From: Chloroflexota bacterium
Lineage (GTDB): Bacteria > Chloroflexota > Dehalococcoidia > Lucifugimonadales > Lucifugimonadaceae
DNA: 52,501 nucleotides
Assembly: GCA_013204545.1 (NCBI GenBank)
Contig: JABMNN010000083.1
Coordinates: 1 to 52,501, forward strand
Reading direction: 5' to 3'
Position 1 is the stretch's first letter; every line of letters starts with the position of its first letter. The notes beneath the pieces were generated by a model that saw only the letters and a list, made by a program, of their open reading frames with translations, was not told the DNA's origin and searched no databases. Of the stretch, positions 1-52,501 are shown piece after piece. The position numbers were made by a program, and so were the translations under genes.

Positions 1-1
1 A

Positions 2-922
<921 letters not shown>

Positions 923-953
923 TGGCACGAACCACCAGAGGTATCTTGTATCC

Positions 954-1649
954 ATGAAAGTCCTAGTTGTCGATGACGACCCGGATATTGTTGAAGCAGT
1001 AAGTATCTGCTTTGCACTCAGGTGGCCGGATGCAGAATTAGTTGATGCACCCGATGGTGCTACCGCGCTCTCGGCATTCGCTGCTGAAGACCCAGATGTG
1101 ATTATTCTCGACCTTGGTTTGCCCGATATAAATGGGCTCGAAGTTTGCAGATCCATTCGGGAAACCTCTCAAGTTCCGATACTTATCCTGACCGCCCGTG
1201 GCGGTGAGCTGAATAAAGTTCGAGGGCTTGAGATGGGTGCTGATGATTACATCACGAAGCCGTTTAGTCATCTCGAGTTGCTGGCTCGAATCAAAGCGGT
1301 GGTGCGCCGGGCATCGGCACCTCCACCGGGTAGTGATGGTGAGGCATTCGTTCAGGGTAATTTTAGGTTCGATTTTGCTGCACACCGGGTTTTCTCAGGT
1401 GAGACAGCAATCCAGTTAACAAAAACCGAGTATGGGTTACTTTTCCATCTGACTAAAAACTATCCCAATGTGGTTTTGCACAAAACGTTGCTGGCAAAGG
1501 TTTGGGGTCGTGAGTACATCGACGAAACCGATTATTTGAAAGTTTATGTTCAGCGTATTCGTCGCAAGTTCGCGGAAGTCCAACCTGAATTGGATCCGAT
1601 AGCGACGGAGCGTGGTATTGGTTACCGCCTAGCAGTTTCGAACGACTAG
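954..1649 (+). CDS. OmpR/PhoB-family response regulator, KdpE-like
   Basis: A 231-residue DNA-binding response regulator. The receiver domain (about 1-120) has the acidic pocket VVDDD, phospho-acceptor D53 in ILDLGLPD, T80 in LILTARGG and K102 in ITKPF, so all catalytic residues are present. A winged-helix Trans_reg_C domain follows (about 130-228). Its recognition-helix region (DYLKVYVQRIRRKF) resembles KdpE, whose family reads YLRVYxxxLRxKLE. The gene begins 31 nt after the degenerate kinase gene and probably shares its transcript. Since that kinase lacks its His, this regulator may take phosphate from another kinase or acetyl phosphate (inference). An AGAGG about 12 nt upstream of the ATG is a possible ribosome site. 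Confidence 0.93.
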   Translation: MKVLVVDDDPDIVEAVSICFALRWPDAELVDAPDGATALSAFAAEDPDVIILDLGLPDINGLEVCRSIRETSQVPILILTARGGELNKVRGLEMGADDYITKPFSHLELLARIKAVVRRASAPPPGSDGEAFVQGNFRFDFAAHRVFSGETAIQLTKTEYGLLFHLTKNYPNVVLHKTLLAKVWGREYIDETDYLKVYVQRIRRKFAEVQPELDPIATERGIGYRLAVSND

Positions 1650-1787
1650 CGTCTTCAACTTTGGCGTGTCAACTTTCCGATACTCGTACTGAAGTATCAA
1701 GGTGATGATTTGCTACTTACGGCAGACTCGATGTTTACCTGTCTGTGACTTGTCGACACCAAGCTATGACTTACAGGTACTCATGAG

Positions 1788-1818
1788 TCATATAGGTTGT
1801 AGATGTCAACCTATATGA
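1788..1818. promoter_or_regulatory. 12-bp perfect inverted repeat upstream of the finger/HTH/PTPS gene
   Basis: TCATATAGGTTG and its exact complement CAACCTATATGA are separated by 7 nt (TAGATGT) and end 19 nt before the start codon at 1838. No T-run follows, so it is not an intrinsic terminator. It has the size and position of a dimeric repressor or activator operator, or of an mRNA hairpin over the leader. The adjacent genes encode two possible DNA-binding proteins, the response regulator and the HTH fusion protein, that could recognise it (inference). Confidence 0.6.
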
Positions 1819-1837
1819 ATTGCCGCCTGTTATCTGA

Positions 1838-3295
1838 ATGACCACAAATCCCCCAAGTGAAAAACCTCGTGAAGATCGCCCGTCTGGCGAAACTCACGCT
1901 TGTTACAACTGTTTTGCAGATTTCATCTGGGCGCCGACCATCCATGACGGTGAGGAATTTTGCTGCTCTGGATGCGTAGAGGGTGGTCCATGTATTTGTA
2001 CTTACGATGGACCGCCAAAATCCGTTGAGTACGGTATTTCTCCCACTGCGGTTGTTAGCGATGGCGAGTTAGAGCTTGAAGCCGACATCAAGATTGATCC
2101 GCGGCGAAAGATACTCTTGGAGGCAATTGAGGAACTCCCTGCCCAGCTCAGGAAAATAGCACGGCTGAGAGTTGTGAGCGAAGCCCCGATTGGAGAGATC
2201 GCACGGGATTCGGGCATGACACTTGAAGAAACGGAAAATACCCTCAAGAATTCTCAGGCGATTATTTGGCGAATGCTTGGGGAGGGATTCTCGATTGAGC
2301 ACATTCCTGACCACACCCTTCCAGAACGAGCCGTTATTTCTAAATCTGCATCGCCGCGCCAACCGGAGCCGCTTTCAGAATCGGTTGCTGAGGATGCCAA
2401 TACATTCGACCTTTCTGCGGCGATACGTGCTCCGCTTGAGGCACTTACCGCACCGTTACTCGGAATTCGAAGCGGTGCAGCCGAAACGGCGATTGCACAG
2501 AACACTATTCGAGAAGCGTTACGCGACGCATCGGCGATATTCAGGCTGGCATCTGAAAGGCTGGGAGAGGATCCGAATGAGCATCCGCTTCACAGGCTCC
2601 TTGCCGATGAATCAGCTGATGAAATCAGGATTATCGCTGATGGCCTTACCGAGCCAGCTATGTATCTGGTAGCACTTGATGGGCTTAGTTCTGTTCGATG
2701 GGCACGAGTCGAATCAAAAGAAGAGCATCGAACAATATTTGCCGTTGAAGCTGCGTCATCAGGTGCTTTGGTCCGTGACGTCATGGGGCTGGCGAGCCCG
2801 TTCAGACCAATACGACTCGTCGTTAGAGATACAGAGATCGAAATTACTCTTCCGGCAGAGGCATCGAATGGCGTGCCTGTCGCCGCGGTGTCGCCACAGT
2901 TCAGAACTCAACCAGTTTTTGAACTCGGAGCCGATGCTTTCTTCGGTGCTCGACACTTCGTAACAATGGGTGGAATTCAAGGTCCTCCACATCACCATTC
3001 GTTCCGAGTCGAAGCCCTTATGGAAACCTCTGCCCAAGACAGCGATGGAGTTGTATTGGGATTTGGCGATGCTAAAAAACTGATTGAAAGTATCGTGCTT
3101 GACTACAACGAATCGCTACTTAATACCGTTGAACCGTTCACTAGAATTCAACCTACTTCGGAGAATATCGCCAAGGTGATATTTGATCGGTTGAAAGTGC
3201 AATTGACTACAAACGATATTCGACTGAAGCAAGTAAGAGTATGGGAGAGTCCTACGAACTCGGCTTCGTATTCCGATGCAGTCCTGGCAATCTAG
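1838..3295 (+). CDS. Fusion of Cys-rich finger, sigma-region-4-like HTH and 6-pyruvoyl-tetrahydropterin-synthase-like domain
   Basis: A 485-residue multidomain protein. Residues 22-54 hold CxxC (C22, C25) and a second cluster (C42, C43, C46, C52, C54), a likely zinc-binding module. Residues 88-148 resemble sigma-70 region 4: LPAQLRKIARLRVVSEAPI, then an HTH containing EIARDSGMTLEE. Residues 190-345 are unassigned. Residues 360-480 match the PTPS/QueD fold: H373 in GARHF, H385/H387 in PPHHHSF (zinc ligands in the family), GVVLGFGDAKKLIE, LLN, PTSEN (439-443) and E470. No Cys lies where PTPS/QueD enzymes carry their catalytic Cys, so normal catalysis is doubtful. A PTPS-related protein is, as I recall, a known partner of exosortase G loci (TIGR03112). 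The 3' end overlaps the next gene by 20 nt. Confidence 0.75.
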   Translation: MTTNPPSEKPREDRPSGETHACYNCFADFIWAPTIHDGEEFCCSGCVEGGPCICTYDGPPKSVEYGISPTAVVSDGELELEADIKIDPRRKILLEAIEELPAQLRKIARLRVVSEAPIGEIARDSGMTLEETENTLKNSQAIIWRMLGEGFSIEHIPDHTLPERAVISKSASPRQPEPLSESVAEDANTFDLSAAIRAPLEALTAPLLGIRSGAAETAIAQNTIREALRDASAIFRLASERLGEDPNEHPLHRLLADESADEIRIIADGLTEPAMYLVALDGLSSVRWARVESKEEHRTIFAVEAASSGALVRDVMGLASPFRPIRLVVRDTEIEITLPAEASNGVPVAAVSPQFRTQPVFELGADAFFGARHFVTMGGIQGPPHHHSFRVEALMETSAQDSDGVVLGFGDAKKLIESIVLDYNESLLNTVEPFTRIQPTSENIAKVIFDRLKVQLTTNDIRLKQVRVWESPTNSASYSDAVLAI

Positions 3296-5839
3296 ATACA
3301 CATATACGGTCGCGATTTTAATTATCGTGGTTGTGACACTCGCACTGTATGCAGAGGTCGTTTTTCCTCGCGATCCAAACGTCATTTACCCTTGGTCGTC
3401 AGACACTTGGGGGCATCTGGTTAAGGCCGTATACCTGCGCGAGCAGATTTCTGAGGGTATTTGGTACCCAGACTTGTTCCCTGAGTGGTACAGCGGGCAG
3501 CAAATGCTTCGTTACTTTCCGCCGATAACGTACTACTCGTTGGTGGGGTTGAGTGAATTCACCGGCAACATTTACATGGCAGGTAATTATCTGCTGTTTA
3601 TTACGGCGGTTATCGGCGGTGTATCGGTACTGCTTTTTGCACCACGTATCGGGCTTGGGTGGGCGACCGTTGGGGGGATTTTCTTTGTCATATTCCCGGA
3701 TAACGTACGAGTCGCATTCGCCGAAGGAAATCTGCCAAGAATCATTTCAACCGCCCTGCTTCCTGCTGCCTTTTTTTCCTAGTTAATCTCTTGGAAAATA
3801 ACGGTCGGAAGCGCGATTTCGCTGGTTTGGTCGCAATGGTTGGATTGATCGTGTTATCGCACGCGATGATGGCAGGAATTTTCCTACTGGGATTCGGTAT
3901 GTACGCGGTGTCGTACTGGCTGATTGGAAGGGGTCCGTTGCGATCAGCTTCGATTGGTGCCGCGGCTTTGACGACCGGATTGTTTGTCAGTGCGTGGTGG
4001 ATGTTTCCATCGCTTACGGGCGGTATTACTGAACTTGACAATGCCGCTGCCAGTGAAGCGATTGCTCAATTTCCGATATCGGTGATGCTTAACCCCGGAT
4101 TGCGGGTGACCAACTACGAAATATTTTATGTAGGGCTTTCTGTTGTTATTGCCACACTAATATCTTGGCCCGTGTGGAGCCGTCTCGATCCTTGGGTCAA
4201 ATCGATGGTTCCTGTGACGATTATTATGACGTTGATCGGATCGACTTTGATCGTCGAGTTATGGCGCGCTCTTCCTGCCCATCAGCTTTTCTGGCCACTT
4301 CGTTTTATGAGCTTTGCCAGCCTTTTGCTAATTCTCAACAGCCTTATTGTTGCTAGCAAGATGTTCCAGGTTTCTATATCTCCAAATTTGCGATGGATGA
4401 GATTCACCGCCATTGCTATACCTTTGCTTATGCTTGCGGATTTCCAGCCATCGACTGCTTTGATCAGAACTCGTGAAATTCCTGATGATGTAGCGTCGGT
4501 ATCGGCTAAATTGAAAGAACTTGACGGGTGGAGAGTTGCGACTGCTGACCTTTCAAGATTAGGTTCGGCACCGGCGATGCTGTTCACCACAGAAGGCGAA
4601 CGCGAACAGATATTCGGCTGGGCGTTTCAGGGCTCGATTACTGCTCCGTTGCTCGCCAGATTGAATCAGAGCATGGATCAAGGGCACCTCGGATACACGA
4701 TCAGCCGGTTGGAACGATTGGGCGCTGACGACGTCGTTTATCTGCCTCAGCCGGACATAGATACGAAATTTCGACCTGAGCTCGAAAAAGACGGATTCGA
4801 TATAGTCCATACATCAGGCAGGCTCACGTTATTTCACAAAGATGGTGCACCTCGCGCCGTAGTCATCCCTTTGAAAGTATTTGGGATAGGTACTGCTGCG
4901 AACAACGTTTCTTTTCTGTTTCCGGAAGTGACGATAGGAACGTCAGAAAACATTGAGGATTACGATCCAGAGTTTCTCGATCAATTCGATGTGATAGTTC
5001 TATCGAGATTTACGTTTGATAATCGTGGTCGAGCCGAAAAGATTGTTAGGGACTTAGCTGAACGAGGGAAACGAGTCGTTATTGATTTGACTTCGGCACC
5101 ACTCGATACGCTTTCTCGTGAACCAAAATTCCTTGATGTATATGGCGAACCCGTACTCCAGATCAGTCAGGCTCGAACTGTGATCGACGGTGTAGTTAGT
5201 CCGTTATTGCCGTTTACTGATGAGTTCGGTACCTGGAGATCGGTGACACCTCAAGGAGCGGACGAAGTCCTGATTCCGTTCGAGTACATCGCTGGTGAAG
5301 CAGTGGCACTTTCGCGGAATATTTACGGTGATGGTGATGTGATATTCGTTGGATTGAATTTAATGTTCCACGCTGCCATCACGGACGATCCTCTGGCTAT
5401 CAGGATTCTCGAGTCCGTTCTTGGGATCGACGCGTGGCAGCCTTCGGGTGATCTGACAATACCGCTTGATAACTATGTTGCGAGCGAATCAGGTTGGCGG
5501 TTTGATATCACGATTCCGGAGGAGCAGTGGGTTCTGCTACCGATGGGCCTTCACTCTGGTACCAGCGTTGAGGCGAATGGAGAGACGGTTGAAGTAATTG
5601 GTGTTGAATCTCTCATACTTGCGAAGCTGCCTGCTGGCACAAGTTCAATTCACATTAAATCCGACCAAACCGCCATTTATACGATTGGTCGAGTGACAAC
5701 CGTGATCGGTGTCCTCGCGGCGTTGTACTACCTCACAAGTGGAAGGCGAGCAGAGTTAATCGGATGGATTCGAGAGAGACGGAAACCTAAGAAAGACCTC
5801 TCACTCAACAAAACTTTTACTGGTGGAGCGGACTCATGA
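3276..5839 (+). CDS. PTPS_related polytopic membrane protein, split by a single-base frameshift
   Basis: Two adjacent frames make one protein of about 850 residues. The first part (3276-3782) has an N-terminal TM, DTWGHLVKAVYL, and LFPEWYSGQQ followed by RYFPPITYYSL, typical of the membrane domain Pfam calls PTPS_related (PF10131). It ends with TAG at 3780-3782, just after a T7 run. Reading continues one frame back through FLVNLLENNG into 3791-5839, which adds several TM helices, a Rossmann-like segment (DQFDVIVLSRFTF ... GKRVVIDLTSAP), beta-rich extracytoplasmic regions and a final TM near the C-terminus with a basic tail. One extra T would restore the frame. The family resembles GT-C glycosyltransferase-like membrane proteins, but its activity is unknown. 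The gene overlaps its upstream neighbour by 20 nt and its downstream small ORF by 4 nt. Confidence 0.8.
3771..3777 (+). other. T7 homopolymer at the frameshift point, followed by TCC TAG
   Basis: The run of seven T is read GCC TTT TTT TCC TAG in the upstream frame. T_TTT_TTT has the form of a -1 slippery heptamer (X_XXY_YYZ), and homopolymers of this length also allow transcriptional slippage. Slipping back one base gives an uninterrupted, membrane-protein-like sequence. A missing T in the assembly is an equally simple explanation. Confidence 0.85.
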
Positions 5840-5976
5840 TGTCAGCTCGAATCGTAGTAAATGGGGGATTGGTTAGCGTCAGTGTGTCGGCAGATGTTCA
5901 CCATAATGAGACACTGCTCATACTCTGGGGTGACTCACAGGATGGCAGAATAGACTTATCTGGAGTTAATTTGTGA
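5836..5976 (+). CDS. Small ORF of 46 residues, translationally coupled on both sides
   Basis: ATGATGTCAGCTCG... runs 46 codons to TGA at 5974-5976. Its ATG overlaps the upstream stop as ATGA, and its stop overlaps the next start as TGATG, the same coupling used elsewhere in this operon. The product begins MMSARIVVNGGLVSVSVSAD and ends GRIDLSGVNL. It is mostly alternating hydrophobic/polar residues suggesting beta strands, with no signal peptide or TM. No family is recognised. An alternative is a non-coding spacer that is open by chance, but exact overlap at both ends argues for a real gene. Confidence 0.5.
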   Translation: MMSARIVVNGGLVSVSVSADVHHNETLLILWGDSQDGRIDLSGVNL

Positions 5977-7625
5977 TGCCGCGTATGTTGCCAACAAGAG
6001 CAAGAGCAGGTGTGCCAATTATCTTGGCGGTACTAATCGCTGGGATTTTTGCCGCGCTGATCGTATTGACCGTGAGAGCTGTCACTTCCCATGCTACTGA
6101 TGATTTCGAATCTGGTGATTTGGCGGGCGGTGGCGGTTGGGACGATGGTTCTTGGGCGACTTCCGGAAGTGTTGAAGCACGAACCAAAGATGGCCCTATT
6201 CAAGGTGCGTGGCACGTTCGTATCCGCAATGACGGATCAATGTCACGCTCTCTTGACGTTACTGGTGAAATAAATCCGGTTTCTCTTTCATTTTGGTTGA
6301 AAGCAGATGGATTTGAGGCAGGCGACACCGCATTCGTCAGGGTTACACCGAATGGCGGATCACCAGTTGTATTACAAACATGGTCTGACGGCGATGACAC
6401 CAATTCATACGCGCAATATACATACGATCTTGATGTGGCGGGCGTAACCCCAACGACTTTCCTCACTGTTGAATTTGTAATGAACGGCAATAAGAACGAC
6501 GATAAGATTTTCGTGGACGACGTTCAGATATTTGCGACTCCTTCGCCAACGGCAACTCCAACCGCGACTTTGCCCCCAACGGAAACACCGACTCCGACTA
6601 TTACTCCGACAGAGACGCCAGTTCCTACCGCAACATTAGTTCCAACGGCAACTCCGACTCCGCTTCCAACCGAGACTCCAACCCCTGAGCCGACTGCGAC
6701 CCCAGTTCCAGTTGAGACGCCGACACCTAGCCCTACACCTACAGTAGGGCCTGGCACGCCCACTCCAACTGCGATACCCCCAACCCCAACGCCGACCCCG
6801 ACGGTTGCACCGACTGAAACTCCAACACCGTTGCCAACTTCCACGCCAACGCCAGTCCCTACGGCGACTGTGGTTCCAACGTCCACGCCAGCACCAGTTC
6901 CAACTGTTACTCCGACGCCGACATCGGTGCCGACCGTGATTCCGACTCCGACGAACACTCCGGTCGCTACCCCTCCAGCAGGAGTGATCACTATTGATGG
7001 GTCTTTCAGCGACTGGGGCGGACAAGCATTCTTAACTGATCCATACGATGATCAGGTTGGAGATTCCAAAGGCGATCTTCATGAGTTGTACTGGGCGAAC
7101 AACCTGAACGAAGAAGTCAATTACCACATGGTCAAACGCCACACACAAGATGGTGATCCGTTTGATGGAACTAACGAACAAGACGAAGACGGAAAGTTTT
7201 TCCTATTCGTCGACACTAACAACAACGGGATCTTCACCGATTCAGGCGATCGTACGGTTGAGATTAAGTATGAGCCAGACAATGGCGGTCGAGTGAAAGT
7301 TAGAGTGCGCCAAGGTGCCTCCGATGCCGTGATAAGTGATAGCGGGTGGAATGATTGGGGTGAGACTGAGGGCGAAGGAGGATTACGTCTTGAATTTGCT
7401 CTCGATTGGAACGATCTCGGAATCGCTCTTGGTGACGTGATTCGGATGTATTTGGTGAGTTACGAAGGAAGAAATCACGATATTGAGGATCGTTTGCCAG
7501 ACAGTGGAGACGTTCAGTGGTCGCCGGCTTCGATCTTCGGTCCCGTACTGCTGGCGATCGTCACAGGATTCGGCATATTTGTCATCTGGTGGTTCCGCGG
7601 AAGGCGTACATGGACATCTGGCTGA
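5976..7625 (+). CDS. Cell-surface protein with N-terminal TM, jelly-roll-like domain, Thr/Pro stalk and C-terminal TM-Arg sorting-type tail
   Basis: About 549 residues. The ATG at 5976 or the GTG at 5973 follows GGAG at 5962-5965. An N-terminal signal or TM (GVPIILAVLIAGIFAALIVL) is followed by a domain beginning DDFESGDLAGGGGWDDGSW and ending IFVDDVQIF, typical of beta-sandwich carbohydrate- or protein-binding modules. A stalk of about 145 residues of Thr, Pro, Ala and Val follows. A second domain starts ITIDGSFSDWGG and contains acidic repeats such as FVDTNNNGIFTDSGD. The C-terminus is SPASIFGP, a 20-residue hydrophobic helix, then WWFRGRR. That motif-TM-Arg layout matches the tripartite tail of exosortase/archaeosortase substrates, and the exosortase homologue overlaps the 3' end by 16 nt. 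It is the natural candidate substrate (inference). Confidence 0.8.
   Translation: MPRMLPTRARAGVPIILAVLIAGIFAALIVLTVRAVTSHATDDFESGDLAGGGGWDDGSWATSGSVEARTKDGPIQGAWHVRIRNDGSMSRSLDVTGEINPVSLSFWLKADGFEAGDTAFVRVTPNGGSPVVLQTWSDGDDTNSYAQYTYDLDVAGVTPTTFLTVEFVMNGNKNDDKIFVDDVQIFATPSPTATPTATLPPTETPTPTITPTETPVPTATLVPTATPTPLPTETPTPEPTATPVPVETPTPSPTPTVGPGTPTPTAIPPTPTPTPTVAPTETPTPLPTSTPTPVPTATVVPTSTPAPVPTVTPTPTSVPTVIPTPTNTPVATPPAGVITIDGSFSDWGGQAFLTDPYDDQVGDSKGDLHELYWANNLNEEVNYHMVKRHTQDGDPFDGTNEQDEDGKFFLFVDTNNNGIFTDSGDRTVEIKYEPDNGGRVKVRVRQGASDAVISDSGWNDWGETEGEGGLRLEFALDWNDLGIALGDVIRMYLVSYEGRNHDIEDRLPDSGDVQWSPASIFGPVLLAIVTGFGIFVIWWFRGRRTWTSG
6535..6975 (+). repeat. Low-complexity Thr/Pro-rich coding tract
   Basis: Degenerate repeats of ACNCCN-type codons encode TPTPTAT-like runs forming a long extended stalk in the surface protein. 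The codons vary, so this is protein-level repetition rather than a recent DNA tandem expansion. The antisense Val/Gly-rich reading frames here are shadows. Confidence 0.9.
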
Positions 7626-8224
7626 TCGGTGTTCTGATTGTTGTCTGGGCCTTGGTGGTTGCCTTCTTCAGGTTGAACCGCATTTGGTTGCCGTACTACA
7701 TAATCGGCTCGGTAGGGCTTGCGTTCATCATCATCTTCGTTGGCCGAGCGACTGGCCTTGAGGCGGCTCTTCAAATTGGAGTAGCTGCAGGGGTTCACGC
7801 ATTGTCTATTGCGTTGGGTCTGCCAACCGAGATATTTCAATCCGCCCCTGGTTCGATTCTAATACTCGTAATTTCACAAGACATTGGGTGGACGATGCTT
7901 CAAGTGACGATCGAGTCATCTGGTCTGCTTGAAACCGGTGTGATTGCCGGAATGTTGCTCTTCTACCCTGGCTGGAACGGGCGAAAGCGAATCTGGTTCA
8001 CGTTTGCCGCTGTTGTACTAACCTATTTGTCGAATGTGATTCGGTTGATGGTGATCGTGATCACGTTGCACTATATGGGTAAATCGTCGTTATTGATATC
8101 GCACACGATTATCGGCAGAGCGGTTTTCTTTGCTTTGGTAGTAGCGATTTACTGGTTCTTGATGACCCGTCCAACATTGCGAACTGTCAAACACAAGATT
8201 GACAATGAACTGATGAAATCATGA
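7610..8224 (+). CDS. Exosortase/archaeosortase-family membrane protein without cysteine (XrtG-like)
   Basis: A 204-residue polytopic protein of about six or seven TM helices. The ATG at 7610 is preceded by GGAAGG and gives a TM-first N-terminus, so I prefer it to upstream in-frame starts. The exosortase core is recognisable. Residues 102-106 read ESSGL where the family has xCSGL, YLSNVIRLMVIV supplies N142 and R145, and LLISHTIIGR supplies H165 and R170. Exosortases are proposed Cys/Arg/His transpeptidases that cut C-terminal sorting tails. Here S103 (TCA) replaces the Cys and the whole protein contains no Cys. Context (PTPS-like protein, PTPS_related membrane protein, family 2 glycosyltransferase) fits the XrtG neighbourhood. 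It may be a Ser-dependent variant or have lost peptidase activity. Its stop overlaps the glycosyltransferase start as ATGA. Confidence 0.8.
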   Translation: MDIWLIGVLIVVWALVVAFFRLNRIWLPYYIIGSVGLAFIIIFVGRATGLEAALQIGVAAGVHALSIALGLPTEIFQSAPGSILILVISQDIGWTMLQVTIESSGLLETGVIAGMLLFYPGWNGRKRIWFTFAAVVLTYLSNVIRLMVIVITLHYMGKSSLLISHTIIGRAVFFALVVAIYWFLMTRPTLRTVKHKIDNELMKS

Positions 8225-9624
8225 CAGATGAACTAGTTGGATTCGTCCTCTTTTGGGGTGTGTGGTTGTTTGTGCCGATGCTGATTGATGGTACGACAGC
8301 AGTCGCTTACTTCATCGGAGGGTATAGATCACGGCCGAGCACACGTGTAGAGGCACGATTGAAGCCTCTTGATCGCTACCCACGCGTGTCGATTTTGATT
8401 CCAGCCTACAACGCGTCCAAAGTCCTCCCGTTCTGTCTCGAGTCTTTGCGAAAGCAGACTTATCCTCATCGTGAGATGGAGGTGTTGATCATCGACAACC
8501 AGTCGACCGATGACACACGGGCAGTGATCGCCGGGCAGCAGTCGATCCGCTTTGCTGGAAGCCTTAACTGGATATCGTTACCATATAAAGGCAAACCGGG
8601 TGCGCTAAACGCTGGTATTCATCGTGTGGGCGGCGAAATTATCATCAATATTGATGCTGACACTGTGCTCCATCCCGATTCAATTCTCGAAATGGTCAGA
8701 GCATTTGATCAGAACCCAAAGGTTGCTGGTGCAACGGGATCTATTGAAGTGCTTCCTGCCGATATCGACCCGCGGACTGGCAAGCGCATCGAAATTCACC
8801 CGTTCAGATATTTGGTGGCAGAAGCTGAATTTCTTGAGTACTACGCTGGATTCCGAATCGGAAGGCAGTACCAGAGCCAAACTCAGAGCCTATTCACGCT
8901 TGCTGGTGCATTTTCAGCGTTCAGGCGAGATGTGTTGCTGAAGACATTTTTGTATGACGAGCGCACGGTGTCAGAGGACACCGACCTGACGTTCTTTATT
9001 GCTCGGCAGTTCCCCGAGAAAGTCGTAGTCGCTGTTGCTCCAGCAATTGCTTACGTTCACCCAACTGAGTCGATGAAGGCGATGTACGCTCAACGCCTGC
9101 GCTGGCAGCGCGGACAACTTGAAGTCGCTTCTCAGTATCCAGATTTTGAGAGGCACCCGTTCAGGTTAAGAGGCTTAGCAATTTCAAAATCGTTACTGAT
9201 CGACCATACGCTGGCGTTCCCGAGAGTGGTTTGGACATTCTTGCTGCCGATGATGTACTTCGTTGGATTTCCGTTGACGCTTGTCGTTAGCGCCACGTTA
9301 TCGATGTACCTGATCTACATGGTTGTTGAAGGACTCTATTTAGTGGTCGCGTATGTCGTCGCTGAAGGCTCCGCAAAAGCGAGAATTCGTCGACATTGGT
9401 GGATGTTTCTCTTCATGCCTGCATACCGCTGGACGATATTCTGGTTCAGGTTCGGCGGGTTCTTGGCTGTGATGATGGAAAACAAAGAGTGGAGAGCGAG
9501 TGATCCAATCACAGAAACTAAGCAAGGAATTCAGAGAGTCTCAACGCTCACTCTGACATTCCTGACGCAGTCGTTCTTGCCTAGGCTTGCTGCCATTGTT
9601 GGTGGTGTTCTACGCACTAAGTAA
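8221..9624 (+). CDS. Family 2 glycosyltransferase, membrane-bound processive type, exosortase-associated
   Basis: 467 residues. One N-terminal TM (about 5-33) is followed by a GT-A catalytic domain: VSILIPAYNAS (57-67), IDADT with D145/D147 for nucleotide-sugar and metal, SEDTD with E252/D253 as the likely base region, and QRLRW (291-295). QxxRW is the hallmark of processive enzymes of the cellulose, hyaluronan and PgaC type. About four TM helices follow (320-375, 395-440), forming a possible translocation path. Acting at the cytoplasmic membrane, it would polymerise or transfer sugar from a nucleotide-sugar. It overlaps the exosortase gene by 4 nt. A glycosyltransferase of this type next to XrtG is, as I recall, the family TIGR03111. 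Sugar and acceptor are unknown. Confidence 0.9.
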   Translation: MTDELVGFVLFWGVWLFVPMLIDGTTAVAYFIGGYRSRPSTRVEARLKPLDRYPRVSILIPAYNASKVLPFCLESLRKQTYPHREMEVLIIDNQSTDDTRAVIAGQQSIRFAGSLNWISLPYKGKPGALNAGIHRVGGEIIINIDADTVLHPDSILEMVRAFDQNPKVAGATGSIEVLPADIDPRTGKRIEIHPFRYLVAEAEFLEYYAGFRIGRQYQSQTQSLFTLAGAFSAFRRDVLLKTFLYDERTVSEDTDLTFFIARQFPEKVVVAVAPAIAYVHPTESMKAMYAQRLRWQRGQLEVASQYPDFERHPFRLRGLAISKSLLIDHTLAFPRVVWTFLLPMMYFVGFPLTLVVSATLSMYLIYMVVEGLYLVVAYVVAEGSAKARIRRHWWMFLFMPAYRWTIFWFRFGGFLAVMMENKEWRASDPITETKQGIQRVSTLTLTFLTQSFLPRLAAIVGGVLRTK

Positions 9625-9631
9625 ATGAGTT

Positions 9632-11878
9632 ATGCAAATAGCAACTCATCGGCTCATCAAGCTAATTTTTATGGCTAGCACATCTCAGCACACAACAGAA
9701 ACCCAAGTAACTGGGAGCCAACTTACGAATGTTTTTCGGAGATTAGCGCGTCTCGATTGGCGGCCGTACACGCTGATTGCAGCACTTCAGATCGTTACTG
9801 CTTTCGTATTCCTTGTAAATTCGGGGTCAGGGGTATCGTCATGGTTCGATAAATTCCCGCTGGACGATGGCTGGATTCACATGGTCTATGCCAGAAGTTT
9901 CGCCGAGAACGCGCAGCTCTGGTACAACCCGGGAGTTCCAGAGTCGGGAATGACTAGCCCATTATGGGCGATTGTAGTGGGTTCTACATGGGCAATTATT
10001 GGCATGCTCGGGCTTGGGATTGTCGCTACGGCAAAATTGCTCGGGGTTATCTTCGCGATATTGGCGGGATGGCTCACGATGCGAATCGTGTGGAAGCTTT
10101 CACGGCAACGCCGATTGGGAGTATTCGCAGGTGTACTAGTAGCAGTTGAACCCAGCTATGCATTTGCCGCCGTGTCCGGGATGGAAGTCCAGCTATTCAG
10201 CATAGTTTCACTTGCTGCAATGTGGATGTTCTTACAAGGTCGATTGAGAACGACAGGTGTCTTGTTTGCTCTGATGATTCTCGCTCGACCCGAGGGCTAC
10301 ATAATTTTCGGAATTGCAGTTGTGACGGCGGTCGCACGTCGAATGTGGCAAAGAGATCGACTTGAGCTAGTCAATAATGAAGATATTCGTGAATTAGTAG
10401 CTCTGATTGGCCCTACGTTGTTACTGGGTGGAGCATGGGCCGTTTACAACTACACAATAAACGGAACACCGTGGCCAAATACGTATCTTGCGAAGCACCA
10501 AGAGATGGGCGTACTGCCACTCGGTAACATATTCAATGTTTTGCAGGGATACTTCCATCATCTTTCCTTCTTCTCTGGAGTCGCTTTTCCTGTGACCATG
10601 CTTGCCGTACTGATTGGTGCGGTATGGATTCTTAGAACTTATTCGTTTGCCGGTGCTCCGTTAGTTTTTCTGCCAGTAGGTATGACCTACGCTGTTGGTT
10701 CGGCATTTCCGTTGACCGAAAATACATGGAACTTCTTTACCCGTCGTTATCTTGACGCGATTATCCCGATTCTAGTGATATTGATGATTCTAGGATTCTT
10801 GAGGATATGGCAGAAGTTTCATCAATGGAGAGAGACCCGCGCCCCGATCGATCAACGGGAAGCACATATATTCAATTTCGGGTTGAATATTGTTTTTGTT
10901 GCCGCAGTGATACTCCCATTCCTTGCTTTGCCTAGCGATTTGCAGCGTCTCTCCGACGACTATTCATGGAACTCAAAAAATGTCCACGATATTGACGTCG
11001 GCATGGCTCTATGGATCGATGAAAATCTTCCCGAGGATGCACGGATCGGTGTCGGTGATGCTGGCGCAATGCGCTTTTTCGGCAATCGCTATACATACGA
11101 TCTGGTTGGCCTGAACACGGCGAGCGCTATAGGGCGTCCGCCGCTAGAGTATGCCGAAGAGAATAAACTCGACTATCTCTTCGTATTTAGATCGATTTAT
11201 TTTGATAGCTGGGAATTCGCCGACCCTGTTTACACGATTGAGGTCGACCGGAACACCATTTTAGGTGGTTCTCAGATGCGTGCCTACGCGGCGGACTACG
11301 AGAAAGTTAATGAGTTCGTCGACTCAACTGCTGCAGTCGATACTGAGCTTCTGAAGCGACAGATATCGGTAATTGACATCCTCGATACGGGAAATGGGGT
11401 TGCTATTCCTGCGTACTCGGAAGCAGCCCACGCATACAAACTTAAGGGTGCGGGCGGGGTAGTCGAACGCACGTTTCGGACTGTTCTATCAGGAGTTATC
11501 AAAGATGAAGCTACGACCTTTGCTACCTCAGAGCAATTTACTGCCAACTCAGTTCCTGGAGAGTTGTTGATAGTTGCCAAAAGATACGACGCGGCACTGC
11601 GAGGAACATTGAAGGTATTCGCTGATGACGTTGAAGTTGGCGAGTGGGAACTTTCAGATAAAGAGTTCTTCTTTGGGGTTGATTCGTTCGACATTCCTGG
11701 CTCGTATATCACCTCGAACAAGACTGTTCTTCGCTTCGATGTTGTTCCGTTTCCGGGCCACACAACTGGCAATAGCTTTATGTGGTGGATTTTTGTTGAG
11801 AACTCAGTTGCCGAAGAATCTGGCATTGACGTGATAGAAGCAAGCGATTCCAGCAAAAATACGAACGAAGTTCCTTAG
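9632..11878 (+). CDS. GT-C-like polytopic membrane glycosyltransferase with extracytoplasmic beta domain
   Basis: Up to 748 residues. The ATG at 9632 gives a 13-residue extension before MASTSQ, so ATG at 9671 is an alternative, and neither has a clear ribosome site. After TM1, LDDGWIHMVYARSFA and WYNPGVPESGMTSPLW match the first extracytoplasmic loop of GT-C/arabinofuranosyltransferase-like enzymes, where acidic DD residues are catalytic and the donor is polyprenyl-phosphate sugar. About ten more TM helices extend to residue 440. The remaining 300 residues are extracytoplasmic and beta-rich, ending PGHTTGNSFMWWIFVENS. It follows the family 2 glycosyltransferase by 7 nt, so the two probably act on one glycan. 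Exact specificity cannot be read from sequence. Confidence 0.75.
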   Translation: MQIATHRLIKLIFMASTSQHTTETQVTGSQLTNVFRRLARLDWRPYTLIAALQIVTAFVFLVNSGSGVSSWFDKFPLDDGWIHMVYARSFAENAQLWYNPGVPESGMTSPLWAIVVGSTWAIIGMLGLGIVATAKLLGVIFAILAGWLTMRIVWKLSRQRRLGVFAGVLVAVEPSYAFAAVSGMEVQLFSIVSLAAMWMFLQGRLRTTGVLFALMILARPEGYIIFGIAVVTAVARRMWQRDRLELVNNEDIRELVALIGPTLLLGGAWAVYNYTINGTPWPNTYLAKHQEMGVLPLGNIFNVLQGYFHHLSFFSGVAFPVTMLAVLIGAVWILRTYSFAGAPLVFLPVGMTYAVGSAFPLTENTWNFFTRRYLDAIIPILVILMILGFLRIWQKFHQWRETRAPIDQREAHIFNFGLNIVFVAAVILPFLALPSDLQRLSDDYSWNSKNVHDIDVGMALWIDENLPEDARIGVGDAGAMRFFGNRYTYDLVGLNTASAIGRPPLEYAEENKLDYLFVFRSIYFDSWEFADPVYTIEVDRNTILGGSQMRAYAADYEKVNEFVDSTAAVDTELLKRQISVIDILDTGNGVAIPAYSEAAHAYKLKGAGGVVERTFRTVLSGVIKDEATTFATSEQFTANSVPGELLIVAKRYDAALRGTLKVFADDVEVGEWELSDKEFFFGVDSFDIPGSYITSNKTVLRFDVVPFPGHTTGNSFMWWIFVENSVAEESGIDVIEASDSSKNTNEVP

Positions 11879-11895
11879 GAAGAGCGAGATAAGCC

Positions 11896-12384
11896 ATTTC
11901 AACTGAATCTTCAAGTGTAACGACTGCCGAATCCACGCTGAAACGGGCGACATGCCCGCAGTGCGATGCTGTATTCAAATCTCCACAGGGTTTGGCCGGA
12001 CATTTGAGATTCAGGCACAGTAATGCCGAATGGTCGGATGCGGTTGATCGAGCGAAGGCGCAGCGTATAGACACGCTAACTTCTTTCGCTGAAACGCCGG
12101 GTCTGCCTCAACCGACTCAGCTTCTGATCGCAAAGCTTCATCGGAAATACACAGAAGGCAAGAAGGTCGATCCTCCTACCGACTGCGTTCTTTGTGGTGC
12201 TATTTGTAAAACTCCTCAGGGTCTATCTGGGCATATGCGCTATCGACACGGATTCGGAGCCCAGAAGGCTGATCCACGTTCGACTACCGAACTGGTGCGC
12301 TATGTCCGGTCGAACGAGATGCCAGAAGTAGTACAGGAAGCAATATGGGAAAAGGTCCTTAGACTCGAAGGATTCCGCTGGTAG
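11896..12384 (+). CDS. Protein with two C2H2-type zinc fingers; start codon unresolved
   Basis: Two matching fingers of the pattern C-x2-C-x12-H-x4-H are visible. The first begins CPQCDAVFKSPQGLAGH, the second CVLCGAICKTPQGLSGH. The frame is open from 11893 to 12384 but has no ATG or GTG, and its only TTG (11992) lies inside finger 1 and would destroy it. The best remaining candidates are ATT at 11896 (162 residues) and CTG at 11938. The conserved finger upstream of the TTG shows the region is coding. C2H2 fingers in bacteria occur in Ros/MucR-type regulators, but this spacing and the PQGL(A/S)GH core are more like repeated eukaryote-style fingers. DNA or RNA binding is likely, target unknown. 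It starts about 17 nt after the exosortase-locus membrane protein. Confidence 0.6.
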   Translation: MSTESSSVTTAESTLKRATCPQCDAVFKSPQGLAGHLRFRHSNAEWSDAVDRAKAQRIDTLTSFAETPGLPQPTQLLIAKLHRKYTEGKKVDPPTDCVLCGAICKTPQGLSGHMRYRHGFGAQKADPRSTTELVRYVRSNEMPEVVQEAIWEKVLRLEGFRW

Positions 12385-12387
12385 CTG

Positions 12388-12885
12388 TTAGGCAGCATTG
12401 TCGAGAATACGATCGTCCGCAAGTATTGCCCACACGATCGAGGCAGCGTAGATGCCACGCATGTTGGACGGACCGCTCTGTGGCCATTGCCTGAGGGCCT
12501 TTTTGAACTGACTACGAGGGATTCTGGCGCCACTTTCGACGACCGTCATGTATCCAGTATCGACCTCATAGGTGAAATCCTGACCTCGTTTGGTCGCTAT
12601 CGGCTTACCTGCGCTCTCTTCTATTCGCCACCAAAGATCATCGAAGGCTGAACTGGGGTCGATTGTCGAAGATGTTGACGAAAGCGCTGTGCGTCGTTCT
12701 GCGGTTATCTGACGCTGGTGGATTGTGGTCTGGTCTGCGGTGAATTCCACCAATTTATCTACATTACCAGCTTTGAAATCGTTTTCAATCACGTGTTGAA
12801 TGAACCGATCTATGCTCATTCCGCGTTCGTGTGCCGCTCTAACTAGAGAACGATAGGATTTCTGGGATACATCGATGATTGGCAT
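12388..12885 (-). CDS. Hypothetical protein with ribbon-helix-helix-like N-terminus
   Basis: 165 residues, function unknown. Residues 1-40 (MPIIDVSQKSYRSLVRAAHE, then RGMSIDRFIQHVIENDF) have the strand-helix-helix pattern and spacing of small RHH DNA-binding proteins. A polar linker follows. The C-terminal part, from FTYEVDTGYMTVV to MRGIYAASIVWAIL, looks like a compact alpha/beta or winged-helix domain, but I do not recognise a family. It converges on the zinc-finger gene with a 3-nt gap, and its start faces the structured leader of the aminotransferase, so it could autoregulate there (inference). Confidence 0.65.
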   Translation of the reverse strand: MPIIDVSQKSYRSLVRAAHERGMSIDRFIQHVIENDFKAGNVDKLVEFTADQTTIHQRQITAERRTALSSTSSTIDPSSAFDDLWWRIEESAGKPIATKRGQDFTYEVDTGYMTVVESGARIPRSQFKKALRQWPQSGPSNMRGIYAASIVWAILADDRILDNAA

Positions 12886-13020
12886 GGAGGTTTTTTTGAC
12901 TTCGTTTTGTCAAGGACTACTCGTCCTATACTGAACCTTCTAGTCGCCCATACATACATATATTTATACATATATATAGTGTGGAACTATACGTACTCGC
13001 GTGTGAGGCGTAGCATCGTG
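12886..13020. promoter_or_regulatory. A+T-rich divergent promoter region with a short hairpin
   Basis: Between the minus-strand hypothetical gene and the aminotransferase, positions 12950-12980 are almost pure A/T (CATACATATATTTATACATA-like). They are followed by a perfect hairpin, TATAGT (12975-12980) and ACTATA (12986-12991), around GTGGA. The tract could house -10 elements for both directions. No single -35/-10 pair is convincing enough to name. Confidence 0.4.
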
Positions 13021-13115
13021 CAGCCCCGACCGCGGGATTGTTGCGAAGAGTGAGGCGTCCGTCCTGAAGCCCTGCTTCGGCGAACCGGTGAACGTCCTGG
13101 AGTCGAACTCCACCA
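13021..13115 (+). ncRNA. Possible structured leader RNA upstream of the aminotransferase gene
   Basis: About 64 % G+C over 13021-13120, directly after the A+T-rich tract and 30 nt before the start codon. Three successive hairpins can be drawn by eye: CCCG/CGGG (13025-13036), CC-GAAGC/GCTTC-GG with a bulged T (13063-13080, loop CCT), and TGGAG/CTCCA (13098-13112, loop TCGAA). It does not match the conserved cores of the SRP RNA, tmRNA, RNase P RNA or T-box leaders that I can recall. It may be a cis-regulatory leader or a small RNA; strand is assumed from the downstream gene. Confidence 0.3.
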
Positions 13116-13145
13116 CCGATATCGATAGATAGGATGTAACGAACG

Positions 13146-14081
13146 ATGGCTACTCCACGAGAAGGCGAACGAGTCGCCTACTTTAACGGCGAGATTGTGC
13201 CCGAATCCGAAGTCAAAGTGCCTTTTAGGGATCGTGGCTTCAAATACGGCGATGCCGTGTTCGATATGACTCGAACTTTTGGTCACAAGATTTTCAAGTT
13301 GGAGTCGCATATTAGTCGGTTTTACAATTCACTCAAGTACGTCGACATCGACCCTGGCATGACCCAGTCAGAGATGGTCGCCAAGACTCGGGAAGTTCTC
13401 GAAGCCAATCTGCATCTTCTTGCTGCAGACGACGATTTCTGGGTTGGTCAACGAATTTCGCGCGGAGTTGACCTCGTTGGCGGTGACATGTGGGAGACCG
13501 CAGGTGGCCCGAACGTAATTATCGAGTGTGCACCTCTGCCACTTAAGCCTAGAGCTCGTTTGTACAAAGATGGAATAGATGTTCTTGTTCCTGCAGTTCG
13601 ACGGACTCCGCCTGAGGCACTTAGTCCCCGAGCGAAATCGCACAACTACCTCAACCTGATCATGGCTGATATGGAAGCTAAGGCTCAGAATCCTGAGGCG
13701 TGGGCGATTTTGCTTGATACACGCGGGTTCCTGACCGAGGGTATCGGATCGAACATATTCACCATCAAGGACGGTGTGATTTACACCCCACAAGAGCAGT
13801 ACGTTCTTGGTGGAATATCTCGTGAAACTGCAATCGAAATGGCAGAACGAATCGATGTTCCGGTTGTTACGAAAGACATCGACCTTTTTGACGCTATGAC
13901 TGCTGACGAGATCTTTCTGACTTCGACTTCACTGTGCATCTGTGGAGTCAGCTCGTTCCAAGGACGTAAAATCGGGGATGGTTCGGCAGCTGGTCCGATC
14001 ACCAAGGCATTGATGAACGAATACGTTGATTTTGTCGAGTACGACTGGATTGGCCAGTACCTGAAACGGTTGGAAGATTAG
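13146..14081 (+). CDS. Class IV PLP-dependent aminotransferase (branched-chain/D-amino-acid type)
   Basis: 311 residues, the usual length for the fold. FRDRGFKYGDAVFDMTR (27-43) is the typical N-terminal signature. K164 in PRAKSHNYLNLI is the Schiff-base Lys, E198 in LTEGIGSNIF contacts the PLP pyridine nitrogen, and GGISRETAIEMAE and IFLTSTSLCI are further family positions. The enzyme moves an amino group between an amino acid and a 2-oxo acid in the cytoplasm. Branched-chain substrates are most likely, but D-alanine or aromatic variants cannot be excluded. It lies 12 nt before the serine hydrolase gene and follows the structured leader. Confidence 0.88.
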   Translation: MATPREGERVAYFNGEIVPESEVKVPFRDRGFKYGDAVFDMTRTFGHKIFKLESHISRFYNSLKYVDIDPGMTQSEMVAKTREVLEANLHLLAADDDFWVGQRISRGVDLVGGDMWETAGGPNVIIECAPLPLKPRARLYKDGIDVLVPAVRRTPPEALSPRAKSHNYLNLIMADMEAKAQNPEAWAILLDTRGFLTEGIGSNIFTIKDGVIYTPQEQYVLGGISRETAIEMAERIDVPVVTKDIDLFDAMTADEIFLTSTSLCICGVSSFQGRKIGDGSAAGPITKALMNEYVDFVEYDWIGQYLKRLED

Positions 14082-14093
14082 GTTAAGGCATAT

Positions 14094-15242
14094 ATGACCA
14101 AAGACTTATACCTTCCACCGCAGGGTGAATGGGAACGGCGTGATGCTTTGTCACTAGGTGTCGATCAAGCAAAGCTCGATCAGGCGGTTCAGTTTGCCAA
14201 GGACAACGAGATCAACTGGCCGATGGACCCCAGCAAGAGCGTTGTTGGTCAGGATGCGACTGAGTGGGCTGCAAAACTGGGTCCGTACAAGGATCGAGGT
14301 GGTCCGGCTGGTGTTGTGGTCAAAGATGGCTACATCATCGCCGAATGGGGTGATATCGAACGAGTAGATCTCACGTTTAGTGCAACAAAAAGCTACATAG
14401 CTACTATGGCAGGGCTAGCGTTCGACAGGGGCATGATCAGAAGCACTTCGGATGTCGTTGTTGACTACGAAAAAGGTCATTCGATTACGAACAACGCTTC
14501 TGGCGAACCGATCGATGGATTTGATACCGATCAAAATCGTGGGATCACTTGGGAGCACCTTCTTCAGCAGACTTCCGAATGGGAAGGGACGTTATACACC
14601 AAGCCCGACATCGTAGATTGGAACCGTAATCTCGACCCTGAAGGTATGGGTGCTATCGGAGAGTCGGATCGCCGCACGCGAAAAGCTCCCGGTGGGCACT
14701 GGGAGTACAACGATGTTCGAGTGAATCGAACCGCACTGGCTCTGCTGGCAGTTTGGGGAGAGCCGCTCCCGGATGTACTTGCTCGGGAAGTAATGGATCC
14801 AATCGGTTCATCAGGCACCTGGGAGTGGCACGGGTACGACGATCACTCCGTGGTGAATCTCGACGGGCTAGTCACTGAATCGGTCTCTGGTGGTGCCCAT
14901 TGGGGTGGCGGATTGTGGGTCGATACTCTCGACCACGCTCGTTTCGGTATGCTTTACTTGAACCGCGGTCGCTGGGGTGACAAACAGATCATCTCTGAGA
15001 AGTGGATCGACATGATGACCGTGCCGTGTGATCAGAATGATCAGTATGGCTACATGTGGTGGCTCAATACTGGAGGCGTTCGTTACGGCAAAAACGCATC
15101 GAAATCGACATTTGCTGCCGTTGGCGCCGGTGGAAACGGCGTTGTGATAGATCCTGAGAAGGATTTGGTCGTGGTAACGAGGTGGTGCGAAGACGTTCCC
15201 GGTGTAGTTGATCTTACGGCTCAGGCAGTGGGTTCCAACTAG
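14094..15242 (+). CDS. Serine hydrolase of the beta-lactamase class C / esterase family
   Basis: 382 residues without an obvious signal peptide. S96-A-T-K99 in DLTFSATKSYIA is the SxxK nucleophile motif, Y205-N206 in WEYNDVRVNR matches the YxN element, and GGAHWGGGLWVD near residue 262 fits the third (KTG/HxG-like) box. The family includes penicillin-binding proteins, class C lactamases, EstB esterases and amide hydrolases. A cytoplasmic esterase or amidase is more likely than antibiotic resistance given the missing signal peptide and the metabolic neighbours (inference). It is probably in one operon with the aminotransferase (12 nt) and the EamA transporter (6 nt). Confidence 0.85.
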   Translation: MTKDLYLPPQGEWERRDALSLGVDQAKLDQAVQFAKDNEINWPMDPSKSVVGQDATEWAAKLGPYKDRGGPAGVVVKDGYIIAEWGDIERVDLTFSATKSYIATMAGLAFDRGMIRSTSDVVVDYEKGHSITNNASGEPIDGFDTDQNRGITWEHLLQQTSEWEGTLYTKPDIVDWNRNLDPEGMGAIGESDRRTRKAPGGHWEYNDVRVNRTALALLAVWGEPLPDVLAREVMDPIGSSGTWEWHGYDDHSVVNLDGLVTESVSGGAHWGGGLWVDTLDHARFGMLYLNRGRWGDKQIISEKWIDMMTVPCDQNDQYGYMWWLNTGGVRYGKNASKSTFAAVGAGGNGVVIDPEKDLVVVTRWCEDVPGVVDLTAQAVGSN

Positions 15243-15248
15243 TCACTA

Positions 15249-16199
15249 ATGACTTCATCCCCATCTGAAGACGCTCCTGAGGCGTCAGTTTCTATCGAAA
15301 AAATCGAACGACGACCACTTTCTATTAAAGCAGGCTCGTTCGCTTTATTACTTGCGACTTTGTGGGCCGGCAACCCGGTTGCAAATAAGGCTGGGCTCGA
15401 TGACGCGGGGCCGCTGAGGCTTGGCTATCTTCGATTTATCCTCGGTGCAATCGTAGTTATGATCTACGCAATCGCAACGAAGCAATCGTTCAAGATCAAG
15501 AGGCGCGAGTGGGTCCCGCTCGGCTTGCTCGGAGTGCTGTTCACCGTTCAGTTAGCGTTTATGAACATTGGACAGGATTACACATCGGCAGGACACGCAG
15601 TAGTCGTAACGACAACATTCCCACTTTGGACGGGGGTCTTTGCGCACTTTATAGTTCCGGGTGATCGAATGTCGCGGTCAAGAACATTTGGAACACTGGT
15701 CGCCTACTTAGGGGTTGTGGCGGTTTTCTATAAAGGATTCGCCGATTCGAGTTCTGATTTTCTGATCGGTGATCTTCTGCTGCTTGGTTCCGCCGTGTTG
15801 CTTGGTGGGCGTCAGGTGCTTCTATCGCAGTTGGGACAGGGAATCGATCAACACAAACTACTAATGGCTCAGAGTGTATTTGGGATTTCCACGTTTGTTA
15901 TCGCTAGTCTGATGTTTGAAGGGGACGAGGCGTTTACTGTCACGACTCGATTGGTAGTTGCGTTGCTGTACACCGGCGTTTTGATCGCGGGGTTAGGCTT
16001 CATTGGTCAAACATGGCTCTTGAAACGCTATCTGCCATCACGAGTGACCGTAATCTCACTGAGCCAACCGATATTCGGAGTGCTTTTTAGCTGGTGGATT
16101 CTTGGCGAATCAGTCGGTGGCGAACTATACGTGGGCGCGGTATTGGTCGTGCTTGGCTCGGCTCTTGCTCAGAGAAGAAGCAAGCCTAAGCAGCGATGA
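15249..16199 (+). CDS. EamA/DMT-family transporter
   Basis: 316 residues with a hydrophilic N-terminus of about 27 residues and ten predicted TM helices in two EamA halves. Family features are LLATLWAGNPVANKAG near the first helix, PLRLGYLRFILGAIVV, and the closing ISLSQPIFGVLFSWWILGE. Proteins of this type export amino acids, nucleosides or metabolites at the cytoplasmic membrane. Following an aminotransferase and hydrolase by 6 nt, it may handle a related amino-acid-like compound (inference). Its 3' end overlaps the convergent receiver gene by 14 nt. Confidence 0.9.
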   Translation: MTSSPSEDAPEASVSIEKIERRPLSIKAGSFALLLATLWAGNPVANKAGLDDAGPLRLGYLRFILGAIVVMIYAIATKQSFKIKRREWVPLGLLGVLFTVQLAFMNIGQDYTSAGHAVVVTTTFPLWTGVFAHFIVPGDRMSRSRTFGTLVAYLGVVAVFYKGFADSSSDFLIGDLLLLGSAVLLGGRQVLLSQLGQGIDQHKLLMAQSVFGISTFVIASLMFEGDEAFTVTTRLVVALLYTGVLIAGLGFIGQTWLLKRYLPSRVTVISLSQPIFGVLFSWWILGESVGGELYVGAVLVVLGSALAQRRSKPKQR

Positions 16200-16566
16200 C
16201 CTGTTGGTGGCGTTTCTCGATAAGCATGCGAACGACTTCGACATCGAGGTGTCGTTTTGGATAGAACGCTGCCGCCCCAGCTTCTTGAGCTAGCTGTTCG
16301 TACTCATCATCCTGCTTCATCGATGTCAAAATGACCACGGCCTGTGGATCTACGCCGAGAATTGTACCGACGGCCTCGAAGCCGTTCATCCGAGGCATTT
16401 GTACGTCCATGATGACCGCATCAGGGAGAATCTCCTGATAAGAGTCGGCGGCATGGACTCCGTCTTCTCGTTCGGCGACAACTTCGAATCCGCCAGCTTT
16501 ATCGAGCATTGCTCGAATAATGTCGCGGAAAATTGGTTGATCATCGATTAGAAGGACTCGGTACAT
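16186..16566 (-). CDS. Receiver-only response regulator (NarL-type receiver)
   Basis: 126 residues, a single receiver domain. It has LLIDDQPIF, D54 in AVIMDVQMP, Thr/Ser at ILTSM and the conserved Lys in FYPKRH, so it should be phosphorylatable. The NarL-like receiver sequence normally leads into a LuxR helix-turn-helix, but this protein stops after the last receiver helix (EKRHQQVIAA). It would act through protein contacts or as a phosphate sink. It lies 130 nt downstream of the membrane kinase gene on the same strand. A paralogue (18413-18868) lies on the kinase's other side. Confidence 0.88.
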   Translation of the reverse strand: MYRVLLIDDQPIFRDIIRAMLDKAGGFEVVAEREDGVHAADSYQEILPDAVIMDVQMPRMNGFEAVGTILGVDPQAVVILTSMKQDDEYEQLAQEAGAAAFYPKRHLDVEVVRMLIEKRHQQVIAA

Positions 16567-16696
16567 GTGTTGCTCTCAGAAGGTGTTCGTTTTGATCTGA
16601 TTTCAGACTACGATCATCCGAGTCACACGGGAATAGCCGATGGTTTAGCCGACCCTGAGGGATTATGCGCGTTGTACGTTAGGTGCTCGCCACAAC

Positions 16697-18187
16697 CTAG
16701 GCTGCGGAAGCCTGTTCGCCTGTTTCGCCTAGCGCATTACCAATGGTGTTTTCTTGTAGTTCATGTGATCGTTTTACTACTGAGGGTGCAACAAACGGAA
16801 TTACCAATTTGAGGTTGGTTCCGGAGCCAGGTGTTGAATCGATCTCAAGAGTGGCGTTCATCGCATCAGCGTAATCACCAATGTTCACCATCCCAAGTCC
16901 GGTCTGGCGAAGCTGGGCAGGGTCAAATCCTATTCCATCGTCTGAAACTGACATTACTAGCTGTTGGTCTATTTCGTCGTATTTCCAGCCGACTTTACAA
17001 ATGGTTGCCTTGGCATGTTTGGCGACGTTACCCATTGCCAGTTCGGCTATCCGGTACACGCCAAGACGTATGTTATCGGGGATGACCGATGTTCCAGCAG
17101 GTTCGAGATTTACGACAGCTTCGTTCGCTTCGTACTCGATGGGAATCATCGATTCATAGAAATTCCTGAGAGATCGGAGTCCCACTCCGGCTCCAACCCG
17201 AACAATACTTGGGTGGAGACGATGGGAGATGCCACGAATATCATCTTCACGGACCCGGTCGAGCTCTTCGATGATCTTATCGAGTTCGGCGACCTGGTCG
17301 GGAATTGTTTTAAGATTGGATTCTCGGAACTGAGTGAGTTGCATCCAAACGGCAAATAGTTTCGATTGCACTGTGCCATGAAGTTCTTCAGCGATTGCTC
17401 GTTTTGTGCTATCTGCAGCCTGAACCATGCGTTCACGCGATTCACGAACTGCGATGTTCTGAATTGCCAAGGCTTGGTTCGCTCGCTCTAACCGGAGTTG
17501 AGCTCTACCTGATGCCCAGTGCAGTACTAGGAGAACTAGCACCATACCAGCATTGAACACACCGGCGATGATCCAAACACTCTTATAGGCAATAGCGAGA
17601 TCGCTACCGACGTTCGTGGTGATGGCGGCGACCATTAGTGCTTGAGCGTTGCGCCCATTTCCTGGAGGCTGATCCCAAATCAACTTATAGGTTTGGAGTA
17701 TGTTCGCTTCGATGCCGAGTCGCTTTGTTGCGGCATCTGGCTCCATATGGATCGAGGCTGTCCGATTGTTGCGAGCATCGTCGAAGGCTGTGAGCATCGA
17801 GCCGTCAAGCGCAGGAGTTGTGCCGCTCGTGGCGTAAATAGGCTCGCCAGCGAGCGTGTAAAGATCTAGTCGTTGGGCGTTCGCTCCGAATAGGCCACGC
17901 TTCATTAGCGCATCGAACGATCCGGATGCGGCGGCACCGCTCAAACGATCAAGTGCACCAATGCCGGTGATTTCGGCGTCGCCATAATGGATAACAGATG
18001 CGAACCTGTCGAGATCTTCAATTTGTCGCTGACTGATACTGTTCAGGGTGTTTTGTGGCAGCAGATTCGAACCGAATGAGATTATTGCACCAGTCATGAT
18101 CGTTATGGCGACAATGCCTATCACGAGCGGACTTTGGAATATGCCACGACTTGTGGCCAATGTAGGTTCAGTCGCTGGTTGATTCAT
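16697..18187 (-). CDS. Membrane sensor histidine kinase, NarX/DesK (HisKA_3) type
   Basis: 496 residues. TM1 (about 21-40) and TM2 (about 203-225) enclose an extracytoplasmic sensor region of about 160 residues. A linker coiled coil (230-260) leads to HisKA_3 with H270 in AIAEELHGTVQSKL. The HATPase_c domain has NVAKHAKA as N-box and SDDGIGFDP as G1, followed by TGLGMVNIGDYADAM. All catalytic residues are present, unlike the kinase at the window start. The two receiver-only proteins beside it are likely phosphoryl partners. The gene follows the terminator of the second receiver gene, so it probably has its own promoter in 18188-18350. Confidence 0.92.
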   Translation of the reverse strand: MNQPATEPTLATSRGIFQSPLVIGIVAITIMTGAIISFGSNLLPQNTLNSISQRQIEDLDRFASVIHYGDAEITGIGALDRLSGAAASGSFDALMKRGLFGANAQRLDLYTLAGEPIYATSGTTPALDGSMLTAFDDARNNRTASIHMEPDAATKRLGIEANILQTYKLIWDQPPGNGRNAQALMVAAITTNVGSDLAIAYKSVWIIAGVFNAGMVLVLLVLHWASGRAQLRLERANQALAIQNIAVRESRERMVQAADSTKRAIAEELHGTVQSKLFAVWMQLTQFRESNLKTIPDQVAELDKIIEELDRVREDDIRGISHRLHPSIVRVGAGVGLRSLRNFYESMIPIEYEANEAVVNLEPAGTSVIPDNIRLGVYRIAELAMGNVAKHAKATICKVGWKYDEIDQQLVMSVSDDGIGFDPAQLRQTGLGMVNIGDYADAMNATLEIDSTPGSGTNLKLVIPFVAPSVVKRSHELQENTIGNALGETGEQASAA

Positions 18188-18357
18188 AGGACTTGCGGTT
18201 CAGAGCTTTAGACTCAGTGAGTTATTTACGCGTTTGTTTGTACTCGCGTGCGATTAGGTTATTGGTGAATGGCGAAATGGGTCAGTGACGTGATACACAC
18301 GGTGCCTGAGGGTTGTTACGCGCTTTATATTTTCATTTACTTTGGCAATCGGTTCGG

Positions 18358-18386
18358 AAAAAAATAAACCCCGACTAAATCGGGGT
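18358..18386 (-). terminator. Rho-independent terminator of the receiver gene at 18413-18868
   Basis: Read on the minus strand: ACCCCGA, loop TTTAG, TCGGGGT (18386 down to 18368), then TTTATTTTTTT (18367-18358). The 7-bp G+C-rich stem with an immediate T-run lies 27 nt past the receiver stop codon. Confidence 0.9.
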
Positions 18387-18412
18387 CTATAAGAAAATAT
18401 TGGCGATAAAAC

Positions 18413-18868
18413 TTACGCAGCGATGGCGTCGTTTCCACCTGATGGTCCGCCGCCAACTAGGCTACGGAGCATCGAAACGTTCAGGTTTCGCTTCGGAACG
18501 AATCCCCGTGCGCCGATTTCTCGTGCGAGGGTTGGGTATTCAGAATCAGCGCCCATGCTTGTTAGAACTACGTTTGCCTGTGGGTGTCGAGAAAGGATTC
18601 GCCGTGTGGCTTCGACGCCGCTCATGTCACCCATCTGAACATCCATAACTACGATGTCAGGGTTCAGCTTGCTCATCATTTCAAGAGCGTGCATCCCGTC
18701 GGTGGCTTCACCAATCACTTCGCATGCGCCATCTCGCTCTAAAACAGCTCGGGCGACGTTTCGAAATACCGGTTGGTCATCTACCAACAGAACCGATATA
18801 GGTCGGGTCTTTGCAATTGAAGCGCTACGGAAGAAGTCGACTATCTCGCCCATTGTCGTTGTGTCCAT
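18413..18868 (-). CDS. Receiver-only response regulator (NarL-type receiver), paralogue of 16186-16566
   Basis: 151 residues. A short N-terminal segment of about 22 residues precedes a receiver with VLLVDDQPVF, D76 in IVVMDVQMG, VVLTSMG and the conserved Lys in FVPKRN. It ends in a Gly-rich tail (GGGPSGGNDAIAA) with no DNA-binding domain. An ATG six codons in (MGEIV) is an alternative start. It shares the DQPxFR, MDVQM and LTSM elements and the IAA ending with the other receiver, suggesting duplication. It is closed by a strong terminator and is thus transcribed separately from the kinase gene. Confidence 0.88.
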   Translation of the reverse strand: MDTTTMGEIVDFFRSASIAKTRPISVLLVDDQPVFRNVARAVLERDGACEVIGEATDGMHALEMMSKLNPDIVVMDVQMGDMSGVEATRRILSRHPQANVVLTSMGADSEYPTLAREIGARGFVPKRNLNVSMLRSLVGGGPSGGNDAIAA

Positions 18869-18873
18869 CTTTT

Positions 18874-19077
18874 ATGCGTACTGGCTGGCTGGTTACTATT
18901 CCCATAGGACTGGGAGCCTTAGCAACTGATGAATCAAATCTATTCTTGACGATCATGAATCGAGCAGTAGGCATGCCCCTGATCGTCTTGGTGTTAACTC
19001 ACAACCGGAATATCGTGTTTCCCGCACTAGGCATCATGTGCTGCTCGGTCTGGAGCGGTTTACTGGCAATTACATAG
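18874..19077 (+). CDS. Doubtful small hydrophobic ORF or gene relic
   Basis: An ATG at 18874 opens 67 codons encoding MRTGWLVTIPIGLGAL, then three short hydrophobic stretches ending VWSGLLAIT. The segment NRAVGMPLIVLVLTHNRN has a faint resemblance to one helix of EamA transporters, so this could be a relic. It has no clear ribosome site, and it fills an otherwise empty 228-bp gap between divergent genes, where the promoters of both would be expected. Coding status is uncertain. Confidence 0.2.
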   Translation: MRTGWLVTIPIGLGALATDESNLFLTIMNRAVGMPLIVLVLTHNRNIVFPALGIMCCSVWSGLLAIT

Positions 19078-19096
19078 GTAGAATTCTCGCCGCATC

Positions 19097-19840
19097 ATGC
19101 CTGATTCAACTTCAAATAATCTGAATCCTGATAGAAACCCGGTTGTCGCACCAATTGCTCCAACTGCGGAAACATCGGGCATCACGCGTCTTAGCAGGAC
19201 TGAGAGTGAGACTGAAGGGGCGCACCTTCGAAGGGTAGCTGAGGAGCTGAGTGGCTCTGGTGAAGAACGATTAGGTAAGTTGAAGGCGATGCTCTTGCAT
19301 CGTGATACATCTGAGCGTATTTTGGCTGCGCGAGAGCTCGGGAAGATCGAATCGTTGAAGGCTATTCAACTCCTGCGTGATCTGCTCGTGTCGAGTGACG
19401 AAGGCTCGTGGAGTCTGGCGATACACGGTTTGAGACTCGGTGGATCACGCGCTGGCTGGTTGTGCCTCGAAGGAGTAGCTCAAGCGGACGCGTTGCAGTT
19501 TGCATCCTCCAGCGAACGAGAAGCTGATATTTCGTTCAGGCGACTGATGGCGATGGGTCGAACGAAAATGATGGATCGACTGTTTAGAGCGACCGATGGT
19601 CACTCACGATCAATTCCGGGTGACTTGGCGAGGAAATTCTCGATTGATGCTGTAGCGACTCTTCCATTTGAACACAAAGGTGTAATGGAACATCGGCTTG
19701 GTCTTATCAATGGTGCATCTGCTACTCCTTCGGATACGGCCAAGGCTCTGGGAATTGAACTTAGCAAGGTGCGTTCGCTCGAACTTGAGAGCTGGCAAGC
19801 GATTCACACTCCGATCCAAGTCGCGATTGACTTGCGTTAA
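19097..19840 (+). CDS. HEAT-like repeat protein with C-terminal sigma-region-4-like helix-turn-helix
   Basis: 247 residues, cytoplasmic. After a disordered N-terminus (1-45), residues 60-110 form HEAT-type helical pairs (HRDTSERILAARELGKIES, then KAIQLLRDLLVSSDEG). The C-terminus (about 185-240) is like region 4 of primary sigma factors: LPFEHKGVMEHRLGLINGAS, then TPSDTAKALGIELSKVRSLE, where RpoD proteins have LTPREExVLRxRFGL and RERIRQIE. No regions 2 or 3 are present, so it is not a complete sigma factor. It may dock on RNA polymerase or DNA, with the HEAT part binding a partner (inference). The neighbouring MFS gene starts 35 nt downstream. Confidence 0.7.
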   Translation: MPDSTSNNLNPDRNPVVAPIAPTAETSGITRLSRTESETEGAHLRRVAEELSGSGEERLGKLKAMLLHRDTSERILAARELGKIESLKAIQLLRDLLVSSDEGSWSLAIHGLRLGGSRAGWLCLEGVAQADALQFASSSEREADISFRRLMAMGRTKMMDRLFRATDGHSRSIPGDLARKFSIDAVATLPFEHKGVMEHRLGLINGASATPSDTAKALGIELSKVRSLELESWQAIHTPIQVAIDLR

Positions 19841-19874
19841 CGTTTGCTATTCGTAGGCATATACTGCGACCGTA

Positions 19875-21146
19875 TTGAGTAGAGAGCAAGTTACAGAACA
19901 ATTGGCGCCCCGTGGATTTCTTTCACGGTTGATGCCGAGCACTCTTACTGCTGCCTTTCGATCTCTGAGTAATCGCAACTTTCGTTATTTGTGGTTTGGT
20001 CAGATGTTGTCGGCAACTGCAATGCATGCCGATATGGTGGCCCGCAGCTGGCTTGTGTGGGATCTAACCGGATCGTCTACTTCTGTTGCTTCAGTGTTGG
20101 TCGCTCGTGCGGTGCCGATGTTAATACTCGGGCTTATCGGTGGGGTAGCAGCGGATCGATTTAATCGCCGAAAACTACTGTTTATTATTCAGAGTTGGAC
20201 TTTGTTGATGCACACGATCATGGCAGTACTGTTGCTGTCTGGTCGAATCGAGTTGTGGCATGTCTATGTTCTTGCATTCGGCCTAGGTGCTGGAATGGCA
20301 ATGAACCAACCGGTTCGAACATCGATTATTCCGAATCTGGTCGATAAAAAGGACATGTTCAATGCCATGTCACTCAACTCAATCGCTATCAATAGCACTC
20401 GACTCGGTGGGCCGGCGTTAATAGCGATTCTTATTGCTGCGACCGATGTTGGCTGGGCGTATGTGTGGGCGGCTGGAGCGTTCGTAGTCGTGCTCTGGAC
20501 GACGACAAAAATAGCCATTCCAAATATTGTTTCGAATTTACCCCGAGGAAACCCGTTCAGTCAGTTGATAGAAGGCTTTGTGTATATCGGTCAGAACCGA
20601 GTGATATTGGCACTGGTGTTGCTCGGCCTTGGTCCGTTGGCAATCGGTTTCGCTCATCAAGTGCTGTTACCTCAGTTAGTTGCAGAGAAATTCGGCCAGG
20701 GCATTGGGCTTATGGGTGTGCTGACATCAGTGGGCGCTGTAGGTGGGCTGACGGCAGGTTTGTTCATCGCTTCTCGTCGCGATATGAACTATAAAGGCCG
20801 ACTGATGTTGTTTGCGGCAACCTCGTATGGCTTCGCACTTCTCGGCTTCGCGGGTGCATCCTACCTTTGGATGGCGTTCCCTTTGATCATCTGGATCGGT
20901 GCTTCTCAGACACTATTTCGGGCTGGAAACAGCGTGACTTTGATGGAGCTTGCTCCTGATCGGCTGCGAGGTCGAATAATTTCAGCGACGTTACTCGATA
21001 CAGCGCTCTCTCCGATGGCTGGAATTGCTGCGGGTATTGTCGCCGATAGACACGGGGTGAGTGCCGGATACATGTTGCTATCGGCTGGTTGCCTGGCAGT
21101 TGTAGCCCTAACGTTGATTATCTACCCGAGAATAAAAGACCTTTAG
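19875..21146 (+). CDS. Major facilitator superfamily exporter (EntS/MFS_3-like)
   Basis: 423 residues, twelve predicted TM helices, TTG start at 19875. NFRYLWFGQMLSATAMHADMVARSW and GGVAADRFNRRKLL (motif A, GxxxDRxxRR) place it with the EntS/MFS_3 exporters, as do NQPVRTSIIPNLV and LMELAPDRLRGRIIS. These use the proton gradient to export drugs, siderophores or metabolites. The substrate is not evident here. Confidence 0.88.
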   Translation: MSREQVTEQLAPRGFLSRLMPSTLTAAFRSLSNRNFRYLWFGQMLSATAMHADMVARSWLVWDLTGSSTSVASVLVARAVPMLILGLIGGVAADRFNRRKLLFIIQSWTLLMHTIMAVLLLSGRIELWHVYVLAFGLGAGMAMNQPVRTSIIPNLVDKKDMFNAMSLNSIAINSTRLGGPALIAILIAATDVGWAYVWAAGAFVVVLWTTTKIAIPNIVSNLPRGNPFSQLIEGFVYIGQNRVILALVLLGLGPLAIGFAHQVLLPQLVAEKFGQGIGLMGVLTSVGAVGGLTAGLFIASRRDMNYKGRLMLFAATSYGFALLGFAGASYLWMAFPLIIWIGASQTLFRAGNSVTLMELAPDRLRGRIISATLLDTALSPMAGIAAGIVADRHGVSAGYMLLSAGCLAVVALTLIIYPRIKDL

Positions 21147-21285
21147 TCGTTTCCTGTATCTCATGTTCAGGCATAAAATGCCGCTGACTCGTGTCGAATG
21201 GTACGAATCGAATTGTTAGACATTGGATCCGTGATCCTTCTATCGCAAAACCGACCCCATCAGAATTCCAGACATTACGTAAAAA

Positions 21286-22413
21286 ATGAAAATCACCGAC
21301 ATCAAAACGTTCATCATGAAGGGTGGAAATCGCAATTGGGTTTTCTGCAAAGTTGAGACAGACGAAGGTGTTCATGGATGGGGTGAAGGCACTCTCGAAC
21401 GTCATGAACTGGCCGTTGAATCGGGCATCAAGACTCTTGCTTCACGACTGATCGGTCGCGACCCGACTCAGATCGAACGGAACTGGCAAATCATGTACCG
21501 ACACGGCTTCTGGCGCGGTGGAGTCGTGATGGGTTCGGCGATGGCGGCAATCGATATCGCCCTATGGGATGTCACCGGCAAGTTATACAACCTTCCTGTG
21601 TACAAGATGCTTGGCGGTGCAGTTCGGGACCGAGTTCGCGCATATACCCATGCAGGCGATCTGCGAGGTGGTTGGGACGCCGTAGATCAGGGCTTTACGG
21701 CGTTCAAGACTGGCGGCTGGGACCTGAGCAAGAAGGCCTTCCATGAGTCCGACGTTGTTGACGATCTTCACGAGAAAATTAAAGAGATGAGAAATTATCT
21801 CGGTCCTGATATTCAAATCATGATCGATAACCATGGTCGATCACGTCCTTCTTTAGCAAACCGCCAGATTGCGGCGGTTGAAGAATTCAACATAACGTTC
21901 TTTGAAGAACCTATTGCACCCGACAACCTTGACGCGATGGAACAAATTCGAGCGGCAGGTCACAAAACCGATATCGCTACTGGTGAACGTTTGTTCTTCC
22001 GTTATGGCTTCCGTGACATTCTGTACCGCCGGTTAACCGATGTGATTCAACCTGATATCGCCCACACTGGTGGTATTTCCGAGATCCGGCGAATCGCCTC
22101 GATGGCCGAGATTGAATACATCAAGTTCGCACCACATAACCCTAACGGGCCAATCGCGACCGCAGCGTCGGTTCATGTGTGTGCGACGGTTCCGAATTTC
22201 CTGATTCTTGAAACCGCTCGTGATATGCCGTGGCATGACAAAGTGCAAACCACGCCACTTGAGATAAAGGATGGCTACTTCGAGTTGCCTACGGCACCGG
22301 GTCTAGGCACTGACATCGATGAATCGATATTTGCTCAACGACCGTTCGATCCGGACGAAGCAGCTGGCTTCGGTAGCTGGAACGCTGAGGACGGGTCACC
22401 AACCGACGTTTAG
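21286..22413 (+). CDS. Enolase-superfamily sugar-acid dehydratase (galactonate dehydratase-like)
   Basis: 375 residues with both enolase-superfamily domains. Metal ligands are D181 in IMIDNHGRSR, E207 in FFEEPI and E234 in ATGERLFFRYGF. H183 and H284 (FAPHNPNGP) are the expected acid/base residues. QPDIAHTGGISE is also typical. Both the pattern and the numbering sit close to D-galactonate dehydratase (DgoD), so it probably removes water from an aldonic acid to give a 2-keto-3-deoxy acid. A mannonate or RspA-type relative cannot be excluded. Neighbouring HAD phosphatase and Gfo/Idh/MocA genes, and the HpcH/HpaI aldolase at 30142, suggest sugar-acid catabolism (inference). Confidence 0.88.
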   Translation: MKITDIKTFIMKGGNRNWVFCKVETDEGVHGWGEGTLERHELAVESGIKTLASRLIGRDPTQIERNWQIMYRHGFWRGGVVMGSAMAAIDIALWDVTGKLYNLPVYKMLGGAVRDRVRAYTHAGDLRGGWDAVDQGFTAFKTGGWDLSKKAFHESDVVDDLHEKIKEMRNYLGPDIQIMIDNHGRSRPSLANRQIAAVEEFNITFFEEPIAPDNLDAMEQIRAAGHKTDIATGERLFFRYGFRDILYRRLTDVIQPDIAHTGGISEIRRIASMAEIEYIKFAPHNPNGPIATAASVHVCATVPNFLILETARDMPWHDKVQTTPLEIKDGYFELPTAPGLGTDIDESIFAQRPFDPDEAAGFGSWNAEDGSPTDV

Positions 22414-22463
22414 GGCTTTTCTCGTCTCTCCACCAACTCAGGGCTACACATACGATTTCATCT

Positions 22464-23144
22464 ATGACAAATCACATTTTCCGCGCGGCACTTTTCGATA
22501 TGGACGACACGTTGATTGATCGGCGTGCTGCGTATGACGATGTTTATCGGGTGCTCTACGACCAACACGAAGTGATCCACAGCTCGACGTCATGGGAAGA
22601 CGCTCTAGGTTTCTTTTGGAGTCTTTCGCCAGACAATGCGACCGAACCTCGTGAAGCATTTCTCGCTATCCAAAAGAAATGGCCTGGTGTAACGGGAGAT
22701 CCCGATTCGCACTACAACTTCTACTTTTCAAACATGGTGAAATTTATGAAGGTCATTCCAAGGGCTGTCGATTTTGTCGATTGGATGAATTCAACGAGTA
22801 TCCCTTGGGGTGTCGTTACCAATGGTGATCAGTTCCAGCATCAAAAAGCTGAGGCAACTGGTCTCGACAAGAAGGCTCCATTTGTACTTGCTTCCAAGCT
22901 GTTTGGTGTGAACAAACCGGCACCGGAAGTGTTCATGGAAGCAGTTCGAATTATCGATATAGATGGTCTAGAAACCGGAGATATTTTATTTGTTGGTGAC
23001 AATCCGTATACCGATATCATCGGTGCTCACGGCGTCGGCATGAAGACTGCGTGGATTCGGATGGGTCGAGAGTATCCGAGCGATGCACCTGCTCCCGATT
23101 TCATCATCGACCACGTCGAAGAGCTTAAACGTCACTTCGTATAG
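22464..23144 (+). CDS. HAD-superfamily hydrolase, phosphoglycolate-phosphatase-like
   Basis: 226 residues. All four HAD motifs are visible: LFDMDDTLI (nucleophile and general acid Asp), WGVVTNGD (motif II Thr), NKPAPEVF (motif III Lys) and FVGDNPYTDIIGA (motif IV). An insert of alpha-helical cap type 1 lies at about 20-90. It should hydrolyse a small phosphate ester in the cytoplasm, substrate unknown. It follows the sugar-acid dehydratase by 50 nt and is likely co-transcribed. Confidence 0.88.
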   Translation: MTNHIFRAALFDMDDTLIDRRAAYDDVYRVLYDQHEVIHSSTSWEDALGFFWSLSPDNATEPREAFLAIQKKWPGVTGDPDSHYNFYFSNMVKFMKVIPRAVDFVDWMNSTSIPWGVVTNGDQFQHQKAEATGLDKKAPFVLASKLFGVNKPAPEVFMEAVRIIDIDGLETGDILFVGDNPYTDIIGAHGVGMKTAWIRMGREYPSDAPAPDFIIDHVEELKRHFV

Positions 23145-23253
23145 GTCGATTTATTCACAGTAAACCACGCGCTTTAAGAGAATGAACGGGCTACAATTTC
23201 GCCGAACTTGTCCGCCGAACTAGAAGCTAGGATATTTTTAGCGGCTGCCTGCT

Positions 23254-23283
23254 CATAAGTAATGCCTGTGGGTCCATAAGTAA
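23254..23283. repeat. Two direct repeats CATAAGTAA spaced by two helical turns
   Basis: CATAAGTAA occurs at 23254-23262 and 23275-23283, 21 bp apart centre to centre, in the 161-bp gap before the Gfo/Idh/MocA gene. Same-face spacing suits a regulator binding in tandem, but 9 bp is short and chance is possible. Nothing else was recognised in the gap. Confidence 0.3.
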
Positions 23284-23305
23284 CGATTGAAAGCGAGAGA
23301 GCGAA

Positions 23306-24334
23306 TTGGTTGGAGTAGCAGTACTTGGTACCGGTCGAATCGGTGGAAGTTATATCGATGTCGTAAATCAGACTCCTGGAGCTGAACTCATAGTAGTTGC
23401 CGAGCAGCGACCCGAAGCTGCCGCTCAATGGGAGGACAAGTACCCTGATGTCACTTTTGTAACAGACTACAAGGCAGTGCTGGAGCGAGACGACGTTGAC
23501 ATCGTAATTGGCACGCTTCCACATTGGCTGCACTACCAAGCGGGTCTTGACGCTGCAAATGCGGGTAAGCATGTGTTCATGGAAAAACCTCTCGCGCTAT
23601 CTTCCGTAGAAGGTCGAGAGATGATCGATGCAGCCGCAGCGAACGGCGTGAAGTTGATGACTGCGCATACACAGCGTTATTACCCCGCTGTTCAGGCGAT
23701 GAAGAAGCTGGTCGATTCAAAGCGACTCGGCGAACTCGTCATGGCTCACGATATGTGGCACAAGCCTTACCAGCCGGAGACGCGCCCGCCGTGGATGCTG
23801 ATTGGTTCTAAGGGAGGTGGAATGGGCCAGATGGACGGTACGCACGAGATCGATCGCCTGATGTGGATCATGGGCGACGACATCGACACTGTCAGTGCTC
23901 AAATTGGTCAGGTTACGTACCCACGATCCGAGAACCCAACTATCGATTGCGATGACACTGCGATGTGTTTCCTGCGATGGAAATCTGGCAAAGTCGCAAC
24001 GATCAGTCGAATGGCATGGCGCGTTGGAGCGACCGAATATGGTGGAGACTTCTTCTTCTCAGATGGCATGGCTCGATTCCGACTGAAGTACGGTCAGGCA
24101 GCAGGCCAAGAGACTGCTTTGTACATTGCTGATACGGAAGAAGGTACATGGGAGAAGCAGGAAGTGCCTGAGAATCAACCACTGCTCGAGGAGTTCACTG
24201 AATTCATTCAAGCGATCGAACGTGGCGATTCAGACACTCCAATTCCGCAAGAGCACGGACTGCGCGTGTTGAAAGTTTTTGAAGCTACTGAGGAATCGGC
24301 TCGGACTGGTCGAGAGGTCAAGATTGACTGGTAG
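23306..24334 (+). CDS. Gfo/Idh/MocA-family NAD(P)-dependent oxidoreductase
   Basis: 342 residues from TTG at 23306, the only start giving a complete Rossmann strand (VGVAVLGTGRIGGSY, GxGxxG). Further family features are GKHVFMEKPLALS (EKP with the conserved Lys) and the substrate-side segment GGGMGQMDGTHEIDRLMWIMG with the likely catalytic D/H pair. It probably oxidises or reduces a sugar, sugar acid or cyclitol. An AGCGAGAGAGCG tract upstream may serve as ribosome site. Its 3' end overlaps the DUF3754 gene by about 11 nt. Confidence 0.87.
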   Translation: MVGVAVLGTGRIGGSYIDVVNQTPGAELIVVAEQRPEAAAQWEDKYPDVTFVTDYKAVLERDDVDIVIGTLPHWLHYQAGLDAANAGKHVFMEKPLALSSVEGREMIDAAAANGVKLMTAHTQRYYPAVQAMKKLVDSKRLGELVMAHDMWHKPYQPETRPPWMLIGSKGGGMGQMDGTHEIDRLMWIMGDDIDTVSAQIGQVTYPRSENPTIDCDDTAMCFLRWKSGKVATISRMAWRVGATEYGGDFFFSDGMARFRLKYGQAAGQETALYIADTEEGTWEKQEVPENQPLLEEFTEFIQAIERGDSDTPIPQEHGLRVLKVFEATEESARTGREVKIDW

Positions 24335-25568
24335 AAGGTTTGGGCTCGGATTCCTAAATTCGAGCTTCAAGCTGACGACTGTCTACGAATCAGGATTTGC
24401 GCGTCCGGACAACCGATTTATACCGGTTGGGTCGGGCGACCTGATCGAATATATCTCGGAAGACACCGAGACATTCGGTGAGCAGAGTTCGCTCATTCGC
24501 GAGTTGTCGCTCTGGCTAGTACGAATTCTTGAGCAAGAGAAATCTGCTTTCGAGAGAGTCCTAACGCGTGATTATTCTCGGATCAATCCGGATCGAGAGA
24601 CAATCGACGTTCTGAATGGCGATCCTCCGAGTGATTCAGAGTTTGGATCGCTCAATTCTAAGATTCATCACATGCTCGAAAAGGCTAACTTCGAGCAACT
24701 GTCAGAGGATCAGGTGAAGACTGCTCTCGCAGCAGGTAGCACCCACGGAATCAAGGTGACAATCGATGAGGAAGGCCTTGATGAGATGTCGATTTGGGTC
24801 CGTGGACGTTCCTTCGCACCGTTTCATCGTAGGACGTTGACTCACCCGATTAAGGGCGAAACCAGCACCATAGCGATGTTCAATCGACTCGCTTTGATTA
24901 CTCGTCCTTCTGGCGAAGATAATGTTCAGATTAGGTTATTCAAAGACATTCCGATTCGAGATGTTGAAGCACTGTTGCCCAACGCCAACGTGAGCATGGG
25001 GTTTCGAGACGCCGTGATGATGGTCGGTAGCGGTGCCGGAGCGGTGTGGACAGTCGTTGCGAAAGTGCTCGCTGTGGGTCTGGTTGCTGCCAGTCAACTG
25101 CTGTGGGTAATAGCTATTCCACTGGCTGGCCTGTTTTGGAAAGTGTTTTCGGGCTATCGCCGTGCGATAAAGGATCGTGATTCGAACCGAGCCAAGCACC
25201 TGTATTTCCAGAGCCTCGGTGTCAATCGAAGTGCGATTCACCTGATTTCATTCATGATCTGCGAAGAAGAGATCAAAGAGGCTTTACTGATTTATACGTT
25301 CTGTTTAGACGTAGAAAATGATGGTCGAACGACGTCGGAGTCGGAAATTAAATCAGAGATTGAGCAGTACTTGCGCAAGCTGACTGACACCGAAGTAGAT
25401 TTCGATATTGCCGACGCGATTGAGAGCCTCAACAGGCTTGGATTGTGGAAAGACCGCTCGTCTCTTCGAGTGATGGATATTACCGAGGCTGCGAGCAAAC
25501 TCGAACTTCATTGTCAGCAGGGACTATCTCGCGACTATCACGCCGGTTTACTGGGGATCGCTGAGTAA
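24324..25568 (+). CDS. DUF3754 (TMEM143-like) membrane protein
   Basis: The TTG at 24324 has GAGAGG seven nt upstream and is preferred to the earlier TTG at 24279, which would overlap the previous gene by 56 nt. The product has about 414 residues. The central part contains the DUF3754 signature RLALITRPSGEDNVQIRLFK followed by DIPIRDVEALLPNANV. Two TM helices follow (MVGSGAGAVWTVVAKVLAVG, then LLWVIAIPLAGLFW). A helical C-terminus resembles a winged-helix module (FMICEEEIKEALLIYTF). The family is widespread but uncharacterised. It ends with TAATG coupling to the next HAD gene. Confidence 0.75.
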   Translation: MTGRRFGLGFLNSSFKLTTVYESGFARPDNRFIPVGSGDLIEYISEDTETFGEQSSLIRELSLWLVRILEQEKSAFERVLTRDYSRINPDRETIDVLNGDPPSDSEFGSLNSKIHHMLEKANFEQLSEDQVKTALAAGSTHGIKVTIDEEGLDEMSIWVRGRSFAPFHRRTLTHPIKGETSTIAMFNRLALITRPSGEDNVQIRLFKDIPIRDVEALLPNANVSMGFRDAVMMVGSGAGAVWTVVAKVLAVGLVAASQLLWVIAIPLAGLFWKVFSGYRRAIKDRDSNRAKHLYFQSLGVNRSAIHLISFMICEEEIKEALLIYTFCLDVENDGRTTSESEIKSEIEQYLRKLTDTEVDFDIADAIESLNRLGLWKDRSSLRVMDITEAASKLELHCQQGLSRDYHAGLLGIAE

Positions 25569-26377
25569 TGGGAGCGGTCAAAGCGGTTCTATTTGATCTG
25601 GACGATACGTTGGTTCCTGAGATGGAGCCAGAGGGCGAGGCACTACTCATCGCATGCGGATTAGCTGCTGAAAAGTATGGTGTCGATCCTGAAGCGATGA
25701 GCGCGACGGTTGGTGAAGCAGCGGAAAATCTCTGGGCACAGTGGAGTACGCCAGGTTTGTATTCATCTATTGCCTATTCCGGATGGGAAGGGCTTTGGGG
25801 CCCACCTGATATACCTGACGACGGTCTCAATGATCAGGAGAATGTCATTGCATACAAGCGAACTGCGTGGGACGAGGTATTGGCCGCTCACGGGATCGCC
25901 GATACGGCACTCCGCGACGAGATCATCGAGCGTCACCGGATTGAACGAATTGGCAGAATACGCTCTACTCTAGGAGCCCAAGACGTAATCACAGAATTAC
26001 AAGCCGACTACTTGCTTGCCGTTGTTACGAATGGTTCGCCGAAAGTGCAGAGGTTCAAACTGGCGAAATCAGGACTTGCTGCTTATTTCGGCGTAGTGGT
26101 AGTATCAGGCGATGTTGACGTTGGGAAGCCGAATCCATTGCCGTTTACGACGGCATTGAATCAGCTAGGTATCGAGGCTCGGGATGCCGTGATGATCGGC
26201 AACTCGTGGGGAAGCGATATTCAGGGTGCGGCGAATCTTGGAATGCCATCGATCTGGTTCAATCAAGATCAGGCATCTAGGCCCACCAGAGGCGAACAGC
26301 CCGACGCCGAAATCGTGTATCTAGCCGAAATACCATCCGCAATCCGCCAAATCGCAGCACGCCAACTAAACGCCTAG
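25568..26377 (+). CDS. HAD-superfamily hydrolase
   Basis: 269 residues. Motifs are VLFDLDDTLVP, AVVTNGSP, GKPNPLPF and MIGNSWGSDIQGA (motif IV carries Asn where many have Asp, then Ser-Asp), with a large helical cap (20-125). It likely dephosphorylates a small metabolite. Its ATG shares one base with the DUF3754 stop codon, so translation is coupled. Its 3' end overlaps the convergent histidine-phosphatase gene by 12 nt. Confidence 0.87.
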   Translation: MGAVKAVLFDLDDTLVPEMEPEGEALLIACGLAAEKYGVDPEAMSATVGEAAENLWAQWSTPGLYSSIAYSGWEGLWGPPDIPDDGLNDQENVIAYKRTAWDEVLAAHGIADTALRDEIIERHRIERIGRIRSTLGAQDVITELQADYLLAVVTNGSPKVQRFKLAKSGLAAYFGVVVVSGDVDVGKPNPLPFTTALNQLGIEARDAVMIGNSWGSDIQGAANLGMPSIWFNQDQASRPTRGEQPDAEIVYLAEIPSAIRQIAARQLNA

Positions 26378-27079
26378 ACCGCCTTGGACGATTTTTTCGT
26401 CTCGGACTATGTCGCCGAGGGCGAGAGTGTGTGACGAATCGTTGATCGAACCGATGCTCCAGCCGAGTTTGCCGAAGCGGAATCGACTAATCGAGCAGTT
26501 GAAGATGTCAGTACGCATAGCGAGCCGGTTGTCGATGCCAGTGATGTAGTGCAACAAAGCCCGCATGGTATCGCCGTGGCTCACGATCGCAATCGTGTGC
26601 GCTCCGGGTTTCTGATACCATTCTTCGTTGTAAATGATTTCATCTTCGAGCCAGTTTGAAGCGCGACGTTCCACCCACCGCATCGTCTCACCGTCTGCGG
26701 GTTTGAAGTACTTGCCTTTTTCGGCCATGAGTAGACGTACTTCAGTTGGCATGACGTCCTTGGCAAGTTTGCCTCGCCATGCAGGCGTCTGCTTCTCGAT
26801 GATTTCGTCGACCCGATCGAACTCGGTGTCGGGGATTCCCATGCCGCGTAGTACCCCTTCAGTCGTCTGTACAGCACGAACAAGTGATGATGAGTAGATC
26901 TTGTCGAACTTCACGCCGTCCTTAGCTAGTCGTTCACCTGCTGCCTCGGCTTGTTTATGACCTCGCTCGGTCATCGGGGCGTCGAAATTGATCCCCGCTG
27001 CAATTCCGGGCGTGACGTTCGATTGCGATTCGCCGTGCCTGATGAAATATAGATCGAATTCAACGTTCTCGTGAATCAA
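26366..27079 (-). CDS. Histidine phosphatase (phosphoglycerate-mutase-like)
   Basis: 237 residues. YFIRHGESQSN carries the phospho-accepting H15 in the RHG motif; the second catalytic box is IAIVSHGDTMRALL. SSLVRAVQTTE and MTERGHKQAEAAGERL are typical of family-1 histidine phosphatases. It would act on a phosphorylated metabolite or signal. A mutase role is less likely because the insert is short. It is a single-gene unit on the minus strand. Confidence 0.88.
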   Translation of the reverse strand: MIHENVEFDLYFIRHGESQSNVTPGIAAGINFDAPMTERGHKQAEAAGERLAKDGVKFDKIYSSSLVRAVQTTEGVLRGMGIPDTEFDRVDEIIEKQTPAWRGKLAKDVMPTEVRLLMAEKGKYFKPADGETMRWVERRASNWLEDEIIYNEEWYQKPGAHTIAIVSHGDTMRALLHYITGIDNRLAMRTDIFNCSISRFRFGKLGWSIGSINDSSHTLALGDIVRDEKIVQGGLGV

Positions 27080-27174
27080 CTAAAGCGCCTCCGCATGTAC
27101 TGATTGCCCGGCTAGAAATTCCGGCAAACGAACCGTATCACTCGTCGACCACCGCAAGTGGCTGCCGTGAATGA

Positions 27175-29871
27175 TTATGGAACGAGGAAAGCCGGCTCTC
27201 TGAGGGCTGGATTGCCGTAATTGACGGTCGAAAGATCGGGTTCGAGTCGGCTAAGCGATATGGCGATATATTCATCATCAGCCGATGCAACAGCGAATAT
27301 TCCAGATACCCAAGCGTCTATATCAGATGGATTCAGTCCAACAAGATAGTCAAACAAAGCTTTGGCACTTGATCCTGAAAGCTTTTTATTCGTTCTAAGC
27401 TCATCGTCGAGATTTAATCCAGAGGAATCGGCAAGAACTTCATGCCATAGCAATTTGTGCCCCAATACGTGTTCGGGCGAACCGGTTAACGTTTTGCTGC
27501 TGTTGAGGAGGTACTCAACTTCGCTTCGCACTACGTTCACGTCTGGGAATCGCATTAGATCGATACCAAGATAGTTTTCGATAGATCTGAGCGCAGCAGC
27601 TTCAAAAATCTGTGCCTGTGCTTCGAATAGTCCCCTGAGGTTTTGCGTGCGACCGAATTCCGTCTGATTGGGATTTTTTAGATCCTGAAGAGCATGTCCA
27701 AGTTCGTGGAAATAGACGCCAAGGGCGTTGATAGGTGACTCGCCAAGATCGACGTATACGTGAACTTTCCCGTTGAGTCGGTATTTGAAGCCGATCTCTC
27801 CACGGAAATTGGTGCAAGCGTCGTAGGTGTTGATGTAGACAGTGTCTGGCAGTAAGAAGTAGTCAGTCATGCACGCATTGAACGAAGCTGCTATGAATTC
27901 ATCGTGCGATAAGAGATGCATCACAATGCGTTCGTCATTCAGATCTCGACCAGTTAGCAGGTAGTATCCAGCTCGTCCGGCCTCTTCGATAACGGCTACC
28001 CAGTCAGGAGTAACGATATCTGACCCCACGGTCGCTCTGACCTGATCGGTAAAGGCTCTGTCGGTGAGTGGAGCAAGCATTGCCGCAAGTTGAGCGTCTG
28101 TAAGGGGGCTTGTGAGCGCATCGCTGGTCGGCGAACCTGGGAGGAATTCGAACCATCTTCCAAGCCTGTTATCTGCCTCATTGCTCTCGAAGATGTCATC
28201 CAGCGAGTCGACAACCATTGTTACGAGGTGTTGGCCGGGAGCGAGGGTGCCCGCAGGAATATTCGCCGATTCTGTCCAGTAGTTTCCCGCGTCATCACCA
28301 GAGCTAAGGAACACAGTTTGAAGCCATTCGTTATCGAGGTATATCTGCGCTTCGAATGTCCCTGAATTGGCGGAGTTGACTCTGCTTGAGTTTCTCATAG
28401 CGAACGAAATCAAAGAGTCTGCAGATGCCCAAATATAGCCGTCAGTTCCTGCAGCCAGACCATCACTTTCATTGCTAGCCGATATTGCGGCATCCCAGCC
28501 GTACGGAGTTATTCCGGTGAAGTTTGGAAGAACCTGAACTTCCCTGATTGGTGCGCCTTTGGATTCCACTAGAATAGGCGAGGCGATTGGATCACCAGTG
28601 CCCCACGTGAGAGCAACTTCGAGAGAGTTGTCGTCTTCATTAGATTCAACGATTGCTCCACTAGCATCAGCAATCAGCTTCACGGTGTGTTCACCTGGGG
28701 TAACCCGGATAGCGTTATTCAGCCCTTGCCAATCGAGGTTTATGTACTCACCTCCGACCAGGCCTGAGTAGCTTGCACGGAATGCGAGTATGCCATCGAA
28801 AAGCACATTTACGTTGAATTCTTGTGAAATCGATATTGGTGAATCGTTCAGAATAGTGAATGAGAAATAAGTATCGCCTTTGGTTGTGAGACCGCCAGAA
28901 TTTACAGCACCTGAGTAGGGAGCTGCCGTAATTCCGGTCGAATCGCCTACTATCGAAAGATTTGGGAGCCTTGCATCAGGCTGAGGCGTGGGGATGACCG
29001 GCCCAGCCCAAATGAAATTTGTTGAGTATGTGTTGTCGCCATCTGAAATCTCAGAGATCAAGTTGGTGGAATCGATGACGAGTTTGAGTTCGTGTTCACC
29101 CGGCTGAAGTTCGAATGTATCCAGCAATCCGGTTTCGCCCTCAATGAAAGCAAATCTGCTTGGTTGCAGATCGATGCCGTTCCAGCGGCTGGCAATTGCG
29201 TTGTCGATATACACATCTATGAAGTAGTCGCCGGACACAACTGAACTTCCCGCATTGGTAAAGAAAAAATCGACAACAAAATCAGATTTTTCTACGAATG
29301 GTCCACCATTCGGATTGCGCACTCTGACTGGTTGACCGCTCCCAAAATATGGTTGTAGATCAGCACTACTAGTCGGAGTGGGTGAAGGCTGTTCAAACGG
29401 TGTCGATGGGGAGGGAAATGAAGTAGCCGTAGGAGTGGGTTTACGTTCGAGAGTTTCTGGGACAGTGAAAGCAGATATCACGCCTTCCGGAAGTACCCCG
29501 TATTCAATGGTTGGAATGGGTATCGATGTTGGGGTTGGGGTGTTTGTTGGAAGTGGTGTTGCAGTTTGAGTCGGTGGCGCTAGCGTCGCAGTTGAAATTG
29601 GAGTTGGAGGGACTGGAGTTGCCGTTGCCGTTGGTAGAGGCAGTGGAGTAGCAGTAGGTACAGAGGTAGGCGATGGCGGCGGAGGAACGCGCGTTGCTGT
29701 TTCCGTGAGCGAAGTAGGCGTAGGTGTTGTGACCGCTATCGAAACTACAGTTTCGATAGCGGGGGCAGTCAATTCAGGACTGGCTGTCGAACATGCCAAT
29801 ACAGCCGTCGTGATAGCGATAACGAGGGCGAGCCATATTCGATGATGAACTTTGAACGATTTTCTGGTCAC
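27175..29871 (-). CDS. Large lipoprotein with Thr/Pro stalk, CARDB repeats and a zincin metalloprotease-like domain
   Basis: 898 residues. The signal peptide ends VLAC with lipidation C27. Residues 30-170 form a Thr/Pro stalk. At least three CARDB-like blocks (about 185-285, 310-420, 440-570) share the cadence PGEHxxKLxxDxxxxxxExxxxDN, as in PGEHELKLVIDSTNLISEIS. The C-terminal part holds H722-E-L-G-H726 in YFHELGHALQDL and a following EAQAQIFEAA helix whose Glu could be the third zinc ligand, as in gluzincins. This suggests a surface-tethered peptidase or adhesin with peptidase fold. The Thr/Pro stalk resembles that of the surface protein at 5976-7625. Confidence 0.82.
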   Translation of the reverse strand: MTRKSFKVHHRIWLALVIAITTAVLACSTASPELTAPAIETVVSIAVTTPTPTSLTETATRVPPPPSPTSVPTATPLPLPTATATPVPPTPISTATLAPPTQTATPLPTNTPTPTSIPIPTIEYGVLPEGVISAFTVPETLERKPTPTATSFPSPSTPFEQPSPTPTSSADLQPYFGSGQPVRVRNPNGGPFVEKSDFVVDFFFTNAGSSVVSGDYFIDVYIDNAIASRWNGIDLQPSRFAFIEGETGLLDTFELQPGEHELKLVIDSTNLISEISDGDNTYSTNFIWAGPVIPTPQPDARLPNLSIVGDSTGITAAPYSGAVNSGGLTTKGDTYFSFTILNDSPISISQEFNVNVLFDGILAFRASYSGLVGGEYINLDWQGLNNAIRVTPGEHTVKLIADASGAIVESNEDDNSLEVALTWGTGDPIASPILVESKGAPIREVQVLPNFTGITPYGWDAAISASNESDGLAAGTDGYIWASADSLISFAMRNSSRVNSANSGTFEAQIYLDNEWLQTVFLSSGDDAGNYWTESANIPAGTLAPGQHLVTMVVDSLDDIFESNEADNRLGRWFEFLPGSPTSDALTSPLTDAQLAAMLAPLTDRAFTDQVRATVGSDIVTPDWVAVIEEAGRAGYYLLTGRDLNDERIVMHLLSHDEFIAASFNACMTDYFLLPDTVYINTYDACTNFRGEIGFKYRLNGKVHVYVDLGESPINALGVYFHELGHALQDLKNPNQTEFGRTQNLRGLFEAQAQIFEAAALRSIENYLGIDLMRFPDVNVVRSEVEYLLNSSKTLTGSPEHVLGHKLLWHEVLADSSGLNLDDELRTNKKLSGSSAKALFDYLVGLNPSDIDAWVSGIFAVASADDEYIAISLSRLEPDLSTVNYGNPALREPAFLVP

Positions 29872-30141
29872 AATTATCGAGGTTACTTGAAATGGCGGCT
29901 CAAACTGCAGCCATTTGCTAAACCTAACGGGTGATTAATGGCGACGGTCGTAATGTTTGACATTTCAACGTCGCTTCTTCGTGTCTGTAATACGATGACC
30001 CGACATGCTTGCTGATTTGTGCGATCAGCTAACCCGTTGAAAACGAACTGTTGGTTGTTCGGGTACTATTACGCTCCGTGAGAGTAATTGATCGGTGGAT
30101 CGCACCGTTAGACATTAGTCGCAGTCACCCAAGAGGACAAT
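29872..30141. promoter_or_regulatory. Divergent intergenic region between lipoprotein and aldolase genes
   Basis: A 270-bp gap containing the promoters of both divergent genes. AAGAGG lies 5 nt before the aldolase ATG and is a good ribosome site. A/T-rich hexamers such as TACTAT at 30064 could be a -10, but no -35 at the right spacing was convincing. No hairpin or ORF of note. Confidence 0.35.
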
Positions 30142-30972
30142 ATGAAACCAGCTGATCTGAAAGCAGCACTCAAAGCTAAGAAGCCCGTATTTGGATTTAT
30201 GATCTCGGCCACCGCAAGCATGCGTTGGGGACGAGTGTTTGCTGGTAGCACTCTCGATTTCGTAGTGATCGACTCTGAGCATGGATCACGTGATCGCCAG
30301 CTGATCGCAGACACTGTTGCGCAAATGCAATCGCTCAACATTACCGCCATCGTTCGAACGCCCAATACTGAAGAGGTTTGGGTTGCCATGGCGATCGATG
30401 CAGGTGCAGATGGGGTACTGGTTCCTTATTGCGAGACCGTTAGCGAAGTTCGACACACAGCGATAAAAGCGAAAACCCACCCGCTGAAGGGCGAGTATTA
30501 CGAGCGAGTCGTTGCGACCGGTGAGTATCCGAGTGAAAAATCGAAGAAGTACCTCGAAAACCGTCACAAGGATCGTATCTTCATCATGGGTATCGAGAGT
30601 GAGCCAGCTGCGAATCGCGTTGAGGAGCTCATTGAGTGTGCTCCGATCGACGCTGTGTTCATTGGTCCGAACGATATGACTACTTCATTGGGAATTCCTG
30701 ATGAAGTAGATAATCCGATTTATATCGAAACCTTGAGCAAGATCATAAAGGCAGCAGATGACCGTGGATTGCCTACGATGATTCACCAGCAGACGATTTC
30801 AACATCGGCAAAGGCTATTGAACTTGGCGCACGATTCATCATGCACTCGTCCGATGCTGGAATCCTTCTCCGTGCAACGCAAAACGAATTTGCGGAACTT
30901 CGTGAGATTGCAGGCAAGAAGCACGGCGGTATCGAAGCTGTAGAAGCAAAAGATACGCTAGACGTCGTTTAG
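30142..30972 (+). CDS. HpcH/HpaI-family class II aldolase
   Basis: 276 residues, TIM-barrel. DFVVIDSEHGSRDR supplies catalytic H47, AIVRTPN supplies R72, and the metal-binding pair is E152 in IMGIESEPAA and D178 in FIGPNDMT. The family cleaves 2-keto-3-deoxy acids (4-hydroxy-2-oxo acids) to pyruvate or a related oxo acid and an aldehyde. It therefore fits downstream of the sugar-acid dehydratase at 21286, although they are not in one operon (inference). A carboxyl-lyase or citramalyl-type side activity is possible. Confidence 0.88.
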   Translation: MKPADLKAALKAKKPVFGFMISATASMRWGRVFAGSTLDFVVIDSEHGSRDRQLIADTVAQMQSLNITAIVRTPNTEEVWVAMAIDAGADGVLVPYCETVSEVRHTAIKAKTHPLKGEYYERVVATGEYPSEKSKKYLENRHKDRIFIMGIESEPAANRVEELIECAPIDAVFIGPNDMTTSLGIPDEVDNPIYIETLSKIIKAADDRGLPTMIHQQTISTSAKAIELGARFIMHSSDAGILLRATQNEFAELREIAGKKHGGIEAVEAKDTLDVV

Positions 30973-30990
30973 CCGGCATTATCTAACCGG

Positions 30991-31035
30991 AAAAATAAAA
31001 AGCCCCAGTCGTAATGATTGGGGCTTTTTATTTTT
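30991..31035. terminator. Strong bidirectional intrinsic terminator
   Basis: AAAAATAAAAAGCCCCA (30991-31007) pairs perfectly over 17 bp with TGGGGCTTTTTATTTTT (31019-31035), loop of 11 nt. The A-run and T-run make it function on both strands, ending the aldolase gene (+) and, reading the other way, the LmbE-type gene (-). Confidence 0.93.
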
Positions 31036-31154
31036 ATTCGGCTATGACGTCCACAATGTTCAACATTTGCCGCCTTGAACCAGATTCAGAATCATGCACG
31101 TTCGGTTAGGCCAAACGCCCGGGGTTGAACGACGAGCTGATAGTGAACGCTTTC

Positions 31155-31886
31155 TTAGCTAAGTGAGAACTTTCGGAACGATTCGGCGTAGGCGGCGTCG
31201 ATCTTCTTGCCGAGATCAGCTCGTCGCTGCTTCATCCATTTTGCAGCTTCTTCGGGATTACTGACTTGGCTGACGTGGTCTGTTAGCGCAGAAATCGACA
31301 ATTCCACATCATCTTCAGTCAGTGGGTTCCAGAAATTGGCATTATCGCCAAAACTCATGACCCAGACCTCACGCACTTTGTGCGGCTCAAGACCTTCGTC
31401 GTAGAACAGTTCAGGGAACGTTAGGTGATCTCGAGCGCTAGGGAAGACCGCTGATAGTGCGGCTTCTCCGGCAGCGAAATGGTCGGGATGTCCTATGTAA
31501 TTCGAGTTGAGCAAATCACGGGTTGGGCTGGTGGTGATCAGCACGTCTGGCTTGTGAATTCGAATTTGACGGGAGATATCTCGGCGAACATCCAGAGTTG
31601 GCTCAAGATAACCGTCGGGATATCCGAGGAATTCGACCGTCTTGAGTCCAAGAGTCTTGCCGGCGGTTACTTGTTCTTCAGCCCGCATCTCAGCTAGACG
31701 TTCTGATGATATCTCACGGTCTTCAGTTCCCTTTGATCCATCAGTGCACAGCACGTAGACAACTTCCCAGCCCAGTCGACACCACTTTGCAACGCTTCCT
31801 GAACAGCCATATTCGGCATCGTCAGGATGTGCGGTTACCACCATCGCTCGCTTGAAACCGTCTGTAGAACCGTCGCCGGTCGTCAT
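31155..31886 (-). CDS. LmbE/PIG-L-family deacetylase
   Basis: About 243 residues from ATG at 31886. An upstream in-frame start would add 22 unrelated residues. VVTAHPDDAEYGCSG (AHPDD, zinc ligands and general base) near residue 20 and YIGHPDHFAAGEA (HPDH) are the diagnostic motifs. The family removes N-acetyl groups from GlcNAc-linked small molecules such as mycothiol or bacillithiol precursors, or from other amide conjugates. No thiol-biosynthesis neighbours are present, so the substrate is open. It is 89 nt downstream of the alpha/beta hydrolase gene on the same strand. Confidence 0.88.
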   Translation of the reverse strand: MTTGDGSTDGFKRAMVVTAHPDDAEYGCSGSVAKWCRLGWEVVYVLCTDGSKGTEDREISSERLAEMRAEEQVTAGKTLGLKTVEFLGYPDGYLEPTLDVRRDISRQIRIHKPDVLITTSPTRDLLNSNYIGHPDHFAAGEAALSAVFPSARDHLTFPELFYDEGLEPHKVREVWVMSFGDNANFWNPLTEDDVELSISALTDHVSQVSNPEEAAKWMKQRRADLGKKIDAAYAESFRKFSLS

Positions 31887-31975
31887 GGATTGAGTAGCCC
31901 CCGTAAGAAAAAAAGTTCTGAGAAAATCACAGACAGTTGAGGATTTTAGCACCAGTTCGTCCCAGTCAACGTTTA

Positions 31976-32710
31976 TCAGATGATGTGATTCGCAACGAAA
32001 CTGGTTACCGAACGTACGGCTGGCTCCGATGAAAAAAAAGTACTGTCATGGTCGGTATCTGGAAGCCCCGCGAATTCGAATCCGAATTGCTGAGCCGATA
32101 GCTTGGCGTTAGCGAAGTGGGCATCGTCTTCTCCACAGAACAACAGTGTTGGGGCAGTGTGATTGCCTAGTCGTTCTTCAACTCCTTTCCACAACAGAAG
32201 CGCTTCGTGGGAGGCTGCAAGAGCTAGTGGATCGTTTCCAGGTCGATCTCCATCCGTTTGTTCGATCGATTTTGCCCTGCCAGAACGCAAAACTCTGATA
32301 TGGCGCGTAAACCGTTCGGAATTCGCTGTAGCTGGCAACAGATGCATTCCTCCAATTGCCAATAGCGATAATCGCTGAGGACTTGATGCTGCGAGTTCGA
32401 GTCCGGTTCTTCCACCCATTGAAAATCCGATGTAACCGTACTTTTCAGTTTCGACTTCATCGGCCAGCGCGTTGACCACTGCGGCTCGTCGCTCGACGGT
32501 GTGCTCGTTTGGGTCGTGAGATCTGGTCGATAAGCCGTGCCCGATCGCGTCGAATATAAGCAATTTACCGTGATCTTTGAGCGCATCCAGCCAACCGCCA
32601 CGATTCCAGTCACGCCCCCATGAACCAAATCCGTGGTGAAGGATTATGAGCGGCCCAGATCCAGAAACTTCGTAATTAACATCGAGTGAATCGAGTTTTA
32701 GCGTCGGCAT
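31976..32710 (-). CDS. Alpha/beta hydrolase
   Basis: 244 residues. Features are LIILHHGFGSWGRDWN (oxyanion loop), GYIGFSMGGRTGLELA (nucleophile Ser in GxSxG), LLFCGEDDAHFA (Asp region) and DTDHDSTFF (His). No signal peptide is present, so it is cytoplasmic. Epoxide hydrolases, esterases and C-C hydrolases share this fold, and the substrate is not deducible. It is divergent from purE across a 96-bp gap. Confidence 0.87.
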   Translation of the reverse strand: MPTLKLDSLDVNYEVSGSGPLIILHHGFGSWGRDWNRGGWLDALKDHGKLLIFDAIGHGLSTRSHDPNEHTVERRAAVVNALADEVETEKYGYIGFSMGGRTGLELAASSPQRLSLLAIGGMHLLPATANSERFTRHIRVLRSGRAKSIEQTDGDRPGNDPLALAASHEALLLWKGVEERLGNHTAPTLLFCGEDDAHFANAKLSAQQFGFEFAGLPDTDHDSTFFSSEPAVRSVTSFVANHII

Positions 32711-32806
32711 TGAACGATTCTAAATGCTTTGCTACTCGCGCTTTAGGTCGGGCGACTGTAAAATCGTTCGGTACTTAACAATGTCTTCAATTGGAGCGTC
32801 AGAATA

Positions 32807-33316
32807 ATGGCACAACCGCTCGTTTCTGTGATTATGGGCAGCACTTCAGATTTACCGACTATGCAGCAAGCAGCCGACATGCTTGAAGAACTTGGCGTAC
32901 CTCACGAAATTCGAGTTGTTTCAGCGCACCGGACGCCTGATCTGATGTTCAAATTTGCAGAGGAAGCGAAAGATCGCGGGATTAAGGTGATTATTGCCGG
33001 TGCGGGTGGTGCGGCTCATCTTCCGGGAATGACGGCAGCAAAAACAGTCCTCCCAGTGATCGGAGTCCCCGGTGTGGGGCCTCACCTCGATGGTATGGAT
33101 TCGCTGATGTCGATGGTTCAGATGCCGCGTGGCTACCCGGTTGGCACAGTCGCAATTGGTGAGTGGGGTGCTGTGAATGCGGGAATTCTTGCGGCACAGA
33201 TCATAGGACTCATCGACTCTGACGTTCAGGAAACAATCGAGAAACGGCGCGCAAGAATTACGGCAGATATCGAAGCAGTCACTTATGTAAAGCCATCCGG
33301 CAAAACAGGCGAGTAG
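32807..33316 (+). CDS. purE: N5-carboxyaminoimidazole ribonucleotide mutase PurE
   Basis: 169 residues, the normal class I PurE length. [12 protein letters not shown] (phosphate loop), VVSAHRTPD (39-45) with the catalytic His, [17 protein letters not shown] and the VIGVPG segment are all present. It converts N5-CAIR to CAIR in purine synthesis. GGAG lies about ten nt before the ATG. The stop codon abuts the purK ATG directly, so the two are translated together, and PurK supplies the N5-CAIR. Confidence 0.97.
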
Positions 33317-34480
33317 ATGATGGAGCCAGAATCATTATTGAAGCCAGGGTCGACTATCGGAATCATCGGAGGTGGTCAGCTAGGACGAATGCTCGCTATC
33401 GCCGCACGACAGATGGATTACAAGACGATAGTTCTTGACCCTGACCCTAATTGCCCGACTGGGCAAGTTGCCGATGGTCAGATTGTGGATGCGTATTCCA
33501 ACCGCGACGCTTCACGTGAGCTAGCTCGTTCAACAGATGTGGTTACTTACGAATTTGAGAATGTCGATGCTGATTCAGTTTCTGCCGCCGCTGAACTGAC
33601 ACCCGTTCACCCTTCGGTTTCGGTATTGCGTACTTCACAACACAGGTGGCATGAGAAGGACGCTCTCCTCAAAGCTGGTATTTCTGTTGCACCGTTTCGT
33701 CAAGTTGAGTCGCTAGTCGATCTACAAAATGCTGCGGTTGATCTTGGATACCCGCTGGTGCTCAAAACTGCTACTCAAGGCTACGACGGCAAGGGCCAAG
33801 CGATCATCACGCGTGCTGAGGATGTTGAGTCCGCTTACGATCTCTTGGGCAAGCGAAATAAAGAATTGATTGTCGAGCAATTCGTACCGTTTCAAATGGA
33901 AATTTCGACCATATGTGCTCGTGCGGCTGACGGAAAAACTGCGACATTCCCACCTTCTGAAAATATCCATCGAAACCACATCCTCGATATTTCGATTGTT
34001 CCGCCGCGAATATCAGAAAGCGTTATAGAGAACGCTCGATTGCTGGCGATAGATGTTGCCGATCAACTCAATGTGGTTGGCTTGATATCGGTTGAGATGT
34101 TCGTCACTAAAGAGAATGAACTTCTTGTAAATGAACTCGCACCGCGTCCCCACAATTCAGGTCATTACACGATGGACGGATGCGATACATCTCAGTTTGA
34201 GCAATTGGTTAGAGTATTGGTGGGATTGCCGATAGCTGAACCGAAACTTCACTCTCCAACGGTGATGGTGAATCTGCTTGGCGATCTGTGGGAAGACACC
34301 GATGGCGATCCGGATTGGGCGCGTGCACTCGAAATGCCCGGAGTGAGCCTTCACCTATACGGCAAAGCTGAGGCAAGAGTGGGCCGGAAGATGGGGCATA
34401 TCAACGTCGTTGCCGATACCGTCGAGGATGCGCTGTACATCGCTACGGAGGCACGTAACAGGGCATGGCGACGTTCGTAG
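33317..34480 (+). CDS. purK: N5-carboxyaminoimidazole ribonucleotide synthase PurK
   Basis: 387 residues, ATP-grasp enzyme. TIGIIGGGQLGRMLAIAA, VVTYEFENVD, ATQGYDGKGQ (glycine-rich lid), LIVEQFVPFQMEIS and NELAPRPHNSGHYT follow the order of the family. It makes N5-CAIR from AIR, bicarbonate and ATP. The ATG immediately follows the purE TAG. A short structured segment separates its 3' end from the convergent ABC genes. Confidence 0.97.
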   Translation: MMEPESLLKPGSTIGIIGGGQLGRMLAIAARQMDYKTIVLDPDPNCPTGQVADGQIVDAYSNRDASRELARSTDVVTYEFENVDADSVSAAAELTPVHPSVSVLRTSQHRWHEKDALLKAGISVAPFRQVESLVDLQNAAVDLGYPLVLKTATQGYDGKGQAIITRAEDVESAYDLLGKRNKELIVEQFVPFQMEISTICARAADGKTATFPPSENIHRNHILDISIVPPRISESVIENARLLAIDVADQLNVVGLISVEMFVTKENELLVNELAPRPHNSGHYTMDGCDTSQFEQLVRVLVGLPIAEPKLHSPTVMVNLLGDLWEDTDGDPDWARALEMPGVSLHLYGKAEARVGRKMGHINVVADTVEDALYIATEARNRAWRRS

Positions 34481-34497
34481 TAAGACTCGACGAATAC

Positions 34498-34560
34498 TTT
34501 CTCGTATCGTTGAGGCTACATCACAATCATGGGTCCCTACAGTAGGGTCGAGACGAGAAA
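34498..34560. other. Nested inverted repeats between convergent purK and ABC genes
   Basis: TTTCTCGT (34498-34505) pairs with ACGAGAAA (34553-34560), and CCCTA-CAG-TAGGG (34535-34547) forms a tip hairpin. It fills most of the 97-bp convergent gap. It may help stop transcription from either side, or be a small element; no T-run directly follows the outer stem. Confidence 0.4.
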
Positions 34561-34561
34561 C

Positions 34562-34592
34562 AAAAGGGTTCAGAGGTTTACTTCGCCTCTGG
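34562..34592 (-). terminator. Candidate intrinsic terminator of the ABC operon
   Basis: Minus strand: CAGAGG, loop CGAAGTAAAC-like, CCTCTG (34592 down to 34571), then AACCC and TTTTGTTT. The stem includes the stop codon of the first ATPase gene. The 5-nt gap before the T-rich stretch makes it weaker than the other terminators here. Confidence 0.5.
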
Positions 34593-35357
34593 GCGTTTGA
34601 ACTGAGCGTGGGTGTCGACGTTACTGCCAACTTCAGTTAGCTCTATGCTGCCGTTGTGAACAGTGTAAATTTTGTCGGCCATATCGAGTAAAGTGCGGTC
34701 GTGAGTGGTTGCAACGATCGACATTTCTTCTTCACTAACCATCTGGCGAAATAGTCCGAAAATCTCGGCAGCGTTGACAGAGTCAAGCTCACCAGTTGGT
34801 TCGTCAGCAAGTATCACACTTGGCTTCATGGCAACCGCACGTGCGATGGATATTCGTTGCTGCTCACCACCTGATAGCTCGTAAGGGCGGTGCTTCGCTC
34901 GACGACCGAGCCCAACTATTTCTAGAACTTCGTTGGTGCGTTTCGTACGCTCTGACGACCCGACTCCTGCGATACGCATTGGCAGTTCAACGTTCTCGTA
35001 AGCCGACAATAGTGGCAACAGAGCGAATGATTGGAACACGACACCGATTCGATGTCTACGCAGTTGAATGAACTGCTTTTCGCTGAATTTAGACATATCG
35101 GAACCTTCGAAATGCACCTGACCCGATGTGGGATGATCGAGACCGGCAAGCATATTCAACAGAGTGGTCTTCCCTGAACCGGATCGACCAACAAGGGTGA
35201 TAAATTCGCCCACTCGTACTTCGAGGTCAACCTCCCGCACGGCGTGTACGGTTTCGCCTGCCAATTGGTACTCACGAGAGGCTTTGAATGCCTGAATTAT
35301 AGGAGTTGTGGCACCACGTGATTCTCGGGTAGTAATCTGATCACTCGCCTGATTCAA
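34578..35357 (-). CDS. ABC transporter ATPase, LolD/MacB type
   Basis: 259 residues. Walker A is GRSGSGKT (57-64), signature LSGGEQQR, Walker B VILADEPT followed by GELD, and the switch His lies in ATTHDR. The FQSFALLPLLSAYENVELPM Q-loop region is typical of MacB/LolD ATPases, which pair with FtsX-type permeases and drive extrusion or mechanotransmission rather than substrate channels. It is last in a minus-strand operon, overlapping the other ATPase gene by 17 nt. Two ATPases and two permeases could form one heteromeric complex or two complexes. Confidence 0.92.
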   Translation of the reverse strand: MNQASDQITTRESRGATTPIIQAFKASREYQLAGETVHAVREVDLEVRVGEFITLVGRSGSGKTTLLNMLAGLDHPTSGQVHFEGSDMSKFSEKQFIQLRRHRIGVVFQSFALLPLLSAYENVELPMRIAGVGSSERTKRTNEVLEIVGLGRRAKHRPYELSGGEQQRISIARAVAMKPSVILADEPTGELDSVNAAEIFGLFRQMVSEEEMSIVATTHDRTLLDMADKIYTVHNGSIELTEVGSNVDTHAQFKRPEAK

Positions 35358-36219
35358 GTGTCACCCTTCCATCTTTCATCTCTACTCGAACACGACGTCC
35401 GATATTTAATTCGTTGAGCATATCTCGTGGGATCTGCACTGACCCCGCTGAGTCGATTAGCAAGAACTCTTCTGTATCAGTTGTATCGCCGCCGAGTTTT
35501 CGCTCAAACGAAACCTTGCGAGTTGTTTCTGTACTGGTCTTGCCATCTTTAATAGCCACGGCACGACCCACACTGGTGGCGATCGCTGGATCGTGAGTGA
35601 CGATAACGATGGTGGTACCGAGTTCCATATTGACCTTGTTTAGCAGTTCTAGAACCTCTTCACCTGTGCGGTCGTCCAACTCACCGGTTGGTTCATCCGC
35701 AAGTAAAAGCGGAGGTTCATTCGATAGTCCTACAGCGATAGCAACGCGCTGTTGCTCACCGCCGGACAATTGCCCTGGTTTGTGACCGGAACGATCTCCG
35801 AGTCCAACAACGTCAAGCAGTTCTTGGGCGCGCTTCCTGCGTTCCGAACTCGGTGCGCCGGAGATGACCATCGGAAGCTCGACGTTTTCGAGTGCTGTTA
35901 GATAGGGGAAGAGATTTCGTGATGTTTCCTGCCAGATGAATCCGACTTCGTGACGACGGTATTCGACCACTTCTTTATTGGTCATCTGAAGCAGATCGTA
36001 GGCACCGACTCGGATTGTTCCTGCTGAAGGCGCGTCGTAACCAGCAAGGATGTTTAATAGGGTTGATTTACCACTACCCGAAGCACCAACGATTGCGATA
36101 ATTTCGCCTCTAGTGACATTTAGCTCAAGCCCGCGCAGGGCTACAACTTCAAGGTCGGCAGCTTTGTATATCTTGAACAGTCCGCTGCACTCTATGTAAG
36201 TAGAATCTGGCGTTGTCAC
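35341..36219 (-). CDS. ABC transporter ATPase with C-terminal AbrB/SpoVT-like domain
   Basis: 292 residues. The ATPase part (1-225) has GASGSGKS, QLSGGEQQRVAIAVG, LLLADEPTGELD and VTHD. The last 45 residues (EEFLLIDSAGSVQIPRDMLN, then ELNIGRRVRVEMKDGRVTLE) look like a swapped-hairpin AbrB/MazE strand pattern, IDxxGxVQIPxxxxxxLxIGxRVxV. That DNA-binding-type fold is unusual on an ABC ATPase and could dimerise the subunits or couple transport to gene control (inference). It lies 31 nt downstream of the first permease gene. Confidence 0.88.
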   Translation of the reverse strand: MTTPDSTYIECSGLFKIYKAADLEVVALRGLELNVTRGEIIAIVGASGSGKSTLLNILAGYDAPSAGTIRVGAYDLLQMTNKEVVEYRRHEVGFIWQETSRNLFPYLTALENVELPMVISGAPSSERRKRAQELLDVVGLGDRSGHKPGQLSGGEQQRVAIAVGLSNEPPLLLADEPTGELDDRTGEEVLELLNKVNMELGTTIVIVTHDPAIATSVGRAVAIKDGKTSTETTRKVSFERKLGGDTTDTEEFLLIDSAGSVQIPRDMLNELNIGRRVRVEMKDGRVTLESGE

Positions 36220-36250
36220 TTAGCGTCACCCCTATTTGACGGGTTATTGG

Positions 36251-39200
36251 TCAACTTTCACCCATTCTCATGATTCGGTGTATCGACATTCGGTATACGG
36301 AAACAAGTATGAGGCTAATTACCACGAGGAATACTATCCCCAAAAGACCGAACGTGATTCCAAATCCGAACCAATCTATTTGAACAGCCATTGGTGGAAC
36401 TACAACTGCGTTCTCACCTGAGCTTGCGAGATACGGCATTATCGTCGTGCCCATTCGCGTACCCATAAATATACCGAGAGCGACGGCGACTCCGATCACC
36501 ATAATCTGTTCCAACACGACCAGGAACAGTAGCTGTTTCATTGAAAGTCCGATGGTGCGTAGCAGTGCTAGTTCAGTACGACGGCCATCGAACGATATCT
36601 TTGCGTGAACCAAGAAGCCCACTGCGCTCACGATAAGAACGGTGAAAAATGCGATACCTAATAAGGCTCGCCAGCCGGCTGAAACAAGAGGGTCGAAAGC
36701 GACGCTAGCCAGCTCTACAGATCTGTCGGTTACTTTTGTGCTGGGTCTAACTCGGAGCCTTGAAAGTTCCTGAGTGATTTCTGGAACAGCTCGATCACCG
36801 GCAATAACCGATTCGAGAATTCCATCCGCTGCGCCGAGCAGTTCTGAGCCTTGTGTGGTAGATATCCAGAACTCTGTTGGCTGAATATTCCCTATTGTGC
36901 GGGTGATGTTCAGGCGCTCATGTATCGCTTCTAAGTCTGCCACCAAGAATGGCTCTTCATCGAGCGATAGCGTGGGGAAGTATTCGACCACGTCACGAAC
37001 TGAGACTTTGATCGGAATGCCGTCGAGAGAGATTTCAAAAGGTTTTCCGTCTTTGCCGCCGTGTCGTTCGATAAACGATGTGCTGGCAATGACTGGGACA
37101 ACCTCTAGCTCGGAGCCGTGAGCGAGCCCTCGGTATTCCCGAGGGCCAGACGAAGTCCATCGTAGGCGGGCTATGCCGTTCAAAGGAGTTCCGTCAGGCA
37201 TTAACGCCTGACTGAGATTGTCACCTAGCGCCTCGCGCGTTGGAGCCATAGTTCGCCAGTTGTTTATCGAATCGAACGTTTCGATAATTATCAATTCAGT
37301 GCCTGTATTGTTGAGCACGGCGATATCGTCGATGTCGATTGCTGCTGGACTTAGACCATTTTCGTAATCGATTACACCAATCGAGTGAAGTCGAATTGGC
37401 TTCACTGGGAGTAGGCCTGGAATTCCGCGGAACGGTGCTGCCTGAATACTTGATCCGATCCGGCACCACTCCGGTGGCTCGCCGTCGACAGGTATTGGGC
37501 AGGTGAATCTGTTCTGATCAGAGGCTAGTGGCACCAGTGATCCTAGTGGGACAGAGAAGAACTGACCGTTCGCATCTGAAAGTCTGGCAACCATGTAAGT
37601 TGAAGGTTGCCTGACGAGAGGCAGAATTTTCGCTGTGAGCCAACGTCCTTCGGAAGGAAGTTCGATTCCAGCGGCACCACCTACATCGAGAACTGAAAAC
37701 TTTGCTTCGAATGGTGTGAGCCCGAAATCGTCTCTAAACCATCCGACATCTTCAATTGTGTCGAGGTTCACTCCAATGATCTGGAATCCTTCGACGCTGA
37801 TACCGGCATTGATGTTCGCTGTCTCGCGGTAGATTGGTGAAACAACTTCGACATTTTCAAGTTCACTCAATTTATCGACGATTGAGAATGAAACACCGCC
37901 TTCACGAACACTGACCGAGGTGAGTTTTACATCGGCTCCTGTTCGGTAGTACGCCTGATCGATGGCACTCTGTTCAAGTGTTGCTCCGAAACTGGCAGCG
38001 AATACGCCGAGTGCAGCTGTGAGAATCAGCAGCAGTGAAAGTCGAGAGTGGTGAGCAGGGTTTCGTGCCAATTGCCAGATTCCAAGAATCAAAGCTGGAG
38101 GCGATATCGATGACATCGGACGCCTTGAAAGAAACCTGCCTGTTAGGTCCATTCCAACAGGGAAAATTCGAAGCAATACGAGACCAGCTGCAACTAGGAA
38201 GATTGCCGGAACACCAAGTATTAGTTGATTGACAGTCGTCTCGCCGAAAATGCTGACCGCCACGAATGATCCTTGCTTGGTGAGCTGCCAGAAAAGGAAC
38301 ATTACAAGCCCGAGGAAGCCGAGATCGAGGTAGTAACGCTGAACTACTGCCAAGCGCGCTGGGCGTGTGTGCGTAACTCGACTTGCCAGCAGGCCGAGCC
38401 GGGTGGCTCTGAGCGCGGGAATGAACAGGGCCAATAGTCCTAATAGCCCACCGAAGAACGCCATACGGAACGCTCCGAACGTCATTTGCACGGGAAGAGG
38501 GTCTCCCCCATTCAGTTCGCTATAGATTGGCAACACGCCTATGAATCCAACACCAATGAACGCCAGAAATGGACCAGATATTGCGGCTATGGTTGCCAAT
38601 AATCCGGCTTCGATAATGAAAACAGCCAGAATCTGGCCTGAGGTTGCGCCACGAGTTCGAAGAAGCCCTACTTCACTTTTCTGAGCGTCAACCAGTAGTG
38701 AGGCAAGTGTCACAACGTAGTACAACACCACAAGAACGATCAGGATCAGAACGATAAACATCGGTAACCGGTTGAAAAACAGATCGGTTTCAAATGCACT
38801 TAGGGTTTCCGGTAGATCAGATTTGAGCAGGAAACCATCGACGATCGCTTTTAGTTCACGTTCGGTTGCATTTATCGTGTTTCGTATTGATTCGGTTTCA
38901 GAAGCGGAGATTCGTTCAGGATCGACATCCAACCACCACGCGTAGTCGGTTCCCATGTTAGGAAAGTACGATCCTAGACCTTCAAGAATCGTCAGCTCAG
39001 GGACAACGAATCTAGCGAATTGCAACGTATCAGTGCGCGACCCAAACGCCTCGTTCTGGATGCGCCAGTGAGCCGAATCAGGGTCGACGCGTTCGTAGAG
39101 ACCGGTGACGAGAATATTTAAATTTGAATGTATATCGTCCCAGTGTGGCCTCACTGGGTATATGTCTCCGACGTTGATGTCCATCATGGTGGCCGCATCA

Positions 39201-39754
39201 ACATCGAGAATTCCTTCGATCTGAAGCGAGTCGTTAGGCGATACTGTGGTCACTGGTTGAGCCAGCGTGCCTTCGACAATGTTTAGCCGATTGTTCGCAT
39301 CTGGAATAGTCATCATCGAGACTCTTCGGCAGTCACATTCAATCAGCTCGTCATCACCTGAGTTATTGGAAATGTTCGAGCGGCATGGACAGTCACTGGG
39401 AGCGACCATCGCCGGAGGTAGGTCGACAAAGAAAGTCCATGTTTTCAGTGCGAATTCGTGTTCATCTAGGAACGGTTCAAACCTACGAACAATGGTTGCG
39501 TTCATCGCATCGACGATTGTTGAGTGGGTTTCCGCGTTAGTAGGAACCTGTCCAGCTTCAACCAATACGTTGAGGTCGGATGCGTTTTGGGATGACAGGG
39601 CGCGCTGTAGGGCGACATCACGGAGAGTATCGAAGAAGATGACCGAACTTGCCATGATCGTGGACGCGAGAATGACGCCGACAATTACCGCAGAGAGAAG
39701 TCGCCAGTGAGCAAGCGTTCGCTTGACTATGAGTTGGAACGGATTACCAATCAT
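36251..39754 (-). CDS. FtsX-like ABC permease, 1167 residues
   Basis: TM1 (about 17-37) is followed by a large extracytoplasmic domain, then a block of TM helices from FIVLILIVLVVLYYVVTLASLL (about 330) with the FtsX cytoplasmic motif SEVGLLRTRGATSGQILAVF. A second extracytoplasmic domain and a closing FtsX block follow (FFTVLIVSAVGFLVHAKISF, then RRTELALLRTIGLSMKQLL). The duplicated FtsX layout matches LolC/E-like or lipid/peptide-exporting permeases. C-Cys residues in CPCRSN and CDCRR in the first domain may bind metal or form disulfides. It overlaps the neighbouring permease gene by 4 nt (ATGA). Confidence 0.9.
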   Translation of the reverse strand: MIGNPFQLIVKRTLAHWRLLSAVIVGVILASTIMASSVIFFDTLRDVALQRALSSQNASDLNVLVEAGQVPTNAETHSTIVDAMNATIVRRFEPFLDEHEFALKTWTFFVDLPPAMVAPSDCPCRSNISNNSGDDELIECDCRRVSMMTIPDANNRLNIVEGTLAQPVTTVSPNDSLQIEGILDVDAATMMDINVGDIYPVRPHWDDIHSNLNILVTGLYERVDPDSAHWRIQNEAFGSRTDTLQFARFVVPELTILEGLGSYFPNMGTDYAWWLDVDPERISASETESIRNTINATERELKAIVDGFLLKSDLPETLSAFETDLFFNRLPMFIVLILIVLVVLYYVVTLASLLVDAQKSEVGLLRTRGATSGQILAVFIIEAGLLATIAAISGPFLAFIGVGFIGVLPIYSELNGGDPLPVQMTFGAFRMAFFGGLLGLLALFIPALRATRLGLLASRVTHTRPARLAVVQRYYLDLGFLGLVMFLFWQLTKQGSFVAVSIFGETTVNQLILGVPAIFLVAAGLVLLRIFPVGMDLTGRFLSRRPMSSISPPALILGIWQLARNPAHHSRLSLLLILTAALGVFAASFGATLEQSAIDQAYYRTGADVKLTSVSVREGGVSFSIVDKLSELENVEVVSPIYRETANINAGISVEGFQIIGVNLDTIEDVGWFRDDFGLTPFEAKFSVLDVGGAAGIELPSEGRWLTAKILPLVRQPSTYMVARLSDANGQFFSVPLGSLVPLASDQNRFTCPIPVDGEPPEWCRIGSSIQAAPFRGIPGLLPVKPIRLHSIGVIDYENGLSPAAIDIDDIAVLNNTGTELIIIETFDSINNWRTMAPTREALGDNLSQALMPDGTPLNGIARLRWTSSGPREYRGLAHGSELEVVPVIASTSFIERHGGKDGKPFEISLDGIPIKVSVRDVVEYFPTLSLDEEPFLVADLEAIHERLNITRTIGNIQPTEFWISTTQGSELLGAADGILESVIAGDRAVPEITQELSRLRVRPSTKVTDRSVELASVAFDPLVSAGWRALLGIAFFTVLIVSAVGFLVHAKISFDGRRTELALLRTIGLSMKQLLFLVVLEQIMVIGVAVALGIFMGTRMGTTIMPYLASSGENAVVVPPMAVQIDWFGFGITFGLLGIVFLVVISLILVSVYRMSIHRIMRMGES

Positions 39755-42700
39755 GTTGTAGACGAAGTGAACCCTTCTCGGGCCATCGGAGCAATTTCTA
39801 CTTGATGGAACGTCCGGACAGAATTGGTTACTCCGGCCAGAACGATGGCGAATATCGCCGTTATTGTAACCAGAGGAAGCATCCAGTTGGTTTGCAACAT
39901 AAACGGTGGGAGTAGTTGATCACCAGTTCCTGTGTGTGCCATTGATGCGACCATCAACGAGCTGACCGATAATCCTATGGCGATTCCAACAAGAATTCCG
40001 GTCAGAATGGCCGGCAATAATTCGGCGACTGTACTGACCCAGTAATTTCGAGTACTCGCTCCTAATGCAAGGATCAGTGCTGAATCACCCTTCGTTCGTA
40101 ATGAATACGCCGCAAGGAAAACGGCGTATGCCATGAGCACTACTAGGCAAGCAATGATTGTTGCGATGATGCTCATCCCGCGCCATCCGGCCACAGCGAT
40201 AGGATCGACAAACGTGCTATTGATTCGCTCGGCACGTGAATTGATTCGTGCAAGCCTGAAGATGCTACGAACGTTTTCAGTAATTTCTTCACTTGTGAGG
40301 TCGGTTGTATTCAAGCTGGCAAATAGTTCGTTCGGCGTCACGCTACGGCGACCTCTCAGTTCGATGAAATCGATAATTGCATCAATATCGGCGATTGCGA
40401 ACGGTCCGCGGTTAGGGTCCAGTGTTGGAAAGTATTTGATCGTGTCGATTACCTCAACGGGTACCAATCCGCCCTGAACGTCGATAGCGAATGGGCGACG
40501 TAATCCGACTCCCGTTTGATCCATGAAAGTTTGACTCGCTATCAGCGGAATGGGCCTATCGACGGCGCTGCGATAGATTCCTCGAATCCCTTGATTCGAC
40601 CCTCGGCCAAGCGAGATGTTTCCGACTCCGGTTCCGACATCATTTTGGACGATCCCTGAAACGCCATCAGGCTCAGGAGTTATTGTGAAACCGGTGTCCT
40701 GACCTTCTGTCGTCGGAAGCCCTGTCCAGAGTTCTGGTAGATCGAAATCAAGCACCAGATGATTTTGCCCATCGGCGGTGATAGCAATTAGATCGTCGAC
40801 GAACACATTAATTGGAGGAGCGCTGTCGGGGCCGACTTTCAGGAAGGTTTGGATCGAAGTGATCTGAATCGGTTCAGGGAATTTCGATAGTGTTCCGGTT
40901 GTACGAAACCATCCTTCTGTGAACAGACCCATATTGATCGTGTGCGTATCGTTGATTCCATCTTTGACAACGATCCATAGTTCGTGATTCGGAGTGAGAG
41001 GTTCACTCTTTGCCCAGATCGATATTTCGGAGGTGTTTGGCGGTAACTCAATCGATTGTGGCAGCACGCGAACAGCCAGCCGGTCGACCATCTGATGGAC
41101 CGCAACATCTGAGTCGGAGAAATCGTCCCTGAACCAAGCAACTTGTTGGAAGTCGATCGGATCTATGGCCAGTAGCGTGAAATAACTTCCAATTGAGGTA
41201 GTCCCAACGGTCGATCCCGTTCTGAGAGCTGGCGTTGCCACATCGATTGACTCAAGATTGCGAACTTTTTCTAAACGGTCACGATCGACTTGTCCTGTGG
41301 TGCCTGTCGTGGTTACGTGAATATCAGAAGCAGTACTGTACAAAACTTGTTCGTTCGTCGATTGCTCTAGAGTCGAAACGACCGAGCCGGCGACGATCGC
41401 AGTGCTGATCGATAACGCAAATGCCAACATCGGCCAGCCATGAAAGAACGGACGCCTCGCAACACTGATAAGTCCGAGTCCGAGCGCGGTGGAGTTCGAC
41501 TTGAGTCCAACTCTGGCGAGTACCCGGGTGATGATTGGGAACAACCTCAACGCAACTAGTGAACTTGCCATCACGATGAGTACAGGAGCCGCGAGAAGGC
41601 TGATATCGGGTGTGAACTCTCCTTCTCGTTCTGAAACAACAACGGTACTTCGTGCGCTGACTTCCCACCAAACAATTCCACTCAGAGCGACCAGCAAAGC
41701 GTCGATATAAAAACGCTGGAACCACGGTGCGCAGGTTGGGCGTGCGTCCGATGATCGGGAAGCTGCCATAGTCGATCTGTCCCAGAAAGACGACGACGCT
41801 GTTACGACCAGCACCGTACCTATTGCCGCGCTGAATGACCATATCCAAGTCGAAGGAGACAATTCGACTGGCATCATGCTCCCACCAGTTATCGAATTGT
41901 AGGTTGGTAGATACCCAAACGCGCGTATTGCCAGCAGAGAAGCGATCGGGGCGACTATTGCAGCGGGAACGGAAATGACGGTGGCTTCTACAACATGAAT
42001 CCAAAGTTGTTGCCTGATGTTGAAACCGCGACTTCTGAGCATCATGTATCCAGATACCCGACGACGACCAAGCAGGCCTGCTGTCATTGTTAGGTAGAAG
42101 GCGACACACGCGAGGATAAGCAGTGCAAGTAGCAGTAGAGGAACGCTTCCGAACAGCGCCCTCTTTTTCATCGACTCAATTCTCGGAATCATCTCAGTGA
42201 TAACGAACGGACGCGCTATAGTATCTTCGAGCTGAAGTTTCAGGCCTTCGAACGCCGACTCCAATTCAGCGACCGATTTTTCGGCCAGCAATGATTGATC
42301 GGTGTAGATGAACCAGTCGTACGATGCAGGTAGTCCTGTATTTGCTTCTGCAACCTCGGTGAACATCGAATTGCTTGTGGGGAGCATGATTAGCGGTTGT
42401 TCACGCCCTTCAATGGCTGGTGCCAAATATACTTCGCCTAACTGCAACCAGAACACTTCTGATGAATCGGTCTGCTCAAAGGTGCCTGTTACAACAGATC
42501 GAACCAGCCCGGTCCCTCGGTCGATAGGTTGTGAGTTGATTACATCGCCGACCGATATTTGAAGTGCAGTGGCTCGATCATGGAATACGGCGACTTCGAT
42601 CGTAGCTTCACCATTGACCATGACAACAGTGTCTGTTGGAGCGACTCCTTCAATGTAATCGACGTGATCATTGAAGTTTTCTATGTACTGGAACGCACTT

Positions 42701-43020
42701 AGAGATGCGAGACCATCTTTTCTCATAGGTTGATCCAGCCAGCCCCACCAATGCTCACGGCTCTTTACTAATCCGGTCGTATTTTGAACCAGGTCGCCGA
42801 GATGAGTGTTGGTTGCAGAAAACACGGCTGTGTCTGCAAGAAAATGATCTTCGGCCGACAGTGGTATCCAAGAGGAGTTGATGTGTACGTTGGTGTTTAT
42901 ATCCCCGACGTCTTCTACTGCCGCCCGCATCGAGATTACCTCCATCGAACGGCTGTACTGAGGAATTCCGGCGGCAGTAGCGGTGGCAAACATGGCGCCA
43001 ACCATGAATCCGACGATCAT
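39751..43020 (-). CDS. FtsX-like ABC permease, 1089 residues or slightly longer
   Basis: Paralogue of the downstream permease with the same order: TM1, extracytoplasmic domain, FtsX block (LLLLALLILACVAFYLTMTA, then GRRRVSGYMMLRSRGFNIRQ), second extracytoplasmic domain, closing FtsX block (KGDSALILALGASTRNYWVS). The ATG at 43020 starts right at TM1, but the frame stays open to 43077 and encodes RTILNLIRLIRTRANSDPW, the basic amphipathic leader expected before TM1 in this family. That stretch offers only ATT (43071) or CTG starts. First gene of the ABC operon, divergent from the HtrA-like gene. Cargo unknown; no periplasmic adaptor gene is adjacent. Confidence 0.9.
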   Translation of the reverse strand: MIVGFMVGAMFATATAAGIPQYSRSMEVISMRAAVEDVGDINTNVHINSSWIPLSAEDHFLADTAVFSATNTHLGDLVQNTTGLVKSREHWWGWLDQPMRKDGLASLSAFQYIENFNDHVDYIEGVAPTDTVVMVNGEATIEVAVFHDRATALQISVGDVINSQPIDRGTGLVRSVVTGTFEQTDSSEVFWLQLGEVYLAPAIEGREQPLIMLPTSNSMFTEVAEANTGLPASYDWFIYTDQSLLAEKSVAELESAFEGLKLQLEDTIARPFVITEMIPRIESMKKRALFGSVPLLLLALLILACVAFYLTMTAGLLGRRRVSGYMMLRSRGFNIRQQLWIHVVEATVISVPAAIVAPIASLLAIRAFGYLPTYNSITGGSMMPVELSPSTWIWSFSAAIGTVLVVTASSSFWDRSTMAASRSSDARPTCAPWFQRFYIDALLVALSGIVWWEVSARSTVVVSEREGEFTPDISLLAAPVLIVMASSLVALRLFPIITRVLARVGLKSNSTALGLGLISVARRPFFHGWPMLAFALSISTAIVAGSVVSTLEQSTNEQVLYSTASDIHVTTTGTTGQVDRDRLEKVRNLESIDVATPALRTGSTVGTTSIGSYFTLLAIDPIDFQQVAWFRDDFSDSDVAVHQMVDRLAVRVLPQSIELPPNTSEISIWAKSEPLTPNHELWIVVKDGINDTHTINMGLFTEGWFRTTGTLSKFPEPIQITSIQTFLKVGPDSAPPINVFVDDLIAITADGQNHLVLDFDLPELWTGLPTTEGQDTGFTITPEPDGVSGIVQNDVGTGVGNISLGRGSNQGIRGIYRSAVDRPIPLIASQTFMDQTGVGLRRPFAIDVQGGLVPVEVIDTIKYFPTLDPNRGPFAIADIDAIIDFIELRGRRSVTPNELFASLNTTDLTSEEITENVRSIFRLARINSRAERINSTFVDPIAVAGWRGMSIIATIIACLVVLMAYAVFLAAYSLRTKGDSALILALGASTRNYWVSTVAELLPAILTGILVGIAIGLSVSSLMVASMAHTGTGDQLLPPFMLQTNWMLPLVTITAIFAIVLAGVTNSVRTFHQVEIAPMAREGFTSSTT

Positions 43021-43224
43021 CCAAGGATCGGAGTTGGCGCGTGTTCGTATTAGTCTTATCAGGTTCAGAATCGTTCTCTATGCATTCCGCTTTGGTCGGT
43101 TAAGTACTGGAGCACATGACTTAAACACCTCAAGGGAGTCGAATAAGCTCTGACGATTGACATCTTCGCTTGATACGCTGGCAAAACAGAATTTAGTCTA
43201 TTCGACCCAGACAATACCATTGCA

Positions 43225-44346
43225 GTGACTCTAGTACGCCTTACAAAACTCCTGAATATTGCATTTGTAGCAATTGCATTTGCGGTTGTCGCAGCGGCTT
43301 GTACAAGTTCAGGAAGCGAAGATACCGATGTTGAGTCGACCAACTCAACAACAGTGGTTGGTAGTACTGAGCAAGAGCCAGAAGTAACAGCGGTTCACAC
43401 GCCGACACCGGTTTCGCATACGCAAGATGATCAACCGCTTTTGACTCCTGAGTTAGTCGATATTCTTACGCCGTCTGTGGTGCAAATTGCGGTCAGTTTG
43501 AATCGCGGTCAGGGCGTTGGCACTGGCGTAATCCTCGATCAAGAAGGTCTGATCCTTACGAACTGGCACGTTGTCGAGGGCGCAATTACGATAACGGTGG
43601 CGTTCGAGAATGGAACAATTTCCGAAGCCGAGCTATTCAGGCGCGATCTACAACTGGATATCGCAATAATTAAGGTGCCGGGGCAGGCTTGGCTCAAGCC
43701 AGCGATTTTCGGAGATTCGGATGCACTACGTGTCGGGGAAGATGTTGTTGCAATTGGGCATGCTCTGGGTTTGAGAGGTGGGCCGACGGTCAGCAAAGGT
43801 GTGGTCAGTGCACTCGACCGAACAATCGTCGGGGAAGCGGGTGGCAATCTGACAGGGCTCGTTCAAACCGATGCCGCAATCAACGAAGGTAACTCTGGCG
43901 GCCCGCTCGTGAATATGTTCGGTGAGGTTGTGGGTATCAACACCGCAAAGATCGACAATGGTGATCGGATCGGATTTGCTATCAATATCAACGATGCCAA
44001 GAAATCGGCTTACAGCCTGATTGCACAGGGGCCGGTGCCGCCTCCTGGATTTCTTGGGGTCGGCGGCGTGGACGTGACTAGAGCGCTCGCCCGCGCATTA
44101 CGACTGCCGGTTGGTGAAGGGTTTGGTGTGACTGTGCTTGAACCTGGATCGCCAGCCGTGGAAGCTGGAATTGAACTCGACGACATTATCGTTCAGCTCG
44201 ATACTACTGAGATCACTCGTGGCCAGGATCTGACTGACTTCCTCCGAGATCATCCGAGTGGAAGTGACGTGAAAATCAGCGTTGTTAGAGACGCTCAATT
44301 CCTTGTTTCACTGGAAGCTACTCTGACCGATCGTCCCGAACGGTAA
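43225..44346 (+). CDS. HtrA/DegP-like S1C serine protease, lipoprotein
   Basis: 373 residues from GTG at 43225. The signal peptide ends VVAAAC with C26 as lipidation site. A linker of about 45 residues precedes a trypsin-like domain with the complete triad H115 (LTNWHVVEG), D145 (LDIAIIKV) and S224 (NEGNSGGPLV). One PDZ domain follows (about 262-368; FLGVGGVDVTRALARAL, then LEPGSPAVEAGIELDDIIVQ). It would degrade or refold damaged extracytoplasmic proteins on the outer face of the membrane. It is divergent from the ABC permeases, hinting at a shared envelope role (inference). It is closed by a terminator. Confidence 0.93.
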   Translation: MTLVRLTKLLNIAFVAIAFAVVAAACTSSGSEDTDVESTNSTTVVGSTEQEPEVTAVHTPTPVSHTQDDQPLLTPELVDILTPSVVQIAVSLNRGQGVGTGVILDQEGLILTNWHVVEGAITITVAFENGTISEAELFRRDLQLDIAIIKVPGQAWLKPAIFGDSDALRVGEDVVAIGHALGLRGGPTVSKGVVSALDRTIVGEAGGNLTGLVQTDAAINEGNSGGPLVNMFGEVVGINTAKIDNGDRIGFAININDAKKSAYSLIAQGPVPPPGFLGVGGVDVTRALARALRLPVGEGFGVTVLEPGSPAVEAGIELDDIIVQLDTTEITRGQDLTDFLRDHPSGSDVKISVVRDAQFLVSLEATLTDRPER

Positions 44347-44368
44347 CACCTAATTCGTAATCTGGTTG

Positions 44369-44395
44369 AATATCCGGTTCTCGGGTATTTTTTTT
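44369..44395 (+). terminator. Rho-independent terminator of the HtrA-like gene
   Basis: AATATCCG, loop GTTCT, CGGGTATT (one G-T pair) followed by T8 at 44388-44395. It lies 23 nt past the stop codon. Its position also argues that the next gene starts at 44456 rather than at an upstream in-frame ATG at 44366. Confidence 0.88.
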
Positions 44396-44455
44396 GTGAC
44401 CATTCGTCCAGAATGTGCTGAAGTGTTCAACTTGCGACTTTCGAAGGACAATCGA

Positions 44456-45283
44456 ATGACCGACCAAACTGGTTCAGAACTCAAAGGTAAAGTGGCGATT
44501 GTTACTGGAGCCGGTCGTATGCGCGGGATCGGCCGAGGTACTGCGATTGTTCTTGCAAAAATGGGAGCAAACGTTGTTGTGACCGGCACCGGTCGAGATC
44601 GGAGCACGTTTCCGCAGGATGAGAGAGATGCTGGCTGGCGCGATATCAATTCGACTGCTGAGCAAATCGAATCGTACGGCGTGCGGGCACTTCCGCTGGT
44701 CTCAAACGTAGCCGATCAAGCAGATGTGCAAAATATGATCGACGCTGCTGTGACTGAATTTGGTCGACTCGACATCATCGTGAATAACGCAGCGGCGCCT
44801 TATGGGTCGGATCGCGTTTCGGTGTTGGATATGGATACAGACGTATTTAAGGCAATTATAGATGTGAAGCTGATGGGTACTTTTTACGCCTGTAAAGCCG
44901 CCGCCGCTCAAATGGTCAAACAGGGCGGTGGTGGGCGAATCGTGAATCTTTCATCGACCATGGGTAAGAGTGGACGAGCTAACACCAGCGCCTATAACGC
45001 AGCCAACTTTGCAGTCGATGGCTTTACTCAGGCATTGTCGAAGGAGGTTGGGTCTCATGGGATCACTGTGAACAGTGTGTGCCCAGGGCTTATCGATACG
45101 TCACGACTCGATCCGATGGGGCGTACAGATCGATGGGATGCTCGACTTACCGAGATTCCGCTGAGACGGGCCGGCACTGATGAAGAAGTTGGCGAGCTTA
45201 TCGGATTTTTGTGTAGTCCGAGAGCCGCGTACATCACTGGTCAGTCGATTAACGTCAATGGTGGCGTTATCACCGAACGTTAG
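44456..45283 (+). CDS. Short-chain dehydrogenase/reductase with substituted catalytic Lys
   Basis: 275 residues; GAAGGA sits 9 nt before the ATG at 44456. The cofactor motif TGAGRMRGIGRG (TGxxxGxG), NNAA and the catalytic Ser region VNLSST (S166/S167) are normal. The YxxxK motif reads Y180-N-A-A-N184, with Asn (AAC) where the Lys that lowers the Tyr pKa and holds the nicotinamide ribose is expected. DGFTQALSKEV and the GQSINVNGG tail are typical. It may be a weak or inactive reductase, a binding protein, or carry a sequencing change of one base. It converges on the JAMM gene with a 4-nt overlap. Confidence 0.88.
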   Translation: MTDQTGSELKGKVAIVTGAGRMRGIGRGTAIVLAKMGANVVVTGTGRDRSTFPQDERDAGWRDINSTAEQIESYGVRALPLVSNVADQADVQNMIDAAVTEFGRLDIIVNNAAAPYGSDRVSVLDMDTDVFKAIIDVKLMGTFYACKAAAAQMVKQGGGGRIVNLSSTMGKSGRANTSAYNAANFAVDGFTQALSKEVGSHGITVNSVCPGLIDTSRLDPMGRTDRWDARLTEIPLRRAGTDEEVGELIGFLCSPRAAYITGQSINVNGGVITER

Positions 45284-45765
45284 ATATCGAGACCATCGAA
45301 CACAGCGATTTCAATGAAATCTTCTACTTGATCATCCCAAGCGAACTGACGCGCCTCAACCACACGGTTTCCATCGATTCCGATGACAATTTGTTGCACC
45401 GGATAAGCCGGACCTTCACCCCATGGATCGGACGCGTTGACCTTATCAGTTTCTGAAAAGTAGGCTCGTCCGTTCGGATGCGAGTGATAGATGATTCGTG
45501 GCCGGATATCGTCATCCAGTGTGTGATTTAGATCGAGCAAATCGTTGCTAGAGATAACATACGCAGTTTGGGCTGAGCGATCTTTTGCCGTTGGGTGGGT
45601 TTCCGGTTCATAAGCATTAACTGCTCGTCTGACGCCCCCTGCGACGTTGGAATCCTTGTTCCCAGTCAGCCAGCCACAGCACTCGTTCGGAAACGATTCT
45701 CGGGCGTGCATAAATATCTCCTCCAGCGAAGTGCGTGGGACATTGATGGGATTTGGTGTTGGCAA
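45280..45765 (-). CDS. JAMM/MPN+ metalloprotease (Mec+/CysO-cleaving-like)
   Basis: 161 residues from TTG at 45765, chosen because AGGA lies 7 nt upstream; a GTG at 45852 would add 29 residues of no recognisable fold. The JAMM zinc site is complete: E28 (FPNECCGWLTG), H94 and H96 (YHSHPNG), S104 and D107 (YFSETD), in the pattern HxHx7Sx2D. In bacteria such proteins cut isopeptide- or thiocarboxylate-type bonds after a Gly-Gly tail, for example releasing Cys from a ubiquitin-like sulfur carrier. No sulfur-carrier gene is adjacent here. Confidence 0.85.
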   Translation of the reverse strand: MPTPNPINVPRTSLEEIFMHARESFPNECCGWLTGNKDSNVAGGVRRAVNAYEPETHPTAKDRSAQTAYVISSNDLLDLNHTLDDDIRPRIIYHSHPNGRAYFSETDKVNASDPWGEGPAYPVQQIVIGIDGNRVVEARQFAWDDQVEDFIEIAVFDGLDI

Positions 45766-45932
45766 ATTATGTTCCTGGGTGTTGTAGCAGTTGATTGAGT
45801 ATATGTCGGACTGGCGCGTGTTCGATTGCCAATAATCCACCGATTGGCGCACCCAATTTGTCTGGAACCAAACCTCGTAAAGAATTCGTCTAAACCACAG
45901 ATAAAAATCACTGTTTTAGAAGGATATCTAAA

Positions 45933-45967
45933 CCCGCTGCCATGTAAATTAGCGGGGTCGCTAATTT
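45933..45967 (+). promoter_or_regulatory. Two mutually exclusive hairpins upstream of 46053
   Basis: AAATTAGC (45946-45953) pairs with GCTAATTT (45960-45967), loop GGGGTC. Alternatively CCCGCT (45933-45938) pairs with AGCGGG (45951-45956). The shared AGC(GGG) segment cannot do both, the geometry used in RNA switches. It lies 85-120 nt before the next plus-strand gene. Function is speculative. Confidence 0.3.
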
Positions 45968-46052
45968 GCTGAGTGACAGCTTCTGGTACGTTCGTGGCTG
46001 GATGTGTCACGATTTACTAGTGAATTTCACTAACTACGGATCTGTTTTATAG

Positions 46053-46517
46053 ATGCCCGGACTTCCAAAAAGCTGGATAGATCGAAGACGACGCAAGTTG
46101 CGTCGAGTTCAGCGCGAGGCATTAGCTCGAATCGGGCTTTCGACGGCGGGTGCTCCGTCAGTCGGCGAAACAACGATGTGCATCGCATATATGTGCCCGT
46201 GGGCTCATGCATGTGGTACTGCCACGCCGCGACCTGCTTTGGTCGCCGAGCGTGATTGCTTGAGGAAATTTCCTATGGAACATCGTCCTGATTCGGGTTT
46301 GTCAGACGTAGCCCTCGATAATCTGGCGAAACATCGTGAAGACGGTATAAGGCTGGAGAGCGTAACCGTCTCGGTTCTTGATGAATTTAGGCCGAATGGC
46401 CCGACTCCTTCGATGAACCAAAAAAGACCAGCACGGCCGATTTACGATTCGGGTGTTCAAGGTAAATCGTTTCTTCCACAGTTCGAACAGATTAATGCGG
46501 TACGGCGTGGTTCATAA
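46053..46517 (+). CDS. Hypothetical protein, Cys-containing, basic N-terminus
   Basis: 154 residues, not recognised. The N-terminus is strongly basic (IDRRRRKLRRVQREALARI). A central stretch holds four Cys (CIAYMCPWAHACG, then RDCLRKF), which could bind zinc or an Fe-S cluster. The rest is polar and probably disordered, with several Pro-Thr and Arg-Pro pairs. No signal peptide. Base composition is like that of its neighbours. It stands alone on the plus strand between a minus-strand JAMM gene and a minus-strand CoA transferase. Coding status rests on length and composition only. Confidence 0.5.
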   Translation: MPGLPKSWIDRRRRKLRRVQREALARIGLSTAGAPSVGETTMCIAYMCPWAHACGTATPRPALVAERDCLRKFPMEHRPDSGLSDVALDNLAKHREDGIRLESVTVSVLDEFRPNGPTPSMNQKRPARPIYDSGVQGKSFLPQFEQINAVRRGS

Positions 46518-46704
46518 CACCCCGTATCGACGTCGGAATTTGGTTACGACTGTGCGATCTCTGGTTGAAACAACAAGATCAAGATCATCGTGGTCAACAT
46601 TCGTGATGAATTAGATCTGTTTGGTATCCGCAGCGGTAGGAATTGCTTGAGCATGCCGGACAGCCCACATATCCACTGTTGCGGTCATGGCTGAACGTTC
46701 GAGG
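46518..46704. other. Convergent gap without recognisable feature
   Basis: 187 bp between the hypothetical gene and the CoA-transferase gene. No stem followed by a T-run, no repeat and no convincing ORF was seen, so the ends of both transcripts are not explained by an intrinsic terminator here. Confidence 0.5.
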
Positions 46705-47997
46705 CTAGTTTACCGAGCCTTGGCCGCGCAGTTCAGAGATTTCACCGTCGGTGAAGCCGATATCTGCAAGAATTTCATCGGTATGCTGGCCTAAAGATGG
46801 CGATGATTTGAGTTCCGGCATTCCGGCCCCGAACGTAAGAATCGGTCCTGACGTTCGTATTTTGTGACCGGTGTGGTGATTTAGTTCGACGACATAATCG
46901 TTGGCAAGCACTTGAGCATCGTCGACCATTTCTTCAACGAATCTGATCGGTTCACATGGAATATCGTGTGACCTAAGTTCAGTGAACCAGTGCTGGGTTG
47001 ATTTACTGGCGAAAATCGCTTCGAATTTGTCTGCGAGATCGAGTCCAAGTTGTACGGCTTCAGATGTTGAGTCATCGTAGTTTGGATCAGTAACCCGAGG
47101 GTCCTTCAGATCAAACACGTCAAGTAGTCTCGCCCTTGCATGCACAGCGAGCGTGCCCAGAGTGATACCGCCATCGAGAGTTTTGTATGCACGGTAGTAA
47201 CAGCGATATATTACCGGTCTGACTGCCATCTGGTAGCTTTCTTGAATCTCCTCGTAGTTGGCACCTTTTTTGATGAGATCTGGACGTATGTTTTCAAACC
47301 ACTGTTTGGCGGGGGCTGGTATTCCTTCGACATCGGCGATGCGTAGGGTTTGCATGGCTATAGCATTGGCAAGAAGGCTAGTTGATACAAGTTGGCCTTT
47401 GCCGGTTTTGCTTCGTCCGATAATGCCAGCTAGTATGCCGTTAGCAGCGGCATACCCTGTCGAAAAATCTATGTAAGACGATGACCACACGACCTCAGGT
47501 TGCCCGCTTTTGGTGATCTTCCCTTCACTGGCAACTGCCCCTGTATAGCCCTGAACGATTAAATCGAATCCGGGCATATCTGCCATATGACCTTTTGATC
47601 CGTAGGCAGTAATATCGACGTAGATGAGCTTCGGGTTGATTTTCGCAACAGATGCGTAGTCGATGCCGAGTTTGACTGCGGTATCGAGTCGGTTATTGGA
47701 GATAATTCCGTCGGCCGATTCGATGAGCATTCTAAGCGCTGCACGCGCTGAATCCTGCTTGAGATCAAGGCAGATGCTACGCACACCACGGTTGAGCGGA
47801 ATAAACACCCTACTTTCATTCTTGGCGAACGCGCTTGCGTGCCGCCACGGATCACCTGCGGGTGGCTCGATCTTGATCACATCGGCACCCATATCTGCGA
47901 GTAGTTGCCCTGCCCATGGGCCTGCGACAAAACTGCCGAACTCTAGCACCCTGATTCCATGTAACGGTCCGTCCATAGCAACTTGATCTGCTGGCAT
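46705..47997 (-). CDS. Family III CoA transferase (CaiB/BaiF type)
   Basis: 430 residues. GIRVLEFGSFVAGPWAGQLLADMGADVIKIEPPAGD is the N-terminal hallmark. NRGVRSICLDLK and DMPGFDLIVQGYTGA follow, the latter with the catalytic Asp of the family that forms the acyl and CoA-thioester intermediates. The C-terminal LGQHTDEILADIGFTDGEI segment closes the fold. It moves CoA between organic acids, used in degrading carnitine, oxalate, bile acids or aromatic and alicyclic acids. The substrate is undetermined. An in-frame ATG seven codons in (MDGPLHG) is an alternative start. Confidence 0.9.
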   Translation of the reverse strand: MPADQVAMDGPLHGIRVLEFGSFVAGPWAGQLLADMGADVIKIEPPAGDPWRHASAFAKNESRVFIPLNRGVRSICLDLKQDSARAALRMLIESADGIISNNRLDTAVKLGIDYASVAKINPKLIYVDITAYGSKGHMADMPGFDLIVQGYTGAVASEGKITKSGQPEVVWSSSYIDFSTGYAAANGILAGIIGRSKTGKGQLVSTSLLANAIAMQTLRIADVEGIPAPAKQWFENIRPDLIKKGANYEEIQESYQMAVRPVIYRCYYRAYKTLDGGITLGTLAVHARARLLDVFDLKDPRVTDPNYDDSTSEAVQLGLDLADKFEAIFASKSTQHWFTELRSHDIPCEPIRFVEEMVDDAQVLANDYVVELNHHTGHKIRTSGPILTFGAGMPELKSSPSLGQHTDEILADIGFTDGEISELRGQGSVN

Positions 47998-48105
47998 GCT
48001 GCGATTTGTACCCCTGCTCGTCTAAATGTTGGTAGGTGTTGTTGCTTCGGGCGGATGTTACCGTCGTTCAGCTTTGTATGTGGTGCGAATGTTGTAAGGG
48101 AAATT

Positions 48106-48139
48106 AAAAAAAAGCCCGACGATGTTATGCGCCGAGCTT
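48106..48139 (-). terminator. Intrinsic terminator of the universal stress protein gene
   Basis: Minus strand: AAGCTCGGCG, loop CATAACAT, CGTCGGGCTT (two G-T pairs), running directly into a T8 tract (48113-48106). It lies 24 nt beyond the stop codon at 48163. Confidence 0.9.
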
Positions 48140-48162
48140 TTGCTTCGATTTTTATGTTGTCG

Positions 48163-49128
48163 TTAACCCAGCTTGGGAGGTATGACAAGAACTGGACGCC
48201 GAGCGGATCGAATCACCTTATCTGCAACACTGCCGACAACCCAACGTTTTAAGCCCCCGGAACCGTGCGATGCCATGACCACAATGCTGTTTTCACTTTC
48301 AGATGCTTCGTCAACAATTTGCTGTGACGGACTTCCTGTCCTGATGCTCGCTCTGGAATTTAACCCAGCAGCCTTAGCATCCTGAACAAACCCATCGAGA
48401 TATTCTGTGATTTCTTGCTTCTGAGAATCAATTCCGAAATCACCGGCGTAGTCGCCTCCACCGTATTCGATGCCTGCGACTCCTACGCCGAAGAATGGGA
48501 GCCTTAGAACTTCAACAAAAACTATTTCAGCGCCTGCTGCTTTGGCGATTTCTGCTGCTGGTTGAACAGCGGTTTCTGACAGAGTCGATCCATCAAGTGG
48601 GACGATCACTCTGTGAGGGCCGCCACTCGTATCATTGAATTCGTGAATTTCACCCGGATAGAGTGTGAATACTGGAATCGATGTTGAATGAAGCACCCGA
48701 TCAGTAACGCTGCCCAGCACTCCCCTTGCCAACGCTGACTCTCTGTGAGTAGCCATAGCAATAATGTCTACCTTATGAGAGTGTGCTTCAGAGACGATCA
48801 CCTCGGCGGGTGAGCCAGCACCGACGCTGATTTTTGCTGCCACTCCTGTAGTTTGAATTTTGTCGGCTTCCACCTGAAGATCTTTTTCTGCTTGCCCAAT
48901 TGCATCGTCTATAACGTCAGACGGCATTCTGGTCACGCCGACAGCGCCGCGTTCTGAATTTTTGTAAAGATTGCGAGTTGTCGCTTCGAGAATATCGATG
49001 TCTTCTGGGTCGATAACTGAAAGAAGAATAATTTCCGCTTTTAGCGCACTTGCCAGTCCTGTAGCCCACCCCACGATCTTTCGAGAATGTTCTGAGCCAT
49101 CGAGAGGAACAAGTATTTTCTTAAACAT
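48163..49128 (-). CDS. Universal stress protein with two UspA domains
   Basis: 321 residues, a tandem duplication. Domain 1 (1-150) begins KKILVPLDGSEHSRKIV and has the ATP-site segment VLGSVTDRVLHSTSIPVFTL. Domain 2 (about 168-321) begins HRVIVPLDGSTLSETAV and has MASHGSGGLKRWVVGSVADK followed by VIRSARRPVLVI. Both keep a GS at the end of the ATP loop, although domain 1 lacks the usual preceding GxxG and may bind ATP poorly. Such proteins act in the cytoplasm in stress and energy-starvation responses. It is a single-gene unit, with its own terminator. Confidence 0.92.
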   Translation of the reverse strand: MFKKILVPLDGSEHSRKIVGWATGLASALKAEIILLSVIDPEDIDILEATTRNLYKNSERGAVGVTRMPSDVIDDAIGQAEKDLQVEADKIQTTGVAAKISVGAGSPAEVIVSEAHSHKVDIIAMATHRESALARGVLGSVTDRVLHSTSIPVFTLYPGEIHEFNDTSGGPHRVIVPLDGSTLSETAVQPAAEIAKAAGAEIVFVEVLRLPFFGVGVAGIEYGGGDYAGDFGIDSQKQEITEYLDGFVQDAKAAGLNSRASIRTGSPSQQIVDEASESENSIVVMASHGSGGLKRWVVGSVADKVIRSARRPVLVIPPKLG

Positions 49129-49491
49129 AAATAGTGACCGCCCCAGAGTGTTCTCGAACTTCGCCCACAGTTATATCTGCCAAATCACACTAACGTCGAT
49201 GACGTGAACGACCCGTGAGCGCACGCGGCTGAAAATGACTCTTGAAATGATGAAAAAGTGAGGCTTACGCTTGTTTGAACTGAGATCTGCAGCGGTGGTG
49301 CAACAGTAGCTGGTACTTGACGCGTGGCGATATAGGGCGCGAGATGACCGGGCGCACCACCCGTGCGTCCGACCCAGTGGAAGAAAAGGTTTTGCAATTA
49401 CAGCGAACACAAAACCTTGGAATTTTCCAACCCTGTCGACAAAACGAGTTTGCCGTTCTGGGACGGACGACGTGCTTTGTCGATTATGGGT
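49129..49491. other. 363-bp intergenic region with hairpins after the cytochrome oxidase operon
   Basis: No gene is supported here. Two structures are visible. AAGGTTTTG (49386-49394) pairs with CAAAACCTT (49410-49418), and on the minus strand it is followed by TTCTT, a weak terminator shape. CGACAAAAC (49437-49445) pairs with GCTTTGTCG (49474-49482, one G-T), enclosing a CCGT/ACGG stem. The latter begins 10 nt past the coxC stop codon. The rest, 49129-49380, holds nothing I recognise apart from presumed promoter sequence of the stress-protein gene. Confidence 0.5.
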
Positions 49492-50061
49492 TTACTTGAG
49501 TAGATACAGCGTTGGGTAAATAAAAACCCATGCTACATCTACGAAGTGCCACCATTTGACTGCACCTTCCACTGCCCATTGATTGTCGCCGATAGAGTCT
49601 GTATTTCGAACCCGGAAATATACGAATCCGAGTGTTAAAACACCGGTTAAGACGTGTGTGACGTGCACACCAGTAAGTGTGAAAAGTACTGTGCCAAATG
49701 CAGTAGACGGTGGGAAGTGCTTGAATGCTTCGTGCCATTCGAAGCCGACTCCAAATACGAAAATTATGCCCATTGCCATGGTGGCCAGAAGCATCCTTTT
49801 GGCTCCATGTACGTCGCCATGTTCTGCCGCTGCTTCAGCTCGGTATGCGGTCAAACTGCTGAGCAAGAGAAGGATCGTGAGGCTAAGCCCCAGAACCTGA
49901 GCGACTTCTTCCGGAGTACTTGTTCCTACGACAAAGAACCTTGACGAGAGAAGGGCAATGAAGAACGAAGCGTCGGAGACCAGGAATAGCCATAATCCAA
50001 GTCGGTTGATCGTAAGTGGATCGAACCGGTGATTAACGCGTGGTGCGTGTTCATGTGTCAC
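49492..50061 (-). CDS. coxC: Cytochrome c oxidase subunit III
   Basis: 189 residues from GTG at 50061, chosen because GAGGA sits upstream and the start lies just past the subunit IV stop. A GTG at 50100 would overlap that gene by 35 nt. Five TM helices match the short bacterial form of subunit III. Landmarks are RLGLWLFLVSDASFFIALLSS, the helix with VGFEWHEAFK, GVHVTHVLTGVL and the final WWHFVDVAWVFIYPTLYL (H and D typical of COX3). It stabilises the catalytic core and lipid/O2 path in the cytoplasmic membrane. Last gene of the operon. Confidence 0.95.
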   Translation of the reverse strand: MTHEHAPRVNHRFDPLTINRLGLWLFLVSDASFFIALLSSRFFVVGTSTPEEVAQVLGLSLTILLLLSSLTAYRAEAAAEHGDVHGAKRMLLATMAMGIIFVFGVGFEWHEAFKHFPPSTAFGTVLFTLTGVHVTHVLTGVLTLGFVYFRVRNTDSIGDNQWAVEGAVKWWHFVDVAWVFIYPTLYLLK

Positions 50062-50065
50062 TGGT

Positions 50066-50329
50066 TTAGTCCTCTTCCCCGTCGGCTTCTGGATCGTCAC
50101 TTAGCATTCCGAACCAAGCATCGGAAATGTGTTCCCACAACTGTCCGAAGTGCATGAAGTACTGAATGATTAGCCATGCTTTGGCAAGGCCAGCGATTAG
50201 TAGAAGTGCGAACAGTATCGCCTTGTCGTCTACGGCTATCGCGACGATGAACTCTGCCACGGTCATCACTGCAAGGATGCCGATAACGATCCAGCCAGTC
50301 TTCAATGTTTCTTGAATTGATTTATGCAT
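50066..50329 (-). CDS. coxD: Cytochrome c oxidase subunit IV, prokaryotic type
   Basis: 87 residues with three hydrophobic helices: TGWIVIGILAVMTVAEFIVA, AILFALLLIAGLAKAWLIIQ and a shorter continuation. KAWLIIQYFMHFGQLW is the family signature (KaxLVxxYFMHL). An acidic tail (DDPEADGEED) ends the protein. It lies 4 nt after coxA and 4 nt before coxC, so it is an integral part of the operon. It probably helps assembly or stability of the oxidase. Confidence 0.9.
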   Translation of the reverse strand: MHKSIQETLKTGWIVIGILAVMTVAEFIVAIAVDDKAILFALLLIAGLAKAWLIIQYFMHFGQLWEHISDAWFGMLSDDPEADGEED

Positions 50330-50333
50330 TTAC

Positions 50334-52166
50334 TTAGTCACCCTCAGCCGGTGCTGAGTGGGCTGGTTTACCAAATCGGGCGTGAGTGACGGTTTCGTCG
50401 CCATAACCGTACGGATCACCGGTCACGACCGGGAACTCGTCGAAGTTCTCTAGTGGAGGTGGCGAAGTTGTCTGCCACTCGAGAGTTGTTGCATCCCAAG
50501 GATTGTCAGGAGCCTTCTTGCCACGGATCCATGAGTTCAGCATGTTGTATATCCATGGTAGGAACGACAAGCCGAGACCGAACGCAGCAATCGACACTAT
50601 GAGGTTCATAGATTCGAACTCAGGTGGGTACTCGGCAACACGCCGGTTCATTCCAACAGTTCCTGGTATGAACATCGCCAAGAACGTGATGTTGTACAAG
50701 ATGAACATTAAGCCGAAGTGAATTCGACCCAGCGTTTCGTTGTACATGCGGCCGGTGATTTTAGGGAACCAGTAGTAACCAGCTGCGAAGATGGCGAATA
50801 TCTCACCACCCATGATTGTGTAGTGGAAGTGCGCTACAACGAAGTAGGTGTCTTGAAGTGCAATATCCGTAGCGACGTCGGCAAGGAAAATTCCGGTAAG
50901 TCCGCCGATCGTGAAGTTGAATACAACTCCCAAAGCGAACAGTAGCGGTACCTTGAGCCGTAACTTGCTGCGCCACAACGTTCCCAAGGCCGATAAGAAG
51001 ACGATTCCTGTCGGTATCGAGATCAACTCAGTAAGAATCATGAACGGACCGTGTAGGCTTTCGCCCATTCCACTTGTGAACAGATGGTGAGCCCAAACGA
51101 CGAAGCTCAAAGCGACGATTAGAGCGAATGCTCTTACCACCCATCTGTAAGCGAATAGTGGCTTTCTTGAGAAGTGGCTAATGATCTCGAGTTCAGCTCC
51201 GAACGCCGGCAGGATCATGATGTAGACCGCGGGGTGTGAGTAGAACCAGAAAACGTGTTGGTACAACAGTGCGTTGCCGCCGGGAGGCGAGAAGAACACC
51301 ATGTTGAAAATCCGCTCGAAGATGATCATCAGCAGGCCGTAAGCGACCCACTGTGTAGCTGTTAGCGAAATGATTGAAGCTGCGAGTACTGACCATACAA
51401 AGATTGGTAATCGGCCCCAAGTCATGCCCGGAGCTCGCTGCGTGATGATTGTTGCAATGAAGTTCATCCCACCCAGAATCGAAGAGATTCCGAACGTTAG
51501 GAACGCCAGTTCAAATAACAGACCCCCAACCGGAGTCTGTGTTGATAGAGGGGGGTATGCCGTCCAGCCAGTATCAAATCCCCCGAACAGAGGAGACAGC
51601 AGCAGGAGTACAACGACCGGAGGAATGACCCAGAAACTGAGTGCGTTGATCCGAGGGAATGCCACGTCTTCAGCACCAATCATGAGTGGAAGTACGAAGT
51701 TTGAGAACCCGCCCATAACTGTTGCGACCGCGACGGCCACCATCATTATTCCATGGAGGCTCATCGTGGTGTTGTAGGTGGTTTTAGTGAAAACGTTCTG
51801 ACCAGAGTCAGCGAGTTCCGCTCTCATGAGCATGGCCAGAATTCCCGCCAACAAGAAAACCACTACAAGTGATGTTATGTATTGGATACCGATCACTTTA
51901 TGATCGATATTGAACCTCAGATAACGTTCCCAGCCCCCTGATGGGTTGAGGTCTGTGGATTTACCGAACCAGTTACGGCCCCATGCTTTCCACATTCCGA
52001 CACCCATGAGCCAACCGATTACCGCAAACACGTACCCGAGTACGATCAACGGCTCTTGGGCGTCTTCACCGGTCATGTTGGTGATGCCAAGCGAAATGCC
52101 AGCACCGATAACAAAACCGATTGCGGCGTAAATAGCGCCTCTGACTAAAGGCATAAAAGCTGCCAC
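50334..52166 (-). CDS. coxA: Cytochrome c oxidase subunit I, type A2 haem-copper oxidase
   Basis: 610 residues. Two extra N-terminal TM helices (about 8-30 and 40-58) precede the core of twelve. Haem a ligand H138 (SLHGIMM), Cu_B ligands H311 (YSHPAVY) with cross-linked Y315 and H360/H361 (WAHHLF), haem a3 ligand H446 and haem a ligand H448 (VVAHFHY) are present. Position 309-310 is Tyr-Ser, and Ala follows the Pro where type A1 enzymes have the D-channel Glu. YSHPxV defines the A2 class, as in Thermus and Rhodothermus caa3. Q438 replaces the His that usually precedes DTYF and helps bind Mg. It reduces O2 and pumps protons. Confidence 0.97.
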   Translation of the reverse strand: MAAFMPLVRGAIYAAIGFVIGAGISLGITNMTGEDAQEPLIVLGYVFAVIGWLMGVGMWKAWGRNWFGKSTDLNPSGGWERYLRFNIDHKVIGIQYITSLVVVFLLAGILAMLMRAELADSGQNVFTKTTYNTTMSLHGIMMVAVAVATVMGGFSNFVLPLMIGAEDVAFPRINALSFWVIPPVVVLLLLSPLFGGFDTGWTAYPPLSTQTPVGGLLFELAFLTFGISSILGGMNFIATIITQRAPGMTWGRLPIFVWSVLAASIISLTATQWVAYGLLMIIFERIFNMVFFSPPGGNALLYQHVFWFYSHPAVYIMILPAFGAELEIISHFSRKPLFAYRWVVRAFALIVALSFVVWAHHLFTSGMGESLHGPFMILTELISIPTGIVFLSALGTLWRSKLRLKVPLLFALGVVFNFTIGGLTGIFLADVATDIALQDTYFVVAHFHYTIMGGEIFAIFAAGYYWFPKITGRMYNETLGRIHFGLMFILYNITFLAMFIPGTVGMNRRVAEYPPEFESMNLIVSIAAFGLGLSFLPWIYNMLNSWIRGKKAPDNPWDATTLEWQTTSPPPLENFDEFPVVTGDPYGYGDETVTHARFGKPAHSAPAEGD

Positions 52167-52194
52167 TTAGGAGTCCTCTTGAACTTTCAGGCCC

Positions 52195-52500
52195 TTAGCC
52201 CGCTTTGTCTGCGATCCATTGTTCGAATTCGGCAGGTTCTACGACTTCGATGCGCGTAAACATCAGTGAGTGATCTCTCCCGCAGAGTTCGGCACACTGG
52301 ACCCTGAAGTTGACGTCGTCGTTGAAGTGACCGGTCTCTGTTGTGATGACGTCGTAGTAGGTCATCAATCCCGGAACCGCGTCGATCTTCATTCGGAATG
52401 CTGGAATCCAGAAAGAGTGAACAACGTCTTGGTCTTCAGCTGTGACATTGAATCGAATCAGCGAATCGTTCGGAAGAATGAGCATGTCGTCCTTCGAGAA
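52195..52500 (-). CDS. coxB: Cytochrome c oxidase subunit II, 5'-partial
   Basis: Only the C-terminal cupredoxin part is in the window, and the frame stays open to the edge (FSKDDMLILPNDSLIRFNV). VVHSFWIPAFRMKIDAVPG carries the first Cu_A His. VQCAELCGRDHSLM supplies the two Cys, the carbonyl-ligand Glu, second His and Met of the binuclear Cu_A site. The protein ends at WIADKAG with no fused cytochrome c domain, so electrons come from a separate cytochrome c or a blue copper protein. The membrane anchor lies beyond the window. Its stop is 28 nt before coxA. Confidence 0.96.
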   Translation of the reverse strand, partial: FSKDDMLILPNDSLIRFNVTAEDQDVVHSFWIPAFRMKIDAVPGLMTYYDVITTETGHFNDDVNFRVQCAELCGRDHSLMFTRIEVVEPAEFEQWIADKAG

Positions 52501-52501
52501 C

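Follow-up and report, generated by a model that had tools for sequence, protein, structure and literature searches.

The identity of the catalytic residue in an XrtG-like exosortase follows that of a single position in the sorting motif of the surface protein encoded beside it, and in the conserved locus described here this residue is serine in place of cysteine. Serine enzymes occupy three separate places on the XrtG tree, each exosortase has one matching substrate, and the ectodomain of this substrate was modelled as a CBM9/DOMON-like fold. The gene set is known, though not characterised, and its probable role is to fix a single sugar-binding-like protein to the cell surface. Since natural Cys, Ser and Asn variants of the enzyme track changes in one neighbouring protein, enzyme and substrate are tied residue by residue and the reaction becomes testable; a serine exosortase, if true, would overturn the view of exosortases as Cys-dependent.

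The window, meaning the whole stretch of 52,501 nucleotides that was analysed, holds six co-directional genes at positions 1838-11878, one of them broken by a frameshift. These genes, the two preceding them and the features discussed below are as follows.

2..922, + strand: histidine kinase (profile matches), truncated by the contig start
954..1652, + strand: OmpR-type response regulator (profile matches), directly upstream of the PTPS gene
1838..3295, + strand: PTPS fusion protein (PF01242, TIGR03112 and PF08281 matches)
3276..5839, + strand: PF10131 (PTPS_related) polytopic membrane protein, in pieces 3276-3782 and 3791-5839
5973..7625, + strand: sorted surface protein with signal/anchor helix, ectodomain, stalk, CBM9/DOMON-like domain and sorting tail
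6528..6992, + strand: Thr/Pro stalk, 34% Thr and 32% Pro across 155 aa
6984..7532, + strand: modelled CBM9/DOMON-like beta-sandwich domain, aa 338-520
7518..7541, + strand: sorting motif W-S-P-A-S-I-F-G, with Ser520 (codon 7530-7532) at the covarying position x2
7542..7622, + strand: sorting transmembrane helix and basic C-terminus (RGRRTWTSG), from the sequence
7610..8224, + strand: XrtG-like exosortase of 204 aa (TIGR03110, TIGR04178 and PF09721 matches), Ser replacing the catalytic Cys
7916..7918, + strand: Ser103, codon TCA, at the exosortase catalytic Cys position in the context E-S-S-G-L-L-E
8042..8044, + strand: Arg145 of the conserved N-x-x-R (alignment)
8102..8104, + strand: conserved His165 (alignment)
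8221..9624, + strand: membrane GT2 glycosyltransferase of the TIGR03111 type (TIGR03111 and PF00535 matches)
9632..11878, + strand: GT-C-like polytopic protein with a hydrophilic C-terminal part (hydropathy, profile matches of family members)

Six or seven overlapping genes had been read here in the initial annotation; the genes, their order and their strand hold, and the number is six with one broken, because the PF10131 gene is a single ORF in relatives (L040-L042 and others) and is frameshifted in the window assembly near the T-run at 3771-3777. Its pieces cover profile positions 1-91 and 99-621 with 64.7 and 268.0 bits (cut-off 26.4). Either the frameshift is an assembly error or this strain may have a defective module. 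The PTPS and PF10131 genes overlap by 20 nt, the surface protein and XrtG genes by 16 nt, and the XrtG and GT2 genes by 4 nt (ATGA). The source is a marine SAR202 bacterium, from a genus that includes the cultivated isolate Candidatus Lucifugimonas marina.

The order PTPS, PF10131, surface protein, XrtG, GT2 was retained in 29 of the 42 complete loci, that is, those with enough flanking sequence for gene order to be judged, so the clustering is not due to chance. The homologues are thus clustered and not scattered, and related loci were found in Bacillota, both as initially proposed. GT2 adjoins XrtG in nearly every locus reaching that far, the GT-C-like gene was confined to loci with the window's order in the set examined, and the OmpR-type regulator has a homologue in the same upstream place in L040-L042 and L051. 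PF10131 matches were absent from the Tepidiforma-type loci L031, L092, L093 and L096. The system is patchily spread, being present in 17/250 genomes of the window's order, and the TIGR03110 cut-off was exceeded in none of these 250. Natural fusions tie neighbouring gene products together, PTPS to PF10131 in L086, L095, L116, L118 and L120-L123 and PF10131 to the surface domain in L030, L116 and L122-L124, and count in favour of an attachment module.

All family matches anticipated for the locus were significant, PF01242 and PF10131 above their cut-offs and TIGR03110, TIGR03111 and TIGR03112 below. The PTPS fusion scored 83.3 bits with PF01242 (cut-off 22.4) and 54.8 bits with TIGR03112 (curated cut-off 69.35, E 9.8e-15), and the GT2 protein 351.9 bits with TIGR03111 (cut-off 363.95, E 4.8e-105) and 100.4 bits with PF00535. 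The GT-C-like assignment fared less well, the window protein itself having no significant profile match; among nine aligned family members, six match NF047440 (best 1.1e-10) and three PF15971 (best 6.9e-5). The regulatory domains once ascribed to this version of the locus come down to a Cys-rich ribbon-like N-terminus of the PTPS fusion (CxxC...CCxGC...CxC), found in 10/12 rows of alignment A5, and a weak resemblance to sigma region 4 at aa 81-139 (PF08281, 18.6 bits against a Pfam cut-off of 25.7) that shows up in four of the 12 scanned rows, the window's among them. In the PTPS-like domain (aa 368-479), His373, His385, His387 and Glu470 are invariant in all 12 rows of A5. The three histidines align with 2dj6, and we take them to be the zinc-binding residues of 6-pyruvoyl/6-carboxytetrahydropterin synthase; no Cys occupies the usual catalytic place, which presumably precedes the HxH motif, in any of the 12 rows.

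The surface protein has its signal/anchor helix at aa 16-34, followed by an N-terminal ectodomain, the stalk and the domain that by modelling is CBM9/DOMON-like and glycan-binding-like, a fold match that also fits haem-binding DOMON domains. A model of the sorting tail had the neighbouring gene as its best match in 9/9 genomes (E 2.9e-16 or better), and the runner-up reached E 0.0085 in any genome and 0.1 in the window's own, with 150/177 and 150/186 first-look candidates scored in two of the genomes. There is one dedicated substrate per exosortase, the neighbouring surface protein, and together with the family matches this bears out an XrtG-type neighbourhood with a dedicated sorted surface protein in Chloroflexota. 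With Firmicu-CTERM (TIGR04145), the domain scored 16.5 bits, under the 50-bit cut-off; 13/17 members gave matches with E no higher than 1 (best 1.5e-4), and hhalign aligned just 16 columns (Prob 29.8). The classical Bacillota rows L112-L115, which have Cys, carry a different tail motif, and in some Bacillota the substrates are themselves polytopic membrane proteins.

The window XrtG exceeded the curated cut-offs of TIGR04178 (49.4 vs 23 bits) and PF09721 (27.7 vs 25.7) and lay under that of TIGR03110 (93.6 vs 102.75 bits, E 1.3e-26). Five transmembrane segments were predicted from hydropathy, and its model is mostly helical (pLDDT 83.5). It is the single exosortase-family match in its genome, where no second one was found. 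The serine at the catalytic position had been overlooked in the initial annotation. Among 59 unique XrtG rows this position is Ser in 30, Cys in 25 and Asn in 4, and Ala, Gly or Thr in none; the Ser codons, TCN in 29 and AGT in one, argue against a recurrent sequencing slip. Arg145 and His165 are invariant in alignment A4 (40 rows), and both residues are retained wherever one of the 59 rows extends far enough. Other-type exosortases of the phylum that align across the catalytic column have Cys in 6/6 cases (11 loci tried). All nine Asn loci found are fusions of the substrate ectodomain to XrtG in which the sorting helix is lost together with the catalytic residue; the Arg and, where sequenced, the His are kept.

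Motif position x2 is Pro with a Cys enzyme in 21/21 rows and Ser, Asn or Asp with a Ser enzyme in 28/28, a covariation found on the same rows that display it. Scanning of 187 XrtG, 424 GT2 and 37 tail columns in these 49 rows showed error-free separation of Ser from Cys in two places only, the catalytic column of XrtG and position -3 of the tail; at XrtG position 55 and at GT2 positions 404 and 439 a single error remains, and shared ancestry alone can therefore yield near-perfect columns. Six new loci, all Cys and none Ser, were inspected after the prediction had been written and had Pro in 6/6, although they belong to two families near rows already used and four of the six have Pro for the motif Gly. 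A single Ser clade was rejected (p-AU 3.8e-5, post hoc; 0.001 leaving out L055). All three independent Cys/Ser changes agree in a pairs test, which with only three such changes cannot reach 0.05. From these alignments, a Cys/Ser change appears to have arisen several times with the substrate motif altered to match, presumably in the direction from Cys to Ser.

The reading given slightly better than even chances is that of a one-enzyme, one-substrate module in which a dedicated transpeptidase, its nucleophile now Ser, joins the glycan-binding-like protein to an acceptor made by glycosyltransferases. After export by Sec, the C-terminal helix of the surface protein would stay in the membrane while its CBM9/DOMON-like domain and stalk face outwards. 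Acting from the outer side, XrtG would recognise W-S-P-A-[S/N/D]-x-[L/F]-G immediately ahead of the helix, and Ser103, aided by Arg145 and His165, would cleave there via an ester acyl-enzyme. The new C-terminus would pass to the acceptor, probably a glycan carried on a lipid or polymer and built by GT2 plus, in SAR202, the GT-C-like protein, with the PTPS and PF10131 proteins as probable partners in the same membrane complex. Cleavage and transpeptidation of the tail by a Ser nucleophile are thus predicted from sequence, and that the module glycosylates and anchors its surface protein, as first proposed, we likewise infer. Counting against this reading, triple fusions of PTPS, PF10131 and substrate sit in the membrane in any case, and simple membrane anchoring therefore cannot be the only purpose; the frameshifted PF10131 gene, the patchy spread, the different tail motif of L112-L115 and the Tepidiforma-type loci without PF10131 match speak against it as well. 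According to passages of PMC10444878, the SAR202 isolate is monoderm and its genomes encode no peptidoglycan synthesis, and a sortase-type wall anchor is therefore not available.

A broader proposal, which stands at even odds as a whole, is that exosortases can run on Ser, with at least three Cys/Ser switches in Chloroflexota and the motif Pro becoming small and polar each time, and that in a Bacillota lineage XrtG lost its nucleophile to Asn and absorbed its own substrate into a one-piece membrane receptor. The small polar residue may help to activate the Ser. If so, the task of XrtG is to keep a glycan-binding protein in place beside a glycan synthase, and working, swapped and retired natural versions exist for comparison. 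A surface-attachment route is also suggested for widespread ocean bacteria without peptidoglycan, with a cultivated relative at hand.

It is possible, if doubtful, that the Ser-type XrtG is a catalytically dead membrane scaffold, the uncut helix tethering the surface protein beside the glycan synthase and the Asn fusions being the end state. Asn-type XrtG keeps Arg and, where sequenced, His though fused to its former substrate and free of the helix, which points to a role of the fold other than cleavage; the triple fusions hold the substrate domain within the complex, and a Cys-to-Ser mutant of the Haloferax archaeosortase ArtA is reportedly inactive, which counts against Ser catalysis. Drift would nevertheless be expected in a dead enzyme, yet Ser stands in all three tree places to the exclusion of Ala, Gly and Thr, the tail is retained in 28/28 Ser loci with readable tails, and the motif shifts along with the nucleophile. 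Rather unlikely is a hydrolase that trims the tail and frees the stalked protein: by general chemistry, water could resolve the ester intermediate in place of an acceptor, and stalk and glycan-binding-like domain could grip a secreted polymer non-covalently, but the GT2 neighbour and the polytopic substrates of some Bacillota suggest joining and not release. Ordinary divergence of a known XrtG system, with Ser incidental and the covariation due to shared ancestry, is very improbable, since, despite just three independent changes, most Ser rows within two clades and GT2 columns that separate nearly as well, two columns of two proteins and no other scanned split the 49 rows perfectly, one Ser clade is rejected, and the aligned other-type exosortases all have Cys.

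Among the closest known systems is XrtG/Firmicu-CTERM (TIGR03110, TIGR03111, TIGR03112, TIGR03766, TIGR04145; for example on Lactococcus plasmid pBV60 and in [Eubacterium] eligens). The window has in common with it an exosortase-like enzyme, a TIGR03111-type GT2, a PTPS homologue and a single neighbouring protein that carries an IDG...DW stretch and ends in a C-terminal tail, and E. eligens shares the PF10131-type protein. The window differs in its Ser for Cys, its scores under three curated cut-offs, its gene order and tail motif, a GT-C-like protein without TIGR03766 match and the extra N-terminal ribbon of PTPS. Transcripts of an "Exosortase G (XrtG) system" are over-expressed in strongly interferon-inducing, also self-aggregating Lactiplantibacillus plantarum strains (PMC12854382, 2026), the passages concerned giving no mechanism for XrtG, and none was found in the open-licence literature searched. 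The archaeosortase A/PGF-CTERM system of Haloferax volcanii resembles the window in its polytopic enzyme, conserved Arg and tripartite C-terminal signal. Unlike the window XrtG, ArtA handles several substrates, and we know of no GT2/PTPS/PF10131 cluster around it. A further parallel is the model in which ArtA attaches its substrate to a lipid by way of a thioester (PMC7157517); a further difference is its use of Cys173 with Arg214 and Arg253 (PMC9263693). EpsH/XrtA-PEP-CTERM belongs to the same superfamily and has exopolysaccharide genes nearby, with Cys, Arg and His described as absolutely conserved in a passage of PMC1569441, whereas the window XrtG lacks the Cys and has a monoderm host and a single substrate. 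Rhombosortase and myxosortase, in the accounts consulted, are likewise membrane enzymes that process tripartite C-terminal signals, and rhombosortase belongs to the rhomboid serine protease family (PMC3237569); these are other protein families, whereas the serine of the window sits inside the exosortase family.

The six genes between 1838 and 11878 are all co-directional, and the XrtG-like locus that the initial annotation placed there is real, with profile matches backing its gene family names. In the profile searches the cut-offs of the general exosortase/archaeosortase model, PF09721, PF01242 and PF10131 were exceeded, although XrtG (93.6 bits against 102.75), GT2 (351.9 against 363.95) and PTPS (54.8 against 69.35) stayed below the curated NCBIfam cut-offs. 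By the strict membership rule the enzyme is not filed as a TIGR03110 XrtG, since it scores below the cut-off and lacks the catalytic cysteine; we think that it works like XrtG all the same. Taken as a whole, the locus belongs to the XrtG system, of which it forms a Chloroflexota branch; it is no new system. The genome carrying the window is a 2.95 Mb draft, and its search returned a single exosortase-family match, the XrtG of this locus. Candidatus Lucifugimonas marina belongs to the same genus, and XrtG is identical between the JH1073 chromosome (CP046147.1) and a same-genus relative (G405). Relatives encode the PF10131 protein in a single open frame, which in the window is split into two near seven Ts at 3771-3777, either an assembly error or a real mutation. 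Upstream of the six genes come a histidine kinase and a response regulator, both with homologues at the same place in L040-L042 and L051. The kinase gene (2-922) is truncated by the contig start and its frame opens with a Pro-Glu repeat; the relative L040 has a longer open frame.

Cys, Arg and His are described as absolutely conserved in exosortases (PMC1569441) and Cys173 as critical in ArtA (PMC9263693). The window XrtG has the motif E-S-S-G-L-L-E, with Ser103 in place of the cysteine, and keeps Arg145 and His165. Across 59 unique XrtG rows the catalytic position was occupied by Ser (30), Cys (25) or Asn (4), the serine codons being TCA, TCC, TCG and TCT, and AGT once (L055). Eleven loci of other exosortase types, with weak matches, served as controls; the six that aligned over the catalytic column all had Cys (L010, L012, L134, L136, L137 and L149). 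L010, L134 and L137 are of another Chloroflexota exosortase type with a W-N-C-V-G-W motif and match the XrtG models weakly.

Directly ahead of XrtG lies the gene of a protein whose C-terminus is a tripartite tail, made up of a motif, a hydrophobic helix and a basic end. Position x2, three residues before the motif glycine, was always Pro in the Cys-type loci whose motif could be recognised (21/21) and never Pro in the Ser-type loci whose tail could be read (28/28; Ser 15, Asn 10, Asp 3). Only the catalytic column and x2 separated the two groups without error among 187 XrtG, 424 GT2 and 37 tail columns, in a scan with one row misregistered. XrtG position 55 and GT2 positions 404 and 439 made a single error each, and ancestry alone can therefore explain much of the separation; XrtG positions 98 and 162, near the catalytic residues in sequence, made three errors. 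Proline, as predicted and recorded beforehand, was found at x2 in 6/6 new Cys loci (L128, L138, L139 and L141-L143), which belong to two families close to rows already in the set and four of which have Pro replacing the motif glycine. The search for more loci gave no new Ser locus, so the new loci bear on the Cys side of the prediction only. Elsewhere in the window, 27175-29871 encodes a possible surface protein of 898 aa that carries CARDB domains and is absent from the tail-model matches listed, and 36251-43020 on the reverse strand encodes two adjacent very large proteins (1167 and 1089 aa) with FtsX-type permease domains.

In a phylogeny built from XrtG and GT2 (56 rows, catalytic column excluded) the serine rows form three separate groups: 15 rows in one clade (Anaerolineae, Ardenticatenia, Herpetosiphonaceae, Oscillochloris and others), L055 by itself, and a clade of 13 from the window's family. 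Three Cys rows (L030, L053 and L054) lie on starred branches between L055 and the clade of 13. The minimum number of Cys/Ser changes is three, a count that gives no direction, and x2 likewise changes three times, agreeing with the catalytic residue in 3/3 independent pairs, too few for significance. Forcing all Ser rows into a single clade was rejected (p-AU 3.8e-5; 0.001 without L055) in a test picked after the tree was seen and involving several long branches. That the Bacillota rows and other exosortases mostly carry Cys suggests that the ancestral residue was cysteine.

Some Bacillota have Asn at the catalytic position, and the nine Asn loci found (L117, L118, L120 and L121, then L140 and L144-L147) all encode one chain, the substrate ectodomain followed by XrtG, in which the sorting helix and basic end are gone; L144 and L147 are from the same genome, L146 is truncated by the contig end and the helix positions are from L118 and L120. 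Five Cys-type loci from the same family search (L138, L139 and L141-L143) have separate genes and a full tail. The putative nucleophile and the tail are lost together, which is our best reason for thinking that the tail is acted on by Cys and, by analogy, by the retained Ser. As far as the open-licence literature searched shows, the serine of XrtG, the way in which it covaries with the substrate and the fusions with asparagine are new.

TIGR03110 matched in 17/250 genomes of the window's order, in 4 of the 19 genomes listed under its genus and in 11/301 of a phylum sample, seven of these at 76 bits or more and the window's own among the seven. When named genomes were scanned, 41 loci came up, of which three were from Bacillota and 38 had Chloroflexota titles (Anaerolineae, Ardenticatenia, Herpetosiphonaceae, Oscillochloris, Tepidiforma and others); in a sample of the phylum to which one of these three (L095) belongs, 13/348 genomes matched, 8 over the cut-off. 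Gene order could be judged in the 42 of 59 unique XrtG loci with enough flanking DNA, and was PTPS, PF10131, surface protein, XrtG, GT2 in 29. The other 13 were four classical Bacillota loci that differ in gene order or content (L112-L115), four of the Tepidiforma type lacking matches to PF10131 and to the CTERM profiles (L031, L092, L093 and L096), four without a PTPS match (L034, L091, L119 and L124), and L125, where a single reading frame (7028-8530) covers XrtG together with the C-terminal portion of GT2, a real fusion or a frameshift. The GT-C-like gene occurs only in loci sharing the window's order. There are fusions of PTPS with PF10131 and of PF10131 with the surface domain, and in three loci all three parts form one protein:

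L116, 7789-11697: PTPS, PF10131 and sorted domain in one protein of about 1300 aa, sorting tail retained
L122, 2016-5954: the same triple fusion, about 1300 aa, sorting tail retained
L123, 7891-11757: the same triple fusion, about 1300 aa, sorting tail retained

Judging from these fusions, the PTPS, PF10131 and surface-domain products probably work as one complex. The PTPS-like protein keeps what we take to be the zinc-site histidines and lacks the presumed usual catalytic Cys, which makes an ordinary pterin synthase unlikely. The second-best NCBIfam match of GT2 is PgaC/IcaA. Because of this relation to polysaccharide synthases, the glycan-binding-like domain and the cuttable tail, the surface protein, tethered by a tail that its dedicated exosortase could cut, would be fixed to, or beside, a glycan during its synthesis by the adjacent membrane GT2. 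The substrate is already membrane-held where fused to PF10131, and in the Asn lineage its fusion partner is XrtG; what stays constant may then be the purpose of holding the domain at the synthase, with covalent joining as an elaboration. The SAR202 isolates are described as monoderm with no peptidoglycan synthesis encoded (PMC10444878), in keeping with a lipid or glycan acceptor. In Lactococcus the XrtG system (plasmid pBV60, L112:4413-10691) lies directly behind diguanylate cyclase and EAL genes, neighbours that suggest c-di-GMP control and are consistent with a regulated polysaccharide.
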